Below, piece after piece: positions 1 through 64,000 of a DNA stretch of 64,000 nt. The DNA lies in the NCBI RefSeq assembly GCF_000003815.2, contig NC_049990.1, forward strand, positions 8,540,890-8,604,889. Reading direction: 5' to 3'. How positions within the stretch are numbered: the first letter of the stretch is position 1; each line of letters begins with the position of its first letter. Made by a program: the position numbers and the translations under genes. This DNA comes from Branchiostoma floridae. Lineage: Eukaryota > Chordata > Leptocardii > Amphioxiformes > Branchiostomatidae. The notes below the pieces were generated by a model that worked only from the letters and a program-made list of their open reading frames with translations, searched no databases and was not told the origin of the DNA.

Positions 1-100
1 AAGCTGTTGTTGTATTATGTCTTAAGGCCGTCTAACGGTTATGCAAAACAAACAAAATATGTTGAAGAAGGTACTAGGGAAGGAACTGTTTGTTTTCCAG

Positions 101-825
101 GAACTTTCAGTAAGAATGAGGACCTCTCAGAGTTTGCCACCCTGGGCTGTTACCTGGAGTTTGACTTGTTTGGGATCGAGACATCACTTTATCAGTTGGC
201 TGTAGACTTTGACATGCCCAGCGATGCCCAGCGGATCCAGATGATCAACCATGTGATACAGGAGGGATGTGAGGATCGCGTGGTGATCGCACATGACTTG
301 GCCAACAAACACAGACTTGTAAGCTGGGCATGTTTTTTTTATCATTAAACATTTATAAGATTCACTGCAAATTGACGTTTTTGGTCACTTTTTTTTTTAC
401 TGGATTGTGATGACATATGTTTGTTTGTCTTTGACTTGAAAAGTTTAAGGTTGTACCCCTTAAGGAAGAAATCACGAGGAATCTTGTTTCATAATAATGT
501 AGAAAAAGAAGCTTACAGGCTGCACCATGTTCATTGGGGTTGTCAAGCATTGGGAATTCCCCAGTACAATGACCCTGTAAATACTGTGCATATCATCTGC
601 CTTCTCTGTCACCACCAGTGGAAGAATAGCTATTCAGTGAGCTTACTCAATCAATGTCATTTTCACTTTTCCCACTCATTTCCTCCTTAGATGCATTACG
701 GAGGCCATGGCTACTCCCACATCCTCCTCAACGTTGCACCCAAGATGCTGACAAGGGGCATCTCTCAAGAACAGGTGGACAAGATCCTCATCAACAACCC
801 CAGGAACCTTCTTACTTTTAAGTGA
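101..825 (+). CDS. PTER: Phosphotriesterase-related protein, last two exons (5' part outside window)
   Basis: The 3' end of a gene whose upstream exons lie before the window. Exon A is 101-318 (acceptor ttttccag, donor gtaagc) and exon B is 691-825 (acceptor ctccttag, stop TGA at 823-825). The reading frame joins into the C-terminal part of the amidohydrolase-type TIM barrel, with [20 protein letters not shown], then [16 protein letters not shown] and [13 protein letters not shown]. The His/Asp residues in VIAHD and in GGHGYSHI fit the metal site of this family, and the end NPRNLLTFK is typical of PTER. PTER enzymes are binuclear metal amidohydrolases; the mammalian protein has been reported to hydrolyse N-acetyltaurine. 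Substrate use here is inferred from family membership. No frame break is seen. Confidence 0.93.
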
Positions 826-957
826 AGAACTGAAGAAATCTAATGTTCCTTATACATGTACTTTATATAGCATGCAAAAAAAAGACTGGTAAAGAAACTT
901 CAATAATGTGGCTACGATGTGTAAAACTAGTAGAACTGCGCTGTAACAGAAACGATG

Positions 958-963
958 AATAAA
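958..963 (+). terminator. Polyadenylation signal of the PTER gene
   Basis: AATAAA lies about 130 bases after the PTER stop codon, a normal distance for a 3' UTR. No other signal occurs between them. Confidence 0.6.
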
Positions 964-1241
964 CATCCTTCGGATGTACATTTATGTTTATAAGTACAGG
1001 CAACCTGTATGTACAAGAGGTGAAAGGCAAACCTCTACATAAGGGCCACCTGGCTAATGTGACCATTTATGGATGGTCTCTTACATCTTTTTTCCATTGA
1101 CACAAGCATTAAGATCTTATAGTGACCACCTGTCCATGTAGACCACATTTCTTCAGTCCCTTGAGTGGTCTTCTTGGGCAGGTTTGACCGTTAAGTTTCT
1201 TATTATAATGAATCAGAATAAAGACATTATAAGTGATCTGG

Positions 1242-2179
1242 TCAGAAGTAAGTAAGTTTTGACAAGAAATGTTCCTCAGTTTCTGGCTGTTCAACATTTG
1301 CCATGTCAGCAGGAAGGCTGGCAAAGTGTTTCCTCATATTGTCCAGTGCTTTTTGGTTGATGCCGTGTGTTTGTTGTTCCCTGTCCAGTTCATCCTGTAG
1401 TGTCAGCACCCGTCGCTGCAACTCTCGAACTTCCTTCTCATACTTAAGTCTCATAGACTCCTCGCTCTTCAACTTAGCATCTTCAAGTTGTTGTTCTTGC
1501 ATCTGAAGACGTTGTTCCAGTTCACACCTCAGTAGTCTCTCTTTCTCAAAAGCAATTGTTGTTTCGTGTAGTTGCCTTTGCAGGTCGTCTTTGGCAACTT
1601 GCAACTCTTGCACATCTTCACTCAGTCCTGAGATTTTCCTGTGGCTTTTTGTCACCTCATTGCTTTGCTGATCAGAGTGTATTTTAAGCCTCTGTATTTC
1701 TTTCCTTGCTTCCTTCAATTGTTTGTACCTATTTTCCAACTGGTCCTCTTGTTCTTTGCACTTGCCTTCCAGTGTCTTGATCTGTTTGTTTGCCAAGTCT
1801 AAGATAGTGGTCAGCTTTCTGTTCTGATCCTTGGCAGCCCGGAAGACTTCTCGTAAGGTTTCTAGCTCCTGTTGTGTCCAGATACAGGACTCGTCCGGCC
1901 CCCCTCCCCACGATAATCGAGACACTCTTCCCGTAATTTGTCTTCCAGCAGACCACCATTCGATTCAGTTGATGTAGTTTCCCTTCCCCTTATTTCTGCA
2001 CCAAAATCCTCCAGTACTTTCTCGTAGACACGCCGTAACGTTGTAGGGGGAGGAGACCCCAGTTTGGTGCTGGAGTCCGTCTCGGAGGAGGGCGGTCCAC
2101 CTCCCGTAGAAAGCAGCTGGTCGGCTGTGTATCCAAAAGTGGGAGGGAAGAGATGTTCCACCCAGTGTCCCTCCGCCAT
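1242..2179 (-). CDS. CCDC160: Coiled-coil domain-containing protein 160-like, with an apparent one-base frame break
   Basis: A minus-strand, apparently single-exon gene of about 312 codons. It starts at ATG 2179-2177 (MAEGHWVEHLFPPTFGYTAD) and stops at 1244-1242. The N-terminal HW-x-E-x-(M/L)F-x-P motif and the C-terminal block ALDNMRKHFASLP resemble vertebrate CCDC160. The middle, from WTQQELETL on, is a long coiled coil rich in Glu, Lys, Gln and Leu heptads, so a structural or cytoskeletal role is likely but unproven. The N-terminal frame (2179-1862) and the main frame (open from about 1925 to 1242) overlap around a G-rich run at 1898-1908. One extra base there would join them. This may be a homopolymer sequencing error, a polymorphism or a real break. 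No splice pair is needed. The gene is divergent to ITM2. Confidence 0.72.
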
Positions 2180-2702
2180 TTTCTCAACAAATCTGACACT
2201 TGAAGATCCAAGTAACCTTTCTCTAATTACTACAGTGTCTGTTGAAGGTTAGCAGATACTTGATGCCGGTTAAACACAACAGTTAGCGTAGAAATAGCGT
2301 TTTCTTGGACTAGAAGTATAAAAACTCGAAAAAATTTGAAGTTGGGCGCCATCTTTGATATCCCGTCGGCCTCTAGTCGGACGATTCCACTTGTTGTCCA
2401 GGGTGTGATTATTTTAACAGGTGGTAAACAAATAAACGCAAAGTCAACAGGTCAAAATCATACGTTTGGGAAGCTAGTGTTAATTTTCTAGAGTTTCAAA
2501 TCTGAGGAAGGACAATCTATTCAAAGCCAAGCTGGTTAAATCCTTCAAAAACATGAGACAATCGTCTGACGACATCTACAATTAGTCACGTGACCTAATC
2601 AGAGGCCAAAGCAGAAGCTGACGGCAGAAGGAACGTTTCCTGCTTTCTGAGCGTCTTTCTGGCGGCCTTTCCTCCCGATTTTCCTCAGGAAAACACGAAA
2701 AG
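2180..2702. promoter_or_regulatory. Divergent promoter region between the CCDC160-like gene and ITM2
   Basis: This 523-bp stretch separates two start codons that point away from each other, so it should hold both promoters. No TATA box is obvious for either gene. It contains a perfect palindromic E-box GTCACGTGAC at 2585-2594, the kind bound by USF/MiT bHLH-zip factors. It also has a GCGCCATCTT sequence at about 2345-2354 that matches the YY1 core. The region is otherwise unremarkable. Factor binding is inference from the motifs only. Confidence 0.5.
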
Positions 2703-5700
2703 ATGGGGAAGATCACTCTAGCTAACCCCAGCGGGCAGAAGGATCCCATCAAGGATGTGAAAATCCCGATGGTAAGGGGCGTTTTTCTGTGTTGTCATTT
2801 TTGGCAGTGGTTGTTTCGTAAAAGGTGTCGGCCATTTTGTGTTGCGTTTGTGTTATCGCCAAAGATTTCGACTTTTAATCTGAGTTTCAGTTCTGGCCGA
2901 CCTGACACCTATTATCTTGATATTCGACGTCTTTAATAAGACGTGACATGGCTATTCAAACCTTCTAGTGATCTGTAAAGTAGTGCTGATTTGATTTGTG
3001 AAGAGGAAAACCCCCAAAGCTGTGTAAACCAAGAAAAATGATGTCGTGACCGCCACTTCTTCCCTGTTGGCAAGGATCCAACAAAATTTAAGCGTTACGA
3101 AACAGAAGAAATCCTCTGTGTCAAGGAAATGCTGCAGAATCCTTCAACTGTCATCTTACATAAGTTACATCTACGTGCTTTCTTTAAGAACACGTACCTT
3201 TAGTTATGTAAACAACCCATGTCGCAACGTCTTAGACCTCTTTGGTGTGTTAAAAAAGGGCACATGTGACGTTAAAGACATCATAGTACTCTTACTTTTT
3301 TTTTATTTCCTCATCTTCTTCGCCTTTTAAAGCATCAGAATGTAAACTAGTCATGTGGGGTGAGGAAAAGTTTAGTAAGTAAGGGTTAGCTAGTCAAGCA
3401 TAGATTTGTAGAACTCAGAGTCAGAGTCAGATTCTGAGTGACAGTCAGAAGTTCTGAACACCTGAGCTCAATGGCCACTGTCTCAGAAAACTGCAAAACC
3501 TTCTTACATTGTGAATAATCTTTACATAGAAAATGAAGTTCCCTTTCTCTAACTAGTTTAAGAGAAGGGGAATACCCATGGAAGTTATGGGTTGGAAAAT
3601 TGTGAACGCAGTTTCCTTGTTGTCGGGACAGTTTGTCACGAACAGTTCTCAGTAGGTGGGACCACACCTTTCTTTTGGCATAAATATATGCATCATTAAC
3701 TAGAAACCAACAGTTCCTGTCAGCTGAGATTTCATCTTGTAGGTTGACTTGCTCTGGTATTATGAATATGATAGTCCTAGTCCTGGAATGATAGTCCTAG
3801 TGTTCTAGGAATGATAGTCCTAGTCCTGGAATGATAGTCCTAGTCCTGGAATGATAGTCCTAGTGTTCTTGAAATATGTCTTTTTTCGTGTGTACATGTA
3901 CATGTACATGTACATGTCTTGATTGCTTTCTACTAGATAAGTTGATATGAAAGAAGAGATTGTTATGCATTTGTTTCTTTTTTGTGCAGAATGTGAGAAA
4001 AATTAAGTTATGAGTGATGTTTCATAACTAAGCATCATTATAAAACCATTGTTATATAATAAAGTGTCAACCATTTGTACATCGATGTAATGTTAGGCTG
4101 TTGAGTTAATGTGAAAATGTCTAGACCATATACCCTCCCACGAGTATAATGGCATAATTCGCAGTCAACCATTTTACCCTTGTGTACGTGGGACGCATGT
4201 TATACATGATTTATAAAGCATTAGATTGGTCTAGTGGATATTCAAGAAAAACAAACCCATCGCAAAAGCAACGTCATGATTTCTTTTTACACGGTCTTGT
4301 TTCATATTGTTCTGCATGGAAGAGAAGTGAAGGAAAAACCAGCTTGGGTACATGTACAAAATGATGTCATATGTTGTATAAATTCTTAACAGATATAAAA
4401 GTCACATTCAGGAAGCAAACATCATAAAGACAAGTGAAAAGGTGGAAACAAAAGGAGGCTGAAAAATAGATGAAGCTAAAATAAGTCACGCAGTCACAAA
4501 TCACGACGTCATGAAGGATTGATGTCATATCAATTGTTATGTTGATGAATTTCAGAAAGTTAGACATCCAGGACGTTGCTTGAGTAATTGCTATTTGGTA
4601 TATCTTATTACCTCAGGTAATAAGATATACCAAATAGCAATTACTCAAGCAACTGGATATGATTTTAGAAATGGTGAGATGTTACAGGCAGAATCCACTA
4701 CCTTACGTCAGTAACACTGAACTTGATGAATCAATTGTTATTAGAACATTACTTGCTGCTTTTGCAGCATGACGCAGCAAAATGTACTGAGGTGTGGTCT
4801 GACTTAAGTTGTAGAGTCAAGCATCATTGCCGTCCACAAAGCTAGAACACTCAACCACTTTCATGCACACACAGTCTCTAGAGGTCACATATGGCTAGCT
4901 TCTGAAGGGGAAGCAGGTGAACCTCTTCAGATGTGCAGAAAAGGAAGGAGTGGGTAAAATGAATCTTCAAGTAGATGTTTGGGTAGAAAATCGTGATGAT
5001 TTCTGACCACAGCGGGGTTTTCTGACAGTCCTTTACTTAAGTTAACCCCAGTAGACATGACTGTAAGTTTTTTCCACCCCAACATCTGCTTGGACATCAG
5101 GTAGAACTGCGTTTGTTCCAGACATTTGTCTGACTCTGAGTCTGTTTTTGGCAGCACTTCGGCCATTGGGCCCTGGGAATTGTCTAGCTAGCCTGCTGCA
5201 GTGCAGTATTGAGATCACAGTATTACATACATTTATACATGTTGCTTACTTATGCATTAAATGATGAAAGTGTTTGATCTCTCAACAACATGTATAGTTA
5301 TATTCATTCTTTGTCTGCCAAGGACAGAACTACTAGTTTTGCAAACCATACATGTTGTTACATCATGTTTGGCTACTGTATTAAACTTTTAAAAAGCCAT
5401 CTTAATCAGAAATGTAAAACTGTTGAATCATTCAACAGTGACATCATGTTATCTATGGATTTTGTATGGATTTTCACACAATATGATGTTGTAAAGAAGA
5501 CATTAAGGGCAACGAAAAGCATCACATTGATCGTACTGAGAGCTGTTTTAATTTCCTAAAGTGTGGTATCACCTTGGGGATGGGGTACATTGATAGTGCT
5601 GACTGGAAGCTAACAACATGCTGTCAAAACGTCAAAGTAGTAGACTCAATACGTACCAGGCACGCAGCTGTCCAAAGTCAAAAATTTGATGAAGGTGTAT

Positions 5701-8700
5701 GACACTGTTCCTCTTTCACTGGTGGTTTCCCCTTCAGTTTAATACGTAAAACCTTAATTTGGGAACACGTAATACTTTCTTATCCAAACTGACTGAACCG
5801 TAAATGTATTTTCCACTGTTTGTTTAGACTAGAGTTACATTTTATTTTGATGTTATGTCTAGACACATGTAACACAAAACATGATGATACAAAACTCAAG
5901 TAGGTATTAAGTTCTGAGAAGGTGTTAACAAAGAAAGTCTAAGGTAAATACAATGCCATCACATAGACATCAGAAGGTAATCAGTTCCAATTCAATTACT
6001 TGTTTTTGGTTGTTATTGATACTTAATCCTTGATATCATGTGACTGTAGGTCTAGTGGGCGTTGTTAATTTGTCTAGCTTTAGGGCAATAACAGAACATG
6101 ATATACATATTGATGACAGTAAAATGGCACCAAGACAAGTAAAAGTACCAGTGTTCAGGGATTGAAATATTGGGTTCGCTCACACTTTTGTGGACCCTAA
6201 ATAATAGTAAATTGGAGCTTTGCATGGTAAATGTTGACCAAGGGTGCACCGGTGCTCCAAGATATTTGTATAGGATTACATACACAAAGGCACATTATCA
6301 TATAGTGCTTTGTATATTCATTTAACTAATACTAATATTAGCCTGTGTTGTGTTACTGAAGTTAGCTTAGGAATTTCAGATCCAAGCTCTGAAAAGAGGC
6401 ATAAGGTTTTGCTGACCGAAATGTTTTTCTGTGGACCTAAAATGTGTGTGCACTCATTCCCCAAAATGAATTTCCATCTCTGGTGTTCCTGTTCATATTA
6501 GATGCAACTGAGACAAATAACTAAATATGTCAAATTTGACATTTGTACCTAATGCTTAAAACAGCATTATTGCAATAACATGATGATGGTGTGTAACCTA
6601 CTGTAACTAGTGTAAGATTAGAAACCAGCAGATGGTGACAATGACCAAGTATAAAAAAGGTTACACAATTGAAGTCGTAACAAGTACTAACATTTGACCT
6701 ATGAACTCGGTACCCAGAAACCAGCTGACGGTGATGATGTGGAGACGGCGACCGTGGCGGTGACCCAGCCCATGCCTCGCTGCAGGAACGGCTGTACCTC
6801 CTGCATCATGTCTACAGATTGCACAATTAAACTCCTAACAAAACCATAAACATTTGCTGTATTACCCAGAAACCAGCAGAAGGTGATGATGTGGAGACGG
6901 CGACCGTTGCGGTGACCCAGCCCATGCCTCGCCGCAGGAACGGCTGTACCTCCTGCATCATGGCGCTCATCTGCATGCTGCTGGTGATCGGGGGCATCGC
7001 AGGGGGTCTCTTCCTGTACCGCCACTTTGGACGCCACAGGAAGGTACCATTAATCTTGAAATAAATGTCTACGTTGGTTTCATCTGGTCATTTTTGATGT
7101 GACCTTTCATGACACAATGAATATGTATGTCCAGTATATTACTCCTACAGAATTGTTTCAACCACAAACTTGAAACACTGTGAAAACCTTCTTCTCCTTC
7201 CCAGTGACATAAAAAATGTACAGTACTAAAGGGAACACAAATTTTTATTTATCATGGAAGCTCATCTGTGTTGGTAGTTGTAGATAGTACAATGCTTAAC
7301 TTTCTTCCAACACAAAAGTCACGGATCAAAATTTTATTTGTTTGAATATTTGTATTAAAATCCTTTCCTTGAAAACGTGTAAAGGGTAAATATGAGACAA
7401 GGTCCAATTTTACATGCAGATCATATATCTCAATCTTCCTTGACAACCCGGAGCTTTACTATACATTTTTCCATGTGTGTGTTTGTGTAGTTTATCGGGC
7501 GCTGCGGTGTGCGTTACAACAGCCACTACTACAACCGTGGGCAAGACCCGACCACCCCTCGTGCCCAGTGGGCCATGCTGGAGGAGGATGTGGAGGTGGA
7601 CATTGATGGGGAGTATGAGCGCATCGAGGTCCCCGACTTCGACAAGTGCAACCATGCCACTGTCCTACATGACTTCAGGAGGGTAGGTACCGTGTGTTAT
7701 GTGTGAAATGTGTGTGGAGGTGGACATTGATGGGGAGTATGAGCGCATCGAGGTCCCCGACTTCGACAAGTGCAACCATGCCACCGTCCTGCATGACTTC
7801 AGGAGGGTAGGTACCGTGTGTTATGTGTGAAATGTGTGTGGAGGTGGACATTGATGGGGAGTACGAGCGCATCGAGGTCCCTGACTTCGACAAGTGCAAC
7901 CATGCCACTGTCCTGCATGACTTCAGGAGGGTAGGTACCATTTGTTGTGTGTGAAATGTGTGTGGAGGTGAACATTGATGGGGAGTATGAGCGCATCGAG
8001 GTGCCCGACTTCGACAAGTGCAACCATGCCACTGTCCTGCATGACTTCAGGAGGGTAGGTACCGTGTGTTATGTGTGAAATGTGTGTGGAGGTGGACATT
8101 GATGGGGAGTATGAGCGCATCGAGGTCCCCGACTTCGACAAGTGCAACCATGCCACTGTCCTGCATGACTTCAGGAGGGTAGGTACCATGTGTTATGTGT
8201 GAAATGTGTGTGGAGGTGGACATTGATGGGGAGTATGAGCGCATCGAGGTCCCCGACTTCGACAAGTGCAACCATGCCACTGTCCTGCATGACTTCAGGA
8301 GGGTAGGTTCTGTGTGTTATGTGTGAAATGTGTGTGGAGGTGGACATTGATGGGGAGTATGAGCGCATCGAGGTCCCCGACTTCGACAAGTGCAACCATG
8401 CCACCGTCCTGCATGACTTCAGGAGGGTAGGTACCGTGTGTTATGTGTGAAATGTGTGTGGAGGTGGACATTGATGGGGAGTATGAGCGCATCAAGGTCC
8501 CCGACTTCGACAAGTGCAACCATGCCACTGTCCTGCATGACTTCAGGAGGGTAAGTACCATGTGTTGTGTGTGAAATGTGCTAAAAGCCTTGCCTGTAGT
8601 AAGTTGAGTGACAGCTATCTGCTAAAAGATACCAGATTTGACTTCGTGCAAAGTACGGACAGTTATTAATGGCCCAAGTGCTCTCTAACCGTGTATGTTT

Positions 8701-10055
8701 GTTATTTCCACAGCAACTGACTGCATTCAAGGACTGGGACCACATGAGGTGTTTCGTGATGGCGCTGAATGAGTCGGCCGTGTCCCCCCCACGCAGCCTG
8801 TTCGACCTGCTGATGCGCATTAGCGTATGTCGTACTTTTCACTTCTTCAGCTTGACATAAAACTGTTGTTTCACTTTCATGAATGTGTGTACTGTAAATC
8901 AACAAATAAACAGAATGTTCTGTACATGGCAGGGCTTGAAATTATCATTGTCCTAATGGCAAGGGGCCACAAAAATATGGCTTTTGACCACTTGATGTGT
9001 ACTTTTGGACAATTTTGGGACATAAAAATATCACATGGATGTGGCCAATGTAAGCCCAAACTTGTTAACCAAGTCTCTTCTAAAGTTCTGTTTATGTAGC
9101 AAAAATAAACTAGTGAAACACACTTTCTTCTGTAACTAAATGGCATGCTATTTATTCTAATAGGCTTTTTCATGCAAAAAACGTATGGGACAATTAAATC
9201 GTACCGGACTGTTTTAAAAATTCTTTTGGGGACAATATTGGGACAGTGGTGAAAAAAAGTTATTTTGAGGCCCACACTAAATGTCTCTTTGGACCAATAG
9301 GATGGAAGCTACATGCCGCAGGCCTATGTGAACCGTGAAGTGATGCGCGTGGTGCAGCCGCCGATCGCTGATACGGCCCAGCTGGGACAGTACATCCACG
9401 CCTTGTGCAGGGGTGTGGACACCTACAGGCTGGCCAGCATCAGGAAGAATGATGACGACCTGCGTCCAGGTTTGTATAGGCCGATCCTATACATCTACCT
9501 CTAGAGATGGGTACTGGTATACTGTGCTGGGACAAACCGCTTTTCCTTGTTGGACCGGTCTGAAAAAATCAGTGGACCGGATTTGGGACCGATCAGAAAA
9601 GGAATCAACAATCATGTCCAGGTTACGATCTGGACTTGGACCTGTGGACCTGAACTGTACTTTTACCTGAATTTTCTGTACTGGTACCTACCCCTGCCTA
9701 TGTCTGTCGAAGCTCAGATCTCTCAAAACTATACTGAACTATTCCAAACCATGCAGTTCTTGACAAAAGTAGCACATACAGTAGTAGTAGTATCCAGTAT
9801 TTGATTATACTGCTGCTGGGATCTCTGGCTTGGGTAGACAGCAGTCGTCTTCAAACCGCTCTTCCATGTGGCTCTGTCCAGCGGGCTCAACCTAGTTAGG
9901 CCGTACTTATTTGTTAACTTGCCAATTGTTTGACGTCCGGCTTTCTGTTCACAGAGGGTCACTACTTGGCTAAACGTGACACAGATGAGTGCGACAGCAT
10001 GCTGGGATACTACGCCGGAGGAAACGTCATCCCTGAGATATGTGTCAAGTTCTAA
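2703..10055 (+). CDS. ITM2: Integral membrane protein 2 (BRICHOS family), complete, six exons
   Basis: Exons: 2703-2771, 6870-7043, 7491-7682, 8714-8824, 9301-9469, 9955-10055. The joined frame gives 271 aa, close to vertebrate ITM2B (266). Order: short cytoplasmic N-terminus; one type II membrane helix at about residues 54-73; linker; BRICHOS domain with its conserved cysteine pair at C158 (MRCFVMALN) and C218 (IHALCRG); a dibasic KR site at 245-246; and a 25-residue C-terminal peptide with two cysteines (251 and 268). This is the Bri23-like layout, in which a furin-type protease releases the terminal peptide and BRICHOS acts as a chaperone in the secretory pathway. Intron phases are consistent. 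Parts of exons 2 and 3 are duplicated next to the real exons (separate entries). Vertebrates have three paralogues (A, B, C), so this may be the single pre-duplication gene; that is inference. Confidence 0.95.
3769..3872. repeat. Short tandem repeat, about 20-bp unit
   Basis: Five units built on TGATAGTCCTAGTCCTGGAA, two of them variants with GTGTTCT in place of TCCTGGA. It lies inside ITM2 intron 1. Confidence 0.85.
4559..4666. repeat. Near-perfect palindrome within a dispersed repeat
   Basis: Arms 4575-4613 and 4615-4653 are exact reverse complements, 39 of 39 bases with a single-base loop at 4614. The right arm with its outer flank (ATATCC...) and the left outer flank GTTAGACATCCAGG both belong to one minus-strand copy of a repeat that also occurs at about 32642-32712 and 55745-55824 (+). 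The left arm looks like an inverted insert copied from the right arm. Confidence 0.85.
6711..6810 (+). pseudogene. Partial duplicate of ITM2 exon 2 (acceptor plus first 93 bases)
   Basis: This 100-bp stretch matches 6863-6962 at all but about four positions. It includes the splice acceptor TACCCAG and the code KPADGDDVETATVAVTQPMP. It stops before the transmembrane helix, where the real exon continues. If spliced it would run into a stop after LLTKP, and it has no donor in frame. A weaker match to the same start (GAAACCAGCAGATGGTGA) lies at 6621-6638. It is probably not used in the normal mRNA. Confidence 0.85.
7591..8580 (+). repeat. Eight-copy 124-bp tandem array of the ITM2 exon 3 3' end plus its splice donor
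   Basis: Unit starts fall at 7591, 7715, 7839, 7963, 8087, 8211, 8335 and 8459, exactly 124 bases apart. Each unit has 92 bases of exon (coding VEVDIDGEYERIEVPDFDKC and on to LHDFRR), then a donor and about 32 bases of intron. The first unit is the end of the real exon 3 (7491-7682). Units are nearly identical; unit 4 has N for D and unit 8 has K for E. Seven donors read GTAGGT and the last reads GTAAGT. Confidence 0.97.
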
Positions 10056-10790
10056 GAAGAAAGACTGACATCATCTGCAGGTCGTGCAGAATGTTTTGAG
10101 AAGTTCAAAGTTCAAAGAAAGCCTTGCTGTAATTGCTACAACACTTAGTGATGTTAAGAAGATGGACTCTGTAGGATTTTTGGCAATTTTTGCCTTTCTG
10201 CATTCAGAAAAGAGAAATATAACAGAAAGCTTTCAAATGTGGAGTGCAGAAAGAGTAAATGATGAATAAAATCCTGCAAAGTCTATTCTTATGGATGTAC
10301 ATGTAAAATTGTATGCATATTTCTTCAGTACCAGTAAACAGAATATTCCTGCAGTTGATCACATAGACAAATCAAGTTCTAGACTGACATTTAAATTTTT
10401 TTTATTCTTATTTCACAATATATGGTTATATGGCTGCTGGACTGTTTTGCTTTTTGATGATTTTAAATTTTCTATTTGTATAACCAAGATGTAATGAATG
10501 AGTCGTAAAATTTCTTTGATTTCAGTGTATGAATGAAACATGGAAGCATAATTTTTTTATCAGAGCATGTTTGTAGATTTAATTACACATGCAATTTGTG
10601 TTTGACATGCTCTTACTTTCTTTTGTTTGGATCTTTGTGCAGGGGTGGTATTACTGAACATTTCTTTTACTTATAAGAATTTACTATAATGACAGCATAT
10701 GTCATTTAAGAAAAATATGACATTCTAGATTGCTTTTTAAGATAACTGAAAAAATCTGTATATGAAAAATAAAAAGAGGAATTCATTTCC
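10056..10790 (+). other. ITM2 3' UTR with two candidate polyadenylation signals
   Basis: AT-rich sequence after the ITM2 stop. AATAAA occurs at 10265-10270 and about 10769-10774, giving 3' UTRs of roughly 230 or 740 bases. The true end could be further downstream. Confidence 0.5.
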
Positions 10791-12212
10791 TGCATATTCA
10801 CCTGAACGTAAGAGTCATGTCAAGGTGTGTTGATTAGACCTAGATGCACAATAGTAGCATATACTCCTTGCACCATGTATTCTCTACCACTGTTGTACAC
10901 ATTCCGGAACGTGCCCCTGCGGCTTAACCGTATAATAACTCTGCAGTTACACTCACATATAAAATAGCTCTAGGCCTGACGAACTTGGCCAAACCTTGTT
11001 GATATCTAGTACTCTGGTTCCAATTCTGAGTATCAAGATGTTGTTGTGGCTTTATAACTTACTGGGTAATTTTGCTGTACATGTAGTTGAAGGCATTGTG
11101 TTGTCTGTGGAAAATGCATGTGTAAATAAGATAGCCTTGGAGTAGGAGCATTGTCTCCTTTTTGTAGATTGAATCTGAAAGCTTGATACATCATTGAAGC
11201 ATGTTTGGATGTATGTACACAAGGCATCGCTATGTTCAAATCATGTATACAACTTCAAAGTAGGAGCATTGAATTTTTACTTGGATGTGGAGTGTATTCT
11301 GACAAAGCTATACAAAGCCGATGAAGATGTAACAAAACTACTCGCCAGGGGTACAGTGTTTGTGTTTGGAACGTCTGTGCATGTGTTATGTATTGGAAGT
11401 GAGTGTAGAACAATGAGTACAGCTTATTAGATGTATTCAGCGCACTTAGTACAAGGCTGCAAACGTTATGCAACTTTTTGTTGTTTAAGATTGAATCTGA
11501 AATTGTTGAACAATTATAAAAAAAGGACGACATAATGAACACATGAGATATGTATGAAGTTTATACCAATGAAGGCAGTTAGAATGGAATGAACATGTTT
11601 CAGACACTGGTTGTAGCTGAAGAAATGATGAACATTTTATTAGAAAACTAAGATTTGATATGCATCAATACAGAAGTAATAAATGGAAGGTCAAAATTTT
11701 AAAGAAACAACCCCTTGAATCACTACATAATCTCTGAACAAGCTACTATAAATGGCTTAAGGTATGATTTTAAAGCTTTTTACTGTGTATATATTGGATG
11801 ACAATGCAATTGGATCTTGTAGAAATGCATGCTTTCTGTGTTTTGTATTGCACACTATCTGATGGCAAGATTCCACAGGATGGTGGTGAGAATTGTTATT
11901 GGAGGTACAAGCTGGACATGTACAAGACCAGGAGGGTCCGTTATGTAGAAGTGGAAGCCATGTAGGACATGACACTGAATGTAAAATAAACTTTTCTTTC
12001 CCAAAGTTGTAGTTGTGTGTGTACATGTAATGCATTGTAGTATTAAGTGGTGTTTTTCAATTGCTTTGTTGAGTTGCCAATGCAATGAATCTAAATCACA
12101 AACTTTTTGAGGCCACTTTGCCACAATCTAGTCTGAATCTATGTTTACACTTAGGCATACCGTTCAGGTTGACTTTACCCAGAGGGAATTGAGCGTACCG
12201 TTCAGTTTGACT

Positions 12213-12410
12213 TTAGGCTAACGTCACATTTCCAAACGGGCTTGGCCAGGCTGTGGAAACGAAAAATAGAAATGTATACCTAAAATATACGCACATAATG
12301 CCCACGACTTGTCTCTTTACGTCTTGTGTACTTTGATGTCTTTTATATCATACTTTTCGTTCCGTAAAGCTGCCTGGCTGGGCCCCGGTTTGCAAATTTG
12401 AGGTAGGCCT
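12213..12410. mobile_element. MITE-like foldback element, copy 1
   Basis: The left end TTAGGCTAACGTCACATTTCC and the right end, read as its reverse complement (AGGCCTACCTCAAATTTGC), form imperfect terminal inverted repeats. Both are followed inward by GC-rich CGGG/GGCC blocks (GGGCTTGGCCAGGC, TGGCTGGGCCCC). A relative with the same ends lies at 28543-28748. No coding capacity. Confidence 0.65.
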
Positions 12411-13076
12411 TATGCAGAGGGAATGGAGCATGCATTGTCTTGTCTATATGTTTCTATGTGAGTGCGTTTTTTCCAATATATGATGCAGCATTGCAATGCA
12501 TCCTGTGTTACTACGCTTTTAATGATTACATACAATCTTGATGTAAGATTGGTACCATGGGAATCGTTAATATCTTCACATTTTATTCAGTTGATATTCC
12601 CTTAGTAAATTAAGTCACTGATATATCTATGACAGGCTTCACACAAGTCCTTGTGTATGCTACATGACATGCTAAGATAGGAATGATATCTTCGCTTCAA
12701 AATGATTTACAGGTCATGTCCACATATGCATGTACTTTCAAGGCACTATGCTATGTCGTACTGCTAGCTAAAAACTTATGTCAACCGTTGCCAAAAAAAT
12801 AAAAAACAGAACAGACAGCTGCAGGAGGTGAGAAGACAAAAGGAACTTAAATCACCCTATTATACACTAATATTAGGCTTCAACACAACATATTTGCTCA
12901 TTTTGCTACTTTATCGTCATGTTGACCATCCCTGCAGAAGAAAAAAAAACTTGTTTTTTTTCTGAAATCAGGCGAAAATAAATGCGCGCGCTGATGTCAT
13001 CCATAAAATTTACTTGCTGTAGCCCTATATACAGTCGGCGTCGCTTCTCTGCTTGTGTAGTAGAAGAAGAAGCGAA

Positions 13077-13536
13077 CATAGGAGCGAACTGCTACCCGGA
13101 TGGTACTGGCTACCGTCTATCCTGTTCTAGCTGTAGTTATCTCCTCTTACCGTTTCCTTGATGAATATTTGACAGGCCTGGGACAGCGGTCAGAAGGGCG
13201 AACTGAAGCGAAAATAGGCGGATACATGTACTCGGCTATCCATTGGCACCGTTGGCTACACGATATTATCACCATGAAAACAAGACAAAATCTATAAAAT
13301 CCATAGCGTAATAGATGCCACGGACATCGTTAAAGGGCCAGAAAAATGCTGTGTGTGGGATAAAATCATCGATAATGACGTAGCAATTAATACCTCCGGA
13401 TAAGAAGGTCGCATAGACAATCAAGGACGCTAATATACATAACGTTCTTAGTATAATGAATGTCAGAGCTAGAAGCGAATGTATATAGTGTATAATAATC
13501 ACAGGAGCGAACTACTTTCCGGATGGTACCCAGGCT
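13077..13536 (+). repeat. Two direct copies of a dispersed repeat motif
   Basis: AGGAGCGAACTGCTACCCGG at about 13080 recurs as AGGAGCGAACTACTTTCCGG at about 13503, both continuing into ATGGTAC. A reverse-complement copy (GGTACCATACGGCTGGCAGC) is at about 29315-29345 in a CLCA gene 1 intron. The family is unidentified. Confidence 0.5.
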
Positions 13537-14393
13537 AGATAGACGGACGATTCCGTATGTAATTTTGTTAACGTTGGTTGTAGACGCAATCCTCGGCAAT
13601 ATTATCCGGGGAAACATTTCTGGCCAACGTGCTTGACCAACGTTCAGTACATGTCCTCCCAGCCGCAACTATGCCCACAGTCAGTATCTTGCTCAGCTCA
13701 GACGCCTGTATACCTGATTCAAAGTAAGATATGATAATGAAATGAATATTGATATCATAAAAGTTTTAACACATGAATTCAGAAAAGTATAGGTTAGGTA
13801 GAAATAGATTTAGTTTAGACGTTATTCCCTTTTGATTTATCTATGAATATCATTTCCCTTCTTTGTTAAGTATGTTTATGTATACCACTACTACTTTACT
13901 TTGTATACAATTAGCCCTCGGGCATGAATTTGCAATAAAGATTATAAAGATATTGTCCGCATTTTTATTGATTGTACACTACTGCAGGTTTTCTTGACCG
14001 ATAGTATATTGACTCATCTTCTTTCCCATTGACTGCTTTTCGTTAACTTTCTTGTATCTTTGCACATGTTGTGTTTTACGTAGTGTAATCATTTGTATTA
14101 TGCTTGTATTTATGATTTTAGGGACAGGGCTTCTTGCATGCATTTGGCTTTTGCTCGATTCTCACTGAAGTGAAAGCAATGCTGTGGTTCGACAGGTAAA
14201 GTAGATTTTGTTCTTGGCGAAAACAATATTATACAAAGTAAGTTAACAAACTATTCCTGTAAGTTTCATAGGTGAACATGTCAACTGGCCTGTGTTTACA
14301 CAGTCTCTCGCTGGCTGGGATTAATAACTCTAGGTGGTGGCAACTGTACAGCCGGCCGCTAGGAGCGCGATTTTAGCCAGTCTACACATCAAC

Positions 14394-16068
14394 CTACCAT
14401 ATAAACCAGAAGAATAACCCTGCGGAGAAGGCTGCGAAGGCGATACAGATCATCTCCGTGTAGTCGCTGACTTCGAAGCCGTCGCTGCCGTCCAGGGGCC
14501 GCAGGAGGCAGGCGTCACACACCGGCACCGTGTTCCCGCACAGCCCGCGGGTCAGGGCGTCCTCGTGCGCCACGTGGAAGATGTGACGCTCCATGTCTGT
14601 AGAAAAAAAAAAGGAAAAGGAAAGGAACTGAGGTTTCAGCTCACTGAAGCTAGTCTTCCACTGGTCGTGACAGAGAGGAGAGGACAGACGCGATGTACAG
14701 TATACCTTTAAGGCCATAGGGGCAGTGAGTTGTTATCCACTGTGTCTAGGCCATGGTATTGGGAGGCGAGGCGGAGTCAAACCGAGTATCATTCCACTGT
14801 CTTTTACCTCCCCAACCGAAGTCATGTACCCATGTTTATATTGGCCATGTCTGTGGTATACAGGAGAATACCATTCCAAAAATGTTTCAGTGTTGGGCTT
14901 TTACAATTTTTTTTCTAGTGAATCATATATGTAAAGAATCTTAAGCCCCTGTTACACATGCAGGTCATTCTCACGACTTTGCTCCCGACCTCTTCTCTAC
15001 TAAGGTCGTTGGTTTGGGACTAGCATGGAATTCATCCTATTCTAACTCATGACTACATCTAAGTAGAAGCAGAATATGACTCTCCTCACATTGTTTTTTC
15101 AAACTTTTAGATAGTTGGTTGGCTCAGACGATTTTTAAACCTTGCTGACCAATTAACTCCCAACCTGAAAAGAGCAAAATCATGTTCTGGAGAACGTCGG
15201 GCCATAGTCGGCAATGTATGTGTGACAGTGGCTTCATGCTGACAATTATTGTACTTTCTGTACATCATAACATCTCTTATACAAAAGGCATGGCGTACAT
15301 AATGTTCCCACCCGAAAAATGACATGTGTGTGAAGTTTTTTTTCTCATACAATATCGTAATGATACTTGCTTTTGTTGCGTTTGCCTCCACTAAGAGATG
15401 CAGAGCACAGCCGCCGTGGGATTTGCAATAGAAATTGCATTCATATCGTGAAAACTTCTATTGATGAATCGAACGTTTGCCGCCAACTAATCGGACACGT
15501 GTCAACTCTGGCCTTTTCGTTGCCAATGAAGGGGGCAATAACCTAGCCTTGAAACTCGTCCAAACAGAGGACCAACCGATCCGTGAATGGGAAGGTGAGA
15601 CATGATGAAAAGATCATCTTTTTGCAAGTCCTACAGCGTAGTTTAAAGTACCAAAAACGACATTCTTACCCTAAAACTGCACCGTATCAAAACAAGCGAT
15701 ATCTATAGCCCTTAATGTAATTGATACACCCTGGGATGATACTTTATGGTGCACAGATTGATCTCTAAGGACCGTGTTATGCCACACCAGGGCCCTGTGG
15801 GCGTTGGAGTCAAATACGATCAATGATTTAAAGTATGGCGTTGAATGCTAAAAAGTATCCACGTATCTATTAGATGGTGCATTGCGGAAAGCCTTACCCA
15901 ATCTGTCACTGGAATATGAAAACAAACATATGTAGAAATATAAAATGGAGGTAATATGTTTGACGTACCCATCGTTTCGGTCATGGTAGGGTCCTTTCTC
16001 GTCGGGAGCTCGCCATCGTTTGTTGAGAGGATGGTCTCTGAAAGCGATAGATCTTGGTCGTCATACAT
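14394..16068 (-). CDS. Small hypothetical protein with C-terminal membrane anchor, two exons
   Basis: Exons (minus strand): 16068-15969 and 14596-14394. The donor is GTACGT right after 15969 and the acceptor is TTTCTACAG just before 14596. Both sides are phase 1, so they join cleanly into 100 aa. The first 33 residues (MYDDQDLSLSETILSTNDGE on) are acidic and Ser/Thr-rich. Then come MERHIFHVAHEDALTRGLCG and a Cys-rich stretch, VPVCDACLLRP. The last about 20 residues (MICIAFAAFSAGLFFWFIW) form one hydrophobic helix reaching the C-terminus, as in tail-anchored proteins. I do not recognise the family. A good acceptor (TATACTACAG) sits directly before the ATG, so an upstream exon is possible. Codon use looks coding, with GC-rich third positions in exon 2. 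Confidence 0.55.
14941..15237. mobile_element. MITE-like foldback sequence
   Basis: The left end CCCCTGTTACACATGCAGGTC and the right end GTATGTGTGACAGTGGCTTC are inverted copies of each other with a few mismatches (CC-x-CTGT-x-ACACAT). Inner segments (GACCTTAGTAG-like and GGTTGGGAGTTAATTGGTC-like) also pair weakly. No coding frame. It lies upstream of exon 2, inside the intron of the minus-strand gene. Confidence 0.5.
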
Positions 16069-16262
16069 GCTGTAGTATAAAGTTACAACGGCGCGTTCCA
16101 CGCATAGGGGAGAGATAGGAGATCGACAGCATGAAGTTGTATAGACGTACATGGCAATGAATTTGTACCACCGCTGGGAGTTTACTGGGCGTATCATGTT
16201 TGTGCTAGGGTAGACATAGCGATTTGGCAGAAACTGCGATACTACCAAGGAAAGCCACAAGG

Positions 16263-16450
16263 AGTCTTATAATCGACATTGACCTTCGTCTTACAAAGGC
16301 CTACCAACATGCCAAACATCATCACAATTCCGGAGGTTATGAAGTTATGCTGACCACAATATTCGGAAACGCAAACACACAGAAACACAGAGACACACAC
16401 TGACACATGCACACAAACGGACACACCAAAAACAATACCCACATTTTCAT
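16263..16450 (-). repeat. Dispersed repeat family R1, minus-strand copy
   Basis: Read on the minus strand this gives GTGTGTTTGCG..., a conserved segment GATGTTTGGCATGTTGGTAGG, then AGACGAAGGTCAA. The same word order (GT-rich start, ATTTGGTAGGTGGGTAG-like, CAAGTTCGATAATGGGCC-like) recurs in copies at 26490, 27060, 57900, 59150 and 63380. Confidence 0.6.
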
Positions 16451-16586
16451 GGAGGTAACAAGCCTAGATTAGTTTTGGACGTATTCTTTGGATTTAGAGG
16501 GGTTATGGTGAAAGCAGGCCTAGACTAAACGGAGACATGTGTGTGCCTGTGTTACCATTGGCACCTCGACGGTCAAGAAGAAACAT

Positions 16587-16692
16587 AAACATTTCTTAGA
16601 CCATCCCAACGCCTTGAAATCCTGAAGGTGTGGCCCGGTAAACATTTCTTAGACCATCCCAACGCCTTGAAATCCTGAAGGTGTGGCCCGGT
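16587..16692. repeat. Perfect 53-bp tandem duplication
   Basis: Two identical head-to-tail copies beginning AAACATTTCTTAGACC and ending GTGTGGCCCGGT. No gene is nearby. Such a perfect copy is either very recent or an assembly artefact. Confidence 0.9.
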
Positions 16693-19432
16693 AAGCCTTA
16701 AAGAGAGCACAATCATCATGCATGCAGTACTCGAGAAAGTGACCCGTATCCAATTCAGTTTCTCATCTTTTTTTGTATCTACCCCGAGACTATAACATTT
16801 ACTCAATCCACAATTTGTCATCTTGTTTTTTTTTATGATAACGGAAAGAATCTTCAATGGGCATCTTCACATTACTTTTAAACCCAGTTGTGTCATATTT
16901 GTCTTTTAAAGGAAACTGTCATTTTAACTGTCAGTTGAGTTGGTTAAGTCAGATCATGTTTAGGTATCAGTTGTATCATACTGTTTTTTTTAAGATAACG
17001 GAAAATAACGTCATTACTTGTCAGTTGAGCAGGCAAGGTCAGACATGTTAAGGTCATGACCCGTCCGGTGACCTATACCCTGACCTGTCGCGTGTTCGGG
17101 ATTTTGTGGTCAGCCACGATCTCCTGACCCCATTTACAAGTACGTGCGGCAAGTTATTTAGGGACGTTGACGTTTAACATCAAATGGATTAGAGTCTCTA
17201 ATCTCGACAGAAAGGCGGGCACAGCGTTTTATTTACTGGGGAAATGGAGGTTGGATTCAGACTTTGTTAGAATTTACGGCTAAGGAATGCGGCTCGGATG
17301 GAGATTGATAGATTTTGTGGCTGGCGAGGTTGGCACTGTGTCAGAAAACCTTTCTAAGGATTGACGTGTCTCAGGTCTTGGTTAAGCCTTTAAGGGGCCG
17401 TGATAGGGTCGAAACTGTAGTTTGCAACTCTTGAGTGACAACTTTGTAGAGAGCTAGAAATGTTGTTAATTTAAGATCGTTGGTAAAACGTTAACGACCT
17501 GCCACGTATGTCGTACGACAACTTTACGACAACACCTCGATGTCTTGATACAGTCGTAGATACGTCTGACAGAAATAAGAAGCTGTCTTTTGACGGGAAA
17601 GGTTGTCTAGCTGAAAACCTCCCGATAACAAATCGTACAAACTAACCTCAGCTTGATAGGCCTTCTCTCCCCTTCTATCAACAGGGTACAAACATCTCAG
17701 CTATTCCTACACGTTGCTTGTATATTTGCTCCCTGGCTGGCAAAATGTGCGCATGAAAGTAGGTTGGATTTCTCGCGGTTAGTAAGACAAGAACGTCTTT
17801 GAACGAACTGACATAATCTGAGATGATTGAAATGGGAGGGGCGGGGCGCAACTTTTAGCAGGAGGTAGTGATAGGCTTCTACTTTGCACACATGCCTCGT
17901 TGGACGGTATTCGTCCGGGTTTAATGCAATTTACTTTGTGGTTGGTAAGCTCACCACAGAAAGGAAACATTCGTTAGTCGCGCAGGGCTAAACGAATTCC
18001 CTTCGATCGTTTAGAACGCTAGACTGAAAAATTAGATTTAGGCAATAAACAGCGTCTACAGGTTATTATTGCAGTGCGCTTTGTGTTTATAGTCTTGGAA
18101 TGAAGAATGTGTAACGGTGAACATACTATATAAACTGAAGACTACAGTCACATGCACCATATATATATAATAAAGTGGGTTCCGCTGGCATTCTATCTGT
18201 CCATATTTGTTCAATTTCTACTAGTTTTCCAGTCACCTGCGGATCCTGGTAGACTTCCATACGGACTTACGAATACATACACATACGTGAACCCCCGTAT
18301 ACTGGAGGCAGGCATTCATTTGTCGTACTTACGTCCGGGTGGTATCGTGTCCAGGCCTCGTGGTCAGTGGACGAACAGTATGACACTGTTTACCCCTGAC
18401 CACTCCACACGTATGTTTAAACGGATTCCACGGCAGGGTACTGAGACAAGTCAGTCTGTCTGTGCGGTTTGTTTAGACGGCGGGTCCTGTCCGCTGGCTG
18501 GCGACCGTGGTGAACTTTGACATACACAGAGGGGAACATCATCGGCTGGATTACAGTTCTGTGTGGTACTTGCATATGAAAAGTAGATTAGCATGACTAG
18601 CACAGAAGGTAACAATAGGCGGTTGTTTAACTGTAGTACCAAGGAGACCCGCCAAGATCCGGAGGCTCACAATTGACCTTGACCTCCAGCTTCTACTCAC
18701 ATAAAATATCATCACAATCCATCCATAGGTTCTTAAGTTACGCTGACCTCAAATATCCGACATCAGAAACACATATCAACACAGACAGACACATAGACAC
18801 GGACACAGACACAGACATAAAACACACACTCACACACAATGCCAGCTAATGCAAACCGTGAAAGCCTGTCTAGATCTGTGTCGTTGTTTTTTTCATTCGG
18901 GCAGTATTCGGGACCACAGCGGCCAGGAGAGTTGGCAACGCAAAAGGGCCTCTAGTGGGAAGCGACAATGCAGTAACATTGCTTGCGCCTTTTTAAGGTA
19001 ACATGAAGCAGCATCACACTTCCCAATGGGTGAAAAGTTACGAAAGATTATAGCCACGGAACCGACGGAGTGATGAGAAAACGACAAAGTCCCTCTATAC
19101 GAGTATGTTCACATCTTACACATTCCTGTTTCATGGATACAAATGTCACTTATCTAATCAAGCTTGTCCTAAATGGATATCCAAACACAAGTGTAAACGG
19201 TCACATAGGAATGTAATCTAACCAAGCTCTTTAGGCGTCATTATTTTCATACAATAAATATACAAACAGACTTTACGACTTTGTATACTAGTATGTTGTG
19301 GCGTCGATTGGCGAACCTCACATCACTTGGTTGATGGACACTACATGCGCCGTGGAGGAGACATTCTTTACATGTCATTCACTGCCTTTTTACCTTTTAA
19401 AGGTTGGGCATACTCAATACATGCACTCACTC
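16693..19432. other. Intergenic stretch, no gene supported
   Basis: Contains a minus-strand copy of repeat family R1 at about 18680-18840 and no recognisable coding exon. One 122-codon open frame (18152-18520) begins with a hydrophobic segment but has no family resemblance and no splice partners, so I do not call it. Confidence 0.5.
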
Positions 19433-19609
19433 ACTCACTCACTCACTCACTCACTCACTCACTCACTCACTCACTCACTCACTCACTCACTCACTCACTC
19501 ACTCACTCACTCACACACTCACTCACTCACTCACTCACTGACTGACTGACTGACTCACTCACTCACTCACTCACTCACTCACTCACTCACTCACTCACTC
19601 ACTCACTCT
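19433..19609. repeat. (ACTC)n microsatellite
   Basis: About 177 bases of ACTC/CTCA tetranucleotide with a short run of (CTGA)4 inside. It lies 230 to 410 bases upstream of the CLCA gene 1 start codon. Confidence 0.97.
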
Positions 19610-19769
19610 TTCAATAATCCATCCATTTATTCATGCTTGTCAAAATCAGCCCAAATTCACCTACCATCCTATCCATGGCAACGACATGCATACCTGAGTA
19701 TCTGACACAAGCAAACCAACTGCAGCATTATCAGGCCTTGTATCTGTACACAGGTTAATCACCTGCTAC

Positions 19770-19776
19770 TATATAA
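19770..19776 (+). promoter_or_regulatory. TATA box of CLCA gene 1
   Basis: TATATAA lies 66 bases before the start ATG at 19842. That places transcription start near 19800 and a 5' UTR of about 40 bases. No comparable box was found for genes 2 or 3. Confidence 0.55.
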
Positions 19777-19841
19777 CGAGCTGACGAGGCTACTCTAGTT
19801 CTTCCCTGGCCGGCAAGCGTAGGGAAGCGTAGCTCCGTGCC

Positions 19842-22800
19842 ATGGCGTCTCTTACTCTACGTTTGGCTGTGCTCGCGTGTGTCTTTATCTGTAGGACAGA
19901 TGTTGCTCTGACCGCGCAAAACGTCATACAGCTCCAGAACAACGAGTACACTGACGTGCTGATCGCCATCAACAGGAACATTCCTGAGGACCAGCAGATC
20001 GTGGACAGACTCAAGGTTCGTGTTGTTCTTTTAGAGATAAGAGTAAAGAAAATGGGGAAAAGATAATGCAACATCTTCTACTTACAACTGGCCTCAGTAT
20101 TCAAGGCTTAGGAGTAAAATTAACCAGCACTCCATCTAGCTGTGAGCTCTCTCGATGAAAATATAGAGACCTAAAACTTTTTCCTCGCTTCGAGAAGGAT
20201 AAGAATTTGCTAAATTATTTTATGGAAGTTTTGGCAATTCATTTTCTTGGAAGTAATGAGTTGCTTGTTTGGGACGTCATAGTAGATTCCATGTCACATT
20301 TGTTGGCCTGTGCAATACATGTAATCGAAACATAGTAGGATTTCTACTCTACAAATCATTGTCACGAGTAAGAAATCCACAATCTGTACATAATTGTAGA
20401 CGCGAACCGTAATGCTTTCTAGTTTTATAACAGGCCACAATCTTTTGTTGGTGAGTGAAAAATCTCGCCTTAAAGAGGGACAACACTCAAAGCTGAATCA
20501 TCGGAAACACTTGGCGTCTAACATATGCCGGGACGAACTTTGAACAAAAAAGCTGACGTTATCACAACTGACAAGGAGAATGAAGTATTTCTACCTAGTC
20601 ACCAACAAACCTGTCAATCGAAGTAGTGGATGAATGGATGGGACACGTTTGAACAAGAACAATTCGACCTATAGAACTTTTTCTACTTATAATGTAGAGT
20701 CCGTGATCTCTATGTATTTGGAGGTAATCTTGAAGGCAAACATAGCAGAGGTTGTCGTGTGTTACCAGTCATAACATCTGGTGTAAGTTGGCTAATTTAA
20801 GACCATACATGCACGTGTCTATTGTGAGGCTGTTGTTCAAATATACATGTACTATAAATAACTAACTTAAGCGTTTAGTGAACTTCTAGGGCTTAGATTT
20901 GATTGTAAAAAGAGATAGACTTCGTTTGATCGAATATATACCATGAATACTACACATGACTATCGCACCTTCTTCCCAGCTAGAACAACACTCTGGAACT
21001 TTTTGCCACAACACATAGTGACTCTCAGAGACAGACATAAGTTGCAGTTAGTATCAACGTACATCAGCGTTCTTAAGTACAACTGCTTAGTCGAAGTTTG
21101 TCTTATAGCTAAGAAAAAATTCAGACCCCCTTTCCACTAGACGGCAATTTCATAATTGGAATATGATGTAAGATGTAATTATGATTTGAATGACAACAAA
21201 CCACACAACTCGTAAAAGATCCGTTCTATATCTATGAAATTTATTGAGCGATCTGACAAATGTTTGGTGAAGTGCGGTCGGAGCCTCTAGTAAAAAGCAA
21301 CCATCTTCGCAGAGCTAGCTTTTTTCAACCATTGCCAAGTTCGGCAATATTCATTTTCCCAATACAATTGCAAGTACCCTTAGCCCATGTTGAAAACGTC
21401 CCCTCCCCCCAAAACGCTGCCGCTCCATAAGTATGCGAAGTTAGCTAAGTGGAAAGCGGTCTAAATGATGCTTTCTCAAATGTGTCTTCTTGTTTACCAA
21501 TAGGAGATCTTTACAGAGGCTTCTGAGGCGCTCTACATCGCCACCCGCAGCCGAGCCTACATCAAACAGGTGAAGATCCTCATCCCGAACACATGGACCA
21601 GGCAGCCCCAGTACCTGCCGCCGGGGACAGCCACGTTCGACCGGGCAAACGTCAGGTAAAATCAACCAAATATTCAACATTTGTAACGAAATAGATAAAG
21701 TTGAAAAGAAGAAAGCTTTGGGTGGTGTAAAGCCAATATGAGTTGCGTGTCAGATTTTGTCAAAATTTCAGCAAAGATGAGCAAAGAAGGACTCTTAAGC
21801 TTAGACAGTAGTTTGAAACGCTGCTTTTGCTCTTCCAAATTTTAAACAAAATTTTGGCGACACCACGGGGACGCGACCGACACTACCTAAGTGCTAATGA
21901 AATAATTTTTGTTCGCTGTTCGATCCCTGGCCGAGTCATACCGAATACTTTCAAAATGGTACATGCTGCTTTCTCTGCTTAGCACTCAGCACTAATTAAT
22001 GAGGAAGAGTATTGGAGTTTAACACACATCACTGCCAGTGGACTAGCCTCCTGTTGTAGTGGCTTGCACAAATGTGTGTCCCACAGGCTACAGAAATGGA
22101 GATGAGCGCCACCCCAAAGCATCTGTTACAGATGTACGTACAACTTAAACTTTAACTGTTTAAACCCTACAGAGTAGACGTACAGAACCCCCTGTATGGG
22201 GATGGCCCTTACGTTCAACAGACGGGCGGGTGCGGGGTGGGCGGGGAGTACCTGCACCTGACGCCCAGGTACGTCGTGGACAGGCCGTACGGTGAGAGCA
22301 ACTGGGGACCGTACGGTAAGGCACTTCTTCTAACTATCCTTTAACACGTATAAGCGTAAAGGTTTGGAACGTATGTTATCAGTCTAATTAGTATGTTATT
22401 TTTGACGTCTAAGGTATCGATGGCCAAGCGGCTTTGGTTCCTGGCTAGCCGGCTAGACGTTTTATCCTTGGGAAATGCCCTGAACACAACTTTCCTTACT
22501 CCACCCAGGTGTAAACTTCGGTCGGGGAAGTAAAAAGACTTCGTCTTGCAGTCGTCTTGCAGTACTGTACCCTTGACACGTGGATAAACTGCCAATACGG
22601 CCTGAAAAAGACCATGGGACCCTTACCTGACCTTTACTTTGCCTGTGTTTTTCATGCTCTTCTTGCAAAGATTTGGATTTCGCTGTGATTCCTTTATCAA
22701 TTGTTCGAAACACGTGCCAGAAATAGACATACATCTGATTGATGTCTAATCTAGGTAATCCATTGCTGACAAGTTGTACATTTATAAAGTTACAACGTGT

Positions 22801-24519
22801 CAGGTAGTCACTTACTACTTGTCTCAAGTTAATTCATCCGGATTATTCAAGACTTTTAAAGGTTACTGGGGAAACGTGTGTAAGTTTGATCTATGGTATA
22901 AACTTGGCTGAAAAGACGGCTAATCCTGCAAATCTGGTTGTTTGGTGGTTCGGATTTAGAGTATGTAGATAAATCACGTACTGAGTCAGACCATGTCCGG
23001 TAATGGCGTGTCTGCCTTCAGGGTTACTAACGGTCACTCGGTGAAAGCGCGTGTCCGAAATGTGGCATATGGGTCAAGGACTCAAATAGCCTCACTAAAA
23101 TTAAGGTATGTCTAATTATTGCGTGGAGCTGGACTTATTTGCAGTATCTCCATGAGAAACAGTTATGGTCTGATTTTGCAATCATAAAAGTGCTCTTTTA
23201 TATCATATTGGTGGTTTAAATAGGATGTCATCTATATTATCAGATCAACATGACCTAACTGAAAAAAAAGAAACTCTAAAATTTTCTTTTTTTTGCAGGT
23301 AAATTATTGACCCACGAGTGGGGCCACCTTCGCTGGGGCCTGTTTGATGAATACGGGTTCGACGATCCTCTGGGAGGGTCCTACCCACACTTCTCTGTAG
23401 AAAACGTGTGATCTCCCTTGATTTTTCAAACATATCGGTATGTAAAATGCATGGGGGCCTAGAAGGACATATAACGACTTCCTTTAAATTTCTTTCTTTT
23501 TGCAGGTAAATTAGTGACCCACGAGTGGGGCCATCTCCGCTGGGGCCTGTTTGACGAGTACGGGTTCGACGATCCGTTAGGAGGGTCCTACCCGCACTTC
23601 TATGTCTCCACCTCCATGGGGATCCAGCCGGTCCGGTGTTCCGCCTACACCGCCGGGTCGTACCAGAATCCCGTCACACAAAGCCGCTGCCAGGTGGACC
23701 CGGCTACCGGACTCCCCGAGGCCGACTGTCGCTTCATTCCCAATCCCAATGGAAACCGCGCCACCGGGTCCTACATGTTCATGCAGTTCTTACCGCAGGT
23801 GAGTCTGAAGTCTTGAAATATTTAAAAACGACTTAGGCCAAATATATTTTTATTATGTGCCAACACAAACTCTCAAAACAAAAAGACTAAAAACTTTAAC
23901 AACATGTCAAGTATTGGAACAATATACTGTAAATGCATTTAAGTTCGTGGGGATTCAATTTCGCGGTAGCGGGAAAAGGACTTTTCGCGGACTGGTGGTT
24001 TTATGTTTTCAGTGGTTCCATGCACTGCAGTCTCTTAATGCCATGGAAAAATGTTCGCGATGGTTTTAAGTTCGCGGTGAAGCGGCCACCGTGGAAACCA
24101 CAAACATCTAAATCACCGCGAAAGTTTCTGCATTTATAGTAATCTAAGATATGCACAATGAATTACGAAATTTTTCGCCATAATGCTAACTCCAGGTGGA
24201 GGAATTCTGTCACGGCGGTCAGCATCTCTTCAGCCAGGGTGGCCAGCCCAACCCGCTCTCGTCTCACAATCGCGAGGCACCCAACAAGCAGAACGCCCTG
24301 TGTAACGGTCAGAGCGCCTGGGACGTCATGAACAAGCACCAGGACTTCGCGAACGGAGCCAACCCGCCCAGGGAAGTGGTGTCGACGGTTCCGGACTTCG
24401 TGCTGCTCCAGGAGAAGGAACCCATGATGGTGCTGGTACTGGACACGTCGGGCAGCATGCGGGTAGGACGGAATACAATTTTGTGAAAAACTTTTCCAAG
24501 AAGGTTATGCTGTCGTTAG

Positions 24520-24584
<65 letters not shown>

Positions 24585-24730
24585 GCACGTGCGTATGTAT
24601 TTCGGTGTGTATGTGTGTTTGTGTATGTGTGTGTGTGTGTGCATGTATGTATTTGTGTGTGTATGTGTGTGCATGTGTATGTGTGTGTGTGTGAGTGTGT
24701 TTGTGCGTGTGTGTGTGTGTGTGGTGTGTA

Positions 24731-24774
<44 letters not shown>

Positions 24775-27700
24775 TGTGTGTTTGTGTGTGTGTGTGTTTG
24801 AAANNNNNNNNNNNNNNNNNNNNNNNNNNNNNNNNNNNNNNNNNNNNNNNNNNNNNNNNNNNNNNNNNNNNNNNNNNNNNNNNNNNNNNNNNNNNNNNNN
24901 NNNGATACTGCTTCCTCGGGTCCACTATTTGACTGTGCAACTTTTCTCCCAAGATATGAATGTTGACTAATCTTGATCTCCAGGTTTTGGAAGCCCAGGG
25001 CGATCAGAGTGGTGGCATCCTGTTTCTATCTGCTCATACAAGACAAAGATTATTTTTGGTCACCAACGCGAGGCTACATAATGAACAAAATTTGGCCAAA
25101 CACGCCCTCCCCCCATCCCAACTATTCTTGATAAGTTGTTTTACGTGCTGAAATTTTACGCCTGGGGCTCCCCTATTCAAGAAACTTAGAGCGCGTCCTC
25201 TAAGGAAGATGCTCTTGCGATTTACCCAAACATTTAACTGTGCCTTGTCCCTCTATGAACTGTTGACTGATCTTGATGTCCAGGTGTTGGAAGCCCAGGG
25301 CGACCCGAGCGGCGGCATCCTGTTCCTTATGAGTGACGGTCAGGAGAACGAACTTCCGGACATCGCGACGGTCACCCCGCAGGTCCTGGCTAAAGGGATC
25401 ATCATAGACACGCTGGCCTACAAGAGAAGCGCCGACCCGCAGATCGAGTCCCTGGCCCTGCTGACCGGGGGGAAGTCGTACTTCTACTCGGGAGAACAGG
25501 GCGACTCCACCGCCCTGAACGACGCCTTCACCGCCTCCGTGCTGTCAAGGGACGATAGAACGGGAGGAGAGGCGACGATACAGGTAAATGCCTTGGAATG
25601 CTATATTCCATATGCACCCGTACGGGATGTAACCAAGGTCGGGATCCGAAGCCACACATTTGTCCCGGTGCACAGTAGGATACCGCGACGGTACCTCTGA
25701 GTCTCAGTGTTTTCACGGTAGCTAACGGCGTCCATTTGTTGTATGGTCCCTAGTTGATTTTGACCCCAACTTGAGAAAAAATCCAAGGGCCCGGAGATGC
25801 CCCGAAATAGCTCGGAAGCCGAAAACAACAACTACTACCACAGCAGCAACCTTGGCATTTCTTGGAGATGGCAAACATCCTCTTAGACAGTTTTGCCTGT
25901 AGAATCTATTTCGTCCGAAAGAAAAATGTAAGGGACTGTTTTATGTTACCTAAAGAGACCTAGGCCATAGGGACGTTAGATCTGAATCGCTGTCTTTCCT
26001 GACCTCAATCACATTCATAGAGCCTCTTTGACGGAGATAATGTTTCATTGACCCTATGGGTTGCATAATTTTTCTGATTTTTCCGAAGGTTATCAGTTAA
26101 CCCTGTTTTGCAGCTTGTCAGTGAAACCAAGACGCTGAACACAGGAGAGAATTACTACAACGAGCTTTACATCGAGAAAAGCGAGGGGAGGAACGCCATC
26201 TTTACCTTCATGTGGAATGGCGGCGTCCCGCCCTTAATTGAGATCATAGCCCCCAACGGCACTGTGATTGGTCAAGGTGACCCGTCCTATCACGTGATGT
26301 CGGACACCATTCAAGTGAATGTTCCGGGTGTAGCACAGGTATGTCTTACCGTCTAAGTATCTTCATTTGACACCGGACGTTCGATCTCAATTTGTTTATA
26401 GATGTGCCCGTGTCTTTTTTATGGTGGCTCATCATAATAGACAGATTCCATAGCCCTCATCGACCATTCTCAAACATATAGAAATGCAGAAAAGCAACAT
26501 AAACAAGCCACTATGGGGCTCCAAAATCTAATGATTTCGAGCTCTCATTAAGATCAACCCACATACCAAACATCAAGATAACCAATACATGCCTTCTCGG
26601 GTAATGCTGTTCATCCACAAAGTACACACATACAAACGCCACTAAAAACTTAACCTTCTTGGCGAAGGTAACAAATAAGAATACTAGATGAGCATGTTGC
26701 CGCAGCCACCTTCTCATTGGTCAAACCGCTTATTGTTATGCTGTCATTGGTGGATTAGCTAATTGTGATGGACAGTCGAAACCGGTCTCTTTACTGATAT
26801 TGAACTGTTTATCATATTCTATCACCAGCCTGGGAAGTGGTCGTACAACATCACCATCGTTGACTACTACTACCAACAAGTGGACATCCTGGCCAGCTGT
26901 AAGGGGGCAACTCCGGACAGCCAGCCTATCAAGGTGACCGCTCAGGTGAGCACGATCTTTTTATTTCTATTTCTAATTTCACTTTTATTTTGCAGAGTAA
27001 AATGCATTTTGCAGAGAAATCACACAAGGCTACACACATCATTGTATTACGTTCAACATGAAAACATTATTCTCTTCGCCAATGGCGATAGAGTATGTTT
27101 TTGTCGACTTGGGTCTGTATGTTGGTCAACAGCATATAACTCGAAAAATTGTAGATGGAACTTTGTGATTTTTGGTAGGTGTGTAGCGGTTGTCGAAAGG
27201 AATGCCAAGTTCGAAAACGGTTTACCTGGCGTTTTCCTACGGTACTGCAGCGAGCTTGGTATGTTTTTTGCAGTTTGTTTTGGGCAGCATAAGTCAAAAT
27301 CTAGCTGGGCGATTTTCAAGAAACTTGGTAGGTGTGTAGCGGTTTTGGAGAGGAAGGTCAAGTGCGAAAATGGTTTACCTGGCTCTTACCTACGGCGCTG
27401 TAGCGGGATTTGTATGTAAGTGCGTTTGTCTGTAAGCAAGATAACTCGAGAACCCTTGAATGGATCCTGATGATATTTGGTAGGTGGGTGGGGGTCAAGA
27501 AAACGAAGGTCAAGTTCGATAATGGGCCCCCTAGTGACTGCCTAAGGTACTGCAGCAAAACTTTTATTTTTGACACTTCGTGTTTTGGATATGCTGTGGT
27601 CATGATTTTTGAGTGGTAGATAGCCCTTGGGGCAGAGAGTAAGTGCTGTGAGTTTGGACCCCCTAGCGGCTTTTTGGGAACTGCAGGCACCGATTTCCTT

Positions 27701-30700
27701 TCAAACTTTGAACGAGAATAACTCGAGAACGTGTTGACGGATCATCAGGATTTTTTGGTATGTAGATAGAATGAGTACTTAAAATAATAATCTACATGGA
27801 AAGATGCATTTAATTGTAATCAGTGGCCAATTAACAGAAATAAACTGTTTTGTATATACATGTATCTAACTTGACCTATATCTATGGACACATCTGTTTG
27901 ACAGATGTTTTTGCTGGAGGAAACACTGACAAGCCGTGAGCTGGACACTGAAAAGCTTGAAATTCTGATTGACCAGGGGTGCTATCAGGTCATCTTGTAC
28001 AATCAGGTCTTGTTTTGGTAGCATTTGTGGGGTTTGGGGGTAGGTACTATTTAGTAATAGATGAATAAGACCTTAAAGTCTTAAATAAAGGCATGATTTA
28101 GTAATACATGAATAAGACCTTAAAGTCTTGAATAAAGGCATGATTATTTGGCGAAGAGATGGGTTCGTTGAACTCTAGTTTTACAATGAATCTGATTATG
28201 ACTATCAAGTTGACATCGTTTACAGATGGAGATCAATACCGTAACATGCGTTTAGACATTTCTGCTTATTGCTTTGTGCTTACACAATATACTCAGGTCA
28301 GCACGATCTCCTTGAACGGCTCCTCCCTCTCCGAGTCCCCGGCCCTGTCCATCCGGGCGTCCGTCACCAAGGGGTACCTTCCCGTAACCGGGGCTACCGT
28401 CACCGCGTTCATAGAGAAGCCGCCTAGCGAGGATGTTGACGAACTGCTCCTGCTGGACAACGGCGCAGGTAAGATCGATCTTCGATCGCAAAACCTATCT
28501 GTCATCATTGTAAAGAAGCTAAAAGATCTCGAATTCACATCCTTAGGCTAATGTCAAATTTCCACAAAGGGGCCCGGTCGGGCAGTTTTGGGGGACGAAA
28601 AGTACGATATAAAACACAACAAAAACACAAAACGGACCAAAAAAAATTTAACAGTATGCTGTGTGAATATCTATCGGCATAAATTAAATTTTTCGTTTCC
28701 GTAAACAGCCCGGCTGGGCCCCGGGTAGGAAATGTGGTGTAGGCCTAAGTAATACTACTTACACTGACACGTATACATGTGCATATTTGTACGGTTATCT
28801 TATTTTACGTCCTGTGTACTTAGCATAACGGAATATATATGTACAATAGATCATAGATCTTCATTCGGAAAAACGATCCTCCTTTTCCTGTTCCTCCTCT
28901 GTCCCTGTCCCTGCCCTTCCCCGTCCCTCCCTCCTTCCCTATGTTTATGCTGACTCCCATGGTGCTGAAATGCCATCAAGTGAATGAAACGTTGTAAAGA
29001 TTTAGAAAATCGGCCGCTGATGCTTTGTGATTGTTCCCAGGTGCCGACGTGACTAAAAACGACGGCGTCTACTCCCGGCACTTCCTGAACTTCACGGCGG
29101 GAGGCCGCTACAGCGTGTCGGTCAAGGTCAACAACGAACAGGGAGAGGCAGCTTCCATTGTCGTGACCGGAACGGCGCGACGTGGTCACAGCGCCGCCTT
29201 GTCCAAGGACGCAGGTATGCAACCTAGTTAAAGCGGGTATTTCATTGGGCCGAGTGTGTCGGCGACAGTCTGCAAAGGACATTCGACAACAACTTGTTGC
29301 GAACAGCTAGCCTGGGTACCATACGGCTGGCAGCTCGCTCCTATGATCGCTTATGCTAGCAGAGTAGCGACTGTATGTAGTGTGCAATAAAAGTCGGAGC
29401 GAGAAGCGACTGTTTATATAATGCAAATGAAAATGGTCGAAACACTCCCAAATTTGACGCAATAATTTGTCGATAACCAGTGATATACCTTACGTTTTAC
29501 TAAAGGATAGTACCATGTGGTTTTAAGTATTTGATGTGGATTGTATCCTTTCATGGATGAAATACTTCAAGGCATTGCTTGGGGTCTATTTTCAGGCTTA
29601 AAACTGAATGGGTGTCGTTTTTCAAAGAATTGTATTAAAAAAAAATACGCTATAACCTATGTATCTTTCCTTTTAGAGGCCTTCGCACTGGACAAAAACG
29701 CAGTGCATTCTGAACCGCTGGATCAGTTCCAGCGGATGGCGCCAGGTGGCGTGTTTGAGCTGACAGACGTTCCCATTGGCGGCCTGTCGCGATTGGACCT
29801 CGGCCCGCCATCTCGGGTCAATGACCTGAAAGTGATAAGGGTGTCGCACGACAACTTGACCGTCGCTCTGTCCTGGACAGCTGTTGGGGACGACCTTGAC
29901 CAAGGAGGACCAGGTGGGCTATTGCCTTCTCTTGTCCTCAAGTTTTATGTTTCGTATACCACCGTAAACCACCTTTGGGCGTAGCACGCCAATCTTATAC
30001 ATTAAGTACAATCTGCGTAAAACTGGAGAGTAAGGTTTGAACCACTCACCCCCTACTCTTTTTCTTGAGCGTTCTTTAGGTGTAGATCTCCTCAAAGTGT
30101 TTGAGCCTAAACCACAGGGCTTTCCATCCAGGAGGACGTCCTTTAAAATCGACGCTAGGTTCTCATTTTCGCCAGAGTCTAGTGAGAGTAAAGAGTAAAG
30201 AGCTTTTTCCAAGGGCCCTCGATCTATAGTAGCTACCAAGGATTCAAACGTAGAACCTTAAGATTCCAAGTCAACAACCCTAATCACAAGACTACCTTGC
30301 CACCGTTTATTTACTCACAAATTGTGTTTTTTATTTCAGCCGCCTTGACCGACCTACGATTTGGCCGAAACTTCACGGAACTTGCCGACGACTTTGAAGC
30401 GTCGAGCGTCGTCGACGACTCGCAAGTGCTGCTGGGAGACCTGACGTCACCCTCGCCACCGGGCACCCTTGAAACCGTCGTCATCCGGGTACCTGAGAGG
30501 GGAGAGAACGTGACCTTCGTGTTCGCCCTTCGGGTGTGTGACACAGTGGGGAACTGTGGACAACCCTCCAACATCGCAGCCGCCAACCTCGAGTACATCC
30601 CAGAACCAACAACACCGCCACCAACAACACCCCTGTCACAACCAAACAAGCCCAACAGCAACACGCTTATCATAGCTGTATCTGTTAGTTGTGGAGTCGT

Positions 30701-30845
30701 TGCTGCAGTGGTCGCCATCTTGGCAGTGTTGTCGGTGAAGCACTGTTGTTGTAAGAGAAAGAAACGAGTATCAGTCACACCGGTCCCAGACGGAATTGCT
30801 TTGGAAAGCGGACAGCCTCCAAATCAACCCTTACCTAAGGCATAA
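19842..30845 (+). CDS. CLCA: CLCA-family protein, gene 1 (two VWA exons missing at an assembly gap)
   Basis: Exons: 19842-20015, 21504-21655, 22173-22315, 23506-23798, 24196-24462, [two exons expected in or near the gap 24804-24903], 25284-25583, 26114-26338, 26829-26945, 28297-28468, 29041-29214, 29677-29913, 30340-30845. Seen exons encode 919 aa; paralogues predict 75 more. The protein has a signal peptide, [14 protein letters not shown] (HExxHxxxGxxDE zinc site, residues 162-174), the VWA MIDAS start DTSGSM (337-342) and the continuation FLMSDGQEN. Beta-sandwich and FnIII-like domains follow, then a Pro/Thr stalk ([11 protein letters not shown]), one membrane helix beginning [10 protein letters not shown], and a Cys/Lys-rich tail. 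CLCA proteins are self-cleaving secretory-pathway metallohydrolases; human CLCA1 acts on the TMEM16A channel through its VWA domain. Oddities: duplicated starts of exons 4 and 8, and an extra intron (26946-28296). Confidence 0.92.
20016..21503 (+). other. CLCA gene 1 intron 1
   Basis: A 1.5-kb intron. I see no second gene and no clear mobile element; one 65-codon open frame near 20943 has no support. Confidence 0.6.
21860..22135 (+). mobile_element. SINE-like repeat
   Basis: Contains GTTCGATCCCTGGCCGAGTC, which resembles a tRNA B-box, followed by CATACCGAATACTTTCAAAA and a tail with GCTGCTTTCTCTGCTTAGC. A tRNA-derived SINE head in CLCA gene 1 intron 2 is the simplest reading. The ends are not defined by a clear target duplication. 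Confidence 0.45.
23299..23397 (+). pseudogene. Partial duplicate of CLCA gene 1 exon 4, with acceptor
   Basis: The acceptor TTTTTTTTGCAG and the first 95 or so bases of exon 4 (coding [19 protein letters not shown] and on to SYPHF) are repeated 207 bases before the real exon at 23506. The copy then runs into intron-like sequence (CTGTAGAAAACGTGTGA) and a stop. That intron-like tail matches sequence upstream of exon 4 in gene 3 (about 53322-53334). It carries the zinc-site code but has no donor. Confidence 0.9.
23925..24141. mobile_element. MITE with TACTGTAAATGCA ends
   Basis: The left end TACTGTAAATGCATTTAAGT and the right end, reverse-complemented (TACTATAAATGCAGAAAC), form terminal inverted repeats. 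Inside are several TTCGCGG/CCGCGAA blocks that pair across the element. It is 217 bp, non-coding, and inserted in CLCA gene 1 intron 4. Confidence 0.75.
24520..24803. repeat. (GT)n-rich microsatellite abutting the gap
   Basis: About 280 bases of GT with GTAT, GC and TTT interruptions, starting 58 bases after exon 5 and running into the N block. It is the likely cause of the assembly gap. Confidence 0.95.
24804..24903. other. Assembly gap of 100 N (placeholder length)
   Basis: Exactly 100 N, a usual placeholder for unknown length. Two CLCA exons (the equivalents of 43385-43509 and 43659-43758 in gene 2) are expected here. Confidence 0.95.
24925..25029 (+). pseudogene. Partial duplicate of the acceptor and start of CLCA gene 1 exon 8
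   Basis: TTGACTAATCTTGATCTCCAG followed by code for [15 protein letters not shown] matches 25236-25330, which begins the real exon at 25284 ([15 protein letters not shown]). After about 46 exon bases the match ends. It sits just after the gap, so a haplotype or assembly artefact is possible. Confidence 0.8.
26490..26685 (-). repeat. Dispersed repeat family R1, minus-strand copy
   Basis: The reverse complement reads CTTCGCCAAGAAGGTTAAG, then GAGAAGGCATGTATTGG, then TTGATGTTTGGTATGTGGG, and ends in AGATTTTGGAGCCCC. This is the R1 order. Located in a CLCA gene 1 intron. Confidence 0.65.
27060..27770 (+). repeat. Dispersed repeat family R1, long plus-strand copy
   Basis: Contains three successive versions of the R1 module (GTAGGTGTGTAGCGGTTGTC at about 27175, GTAGGTGTGTAGCGGTTTTG at about 27327, GTAGGTGGGTGGGGGTCAAG at about 27480). 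Each is followed by an AAGTTCGAAAATGG-like block. It aligns over most of its length with 63380-64000. Confidence 0.75.
28051..28144. repeat. 47-bp tandem duplication
   Basis: Two copies of TTAGTAATAGATGAATAAGA...AAAGGCATGA with two differences. Confidence 0.9.
28543..28748. mobile_element. MITE-like foldback element, copy 2
   Basis: The left end TTAGGCTAATGTCAAATTTCC and the right end reverse-complemented (TTAGGCCTACACCACATTTCC) are terminal inverted repeats with GC-rich inner blocks GGGGCCCGG and CCGGCTGGGCCCC. Same family as 12213-12410. Lies in a CLCA gene 1 intron. Confidence 0.75.
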
Positions 30846-31747
30846 AAGCACTCGTTCTTTAAAGCAGTGCCTTGAAATGTCTTCTTTTCTCTATTAATTT
30901 TTAACGAAAAAACACCAAATGTGAATTTTCTAGCCAAGATAAAAGCAATTTTACGCAGAGCACAAAGCAATTTCATTGCGTTGCCACTTGCGAAACAAAA
31001 ATTATCCAAACAGATCAATCTGCGCCTTATATTCCGCCTTTTTTGTCCCTCATAAACATACTTTTCTACGGCTGCATGCCTTACAAGTTACAACGCACCT
31101 ATCTCGATGGGTTAGTATTGCAGTTACAGTAGGTGACATAAGATCGCTACAAGTCACATTAGAAGCACCGTATTGGAGTTGAATTTTCTTCATGAATAAA
31201 AGACATGAATGCACAATTATGTTTATATCGCATTTCCTTTGTGGAGTTAGGTTTAGATCTGTGTCTCTAGCGGTCTTTCAATGTCGGCCAGCGACTCTTC
31301 AAAGGTTTCCGCTAGGTAAAAGGCAAAGGTGAACGTTCCATAACCTTTCCGAGGCCGTTAGGGCAGTGTCAACGGCACGGTATTGGAAGGTAAAGCCTAT
31401 TCCTCTCCTTCCACTTCCCCTTTCCTCCCCAACCGAAAAAAAATACTATTTTTGCAGCTGTATGGAGCAAGGAAATTAGTGCTGTGTACCTTTCCCAAGG
31501 ACATACCGATTGTAGGTATTCCACAGGTTGGTAGGCATTCCACCATAAAATGCAGCTGTGAAGGGCAATCAACACCCTTGACAACACTATTAGGTTTGTG
31601 TTAAACAAAAACATAAATAAGCCATGTGTTTTATGGTCATTAGCGATCATCACTAAGGGTAAAAAGAAAACAAACAGTGGCGTTACCAAAGGTGCTCATT
31701 TATTGCCTAACGCCGCTGTGTGTGCGTCAGGCGTCAGGTAGCCACGC
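30846..31747 (+). other. CLCA gene 1 3' UTR and intergenic DNA
   Basis: AATAAA at 31195-31200, 350 bases after the stop, is the likely polyadenylation signal. Sequence at about 31604-31680 resembles 48831-48915, upstream of gene 3, marking the shared 5' flank of genes 2 and 3. No gene seen. Confidence 0.6.
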
Positions 31748-33188
31748 AGGGGCCATACCTGCACAGGGGTCTACCGAAATTCCGAAAAGAAACGAAAAGG
31801 AACGAAAAGGAACGTTACTTTCCTTTTCGTTCCTTTTCGCATTTTCGTTACTTTCCTTTTCGTTCCTTTTCGTATTTTCGTTACTTTCCTTTTCGTTCCT
31901 TTTCGCATTTTCGTTACTTTCCTTTTCGTTCCTTTTCGGACTTTCGTTACATTCTTCATACGCTTTTGGTAGCGAAAGTGCGAAAAGGAACGAAGTAACT
32001 AGAATTCATTTACTTGTGGGTGATTGATAAATATCGATTAATATGCATTTTCAGAAGGAGGCAAGATTGTAGCGCTGTTGTTGTATTTTGGTGGCTTCTG
32101 TTCTCCCAAGATGGAAGCGCCGCATGCAAATGACCCGCGATTGTTTACGTCTAATAGAAATCCGGTCAGGAATGATATGCTAATAAACTGCTGCCCCACG
32201 AGCATGACAGCTCCCTTCAACAGGGCCCACAACATAGTTTTCTGGAGACATATCCTCTTGCTCGTTCACGAAAGAAAAGAAAAGCTGTGAAGGGATAGAC
32301 ATGTATACATTGTAAGATTAATGGGAGTATGAAAAAAGGAAGGAAATAGAATTCCCAACACGCTGGGCTCGAACTTCCGCTCTTCGACTTTCCTGGGTTC
32401 GAACCTGCGACCTATATTTCACTAGGGTCTTACAATTTGAGCAATATATATACATGTACTTGTACCTTTGCTAGCATTGCATTTTTTCAAACAACTATAT
32501 CAACATAGCATGGCATTTTAGATTGAAATATGCGCTATCGTTCTCGACATAATCCATTTCTTCTTGTGCAGTTTTGTGATATTAATGTAATATGGATATT
32601 CTAAAGAACGTCATAATCACATTAACAAGTACATGTTTCAAAACCATATCCAGTTGCTTGAGTAACTATTTTTGGCGTATCTTATTACCTGGATGTCTAA
32701 CCTACATCGACGTAACAAGTACATGAACATAGATTTTCATAGATAGGTCTCAACAATATTCATTATTCCATTGAACCATTGTGGTTCTATGAATTTTGTG
32801 GAACAAGCCGCAAAATGCAAAAATAAAGCCCGTTTCATATGCATTTGCAGATTATATTATATCCCCATCGATTTTATTTCGCTTTGCTTCATACTTCGTT
32901 CCTTTTCGTTCCTTTTCGCACTTTCGGTACTTTCCTTTTCGTTCCTTTTCGTTACTATCCTATCTTTTCATTCATTTTCGTTCCTTTTCGCACTTTCGGT
33001 ACTTTCCTTTTTTTGTTCCTTTTCGTTCCTATCCAATCTTTTCGTTTCTTTTCGTTCCTTTTCGCACTTTCGACCCTTTCCTTTTCGTTCCTTTTCTTTC
33101 CCTTTTGCTCCTTTTCGTTGCCTTTCGCTCCTTTTCGTTCTTTTTCTCACTTTCGGTACACCGACGTAGGGGCCATACCTGCCCAGGG
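31748..33188. mobile_element. Foldback-like element with GAAAAGGAACG terminal arrays
   Basis: Bounded by direct repeats (31748-31768 and 33168-33188, 20 of 21 identical, core GGGGCCATACCTGC). Inside, the left end CTACCGAAATTCCGAAAAG... and the right end ...CTTTCGGTACACC are inverted copies. Both carry arrays of the CGTTCCTTTTCG word: four 33-bp units at about 31813-31945 and a 290-bp array at 32890-33160. The middle holds AT-rich DNA, a B-box-like GGGTTCGAACC at about 32398 and a copy of the dispersed repeat at 32642-32712. No transposase frame. The 3' end is 70 bases before the gene 2 ATG. Confidence 0.65.
32642..32712 (+). repeat. Dispersed repeat R2, plus-strand copy
   Basis: Runs CATATCCAGTTGCTTGAGTA...TATCTTATTACCTGGATG and ends TCTAACCTACATCGACG. 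Other copies are at 4559-4666 (minus, rearranged) and 55745-55824 (plus). Confidence 0.75.
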
Positions 33189-33257
33189 CGTGTCAGAGCA
33201 CGGCACGTGTTCTCTTCCGCTTAGTCTTAGTAGCAGAGCGTAGTTTCCAGCGCTCGG

Positions 33258-36200
33258 ATGGCGAAGATGGCCGCAGTAAGTTTGATTCTCCTGCTGTCGG
33301 CGTTTGTCTGGCATTCCCAAGCCGTCTTCAACCGACCGAACGAGATCAAACTTGAGAACAACGAGTATACAGACGTGCTGGTGGCCATTCACAAGGACGT
33401 ACCTGAGGACCAGCGGATCGTGGACAGACTGAAGGTTAGGGCGCGGTCGTGCGACCGTCGTACGATTTTGATGCGGTATAGGATTTGACAGAACTTACCA
33501 CCGACAAGGATGTAAGACAGCCTATTTTGTTGCAAGACAGCTGTACTCTGAATGAAACATGCATGGCTGTCCCAAAAAAACATCTAAAGTTGCCAATCGT
33601 ACGGCGAATGCACGACCTTTGTGACCGTGCCCTTAGTTTGCTTGCAGCTCATTAGTGTAATCTACCGTGATTTTTATCGTGCTATAGATTTCCCATTTTC
33701 CAATTGTTTTCCCCTCCATAATAGACTGTTTAAATAGATTTCTTGATGGGCGAGACTGGTGCCATTCACTGGCGTCCTTTATCTGTTTTTGGTCTGGTCA
33801 TATTTGGTGTACGATCATCGCATGATCGAAACTGAAGACATTCTTCTTAGAATCATTGATGTGCCGTACAAACCTCGGCTCTCCTGTTACTGAAAGGTTT
33901 GTCTTAGATTCTTGTCAGCAGCTGGCTCTGTAACAGTCTGTTTGAAACTTCTACATGAACATCGTGCAAAGTTGGCTACGAAGAACGTGGCCACTAGTTA
34001 CCCAGTGCCTTTAAGTTTACCGTTTCACATACGATCCTGGCGATTTTTATCCAGTCTAACTTATACTGGTGGGAAGTATTTTTTTCCTTAGACTTGAAAG
34101 TGAAAACTTGTAAAAGACTAAACATGGGTTTATGGCTTTCAAGTGGTTCTGAATAACAAAGAGTGAAATAAAAGTGCCAGTCATAATATCTAGGTGGGGC
34201 TCCTCTTGCTGAACAGAGTAAGTGATTTTATGGTAATTCAGTCGTGTTATAAGTGGACAAATGGACGACATAAAAACAAAAGCCAAGTGTTTAAAATCAC
34301 CTCGTAGTTCCCCAAAATAGATATGGTGCCGACCCCAGAAAGTCAATGCGTCGATATCACATTTGGACTTCAAGCAGTGCAAGGTCTTCAATATTTGGCA
34401 TTGATTATTGAATGGGACCTTATATACATATATACTCACTGGGTTGAGAACAGTTCACACCAAAAGAAAAGTTTACAGATACATCTTTACATTGTCAAAC
34501 TAGCACAAGAATTATATGTATAATCTACTAAGTGAATTCGACTTCTGGATTCAAATCTTTGTCTAAATAAGCTCATTAGAAATATGAATTTGTCTGTATC
34601 ACTAAGGTGTAGAAAGTAGGGAAACATAGAGAGTTTTATTCTGCACAGTCCAACTATTTCTTTGTTGTAATACTTGTATGATATTACTAATTGTTATTGT
34701 AACCGGCCCAGACGATCAGGTCTCTAACGACCCCGGATGGGGTTTATTTAACCAAGGTATACAAGGTACAAAGTAGGTTAATTTTAAGCGTTACTGATAT
34801 TAATGTTCTGACATATTTGCCCTGATCTGTTTGCCTGGTCACTGTTATTGATTGATTGATCGAGTATGTAAATTTTCTTATTTAGTCAGCTTCGCATACA
34901 CATACACATACACATACACATACCTCACAACTTCCGTTTAAAGTTAAACGGTATAAACGGCAACCATGTGGCGAAAGTGGTGAATACGCCAATAGCTTCT
35001 TATTTAGCAGTGAAGTCTCATGAGATCATGTGTGCGCATCTGGTACCAGCGACTTCTGTAATGGCAACAGAAATCGTCTTTTGAATGTACACTAAGGCTA
35101 TCATCACCAATTAAGTGGAATCGGGATTCCTACCCTGAAAATACCATTCACATATACATAGCGACTGCAGTGTTTGCGACGTTATAGGCCTACTGTTAAC
35201 CTGCACGTTCACGAGCCTGTCATGACACTTGTTGTACATAGCTGTAGCTGTGATTCCATGTTCTACCCGACTGAAAACTTGTGCAGAAGTTATGCGCTGC
35301 TCTGTGTTACATCTGACGTAGCTACGTAGGCCGTCGTACTGTTTTGATGTTGTTGAAATCTCAAGCAGACTGTGTCAGAATCAACCAAAGAAGGAATTAA
35401 GACGACCTTTTCCGTAACAAGACATGATTTTGGTACGACACATTTCCGACCTTCTCAACAATTCCCTCAGATTGCGATCGTACGACGATCTTACGACAAA
35501 TGTCACCTTGCTTACCCAGTCATGCAATTCAGATGCAAGGTATTGGTGTCTAATGATGGAATTTCGAATATCAATACTTTCGTATTCCAAGAGGACAGTC
35601 GAACATGTCGCTAGTAACCCAGGAATGTTTCGCGTAATTATTTGTTTACTTGTTTCTTAGCAAAATCGTACGGAAGATTATTTGTTTACCTGTTCCTTAG
35701 TAACATCAGGGACGACACAATGTAAGGAAGTCAGTAAATCACTCGCACTTCCTCCACATCTACAACTAGACAATACTACACAAACCCTGCGTGGGGTATA
35801 TGGCGTCCAGGACCAAAGTTGGAGACCTGACCCTTGTGTGGCCAGTATTGGTAGTGCAATGGAGCGAACAAACAAACAAAAAGTGTTACATAGGAACGAA
35901 AAAATAGTGGTGATAATATACAATGCTACACTGGATGTGGGCCACTTTCCTTAACATCTGGGTGGAGCTGGGGGTAGCCACATAGTGATTGTCTTTCCCA
36001 GCTTTGAAGTGTTCTGTTGTTTTGGCTTTTACTAGTTGTTGTGGTAAAATCTTGATTAAATCACCACATGCCTAACACACGAGCCAGGTAACTGATGACG
36101 TCAATTCCTCAATGTCTTTGTGCACTTAAGTCGTAAAATAATGCACGATATTTGATGTTCTGGCGGGAGCGGTAATAAAGATATGGGTGGTGGTAACTAT

Positions 36201-39200
36201 AGGAGGTATGTGAACTATACGTGCTGAACATATATATATGTATACAAGTCGACCCATTTGATACATTATCCATTGATATCTGCAAATTCTCCAATCTTGG
36301 TGACATAATCATCCTAGGGGATTTCAATGCTAGAACAGGATCTGTTTTGGAAACCTATTTTAGTATTGATTCCCCGGATGACCCCCTGACAAAAGATGTT
36401 TTAGATACAAAGAAAAGGAATAATAGAGATTCTAAAGTAAACAATTACGGTAAACGCCTTATAGAATTGTGCTCGTCGGCTGATTTGACCATATTGAATG
36501 GCAGATTCGCGGGGGATCTAAAAGGTGATTTTACATGTTATCATTATAATGGTTCAAGTGTTGTGGACTACTGCATCACTCAAAGGTCGATGTTAACCGA
36601 TATACAATATATGAATGTTAATTCTATATCGCCATTTTCCGATCACTGTCACATCTCTTTCTCATTGTCTGCAAAGCACTCTCCTCTAGTCCTGAAGGAG
36701 GATAGCCAATGTTATAATCCTAAACCAACACAATTCATTTGGACTGACGAATCAAAACAATTATATTTAGATACTATAAACAACAAAGACACGCATTCAA
36801 AACTGAGAGATTTCTGCAACAAAACATTCCACTCGTCAGAGGAGGCCGTAACAAGCTTCACTGAAATTTTATTAGATGTTTCCAAAAGTTCTCTTAGAAT
36901 AAGACGTAAGATACAAAACAATAAAAAGACACAAATCAAAAAGAACAAAATTTGGTTTGATCAAAATTGTTGGTCCCTACGTCAAAGAGTAAAAAGATTA
37001 TCTTTAGAACTGAGGAAAGAACCATGGAAACAAGAAACCAGAACGAAGTATTTCACAGCCTTGAAAGAGTACAAAAAAATTATCAAACATTCTAAACGGA
37101 ATTATAAAGCCAATCTATTACGTGATCTAGAAACATTAAATGAGAAAAACCCCAAACAATTTTGGTCATTGTTCAATACTCTTGACAAGGAAGTAAACGG
37201 CACAAAACATAACGGTAACATAGATCCTAATATCACAAGTAAAGAATGGATAGAACACTTTCAAGGATTAAATAATCTGGTAAAAAACAATGAATTTGAC
37301 AGTTCTTTTGAAAAAAGTGTCACTGATTCTCTTAAACATTTAGATAAAAACGCCCAAAATTCATTAGATTACCCTTTCACGACACCAGAAATTATGACTG
37401 GTTTGAAATCACTAAAATCTGGAAAAGCATGTGGTATTGACTCTATTTCAAACGAGATGTTAAAATATGGGGCAGAAAAGATATGCGAACCACTGGTCAT
37501 TCTCTTTAATACAATCCTTTCCAACAACAAATTTCCATCTAACTGGACCACAAGTATCCTTACACCAATTTTTAAATCTGGCGACAAATCTAACGTAGAT
37601 AATTATAGAGGAATCGCCATCTCAAGCTGTCTGTCCAAATTGTTCACATTCCTTTTAAATACTCGCTTACAGAAATTCGTTGAAAGCAATTGTCTGCTAG
37701 CGGACACTCAATTCGGATTCAGAAGAAAGTGCCGAACCTCTGACAATGTATTTATCCTGAAAGCTCTTATTGAGAAATATATTGAAAAAAAGAGAGGGAA
37801 ATTATATGTTTGCTTTGTTGACATGAAGAAAGCGTTTGACAGTGTATGGCGGGACGGTTTATTCTACAAATTGTTAAATCTTGGTGTTGGTGGGAAATTC
37901 TTCAATGTATTGCAATCCATGTACCTCAATGTTAACTATACTGTCAGACTACAAAATGGTTTGTCAAGCCCCTTTGTTTCCACATGCGGAGTAAGACAAG
38001 GCTGCAATCTCAGTCCAGTATTATTCAATATTTTTATTAACGACCTACCTCAATGCTTTGCTGATAAATGTGACGCCGCAATTTTGAATTCTAAATCACT
38101 CAACTGTTTATCTTGGGCAGATGACTTAGCCTTGATCTCATTGTCGAAAGAGGGGCTTCAGAATTGTATCAATAACCTGGAATCTTATTGCAACAAATGG
38201 AAATTAAGGGTTAATGTATCTAAAACGAAAGTACTGGTTTTTACAAAAGGTTCTATTAACAGATTATCAAACAAATTCTATATATATGGCAAAGAAATAC
38301 TAGTAACCGACAGTTATACTTACCTTGGTATTCCCCTGACTTCTTCGGGAAAGTTTAAAGCAGCCAGGAAATATTTAAAGAATAAAGCCATGAGAGCTTT
38401 ATTCAAACTAAAGTCACTTTTATTCTCAGAAAAGAACATTCCAATTCACCTAGGAATGAGCCTTTTCAACAAGTTTGTACTGCCTATTTTACTGTACGGA
38501 GCCGAACTCACATGTTTTGACCAAACTTCTAAAGCAATCAAAATTATTGTATCAAAACAAATTCCAGAATCTTCACCCAAAACTGTTTTCTCTTCCTTTT
38601 TAAACAAACTCCATCTAGAGGGAGGTCTCCCAGCAACTGTTAGGAAGAGTGTGTCTTCGGACCTCACTCATACTTACGTCATCCATTTTAAGAAAAGATC
38701 AGACAAGGATAGATTATTGAGACTGGCATCAGGAATGAAATTAGAAAATGACAACTTCGCAATTGAAAATATACGACTTTCTTCACATACTAGTATCCCA
38801 GAATTTGACACCATTGACATGAGTTTCCAAAAATTTTTACTCGGAGTACATGCGAAATCATCAAATGACGGCATCCGTGGTGAGTTAGGAACCTTTCCCA
38901 TTTCGATCAATGCTGAGATACAATTAATCAAATACTGGCACCGTCTAGCAAACTTACCCGAAGATTCTTTACTACGTGAAGCATATGATGTTGTACTTTC
39001 CGGCGAATACGACTGGACAAATCACGTAACTGACATTCTCAACTATAATGGTTTTGGACATGTATGGACAAACCCGAGGTTGTATCATGTTAATATGCTA
39101 ACCGACCAATTACGACTCCGTTTACAGGATATATACATACAAGAATGGTATTCTTCTATCCAGAATAACTCAAAACTTTGCATTTATTCTACGCTAAAGG

Positions 39201-42200
39201 AAAGATACGGACAAAAGAAGTATCTTTCGAATGTACACAGTTTCGAACTTCGTAGAGCAATTACAAAGATGAGAATCAGTAGTCACAAACTAAATATAGA
39301 AGCCGGAAGATATACTAAAATTCCCCGTGACCAGAGGTTTTGTCCATTTTGCCCAAATGAGATCGAAGACGAACGTCACTTTGTTATGGATTGTTCTCGA
39401 TATAATGATAAACGCACAGAGCTGTTCACATTACTTTCCGCTTGTTCTAAAGAATTTGCTACTCTCTGTTCGATAGATAAATTCAACTACATTCTGGGAG
39501 GCGATAACCCTCACTGTGTACAAGTAGGCAAATATATCCACGAATGTTTATACCGTAGAACTAATAGTGTTAATGACATGCTAGACCCTATATGTTGATT
39601 TAATCATACCTATAGATATCCATATATGTGTTTTTTAGTTGTACTGTAAGTAGTTGTTATACATGTAGACCTTACGAAAGTCGCTGTACTTTTGTCGTGT
39701 CAATAAAGATTGTTGTATATCTACACCAAGAGGGCTATATGTCAGACTTAAGAGTCAATAAAAAAAAGTTATTGGAAAGTCGTGTATAAGAGGACAAACC
39801 GCGTACTATTCTAAGGTCAAATTGTCATACGTTTCTGGCAGTTTAATCACGGAAAAGGCGTAGATGTCGTCGTCGCAAGAAGTAATGCAATAATTAGAGG
39901 CTTGTCAAATTTCATTACGCATATTGAATTCATCAACTGACAGTGTAAAGATTATTCTTAATTAACATACAATCGCAAAAATTGGATAGGATCATTTTTG
40001 CTCATTGAACGAAACGGTAGAGCGATGGAATTCTTATCCTTTGGCACATTTGCACTAAGAGGGCGATTTCAACACTACGTGCAGAGGAAGCAATAAAGAT
40101 GAACAAGATATACACCTATTACTGTTTTGGCCAAACAAAACATTCTGACAAAGGGTTTCATCTTGTAATTAACATTTGCTTTATCACCTACGTTGTATTT
40201 CATTCGATAGGCTAATAAAAGTGATATCGTTGATTAATCTCCCACGAATCATAAAGAAGGCACGGGAAGCCTTGATATTGAATGCAGAATCATGATTGTG
40301 TTGACTGCGCACTTTTTCTTCGCTAGGAAATCTTCACCGAGGCGTCACGAGACCTGTATGTCGCCACCAACAACCGCGCGTTCTTCAAGCAGGTCAAGAT
40401 CCTCATCCCGAACACCTGGTCCAAGAAACCCGAGTACCTCCCGGCCGGAACCGAGACCTTCGAACGGGCTAACGTCAGGTAAAGGTCTTAACTTTTGTCC
40501 TCCTCATTTTAATAGTCTTTGATTTGAAGTTTTACACCCCGTGCCGGAAATCATTCTAGTGACGGGCGGATGCCAAGGTGTTCCTAATACTGGATGGGAT
40601 TTGGTCAACATTGGTTGAAAGTCGACCAAGAATGTGTACCAGAAGACTTTCCACGCAAAACTGCAGTATTGTAATGCGTGTACTTCAGACACGATCTCCG
40701 TGTAGACCACGCATGGTATCACAGCACCCAAAATGCTGGATGTTGACTTGGAAACATTACTCTCCTCTTGAGTAGCGGATGTTTGCACTTTCTAACCGCT
40801 TATTTGTTTGAAGATACACATCGAGACACTGTAAAGAACATAGTTACGATTTCGTCTACACCTAACCGTTAGAAATGACAGCTATCATCCCATACTGCCT
40901 AGTCTTTACAGTCTTTTTAAGTAATTTATAAGTGGCCGTCAGATTTAAACGTTATTATGGATATCAAGTTATAATTAACTTTGCTCTTCCAGAGTGGACG
41001 TGCCGAACCCTCTGTACGGGGACAATCCGTATGTGCAGCAGAAGGGAGGATGTGGGGAGGGGGGCGACTACATGCACCTCACCCCTCAATACGTGGTGGA
41101 CAAACCATACGGAGAAATGTACTGGGGTCCCAATGGTACGTAAATCTCCCATATTGGTATAACTATACACATTCAAGTATAACTATACAAAATCTGATTA
41201 CTTTGATAAAATTACACGCCAAACGTAATCTTTGATTACATTGTAAGTATTAAAGCAGTAGCAATTGTAGTAAAAGAGGGGCATTGTCTCTTTACAAACA
41301 CTGGACACTAGTTTTTAAAAGCGAATCTTATTGGCAAAATTACTGCCTCTTATCTGAAGACATTAATATGATATGATATGATAAGTCTATGCTAGTATGT
41401 TGAATTTCACTGCTTTCAATGTCCTTTCAAAATTACTCTGTACGGAGTATGTAGTGTCCTCTATAAAATATGTATTTGAAATGAGGCATTGAATAAGAAA
41501 TAATGTATTCATTAGGCAAAACGTTCGTTCACGAGTGGGGCCATCTTCGCTGGGGTCTGTTCGACGAGTACGGCTTCGACGGTGCCACGGGGGAGTCGTA
41601 CCCGCACTTCTACCGCGCTTCGGTAGGGGGCGTCGAGCCCACCCGATGTTCTGCCAAAGTTGCTGGGAACAGGTAGGGGAGACAATTTTCTCCAGTAATA
41701 CATGTAATCCAATGGGAGAGTTGAGGAAACAGGTATGCAATTATCTTAAGAATCAAAAGTTCAATCCATACAAACTTACACTCAAATGATAGCCTACTTT
41801 ATATGCCCAGCCTCATCAAATTCATTTGCAAGAATTTCTTTACGGCTAGTCTTTTGATAGACCCCATTAATTAGTGCCCTTGGATCGGCCCTTTTGGCTC
41901 AAAACAGCTATCTGGCGACGATATCACTATTTCAGGGGGGGTAATTCAACGACATAGATAGGGTCTTTCCTACCGCAGCCACTCCAAAAATTCCTAGCTT
42001 TCACATAAGTCCGACCAAGAAAGGCGTGTAATGGTTTAAAGCCTTGTTTTTATCTCACCGAGGGCTCTAGGCGCAGGCGCACTAATTATTTATCTGGTGT
42101 CTCCCTTCCAACAGCCAACACATGGTGACCGGAGCGCCCTGCCAACTCATCCCCGCCACCGGAGTCTACGAGCCGGAGTGCCGTTTCTATCCGGACTTCT

Positions 42201-45200
42201 CTGGAAACCGTGCGACTGCGTCTTACATGTTCATGCATTTCCTTAGCGAAGTGAGATTTTTTTTCCTGTTCTGTTGAGTTATTTCTAATCGAAAATCATA
42301 AAACTAGTTAAGATACAAATGTTAGTCACTGATTGGGACTTATAGCTGTATTGTGAAATCAGTTTACTAATCCACAGTGACCCGAATGTGTTATGTTTGT
42401 AGGTGACCGGTTTCTGCTACAGTAACCCGAATGTGTTATGTTTGTAGATGACCAGTTTGCTACAGTAACCCGGATGTGTTATGTTTGTAGGTGACCGGTT
42501 TCTGCCACAGTGACCCGGATATGTTATGTTTATAGGTGACTGGTTTCTGCCACAGTGACCCGGAAGGAGACCCACTGTCCTACCACAACCGGGAGGCGCC
42601 CAACAAACACAACTCTGTTTGCGGAGGTCAGAGCGCCTGGGACGTCATGAACAAACACCAGGACTTCGCCGGCGGTGCTAACCGCCCTCGAGCAGTCGAA
42701 ACTACGGACCCCGATTTCGTCCTGCTGCAGCAGAGCGATTTCTTCAGGATAGTCCTGGTGTTGGACGTGTCGGGAAGCATGCAGGTGACTATAAGCCAGT
42801 TCACAGTTTAAAGTGCATATGGGCAATGTAATGCGTTGTGGGTAAACGTTAAAATTTAAGTCCTCTGAAATATGACATGGTATCAAGCATATGAACTTTA
42901 CAGCTCATGAACGTGGATAGATTATGGACAGGGACCTTAAACGTTGACATATGTACCCATCTAATTAGAAGATAGATTTTTATCGCTGGGAAAAATAGAA
43001 AAGTGATACTCTTCAGTCTTTTATTGGGATCACACTGTATAATAAATCATTCTGACTTCAAATGAAGCGCGATAGGTTTTCCTGCATGGCCACAAATGTA
43101 GAGATGCCTCCACCCCAGAGGCGTAGCCAAAACGTGTTTCCAACATCGATGTAGCCCATATAACTTTTATAAGGACCTGACCTGAAGTATAATCTGATAT
43201 CAATGAAGCTTCGTCCTGTGCTTAATGTCAAGGATATCCTTATCTAAATGTAAGATAAGTCTGTGGCCAGTCCAAACAGATTACTCATTGTGTAAGATTA
43301 GTTTGTGGATAGTTCAAACATATAAAACATTGATAAGATAATGTTGTGAGCAGCGTAAACATGTTATTGCTCGTATTTTTATAGGGAGAACCGATCCGCA
43401 GGCTGAATCAGGTGGCGAGAAGGTTCATCTGCAGTACGGTGTTCTTCGGTACCTCGGTGGGGGTGGTCACCTTTTCCGAAGATGCTTCGATAGATCATCC
43501 GGTAGTGAGGTATGGTCTGGCTTCTTCGAAAGGCATTTCTTAAGTATCTTGCTGATTCGTACCTTTTTAGTGTATTCTTCGTAATCTTAAACTTAAAATA
43601 TGCCACAGGTGACTGGTTTCCATTGAAGTAATGTAGAAATTTGCTTTCTTTCTTTCAGTGTCAACTCTCCGGCTGTCCGCAATGATTTGATTGCCGCGGT
43701 TCCTACTAGCACAGGTGGTGCCACGTGCATCGGGTGTGGTCTTCTCAAAGGCATTGAGGTAATTGACAAAAGGGGAACAGGAACCCCATTATTAACTTTG
43801 CCGGCCAAGAGGTCTGTCTGTGTGTCTGTAGCCATTGGGAAACGTATTAGACGGAATCGGTAAGAAATTCGCGAAGGTATGACATCTTTAATTTCTTTTT
43901 TGTTAGGCACTGGAGGATGTAGGGCCGCCACAAGGAGGCGTCCTTCTCCTGGTCACGGATGGGGAGGAAAACCGAGACCCACGGATCAGTGACGTCATAC
44001 CAGAGCTCATCACGAAGAGAGTCATCGTCGCTACGATCGCCTTCAGCAGAGGTGCCGACCCCTTGCTGCAGAGCCTGGCGCTGCGGACAGGGGGCCTGTC
44101 GTTCTTCTCAGGGATTCACGACTCCACAGCCCTGGACAACGCTTTCAGCGCCACGTTCGAAGCCACGGCTGGAGGCAAGGGAGTCAAGGTGGGTGCGGAA
44201 GGATTAACCTACATACGTCATATCATATGTCACGCGTAAACCGATTTTGTCATAAGAACATGACAAAGGTTGCAGAACGTACGGCCGAAAATTTCTCATG
44301 GTGCATGTTGAAACGTACTCACACTTAACATTACAACAAAACTACACTATAGTATAGGATACAATACTAGTGCCCAGCACTATTGAGTAGACCACACCGT
44401 AGCCCTAATAGTACATATATCCAATAGTTTAGCAGTATGATTACTAGTATCACTGAACAATGATTCATCATGGTCCCACAGCTCTTGAGTGAAGACAAGA
44501 TCATCACTGGCCGGCAGACCTACGCCAACCACGTGTACGTGGACAACACTGTAGGAGAAAACACCACATTTTCCATCTCCTGGCTCGACGGACGCCGTCC
44601 CACGGTCACAGTAGAGACGCCGCTTGGTCTTGTCATCACCGAAGGAAACCCAATATATGACGTTACATCGGACACGATAACCATTGAGATACCGGGCACA
44701 GCAATGGTACGGATGTATATCCAATCAACATTATAGAAATTTATGATTTTAAAATGCATGAGGTTTATTCTTCATGAGTGATAAAAATACACTGGCCAGA
44801 ATCCTTCTGTAAGTTTTACCGAGTTGATGGTAGAATGTTAACTTAAAAAGGTTTTGTTGTAGATGACATTTTTTCATTTTAAGTTATATATTGCTCAGGT
44901 AGAAATATTTGCGTCAAATTATCACCTCACAGTGTGAAGAAATTGGATTCTGAGTTTATTCACTGTTTTGCAACACAATGGTTATTTTCTGTTCGTGACT
45001 TCCAGCCAGGAAAGTGGGCCTACAACATCACCAACAATGGCCCTGATGAACAGAACATCACCGTCATCGTCACCTCTAATCCTCTCAACAACAACGAACC
45101 CATCACGGTCACCGCACAGGTCAGTACTGTGTCCCTGGACTACTCCTCTTCTCGGCCCACGGCGCTGAAGATCTACGCTTCGGTACGAAGGGGTTATCTG

Positions 45201-47835
45201 CCTGTCATTGGAGCTGTCGTGAAGGTCCTCATCGAGAAACCACCTCATGATCAGGTAGAGGAGATCACTCTCCTGGACAACGGTGCAGGTAAACTGTGTC
45301 TAAATGTTCATATTGACTTTGATTTTGATGATTTAACAACTACGGTTCATGATATCAATTGGGTCTAGACGGTGCACACACCAATTCCGAGATAGTGCGC
45401 GACAAAAATGTGACGAAAGGGTCTCGAGGGTCCGTGTTTGAGATCAAATTTCTCATAATCTGCTGCGAAGTGGCATTTAATACTGGCATGGCTAAAAAGC
45501 GTAAGAAGTGATGTGTTTTTGGTGCAAATTGGTTTTGGGCCCGAGTGTCACTTCCTTGTATTTCTACGCATTGGAAGTGATTCGCCCGTTGTCCCAGATT
45601 CCCCGTCCATATGCGGTCTGTGAGCCGTGTTGCTATGCCTCGCGCGTCGGGTTATTGTAAAAATCTCAGTGTTACGATTTTCTTTATTTTTTGCTTGATT
45701 AATCTTAGATGTATTCTCTTTCCGACAATATCAGTCATTTTCATGACTAAAATATAGGTGATGGGTTTATTTCCCACGTCAAAATTCCCCTTTTTTTGCA
45801 TACTTTTTTACGTGAAAAAAACTTTTCTCCCCCCAAAATTATGACAAGTAGAGAGAGTGAAGAAACTGAAACGTGGCTGTTCTTAAAGCTGGAGTGATAC
45901 CCTTCATTCCCATATACGGCTTTTCTGCTTTAGATTTATTTTCTTGAAGAGACGGCCTCTCGTCTTGAGGGTGCACATCCTCGATTTGAGACCCCAAATA
46001 AACTGGGGTGTGCACTGTAGAATGTCAGTCATCAGTAGAAAGGCCAGGAGCCAACTCAGAAGAAGCTACAAAATAATGAATCAATGCGATCTTGGAGTGC
46101 ATCCGTTGTGCTATGTCGATGAACTTTGAGTTGGTGTAAGCAAACACGTCGACATTTGCAAAATGACAAATATATACTTGTCCTAAGTGAGGGAACAATT
46201 CGGTACAAAGGGACTCCAGGGAGTCCCTTTTTACTCCGCGGAAAGTACACGATATATGTCACTAATGGAGATTCCAAATAAACATACGAACACACCAATG
46301 TACCCCCCCACTATGTTGATAGATTGATAGCACTATCTTTGTGTTTCGCTATTGGTAGGCCTTCAAACTTAATACTTTTATGATCAACTGTTTTTCCCCT
46401 AAGGTGCTGACGGAGCGAGGAATGACGGCATATACTCCCGCTACTTCTTCGGCTTCACCGCCAACGGTCGCTATGGAGTGTCCGTTAAGGTTGACAACAC
46501 CCAGGGGGATGCCGGGTACATCGTCATCAACCGTGCACGAAGCTCTGGTGCTCCACCATTGAACCCAGGTACACGCAATGTCAAACTAACATTTGCAGAC
46601 CGACGTCTCACCGAGTAGTTACGGGCTACCTTTCTGTTAACATTCTTTCGGATGGGCCCCATGCGCATGCATGGCCATGAAGACATTCTTGGCGAATTGA
46701 GAAACCCAATTTCCCAAGATGATATGGCTGTATCAGTATCACGCTTAACAATTGTAAAACCGTATTAAAAAAGGAAAACAAACGACACATTTGGCTTGGG
46801 GTTGCTATCACTTGACAAGTAAAGGAGTCTCATGACTTGCGAGCTTGGCCAAACAAAGAAGCAGATCCAACGAATTTACCTTAGTCTTGTTTGGTTATCA
46901 TTTTTGTAGACACTGGGTACACCAGCGGGGGTAACGTTCAGCAAGAACCACTGGAGCAGTTCCAACGGATGACAACAGGTGGCGTTTTTGAAGTAGATGG
47001 GGTCCCCAGTGGCGGTGTGTCTACACGGGACATGCTGCCGCCGTCCCGGGTGGATGACCTCGCGGTAGTGGAAGTCTCCTACGCTGACGCAACAGTGACA
47101 CTGAGGTGGACAGCGCTGGGTGATGACTTTGATCAGGGAGGACCAGGTGTGTTTGACTGTCTCTTTGTGATTGTTTGAAGTAACGTCTACTACTGATATA
47201 TTTGAGACCAGCATTAAAAAATCAGCGATTCAGAAATACCCACACCTTACCGTTTCAATACCACAGAAGAGAAGGAGAGGAATTGATTGATTGATGGAAG
47301 CCAGAGCAATGGCAACATATTTTGTGAGACTCATCATTTTTCGCGTTTACAAACATGATACATATCTATGTCACTCTCTTTTCCAGCCCACTACGTTGAG
47401 ATCCGTTACGGCCATCATTTTGACCAACTCGCAGACGACTTTCACGGCTCAGCTTCAGTCAACCATTCGCAAGTGCTGCAGGGAAGCCTGACGTCACCAC
47501 CGGAACCCGGCTCCGCGCAGACCATCGTCATCCTCGTGCCAGACCGAGGTGACAACGTCACATTCGTCTTCGCTGTGCGCATGTGCGACGAAGCGGACAA
47601 CTGCGGAGACCCCTCCAACATCGTATCGGCAAATCTCGAGTTCATCCCTGAACCCGTCTATGTCAACGATACGGTCGCCTGGGCCATTGTTGGCTGTGCG
47701 CTTGGTGTGGCCGTTTTGGCCACCATCTTGGCTTTGTTCTATTGCAAAGTCTGGAAGCCAAGAAGCATTAAGCCCGCAAAATCTGCCCAGCTAGCTTCGG
47801 CAAACGACAATCCTGCATTTGTTCCCACTGTGTAG
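33258..47835 (+). CDS. CLCA: CLCA-family protein, gene 2, complete (959 aa)
   Basis: Exons: 33258-33434, 40327-40478, 40993-41135, 41516-41672, 42115-42250, 42536-42784, 43385-43509, 43659-43758, 43907-44188, 44482-44706, 45006-45288, 46404-46568, 46910-47146, 47387-47835. All use GT-AG and matching phases; the sum is 2880 nt. Signal peptide about 1-22 (cleavage near SQA/VFN). The zinc site [13 protein letters not shown] is at 163-175. VWA runs from about 323: MIDAS D332-x-S334-x-S336, T402 (GGATCIGCG) and D431 (LVTDGEEN) are all present, so metal binding should be intact. Then come beta-sandwich and FnIII-like domains (TLLDNGAG..., YSRYFF) and a membrane helix at about 908-929. The 30-residue tail has DNPAF (951-955), an NPxF-type sorting motif. 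An extra intron splits the metallohydrolase exon. Intron 1 is 6.9 kb and holds a LINE. Confidence 0.96.
33439..33632. mobile_element. Short TIR element (MITE) inserted 4 bases into gene 2 intron 1
   Basis: The left end GGGCGCGGTCGTGCGACC and the right end, reverse-complemented GGGCACGGTCACAAAGG, share a 10-base terminal repeat and an inner GTACGATT. It is flanked by TTA on both sides (33436-33438 and 33633-33635), the target duplication typical of PIF/Harbinger elements. After the right TTA the sequence GTTTGC continues as in gene 3 intron 1 (TTAGTTTGCC), which acts as the empty site. 194 bp, non-coding. Confidence 0.8.
33636..36244 (+). other. Gene 2 intron 1, part before the LINE
   Basis: No gene seen. 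There is a (CATACA)n hexamer run at about 34894-34923 and TACGACGATCTTACGAC-type sequence near 35480 related to words at 17510-17530 and 33460, suggesting further short TIR elements. The remaining frames are short. Confidence 0.5.
36245..39720 (+). mobile_element. Non-LTR retrotransposon (LINE), 5'-truncated, with intact long ORF
   Basis: An open frame of more than 1100 codons ends at 39598. It starts inside an APE-type endonuclease domain ([12 protein letters not shown] is the GDFN catalytic block). It continues through a linker to a full reverse transcriptase: [58 protein letters not shown], and the active-site box [10 protein letters not shown] (38111-38140), with W where most LINEs have F or Y. 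Near the C-terminus [20 protein letters not shown] forms a CCHC-type zinc motif. The 3' tail ends in TGTCAATAAAGATTG at about 39700-39714. The early endonuclease half is missing, as usual for truncated insertions. It is in gene 2 intron 1, same strand. The clade is not certain. Confidence 0.93.
39721..40326 (+). other. Gene 2 intron 1, part after the LINE
   Basis: No gene seen. The last about 60 bases (GAATGCAGAATCATGA... to TTCTTCGCTAG) resemble the end of intron 1 in gene 3 and before the fourth-copy exon, showing common descent. Confidence 0.6.
42378..42560 (+). repeat. Four-copy 45-bp array of the exon 5 acceptor, gene 2
   Basis: Units carry TGTTATGTTTGTAG followed by GTGACCGGTTTCTGCCACAG and TGACCCGGAT. 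Acceptor-like AG/exon starts fall at 42403, 42448, 42491 and 42536 (spacing 45, 43, 45). Only the last leads into the full exon ([20 protein letters not shown]). Entry at 42491 would give 14 residues and then TAG, because the acceptor of the next unit is itself an in-frame stop. Confidence 0.95.
45366..46025. mobile_element. Possible foldback element in gene 2 intron
   Basis: AGACGGTGCACACACC at 45367 and GGGGTGTGCACTGTAG at 46006-46020 are inverted relatives near the two ends of a non-coding block; GGTCTCGAGG and TTGAGACCCC also pair. No target duplication was identified. Confidence 0.35.
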
Positions 47836-47894
47836 CGCAGTTTTTATTTCGTGTGTGCTTTGACTTTGTACCTTACACAATAAGTTTTTTTAGA

Positions 47895-47900
47895 AATAAA
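47895..47900 (+). terminator. Polyadenylation signal of CLCA gene 2
   Basis: AATAAA lies 60 bases after the gene 2 stop codon. Confidence 0.65.
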
Positions 47901-49227
47901 ATTCTTACGCTAACATGACCTTAACCTTGCTGTTTATCGTAGGATAACATACGCTTGTGTGGAAGTTTCAGGACACATTTGTTGTTCAATGAGGCCACTG
48001 CCACTGTCAGAAAATGACAACCCTTTAAGTGCCAGTTGCGGAGGACAAAGCTGCCTTGTGTTCAACCAGAACAGTTACAGACATTTCACTAAAATAGAAA
48101 TATGTTAGCCTTAATAAGATTGAAAGCCATTGTTAGGAAAGATAGACTGAGATGTGGATATTGTCACAATATTGTCAAATATCAAGTTTGTCATGGATCA
48201 AATTAGATGGAAGTTAATCGCTCTTTTCCCCTGCATTTACTTATACCCTCAATATCCGTAGTCACAATTTTGGTTAGGCAAAAGCCTGACATATTGCCAA
48301 GGCATCAAGTATATATCTGATTGTTTTCATGAAATACATGTACCTAGAGGCATTTGTTCATTACTCTTTCAATGATTGATATGCTGTTGTTCTACATGTG
48401 TGCTACGCTGTTAGGAAGTAATATAGACAAATAAAGTGACTTGTGGCAGCTAAGCACGATTTTGTCTGCCTACCGACACCCTGACGAACCCTGCCTATCG
48501 GTCGGTCGGGACGAGTGTCATGATTGAACTGAGTGCAAGATCGATATCTGGCTGGGTCACCTCCCCGGCACACCCTGTGTACTGACGCTTCAGAAGTGTA
48601 ATGTGGGACATATACAGTCAAGTTTGGGAAGTGACCCAGCCAGACATGGATCTTGCATGTCCACTAGACGTGTTCCGCAAAGTTACTACATAACATGTTT
48701 AGTATTTGAATGTGAACTTTTATCTCTTTGTTGAATAGCTTTGATATCGTATCTATAATTGAGATGATCATGATATTTTTAGTCTCCATGTGTGCTACAC
48801 TAGTACTGTACCGACAAATAGATTCAAGTTGAACAAAAACATATTTCTTACCAAAGCATTTTCATAGTTATCAGCGACCATCACTGAGGGTCAAAGACTC
48901 AAAGTAAAACAAACTGCTATGTGACCCATACCTAAACCTACACCACTTTTCCTTACATCAAATGCTAATAACTGCCACCAAGTTAAAGATCAAGACTCTA
49001 ACATGTCCAGGACAAGAGATTCAAAACCCAGAATTTCTACCAGGGTACTAAACAGTGGCTTTACCCATGAACGGCGCTCACTGTGTGGACAGTCCTCTCT
49101 CAAGTAGGTACATCGGGCAAGCCAGAACATGGCAAATGTTTCACCTTTCACTTTCAAGTTTACTTTGCGCAACGTCCTTGCTTTGCGGTGACGTAGTTTC
49201 TATCCCCGTGTGGGGCTGCCAGGCAAA
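47901..49227 (+). other. Intergenic DNA between CLCA genes 2 and 3 (duplicated flank)
   Basis: No gene seen. 48165-48470 (TATTGTCAAATATCAAG..., CATGAAATACATG, TGATTGATATG, GACAAATAAAGT) is colinear with 60040-60345 downstream of gene 3. 48831-48915 matches the upstream flank of gene 2 at 31604-31680. The region therefore joins the 3' flank of one duplicated unit to the 5' flank of the next. The gene 3 promoter must lie in the last few hundred bases; no TATA box is clear. Confidence 0.65.
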
Positions 49228-52200
49228 ATGGCCGGGAAACATTGCCTGTTGCTGCTGGCGCTCGTCTGGTGTTCCCATGCCGTCTTTAACCGGCCGTACG
49301 AGATCAAACTCCAAAACAATGAGTACACGGACGTCTTGGTGGCCATTCACAAGGATATCCCTGAAGATCCACGGATCATAGACAGACTGAAGGTTAGTTT
49401 GCCTAACTATTTGAGTGATACGATACTTACTTTGTGATTCTATAATCTTTTGGTGGCTTTATCGGTGAATGTCATGGAAATCCTTTCTCAAGTTATCGTA
49501 CTTGAAATATACTGGCAAAAACACCCCTGCAGTTCCAGAGCAAGTTGCTAGGGAGCTCAAACCGTCTTTATCTCTTCCTTACATGAAAAGCTGTCGGCCA
49601 TTGAAAACTCAAGTCCACAGCTTGTCAGGGCAAAATGTAAAAAAAAAATACCCAGGACTTTCGCCTCTTAGGTCCAGAAATAATGGTGTGGGCATGGTAT
49701 GGAAACACAAATTTAGCATGCTTTGGTACCAAAAAGAAGGTGACTTGGACCAGGTGTTTGATATCTAGTATTGATTATGAAACCGTGTTAAATACAACTA
49801 ACTGGGGGTTGCAGCTTTCCCACGACCCCAAGGTACAATATTGAAATTAATATGTAATGTATAGAGACGGCTGATGCAATATTATCTCCATGTTGCGATT
49901 TCTCGCAGATATCTATGATTCAATCAAATATGGGCCATGGGATGCATAGAAATTCTTAACAAAACATTTCCTTAAGAAACTAATCCTACAAGAAAACATA
50001 CCAAATGTTCTACGAGATACGCGACCGTGTTGTGAAAGTTGTACGTTTGTCACAGTCAAAGAGTTTCGACCGTTTTCTGCGACGCCTCAGGGGCGATCCA
50101 AATGGTATATTATTGTGTTTAGTCTGCAAAAACTCTAGGAATTGCACAGGCATTTTTCCCACAGGAATGTCAGTCCACAGGCATGTTTGCAATGTGAGAA
50201 GTTAGTCCGGAGGAATTTCAATGGCAGGAATTTGGGTCATGCAAGCTCCCCCGGGCATTTGTCCTAGATAACTGGACAGTCAGCCACAGGTGTTGTCCAG
50301 ATGGACCACTTGATAAGTTGTATATAGGTAGACTTTGCACAATTCATCATTTCCTTGAGTTTTATAGAAAAACACACATTTTCTTCTAACTCATAAAGAA
50401 AAACATAGTACTAGTGTTGTGCCAGTCAAAAAAGGAGGAGCGGTCACATTACAGAAAGACTACTGCAGAAAGTTGGTGACAAGAGAAAGAGGTAGACATC
50501 ACTCAAGAGCTCGTTAGTACAGACTAACTGACGGTTTCTAACCAAAGAAGATTGCTATCTCTGTGGTTGAAATCCTCAGAGAATTCCTTATGTGTACCTG
50601 TTTTCTAAAACAGTGTGTAGCTGTTACAATGTCTTTAGATGCTGTTCCGTCACAAGTATAACATTTAATGTCCTTATTTTTAGGAAGGGGTCATAACTAC
50701 ATCAAGTTTGTACTTTGTAGCTCTATACCCTTTATACCCCTCTTCAATTACCAATACAAGCTAGATGTTGTCTCAGAACCCGCAGATCAGGATTAGAATT
50801 ATCAGAACACCCAGACAATTATTTTTCAGGTTTCGTTTGTCTTATGCTCATCTCCTGTAAATGACAATCGTCGCCATTGCAATAATGTTTTTATTGCCAA
50901 TCTTGTCGCTGTTTACCAGAGAATCTCTGAAATAAAAATAATCAAAACTTGCCGAGCGCGTTTTCACCTTAAGGTATTTCACCTGGCTTAATTGGTATTT
51001 TGACCTTCCATTGATTTCTCATTAACGAATTACGAAAGAACGGAGCCGTAATAACGAATATTGATAGATGGGCATAAAAGAATTCTAAATCTGATTGTTG
51101 GGACCATATGGATGACGTCATCAAGTGTTATTGCCCTTAATATTATTCTTTCTATGAGAAAATACAACACTTGGGTACATACCACTGCGATGAAAGCTAC
51201 AAACTCACGTTTGTGCAAATTGATATCTACAAATAATCTGTAGTAATTAAAAAATATTAGTTTTCATCTAATAAAAAATCATTTTCTAATAACTAGACAT
51301 CATTAGAGGATATCAATTTGCGCAAACTTGAGTTTGTAGCTCTAATAATTATGCACATGACAAACATAGTTCCATTGCAGTGGTATGTACCAAAGTGCTG
51401 TATTTTCAAGTAGAAAAAATAATATAAGGGGTAATAAAATCTAATGACGTCATCCATATGGTCCAAAAAAATCAATTTTGGAATTCTTTCATGCCCATCT
51501 ATCAATTTTTTTTACGTCTTCATTATTTCTTAATTCTTTAATGAGAAAAGATTGGAAGGTTAAAATGCCAATTTACCCAGTTGAACTAACATCTTCCCCA
51601 TCACATCGAACGGTGCTCGGGGACCTGCGAACATCAGCTATAACTAAAAATCGCGTGATGATAGAGAGAACACCGGCTGTTTTACACGTAATGTTATTTA
51701 GATCTGGCAGACAAGTCGGCTGATATTACGTTATATTCCTGCTGTTCGACTAGGGGTGTCTGAAACTCAGATGACTGAGTTTTTAGCATTTCGAATTCTA
51801 TCTCATTTTTATGCCAAGACGTCGAGACTGAAATATCTGGTTCAATTTCTAGCCACTCGACGAAATGGCTTTAATTTTGGAACGCAGAATCACAATCATG
51901 CTGACTGAAGTCGAATCCAATCCTTTTTTTCACTAGGAAATCTTCACCGAGGCGTCCCAACACCTGTACGTCGCCACCAACAACCGCACGTACATCAAGG
52001 AGGTCAAGATCCTCATCCCGAACACCTGGTCGAAGACATCCGAGTACCTCCCGGCAGGGACCGAGACATTTGAACGGGCTAATATCAGGTGGATGTCTTA
52101 AGTTTAACCATTATCTTCTCCATCTTGCACTTAACGCTTTCAGAGAAAAAAATGTCAATTATTTTGCACAATATTCTTGCGTATAATGATGGGAGTACCA

Positions 52201-55200
52201 AGCTGGTCATATACGGAAACTGGGATTCGTCCTAATGGCAGTCAAATAGATTATAAGTACAGTTCATTCCTCTTTTTGATCTACATTGATTGTTGCCATG
52301 GTAAAGTGCCAAACAATATGAAAATTTGTATAGTTTTGGACACGATTACCGACAAATGCTTGGATATAATGGAAATACATAAACTGTCAGTTTTTGCCAC
52401 CATAAAACCATCCTGCAGATTATTTTGGGAGATATTATGATGATTCCACTTGGCCTGCACGCCACATTGTCCGTAAGTTGTGTGTGCTGTTTTTGTGCAC
52501 ATTTCATTGTTTACCTAAAACTGAACTGACTGTTCCAGAATGTGTGAATATTGATTTAGGCTAAACTTGATTGAGTGCATGCTTGTACATTGTACTTTGT
52601 CCTTGTCCTAAAATCGCTCCACGACCTTCGTTTGCCCTGAAAATATTTCAGTTGCACGAATGCAAATGTGGACCTTATTTGCAATTTGATAAGAGACTTG
52701 ATAACGTGTCAGTAGTGCATTATGGAAAATTTCTATTTGTGACATATGTCACCAAGACTGAAGGATACCTACCACTTCCCCAATAACATCATACTGTAAC
52801 ATGAATTACACAAATCGGGACATGTATACGTCCCGTATATGTTCTTTGACCACCTTCCTTGTTGAACTGGTCCAAACCAGCGCAGAAAGACCGGTACCTA
52901 GGCCAGCCCTGTGGAACATTTGATATTAATGTTATCTATATCCAACTCTGTATTTTTCCAGAGTGGACGTACCGAACCCTCTGTACGAGGACAATCCGTA
53001 TGTGCAGCAGAAGGGAGGGTGTGGAGAGGCGGGTGACTACATGCACCTCACCCCAAAATACGTGGTGGACAAGGAATATGGAGAATACAATTGGGGCTCT
53101 TATGGCACGTAAATCTCTCACATAATATTAGCTATAATGTTACCTCTTACAACGACTTGACATTGTACGCTATATGTTGATATTCCCCACTATCTATGTA
53201 TAAACCATCGATTAATAGCCACAAATCTGTTAGCGCAATGGAGATTTTTGGCAACCCTACAATGCATGTCGAATATGCTAGCTTAGCACAATCCAATCTG
53301 TCAAACACGTTTCTCTTATCGTAGAAAACGCGTGAAACTTATTGGCACGTAGAATGGGGACCTAGAAGGATATATAACCAATTCCTTTGAATTTTTTTTT
53401 TGCAGGCAAAACAATTGTCCACGAGTGGGCCCACCTCCGCTGGGGTCTATTTGATGAGTACGGGTTCGACGATCCGCTGGGAGGGTCCTACCCACACTTC
53501 TATGTCTCCACCTCCATGGGGATACAGCCGGTCCGGTGTTCAGCCTACACCGCCGGGGCGTCCCAACATGCCGTCACCGGAAACCGCTGCCAGGTGGACC
53601 CGGCTACCGGACTTCCGGAGGACGACTGTCGCTTTTATCCGCATTTCAGTGAAAACCGCGCGACCGGGTCCTACATGTTCATGCAGTTCTTAGCAACTGT
53701 GAGTCACAAGTGGACCGAAAGCCACACTATTTAAACTTCGGGAGAATGCGATTTGGAGTAATCTTAGAAGATGTATGCGTGCAGATAAAGGGCGTTATAA
53801 ATTTTGTGACATTTCACAAACTCTTTTCTAATCAAATTTATACCAAAAACACAAAGGTGAATTTTCAAACGTTAACGTTACTATTCTTTTGCACTTTAAC
53901 CTTTATGGAATCATTACTACCACCACAGATGGCTCTTTTCAAGACTAATGGATTCTTCAAAGAAGGGTTCACCCAACAATAAGATCGTCAAAAAGAGTTT
54001 GGAATTGAGAATCAAATGTTATGTTTGTAGTGTAGACGGTGACTAGTTTCTACCGTACGCCGGGTGTGTTATGTTTGTAGGTGACCGTTTTTTACCACAG
54101 TGTCCCGGATGTGTTTTGTTTGTAGGTGACGGTTTTTACCACAGTGTCCCGGATGTGTTATGTTTGTAGGTGACCGGTTTCTGCCACAGTGACCCGGATG
54201 TGTTATGTTTGTAGGTGACCGGTTTCTGCTACAGTGACCCGGATGTGTTATGTTTGTGGGAGACCGGTTTCTGCCTCATTGACCCGGATGTGTTAGGTTT
54301 GTAGGTGACCGGGTTCTGCTACAGTGACCCGGATGTGTTATGTTTGTAGGTGACCGGTTTCTGTCACAGTGACCCGAATGTGTTTTGTTTGTAGGTGACC
54401 AGTTTTTGCCACAGTGACCCGGAAGGAGATCCACTGTCCTACCACAACCGGGAGGCGCCCAACAAACACAACTCTGTGTGCGGAGGCCAGAGCGCCTGGG
54501 ACGTCATGAACAAGCACGAGGACTTCGCCGGCGGTGCCAATCCCCCTCGAGCAGTCAACTCTACGGACCCCAACTTCATCCTGCTGCAGAAGAGCGACTT
54601 CTTCAGGATAGTCCTGGTGTTGGACGTGTCGGGAAGCATGGATGTAATTATTCACAGATAAACTTAAATCGCTTGGCAAGCTATAAAAAGTATCTTAAAT
54701 CTTTGGTTGCACCATTTGCTCATGATGTATTAAAAATGATTATGACTTTGAGGTAAGCACATCGTGTTAAAAAGGTTTTTTGTCAAATTACAATGCTAAT
54801 TATATGTACGGAAGTCGTTTAGTCTCATAAATCATAATTTATCACCCATTTGAGCAAACCACATATTTCAAATATCCTTATAAAACAAAGCTAATTGTAG
54901 AATTTCATAATTCAATAGTGTGACCGGATTGGCTTGTGGATGTTAAAAAAAACAGATCGACAATTCATATGGTCAGATTAGATCGTGCACAGCGTAAATC
55001 ATCATTGTTATTAGCCTAAACATTGTCCCCTCTCTTTCGCAGGGGGAGCCGATCCTCCTGCTGAGTCAGGTTGCGACCAGGTTCATCCGCAACACAGTGT
55101 CATTCGGTTCCTCGGTGGGTGTGGTCACCTTTTCCAGCACAGCTTCAATAAGACATCCGGTAGTGAGGTACGATCTGACAGCTTATATCTACAGTAGCTG

Positions 55201-58200
55201 GTTCATACGTTTGCATTGCATTCTTTATCATGACATAGGTATGGTGCTAGTCATCATAGAAGTGATATCATAATTATCAGTTCTCCATTTAAAGCACTAA
55301 TTATAGTAAAACAGACTATATACATACAGCGTTTAAGAAAATAGAGAAGCTATATACAGAGGCGTCTCATCGTCGATGTAAAATCCTGTCTCTGTTTTTC
55401 AGTGTCAACTCTGATGCTGTCCGCAATGACTTGATTGCCGCAATTCCGACAAGCGCAAGGGGTGGCACGTGCATCGGGTGTGGTCTTCGCAAAGGCATCG
55501 AGGTAAGAGTTGAAAACTGTATCATACGCCAAGAATTGTTAAAGTAAAGGACAAAGATGGATACAAGTAATCTCACAAATATCCGTATGACTAAATGCAT
55601 TGATTTTTTCAAAACTTGTAGGAGCTGTAAGTCTTAAAGCACAAAATATTTCTGTTTGAAATATATACCATACATGTATATAGATACATAAAATAAATGT
55701 ACTCGCCTAATATAAATTAATTAAGAAACAGAATATGTTTCCAAAATCATATACAGTTGTTTGGGTACCTGGAATGATATTTGGTGTATCTTACTACCTA
55801 GATGTCTAACCTTCATCGACGTATTAGATGAACCCTTGCAAAGTTTAGGTTCGTATGTTATAAGAACGTCTGATTTCAGGCATTGGAGGCCACAGGACCG
55901 CCGCAAGGAGGCGTCATTCTCCTTATTACTGATGGAGAGGAAACCGATTCCCCACATATCAGTGACGTGATACCAGAGCTTCTGAGAAAGGAAATCATCG
56001 TCGACACGGTCGCTATCAGTCAAAACGCCGACGCCAAACTGGAGAGCCTGGCCGAGGAGACAGGGGGCCTGTCGTTCTTCTCCGGGAATGGCGACTCCAT
56101 AGCCCTGGACAACGCTTTCACTGCAACGTTTGAAGAAACTGGTGAAAGCACAGGAGTCAATGTGAGTACTGAAGGGTTAACCACCCACCATTATCACATG
56201 TAACTGACTTCACGTGTCCAAATCGAAGTAATTTGACATTGGGACAAGATGATTGTTGAGGCAAAGACTTCCGAAACTACGTGGCACTGCTTTATATTGC
56301 GTTTGATCTTTTACTGCATTGTCTTTTTTACTATATACCGTACAATGGTTTATAGATCATAATGTACATTGTCAATAGATATCATATTCACAGCTGCAAT
56401 TCAACATGATTCTACAGCTCCTAAGCGAAGAGCAGACCATCAGTGGGCGACAGACCTACGCCAACCACTTGTACGTGGACAATAGTGTAGGAGAGAACAC
56501 CACGTTTTCCTTCTCCTGGCTCGACGGACTCCGTCCTACGGTCAGGATGGTGACGCCGCTGGATCTTGTCATCACCGAAGGGCACTCGATGTATGACGTC
56601 ACATCGGACACCATCACAATTGAGATACCGGCTACCGCAACGGTATGTAGAAATCTCGAACTCCAGTCCACACGAAAGCAGTGACTGTTATGGCTTGGCG
56701 ATTGATTGCATTGGATTTCTTCTTCAAGAATTGTACCAATACACAGGACTACTAAGTAAATCATTAACAGTATTTAATGGTTTACCAAGTGGATGATATG
56801 AGTTAACCTTCACCAAAGTGGAATTTCCTTCACAATTGTCTGACATATTGTCAAGGTTTGTCCCTTTTGGGGTGGTAACTTGTATCAAAATCGTCACTTT
56901 GCACCAATTGAATTGTGGCTTTACCCTCTTGTTTGTGAATATCATCATTATATTCATACTCACTTGCTGGTCTTGTTGTTTACGTCCAGCCAGGAAAATG
57001 GACCTACAACATCACCAACAATGGCCCCGATAACCAGGATATCACCATCATTGCCACCTCAAACCCCGTTAAGGACAATGAACCCATCAAGGTGACGGCA
57101 CAGGTCAGTACTGTGTCCCTGGACTACTCCTCTTCTCAGCTCGCAGCGCAGAAGATCTACGCTCCGGTACGGAGGGGTTATCTGCCTGTCATTGGAGCTG
57201 TCGTGAAGGTCCTCATCACGAAACCCCCCGATGGTCAGGTGGAGGAGATAACTCTCCTGGATAACGGCGCAGGTAAGCACGCTTTGAAATACCTCTCAAT
57301 TTGCAAATTGACTTGAATTTTATAGATTTCTTAATCACACTAGTTACACTAATATGTGCTTGGTGAAGCCTGCCAACAGTAAACAGGTCAGCAATAAATT
57401 GATTTTACAAAATGATGATTTGTCAAGGTAACAACTGTCCCTTGGTCGGAAAGTAATATGCCAAACCAAAAAAGGATAACAGAATGAGAGAACGATTTAG
57501 CGACATAAAACAAAAGAATAATCAACAATGATGTATAATTCCTTATATTCATGGACCAAGCCGGTTACTTTTGTATTAAACTGCCATTGACTAAGGGTCA
57601 GAGTATAATATATTATGGCTACCTTTTATTGTCTCAGGTGCTGACGCAGTGAAGAATGACGGCATCTACTCCAGATATTTTTTCAACTTCACCGCAGACG
57701 GTCGTTATGGCGTCTCCGTTATGGCCGACAACACAAAGGGGGAAGCGGAATACATCGTCATCAACCGTGCACGCAGCAACGGTGCACTACCGATGAACCC
57801 AGGTAAGTGCAGTTTCTTCAAAATCCAAAATGGCCATTACTGACGATATTGCTCTCTTTTTCAGTGAAATATGCAACATGTTTGAAAGTCTCATTTAAGT
57901 CTTCTCCCCACTCCCCTGATATTAGATAACGCATATACAAACGCAGTAGGAAACGTAAACACATACACTGCCCCCCATACCGTAAACATTACCTTCTGAT
58001 TAAGGTAATTATAGTACGTGTACCTTGATATGAGTAAACAGAGAAACATACTGGCCGATTATGCTTTACAGATGTTTGTTTGTTATAGGCACTGGGTATA
58101 TCAACGGGGGCAACGTTCATCGAGAACCGTTGGAGCAGTTCCAGAGGATGACAACAGGTGGCGTCTTTGAAGTTCAGGGGGTCCCAAGTGGGGGTGTCAA

Positions 58201-59129
58201 TACTGACATGCTGCCGCCGTCCCGGGTAGATGACCTCAAGGTAATGGAAGTTTCCTACGCCAGCTCAAGCGTGATGCTGAGTTGGACAGCGCTGGGTGAC
58301 GACTTTGACCAGGGAGGCCCAGGTGTGTTTAGAATGGTTGTTTTAAGTTGTTTTGCTTATTGTTATGGCTATCATTTTCTCTAGATGAAGTATCTCAGTC
58401 CCTTATTGCTTAAGAAAGGCAGATGGTTTGATGGAAGGAATGTAGCCTTATGGTAGCATCGAGTCAGACACTTCTATCTGCTAATTTTGCCTGGAAATAC
58501 ATGCATCTAATGCAGTAATATTTAATGTCGTAAACTAGAACTTTTGAAAATTATTACTGGATTGTATCTTATATTATCTGTGCATTGCATTGCCATACAT
58601 TGTCACCAATGCAATTGTTACACAATAAAAACTATCATCAATATCTATATCATCCTCTTTTACAGCACACTACTTTGAGGTCCGTTACGGTCGCCATTTT
58701 GGTCAACTCGCAGACAACTTTCATGGCTCAGCCTCAATCAACCATTCGCAAGTGCTGCAGGGAAGCCTGACGTCACCACCGGAACCCGGCTCCGCCCAGA
58801 CCATCGTCATCCTCGTGCCAGACCGAGGCGACAACGTCACATTCGTCTTCGCCGTGCGCATGTGCGACGAAGCAGACAACTGCGGAGACCCCTCCAACAT
58901 CGTGTCGGCAAATCTCGAGTACATCCCTGAGCCAGTGAAAGAAAACGACTCGATACCGTGGGCCATTATTGGTATTGCAGTTGGCGCCGTAGTTTGTGTT
59001 TTATGTCTGGTCGCCATCGTGTTCTGGTTCTGTTGCTCTAAGTCTAGGTCGACAAATTCTTCCCAGACAGCGTCGGGTATAGCTAGGGACAATCCAGCAT
59101 ATAATCCGGCATACAATTACAAGGTGTAA
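49228..59129 (+). CDS. CLCA: CLCA-family protein, gene 3, complete (959 aa)
   Basis: Exons: 49228-49392, 51937-52088, 52962-53104, 53406-53698, 54395-54643, 55043-55167, 55403-55502, 55880-56161, 56418-56642, 56990-57272, 57638-57802, 58089-58322, 58666-59129; total 2880 nt. ATG 49228 is chosen because it begins MAGKHCLLLLALVWCSHAVF, a clean signal peptide. The zinc site [13 protein letters not shown] is at 159-171. MIDAS DVSGS is at 328-332, with GGTCIGCG and LITDGEET following. The membrane helix is at about 903-927. The tail ends RDNPAYNPAYNYKV, two overlapping-spaced NPxY motifs (948-951, 952-955) that could bind PTB-domain or clathrin adaptors. Intron 3 has a GC donor (GCACGT after 53104). 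Metallohydrolase and VWA residues are intact. It is closest to gene 2 in sequence. Confidence 0.96.
51056..51512. mobile_element. Long-arm foldback element in gene 3 intron 1
   Basis: Arms of roughly 180-200 bases (51060-51237 and 51299-51503) are inverted copies around a 60-base AT-rich loop. The termini are TTGATAGATGGGCAT and ATGCCCATCTATCAA; inner matches include CATATGGATGACGTCAT and TTTGTGCAAATTGATATC. Similar short frames (MIDGHKRI.., MIDGHERI..) on opposite strands are a by-product of the symmetry. No transposase. Confidence 0.88.
54039..54420 (+). repeat. Nine-copy 45-bp array of the exon 5 acceptor, gene 3
   Basis: Exon-start positions are about 54039, 54081, 54126, 54170, 54215, 54260, 54305, 54350 and 54395, nearly all 45 bases apart. 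Units carry TGTTATGTTTGTAG then GTGACCGGTTTCTGCCACAG and a TGACCCGGAT-like end. Unit 6 has lost its AG (TTGTGGGAGACC). Only 54395 opens into the complete exon. Upstream entries meet TAG after 14 codons. Same array as in gene 2, expanded. Confidence 0.96.
55745..55824 (+). repeat. Dispersed repeat R2, plus-strand copy
   Basis: Runs TCATATACAGTTGTTTGGGTA, then TGGTGTATCTTACTACCTAG, and ends ATGTCTAACCTTCATCGACG. Lies in gene 3 intron before exon 8. Confidence 0.75.
57895..58015 (-). repeat. Dispersed repeat family R1, short minus-strand copy
   Basis: The reverse complement begins ATTACCTTAATCAGAAGGT and runs into GTTTACGTTTCC...GTATATGCGTTATC, the R1 start followed by a GT-rich part. In a gene 3 intron. 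Confidence 0.45.
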
Positions 59130-60537
59130 TTTTGTTTTTGTTGCCTTCATCGAGAAGGTTATGTTTTTGGGTCTGTGTCTGCGTACGTCTGTTGGTGTTT
59201 GCGAACAGCATACATTGAGAAGTTAAATCATTGATGGATTTATGATATTTGGTAAGTGGGCAGGTCTTGACTTATCAAAGAAATCTTAAGATTCTGGTCC
59301 TCCGGCGACCTTCCATGGTACTGCAGCATGGCGGTTTTTGACATCTCGTGTTTGAACATGATTTAGCCCTTGGGCGTGTGGTAGCTTGTCCAGATCACGA
59401 GATATCAAAACCGGAAGTCCTGCTGCTGTACAAAAGAACGGTTCCAGGGAATCATTTCTTGATTTTGCCAAACCTATTGACATACCAAAGATTATAAAGA
59501 TCCATTTTTGACTTATCGAGGTATGTTGTTCACAGACAGATAGGCAGACAGAGGAACTGTCGAAATATGTACCCACGGCCCCCCAAAATAACCATCTTCA
59601 GGAAGGTAATTACGTCATAAGCGCATTGTAGTGTTGATGCTATCTTCAGTGCTGATAAAGTATGCTAAGCTAAAAATGTTGAGATAAGCAGAATAATTGA
59701 GTTGGTCAAATCTAATTTTGTTACAAACTTGGAAAGATGATACACATTACTAGACACGTGAGTATCAAAGATAATCATTAGGAAAGATATTTTCAAGTTG
59801 CCAACATACAATTTGTAAATACAATTATAAAACTTGAGACGACATTGACAGGGCTTACATTATTTCAATGTTGAAATTTGAGCACTGTAAAGTTGCAGCT
59901 ATCTGGGGCATCCTGCATGGATTGATAATATTTTCTTTGAGAATTAGTAGAGAAACCATTGAAATTGTCTGACCAGTATGATGCTACTCTGCTCCCGCCG
60001 TTGTTTTCAACCTGAAAAATAAAATGTTGATATTTTCTAAACATTGTCAAATATCAAATTTATGAAGGATCATATGAGATTCAAGAAAACCCAATCAAAA
60101 TCTTTTTCACCAAATCTAAATATACCTATAGTACTAGAAAGAAGTTTGGTTTGACAGAAACCTGAAATATTCCAAAGGTACCATAGAGACTGGCGTTTAA
60201 CACTTGCGTTTCTTAGTCCAGATAGCTTCTTCATGAAATACATTTTAAATGATTGATATGTTCTTCTTGTAACTGCATGAGTAATACGCTGTTTTACAAT
60301 CATACTGACAAATAAAGTAGCTTATGACAAATATGCACGACTTTGGCTACGTGTTTTTCTGCAACACGGTTGGTTTCAGTTCGTTCTCTTAGCAAACAAA
60401 GTTTGAAATAGTCCTTAAAATTCGCTCCACCATGGCCAGGTAACGATGAGAGGGGTCAGTTAGGGTCATGGCGTCCGCCACAGCCTAGACAGAATTGACC
60501 TTGACCTTTGTCTTCCCTAAACCTACCGAGTACCGAC
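59130..60537 (+). other. Downstream of CLCA gene 3: repeats and duplicated flank
   Basis: No gene seen. 59150-59612 is an inverted pair of R1 repeats; 60040-60345 is the counterpart of 48165-48470. AATAAA words occur at about 60019 and 60310; if either is the gene 3 signal, the 3' UTR is about 0.9 to 1.2 kb. The sequence then runs into N at 60538 with R1-like ATTGACCTTGACCTTTGTC. Confidence 0.55.
59150..59612. repeat. Inverted head-to-head pair of R1 repeats
   Basis: The plus-strand half (GAGAAGGTTATGTTTTTGGG ... GATATTTGGTAAGTGGGCAG ... TTTTTGACATCTCGTG) is followed by a minus-strand half (CACGAGATATCAAAACC ... GACATACCAAAGATTATAAA ... ACCATCTTCAGGAAGG). The two join at a hairpin centred near 59370. 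Confidence 0.75.
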
Positions 60538-61317
60538 NNNNNNNNNNNNNNNNNNNNNNNNNNNNNNNNNNNNNNNNNNNNNNNNNNNNNNNNNNNNNNN
60601 NNNNNNNNNNNNNNNNNNNNNNNNNNNNNNNNNNNNNNNNNNNNNNNNNNNNNNNNNNNNNNNNNNNNNNNNNNNNNNNNNNNNNNNNNNNNNNNNNNNN
60701 NNNNNNNNNNNNNNNNNNNNNNNNNNNNNNNNNNNNNNNNNNNNNNNNNNNNNNNNNNNNNNNNNNNNNNNNNNNNNNNNNNNNNNNNNNNNNNNNNNNN
60801 NNNNNNNNNNNNNNNNNNNNNNNNNNNNNNNNNNNNNNNNNNNNNNNNNNNNNNNNNNNNNNNNNNNNNNNNNNNNNNNNNNNNNNNNNNNNNNNNNNNN
60901 NNNNNNNNNNNNNNNNNNNNNNNNNNNNNNNNNNNNNNNNNNNNNNNNNNNNNNNNNNNNNNNNNNNNNNNNNNNNNNNNNNNNNNNNNNNNNNNNNNNN
61001 NNNNNNNNNNNNNNNNNNNNNNNNNNNNNNNNNNNNNNNNNNNNNNNNNNNNNNNNNNNNNNNNNNNNNNNNNNNNNNNNNNNNNNNNNNNNNNNNNNNN
61101 NNNNNNNNNNNNNNNNNNNNNNNNNNNNNNNNNNNNNNNNNNNNNNNNNNNNNNNNNNNNNNNNNNNNNNNNNNNNNNNNNNNNNNNNNNNNNNNNNNNN
61201 NNNNNNNNNNNNNNNNNNNNNNNNNNNNNNNNNNNNNNNNNNNNNNNNNNNNNNNNNNNNNNNNNNNNNNNNNNNNNNNNNNNNNNNNNNNNNNNNNNNN
61301 NNNNNNNNNNNNNNNNN
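60538..61317. other. Assembly gap of 780 N
   Basis: The size is not a round placeholder, so it is probably estimated. Exon 1 of a fourth CLCA copy may lie here. Confidence 0.95.
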
Positions 61318-61739
61318 CATTTGCTTGGTAATGTGATTCACCCGACATTTCCTTGGTATGTGCATGGTACATAGATATATTAGCATGTTTTAATAGCAAA
61401 AGGAAAGGGGACTACTTCGTATCCGGTGTTGCGATGCGTAAGCTGTTAAAAGGCGCATATTTTTATTCTCCCACTAACCCTCGGTACAGAGTTCAAGCTG
61501 ATGTTATATCATGGCCGTTTTTCTGTTTGCCCACGGATATTAAAAACTCTTCATTCCATCCTCAACACTAAATGCGATTATATACGTGATGACTGTGTTG
61601 CGAAAGTTACATTATCATGAAAGATATGTGGTTCAATTTCCGGCCCCATCGATGGATGGACCTTTATGTCGATGTTGAATGCAGAATCGCAACGCATTGT
61701 GACTTCTGAAGTCGAAGCCCTTCTATTTCTCATCGCTAG

Positions 61740-61891
61740 GAAATTTTCACCGAAGCGTCCCGAGACCTGTACGTCGCCACCAACAACCGTACATTTTTCA
61801 AGGAGGTCAAGATTCTCATCCCGAACACCTGGACGAAGAAACCCGAGTACCTCCCAGCAGGGACTAAAACCTTTGAACGGGCTAACGTCAG
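61740..61891 (+). CDS. CLCA: CLCA-family gene 4, exon 2 only (partial)
   Basis: A 152-base exon with acceptor CATCGCTAG and donor GTAAAG, identical in length and phase to exon 2 of genes 1-3. It encodes [20 protein letters not shown], then [20 protein letters not shown] and ends FERANVR. The upstream 60 bases also resemble the ends of intron 1 in genes 2 and 3. Exon 1 is not seen (gap at 60538-61317) and no exon 3 appears in the remaining 2.1 kb. In genes 1-3 exon 3 follows after 0.5 to 0.9 kb. So this is either a copy with a longer intron that continues past the window or a broken fragment. Confidence 0.88.
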
Positions 61892-62329
61892 GTAAAGGTC
61901 TAATTTTAACAATTATCTTGTAGCTTTTAACTTTTGTAGAAAAATCTCTCCATTTTTTTTGGTAATATTTGTGTAAGGATGGGTATACCAAGTCAATCAT
62001 AAACGGAAATAGTATTAAGAAACGTCCTTATTGTAAATACCTGTTCGTTTGCATTAATAGATAACTGTAGCAAAAAGTTTGCGCTAGAGTAAATTCCATA
62101 TTACTGTGTGGGTGTTTGTTGCCTTTTGTTCTAACACTTTCGAAAACTTTGTAACAAGACTTGATTATTCATTACATTTATTTAGTTTTGAATAGTATTT
62201 GAGGACAGAAAACGTGGTAGTTGAAAAAGTTGTGATAACTTGTTTTCGAACTGTTATCTCAATAGTTGTATATATATGTACTTGTGACTTAATGCGATGG
62301 AGGGATGCTATCAATTTTTCATTAGTAGA

Positions 62330-62680
62330 CACAAATTTAGACGTGTTTTTTTAGTAAGAGGAATACTTTTGTGTCTTATTAGCAAAATAATGTGCACCCC
62401 TGTATCACATTAATTCACTAGTTAGAGAAATGAATCGGTGTCTACTAGTGAAAAAATGTGATATCATCAAGAGGTTTGAATTTGTGCATACTAGTGAGAA
62501 ATGTGATAGCACCCCTCTATCGCAGTAATTCACTAGTAAGAGTTTTAGATATATGTCTACTGGTTTGTTTATTTGTTTATTTGGTTAAAATGTGATAGCA
62601 CTCCTCTATCACATTAATTCACTAGCAAGAGGAATAAATAATTCACTAGTAAAAGGTTCCAATTTATGCCTACTAGCTTT
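62330..62680. repeat. Degenerate tandem array with ACTAGT/TTCACTAGT words
   Basis: About four loosely repeated units of roughly 70-100 bases. They contain AATTCACTAGTAAGAG, TGTCTACTAGTGAAAA and ATGTGATAGCACCCCTCTAT. The words are partly inverted copies of each other (TTCACTAGT / ACTAGTGAA), so each unit can fold. Confidence 0.7.
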
Positions 62681-63379
62681 CTTATTCAAATGGTTAAAAC
62701 CTATTATGAATATTATCATAAAACCCACACGGTGACTTGGAATTGACTCCAATGATTAATAGCTTAAAGTCCAAAAGTTCAGATTCAGGTCGAGACATGT
62801 TTAGGTCAGGTCAGGGCATGTTAGTAACACTTTATCATATGTTTTTGGGCTGTCGCACCAGTACAGATCTCGATCGGTAAACACCCAATACAAAGTCCAA
62901 GTACCTACAATCTATGAACAAGAGTTCCGAGACCTAATACCTCCATAATATATTCTGATTATGCAATTGACTTCCACATCTTCCACATCTTGGTTCTGTA
63001 CTACTTTAACTAATTTACACAAGTCACAATGTTCACGGTTCAATTATGTACTGTGACACTTAGAAGAATTATGGCACTTTTGCATTGATTATGCAGATTA
63101 GAATCATTTGCACTATTGCATGGTATCTACTAAAGTTCCACCTGCCACAAACACCATGTAACATGTATTTGATTCCTATAATGGCAAACAATGCAGATAC
63201 CGATTTTCTAGATTTATTAATTGAAAGTCAATTTTCATAATTTGCAATTTTTTATGTACAAGGTTATCTGTCTAAGCTACTTCCATATCACATATCACGA
63301 ATATCCGGTGTTCTACCCACACATTTACAACTTGTTTAGTTATTGTCCTTAGAAGTGTTAGATTTGTTCACCTTTCATT

Positions 63380-64000
63380 AGCTTCGCCAAGAAGCTTATG
63401 TTTTTGCCGACTTGGGTCTGTATGTAGGTCAACAGGATATAACTCGAGAAATTGTGGATGGAACTTTTTTATTTTTTGCAGGTGTGTAGCGGTTGTTTAA
63501 AGGCATGCCTAGTTCGAAAATGGGTTACCTGGCGTTTTCCTATGGTACATTAGCGAGCTTGGTATTTTTTTTTGGTGTTTTTTCGGGAGGCATAAGTCAA
63601 AATGTAGCTGGGCGATTTCCACGATATTTGGCAGGTCTGTAGCGGCTGTGGAAAGGATTGCCATGTGCGAGAATGGTTTAGCTACCTTTTACCTATGGTG
63701 CTGTAGCTGGCTTTGTATGTAAGTGCGTTTGTCTGTAAGCAAGATAACTCGAGATGTTCTTGATGGATGTTAATGATATTTGGTTAATAGGTAGGGGACA
63801 CAGAAAGGAAGGTCAAGTTCGATAATGGGCCTCCTGGCAAATTGTTTTGGTACTGCAAGTGAGCATCAAAGTTTGCGCCTAAATTTTCCAGAAGTGCCAG
63901 GTTCGTGATTTTTTACTGGTGGATAGCTGTTGGTACTAGGAGTCAATGGTCTAATTTTGGGCCCCCTAGCAGCTTGTTTGGAATTGCAGTGGGTGTAAAT
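63380..64000 (+). repeat. Dispersed repeat family R1, long plus-strand copy reaching the window end
   Basis: Starts GCTTCGCCAAGAAGCTTATG and continues GACTTGGGTCTGTATGTAGG, GATATAACTCGAGAAATTG, GCAGGTGTGTAGCGGTTGT. It parallels 27065-27770 module by module. Open-ended at 64000. Confidence 0.75.

Follow-up and report, generated by a model that had tools for sequence, protein, structure and literature searches.

One exon of CLCA gene 1 is split by an intron with duplicated borders

The window, a 64,000-nt stretch of the Branchiostoma floridae genome, contains three CLCA genes, designated 1, 2 and 3. In gene 1, one exon is split by an intron, and the same exon runs without interruption in genes 2 and 3 (Table 1). 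The joined gene 1 exons match the Pfam CLCA N-terminal domain (E 3.9e-61). Pfam returned no match for the two exons at the junction, the gene 2 exon or a 34-codon exon-like stretch at 27905-28006, and for the gene 3 exon only a below-cut-off match (GBD_Tenm3, E 0.21). In the exon comparison, two exons that genes 2 and 3 share (43378-43518 and 43636-43763 in gene 2) had no match in gene 1, and an assembly gap (24804-24903) lies near the region concerned. Gene 1 may thus not be intact, which we count against the explanation favored below. A candidate alternative acceptor, TTTTGCAG, lies within the gene 1 intron.

Table 1. Positions in the window of the gene 1 intron, its parts and the corresponding exons
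Feature	Position	Strand	Remarks
Split exon of CLCA gene 1, 5' part	26829..26945	+	ends CTCAG; aligned with genes 2 and 3
Gene 1 intron, GT-AG, phase 0, 1351 bp	26946..28296	+	splicing predicted from reading frame
18-bp target-site duplication, 5' copy	26941..26958	+	supplies donor CAG/GTGAGC; C237 counterpart CAG/GTCAGC
Retroposon copy, A-tail side	26959..27069	-	plus strand T-rich, then GCAGAGTAAAATGCATTTTGCAGAG...; dispersed family; 92% to C237 intron here
Helentron-like (HINE-type) 1109-bp element with R1 tandem units	27070..28178	+	later insertion into retroposon; absent from C237
Retroposon copy, 5'-truncated side	28179..28291	-	ends at 3' target duplication; 94% to C237
18-bp target-site duplication, 3' copy	28292..28309	+	supplies acceptor CTCAG/ and coding GTCAGCACGATCT
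Split exon of CLCA gene 1, 3' part	28297..28468	+	next donor at 28469
Gene 2, same exon without interruption	45006..45290	+	alignment with gene 1
Gene 3, same exon without interruption	56990..57274	+	alignment with gene 1

An earlier note on this DNA had placed the intron at these coordinates, described an 18-bp duplication at its borders and predicted that splicing at the two AGGT copies restores the reading frame, and all three points hold. The border 18-mers are identical at 17 of 18 positions with a spacing of 1351, and when AG/GT is joined at both, the resulting exon pair encodes 97 aa and can be aligned to the undivided exon in genes 2 and 3. Across the readable part of the genome, a search for the 18-mer without mismatches (S at the variable base) gave two places, both at the gene 1 intron, and its reversed control none; being exact, the search does not return the mutated copies on the contig designated C237. 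A partial third copy (14/18) at 28464-28481 forms the donor of the next intron.

A border repeat alone would prove little, because many introns have direct repeats close to their borders. They were found at each of 213 introns examined in one study (4-30 bp, mean 11.4; PMC11782384), and repeats of at least 5 bp flank 25% of gained versus 26% of conserved Drosophila introns in the figures quoted by a review (PMC3443670). We give the gene 1 borders beside those of other CLCA introns, using the 8 of 13 intron entries for which both donor and acceptor were available. Identity extends to 17 of 20 border positions in the gene 1 intron versus 3-9 in the other seven, and 56 mismatched donor/acceptor pairs shared a mean of 7.8 positions and a maximum of 14.

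The inserted DNA belongs to a dispersed family

Gene 1 is present a second time, on contig C237, where its intron consists of the same DNA and is only 237 bp long. The exon differs between the window and C237 copies at 13 of 291 nucleotides and 1 of 97 amino acids and looks to be under constraint in both; reading through the intron meets a stop codon in both. On C237 the 5' border repeat is CTCAGGTCAGCA, three gap positions and TCT, and the 3' repeat is TTCAGGTCAGCACGATCT. Because each change is found in one gene copy only, the simplest ancestor of the two, by parsimony, would have had a border repeat identical at 18 of 18 positions. The donor is GTCAGC on C237, which is non-consensus, versus GTGAGC in the window.

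The DNA of the 237-bp intron is repeated and dispersed, with 16 matches, of which three are gene 1 and C237 themselves and 13 lie elsewhere, and this repeat takes up the whole of the C237 intron between its two borders. Family copies share a common tail-side end (a constant A-rich 3' end) and are cut at varying places at the other (variable 5' truncation); as an exception, no T-rich run directly adjoins the C2 copy. The matches of six of the 13 other loci extend along the gene 1 intron as far as its 3' target duplication, overlapping it by two bases. On this pattern, the inserted DNA looks like an antisense, A-tailed, 5'-truncated retroposon. A 36-base family pattern, allowing up to three mismatches, was found at five places (control 0), which fits a low-copy family. 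Searched against Rfam with a limit of E 0.1, eight family loci gave nothing, and the open frames seen on the sense strand were all short, in C1 and, with extensions, in C2, C5 and C6.

A-tailed non-LTR retroposons (LINEs and SINEs), which use target-primed reverse transcription (TPRT), leave variable target duplications of about 7-20 bp beside the tail. Such duplications were seen at five of 14 family copies tested (14 bp with 13/14 identical, 9 bp, 15 bp with 14/15 identical, 11 bp, and gene 1); among mismatched flank pairs, 3 of 182 scored 9 or more. The remaining nine copies had no convincing duplication, the 5' end being uncertain in some. The test was not blind, as element ends were placed manually, guided by the blast ends, those of C10a, C14a, C14c and C18 after a duplication had already been spotted by eye, and it covered neither L048, L056 and L057 nor the window copy of gene 1. 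Three copies that do not form introns carry duplications of 11-15 bp.

AGGT as a favored target of the retroposon was considered and rejected: the three duplications at non-intron copies contain no AGGT, and therefore no target preference was seen. Searching by pattern for AGGT ahead of the exact family end returned nothing, the pattern being so strict that gene 1, C237 and C14 all fail it. Statistics on AGGT pairs over 274 kb (78 pairs within 3 kb matching at 17 or 18 of 18 positions) were set aside, because 25 listed pairs resemble tandem repeats and the null is thus uninformative for single-copy DNA.

Direct border repeats also arise when a staggered double-strand break is repaired, by the mechanism outlined in the review cited above (PMC3443670), and a retroposon fragment could have been caught as filler. 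We regard this as very unlikely: the fragment starts at the family's tail side and is truncated at the opposite end alone, like most of its relatives, and the three non-intron copies have duplications of their own. A tail-side start together with duplications is what target-primed insertion predicts. The 18 bp could also be obtained from a tiny tandem duplication of the AGGT-bearing exon piece, filled later by repeats, and the earlier note had offered segmental duplication of an AGGT site as one route. That route is not needed, since only 18 bp are repeated and the DNA between them is a dispersed repeat; it would also require two events, and on C237 a single retroposon copy lies between the duplicates. 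We rejected tandem genomic duplication on the extent of the repeat and consider the small-scale version highly improbable.

R1 units arrived in a later, nested insertion

The earlier note had further suggested that R1-bearing DNA became the intron. This did not stand. R1 lies in a discrete 1109-bp mobile element, both ends of which fall within the retroposon, and the C237 intron, with neither R1 nor the element, is an empty site. The element was found at 40 high-scoring places including the window (40 of 4510 candidates were scored, 39 of them besides the window copy), 36 at full length and 99-100% identity and four partial at 98-100%. R1 DNA is thus part of a separate, later mobile element and not the source of the intron. 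In the window copy the element does account for 1109 of the 1351 bp; the C237 copy and the genome-wide copies rule it out as the source unless C237 lost it precisely, a chance we take to be negligible.

The element has subterminal inverted repeats, central tandem units, a CTAG end and a weak 3' hairpin (-4.9 kcal/mol, calculated without a shuffle control). Its subterminal inverted repeats, with an extra inverted copy at the 5' end, and its central satellite-like tandem units and 3' hairpin resemble HINE elements as described in two sources (PMC7492417, PMC4067079), and the TT start, CTAG end and insertion between A and T are like those of proto-Helentron-Pi. The HINE assignment is by structure, with ends uncertain by about two bases (a shared TT).

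Among paralogues the intron is a gain

The earlier note had called for a look at other CLCA genes. Within the same genome, all seven other CLCA loci that cover the site have no intron there, and among them are the two rows that lie farthest away in the exon tree (in which the C12:2.31-Mb row has one extra V from the cut and the C5 row was extended 60 nt upstream). Judged among paralogues of one genome, the polarity is gain. The converse would be an old intron that the other genes have lost, whether through cDNA-mediated loss, gene conversion or otherwise, with a chance border repeat and a retroposon that landed inside. Border repeats are frequent at introns generally, as cited above; the CLCA gene at C12:2.31 Mb seems to hold a separate intron, 12 nt upstream of the gene 1 position, and gene conversion looks likely for another exon of these genes. 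With seven of seven loci uninterrupted, the most distant included, several losses would be needed; moreover, the retroposon leaves no other DNA in the C237 intron, and the duplication runs eight bases (CACGATCT) past the splice consensus. We consider loss very improbable indeed.

Proposed origin of the intron

The earlier note had proposed intron gain by insertion with AGGT target duplication, and the intron-free paralogues and the dispersed repeat bear this out. Very probably, retroposon insertion into an exonic AGGT, with an 18-bp target duplication, created the gene 1 intron. A 5'-truncated copy (about 220 bp) of the low-copy, A-tailed retroposon entered the exon antisense within ...GCTCAGGTCAGCACGATCTCC..., most likely via target-primed reverse transcription, and a staggered cut would have led to duplication of 18 bp containing AG/GT. 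The upstream duplicate would have become the donor, ancestrally CAG/GTCAGC and now CAG/GTGAGC in the window copy, and the downstream duplicate would have provided the acceptor AG. The antisense body may supply a U-rich tract downstream of the donor and, ahead of the acceptor, a branch-point/pyrimidine region (TGCTTATTGCTTTGTGCTTAC). Predicted splicing, removing everything between the duplicates, would restore the old reading frame, and the insertion would therefore have been tolerated and become an intron. Later, the Helentron-like element with R1 units inserted into the window copy's intron and enlarged it from about 242 to 1351 bp. The sequences demonstrate the insertion with its target duplication, the dispersed family it came from, the succession of the two insertions and the polarity among paralogues; the TPRT machinery, the splicing, the branch point and a role of the U-rich tract are inferred.

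The motifs TGCTTAT/TGCTTAC inside 28179..28291 are branch-point-like and may serve as such. Points against this origin are an apparently weak pyrimidine tract ahead of the acceptor, the non-consensus C237 donor, the C2 exception, the short open frames of the family and the nine copies without a convincing duplication.

A second intron from the family and known systems

A family copy on C14 appears to form a 576-bp intron of the same design, in a membrane-protein-like gene whose protein has no Pfam match. This makes two intron-forming insertions, with target duplications of 9 and 18 bp, among 17 insertion loci (gene 1 and C237 counted as one); the census is a lower bound, with the flanks of the other 15 loci judged by eye only.

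Introns made by transposons are already known, and gene 1 is an unusually legible chordate case. Table 1 of the review (PMC3443670) lists 35 intron-gain events by transposon insertion into AGGT in Oryza, Drosophila, Oikopleura and Zea. As in the gains described there, a coding AGGT was hit, and the duplicated target would supply both splice sites and leave the coding sequence unchanged. Gene 1 likewise has a mobile-element copy filling the intron, an AG/GT-spanning duplication at both borders and unoccupied paralogous exons. Unlike those gains, as far as the review describes them, gene 1 took up a retroposon that is A-tailed, 5'-truncated and antisense, its target is duplicated over 18 bp, and two gene copies permit reconstruction of the ancestral repeat.

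The family also resembles introners as presented by Gozashti et al. (2022; PMC9860276), mobile families whose copies turn into introns, and in some of which (the Florenciella example) target duplications are present and the insertion site supplies both splice sites. Most introners in that account are consistent with DNA transposition, and target duplications of earlier families measure 3-9 bp; the amphioxus family differs in its 9- and 18-bp duplications, its TPRT-retroposon-like insert and its two intron-forming insertions. Families were retained there with at least four introns, and we do not file this one as an introner. Among animals and land plants, that paper reports introners in only two groups, both animals, and its main text has 0 occurrences of 'Branchiostoma' and 'chordate'.

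Where new introns originate is still an open question, as few retain any sign of how they arose. In gene 1 the steps are mostly readable, from the unoccupied paralogues, the target duplication, the element family and copies with and without the nested insertion to the donor shift from GTCAGC to GTGAGC in one gene copy. They extend intron creation by mobile elements to a chordate case in which the insert looks like a retroposon and the target duplication is long. More tentatively, and with somewhat less than even confidence, we suggest that TPRT retroposons may be a repeatable source of introns in amphioxus, in which a 9-18 bp duplication readies insertions into coding AGGT for splicing; this family would have done so at least twice, in CLCA gene 1 and the C14 gene, as an RNA-based chordate counterpart of DNA-transposon introners. 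The case yields a search rule for any genome: retroposon copies bordered by exonic duplications that hold AG/GT.

The gene 1 intron and its border repeat

The window lies on contig C12 of a 513-Mb genome. The homologous exons of gene 1 are colinear with those of the neighboring CLCA copies, genes 2 and 3 (see table), apart from two exons of the latter for which gene 1 gave no match; an assembly gap lies nearby. The joined N-terminal exons of gene 1 give a Pfam CLCA match (E 3.9e-61). One exon of genes 2 and 3 is found in gene 1 as two parts separated by an intron with GT-AG borders in phase 0. The earlier note had described a near-identical border duplication carrying AGGT, and this description holds: the copies, CTCAGGTGAGCACGATCT and CTCAGGTCAGCACGATCT, show one difference, and joining at AG/GT restores the reading frame that genes 2 and 3 carry as a single exon. 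In an exact search, with S at the variable base, the 18-mer occurs at two places genome-wide, both at this intron. Identity extends over 17 of 20 border positions, against 3-9 in the seven other scored introns of these CLCA genes. Since repeats are common at intron borders generally, as reported in PMC11782384 and PMC3443670, the border repeat alone is insufficient as evidence. The donor of the next gene 1 intron matches the 18-mer at 14 of 18 positions, a likeness that exceeds the splice consensus and is probably due to chance.

The published model of intron creation by insertion at AGGT (PMC3443670) lists 35 events, drawn from Oryza, Drosophila, Oikopleura and Zea. Introners are described in PMC9860276 as present in 175 of 3,325 genomes, as mostly consistent with DNA transposition and as confined, among animals and land plants, to two groups. 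No earlier account of the CLCA case was found in the open-access literature, judged mostly by titles and abstract openings.

Features of the CLCA cluster, in window numbering
Feature	Position	Measure
Gene 1 homologous exons	about 21504 to 30600	
Gene 1 exon and acceptor, partial tandem duplication	23279-23398 and 23486-23605	spacing 207, 89%
Exon shared by genes 1, 3 and 2	23478-23810 / 53381-53710 / 41515-42253	gene 3 81% to gene 1, 68% to gene 2
Assembly gap	24804-24903	
Alignment with C237	25274 to 33004, in pieces	81-95% identity
Border copies	26941-26958 and 28292-28309	18 bp
Gene 1 intron	26946-28296	1351 bp
Nested insertion	27070-28178 (placement uncertain by two bases)	1109 bp
Exon-like stretch in nested element	27905-28006	34 codons
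Donor of next gene 1 intron	28464-28481	
Open frame between genes 1 and 2	36203-39598	1131 aa
Intron in gene 2 only	41673-42114	442 bp
Tandem acceptor units, genes 2 and 3	42372-42565, 54047-54424	
N stretch	60538-61317	
Start of fourth CLCA copy	61740-61892	82% to gene 3 exon
Diverged R1 copy with CTTCGCCAA 5' end just before it	63397, 78941	
CTTCGCCAA 5' end without R1 match	117445	

Direction of change at other CLCA loci

The position is uninterrupted in gene 2, gene 3, C248, C19:5.26 Mb, C12:13.54 Mb and C5:7.12 Mb. The CLCA gene at C12:2.31 Mb (loci L033/L035, C12:2312118-2315460, minus strand) is likewise continuous there; it seemingly has a separate intron, placed 12 nt upstream (PIK/VKAQVS), inside which half of the exon is apparently duplicated. 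A match at C10:6.10 Mb (E 0.29) stops short of the junction and was left out of the count. The search for the intron in other CLCA genes, which the earlier note had proposed as a check, found it absent from that position in 7/7 covering loci. A single gain fits; the alternative requires several losses. In a tree of the exon (96 columns), gene 1 and its counterpart on contig C237 group together (100/100), with C12:13.54 Mb and C5 set apart from the rest (96/94), and the other branching order is without support.

A second copy of gene 1 on C237

A search of the same genome with the exon gave 13 matches, two of them on C237, where the exon is identical to that of gene 1 at 278/291 DNA and 96/97 protein positions. 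Beyond the part that aligns with the window, colinearity is lost (13 kb read, gap included), and C237 could be the other haplotype or, alternatively, a young duplicate. There the same intron measures 237 bp, and the window intron consists of C237-type DNA plus a single insertion: at the insertion point C237 reads ACATTATTTTACAA and the window ACATTA[TTCTCTTCGCC...CTAG]TTTTACAA.

The window border copies differ once, 5' GTGAG versus 3' GTCAG. In C237 the 5' copy keeps GTCAG and lacks three bases between GCA and TCT, and the 3' copy has TTCAG in place of CTCAG. As every change is confined to one gene copy, the simplest reading is that the ancestral border repeat was identical at 18/18 positions; the window 5' copy would since have shifted to a better donor (CAG/GTGAGC in the window, CAG/GTCAGC in C237). 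Splicing is suggested indirectly: an intron left in place would bring a stop into the frame of either gene copy, joining at AG/GT restores the frame, and the exons of the two copies differ at 13 nucleotides and only 1 amino acid. Together with an insertion older than the split of the copies, these differences suggest that protein is still made from both. TGCTTAT, some 29 bases ahead of the acceptor, and TGCTTAC, some 15 ahead of it, look branch-point-like by eye, and both come from retroposon sequence.

The earlier note had also proposed that an R1-bearing insertion became the intron. This proposal fails, as the C237 intron has its 237 bp without the R1 element, which is rejected as maker of the intron; the inserted 1109 bp form a mobile element in its own right, which arrived late. 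With 40 of 4510 candidates scored, the element has at least 43 matches genome-wide, 40 of them high-scoring with the window copy included (36 full length at 99-100%, four partial at 98-100%). Identity of 98-100% at the 39 other high-scoring places argues that it was mobile very recently. At its 5' end it has TTCTCTTCGCCAA, adjoined by an inverted copy, and at its 3' end TTTGGCGAAGAG, a weak hairpin and CTAG; the middle holds R1 units, each about 153 bp long, in tandem. This layout is as published for HINE elements in PMC7492417 and PMC4067079. Within a 274-kb neighborhood the CTTCGCCAA 5' end recurs at three places, two of them at diverged R1 copies. An exon-like stretch in the nested element has no Pfam match.

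The inserted, retroposon-like family

With the 237-bp intron as query, 16 matches were obtained: C237 itself, the two window halves and 13 others, on C2 (88%), C10, C14, C9, C5, C4, C6, C8 and C18. The C5 copy as query adds C14:4970306 and partial copies on C260 and C1, which brings the family to at least 17 insertion loci, gene 1 and C237 counted as one. Two loci on C4 lie 3 kb apart with a common truncation point. A 36-base family pattern (<=3 mismatches) occurs at five places and its control at none, so the family looks small.

In gene orientation most copies open with a T-rich run and ACAGAGTACAGTGCATTTTACAG..., the exceptions being the C2 copy, which has no T-rich run directly alongside, and L048, which lacks that end; at the opposite end the stop point varies. 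Viewed on the opposite strand, this is an A-tailed element truncated at its 5' end. An A tail with 5' truncation is the pattern of target-primed reverse transcription, as in LINEs and SINEs. Direct repeats flank the copy beside the tail in 5 of 14 copies tested, with ends set by hand and not blind (14 bp with 13/14 identical, 9, 15 with 14/15 identical, 11, and gene 1); among 182 mismatched flank pairs, three scored as high. At six of the 13 other loci the match extends to the gene 1 3' duplication, with a two-base overlap. The alignable length between C5 and C6 is about 640 bp. Since sense-strand open frames are short only (C2, C5 and C6 with extensions; C1) and an Rfam search of eight loci gave no match at E 0.1 or better, the family could be the 3' end of a LINE or else a long SINE.

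By eye, the copies at loci L047 and L055 adjoin exons of SRCR-like and C-type-lectin-like genes, and the introns that hold them were probably not made by them. The long open frame between genes 1 and 2 is a LINE: Pfam finds a reverse transcriptase in it (4.5e-40), as well as an endonuclease below threshold.

A candidate second intron case on C14

The family copy at C14:1386241 is flanked on both sides by coding pieces. Upstream, an exon ends in ...GACCTGGCCTGCAG, and the T-rich end, GTTTGTTTTATTTT, comes next; downstream, past the element, the sequence reads ...TCTTACCTGCAG/GTGCTCGGCACTGG.... The duplicated CCTGCAGGT has AG/GT within it, and removal of the 576-bp intron leaves a single continuous frame over the join, the downstream open frame being 555 aa. 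The copy holds an extra insert of about 220 bp, and the family match stops about 12 bases short of the acceptor, with some five bases unaccounted for. Two weak homologues are continuous over the intron position: one at C8:11.005 Mb (27%, E 8e-4), in a frame of 749 aa, and one at C9:20.82 Mb (23%, E 3e-3), in a frame of 1034 aa. By itself, the 9-bp repeat, AGGT included, is modest evidence.

Other features of the CLCA cluster

A fourth CLCA copy begins after the N stretch, and eight queries found none of its further exons in the following 100 kb. Genes 1 and 3 lack the intron present in gene 2, their exon being continuous there; this intron has just AACAG in common at its borders, and is either a further gain or a loss spread via conversion. 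In the tandem duplication in gene 1, the upstream copy meets a stop soon after divergence and is a possible pseudo-exon. The exon shared by genes 1, 3 and 2, with adjoining intron sequence also similar by eye, looks like a case of gene conversion. Genes 2 and 3 carry tandem units, each with an acceptor and exon start (TGTAG/GTGACCGGTTTCT), which make a ladder of potential acceptors ahead of the real exon.
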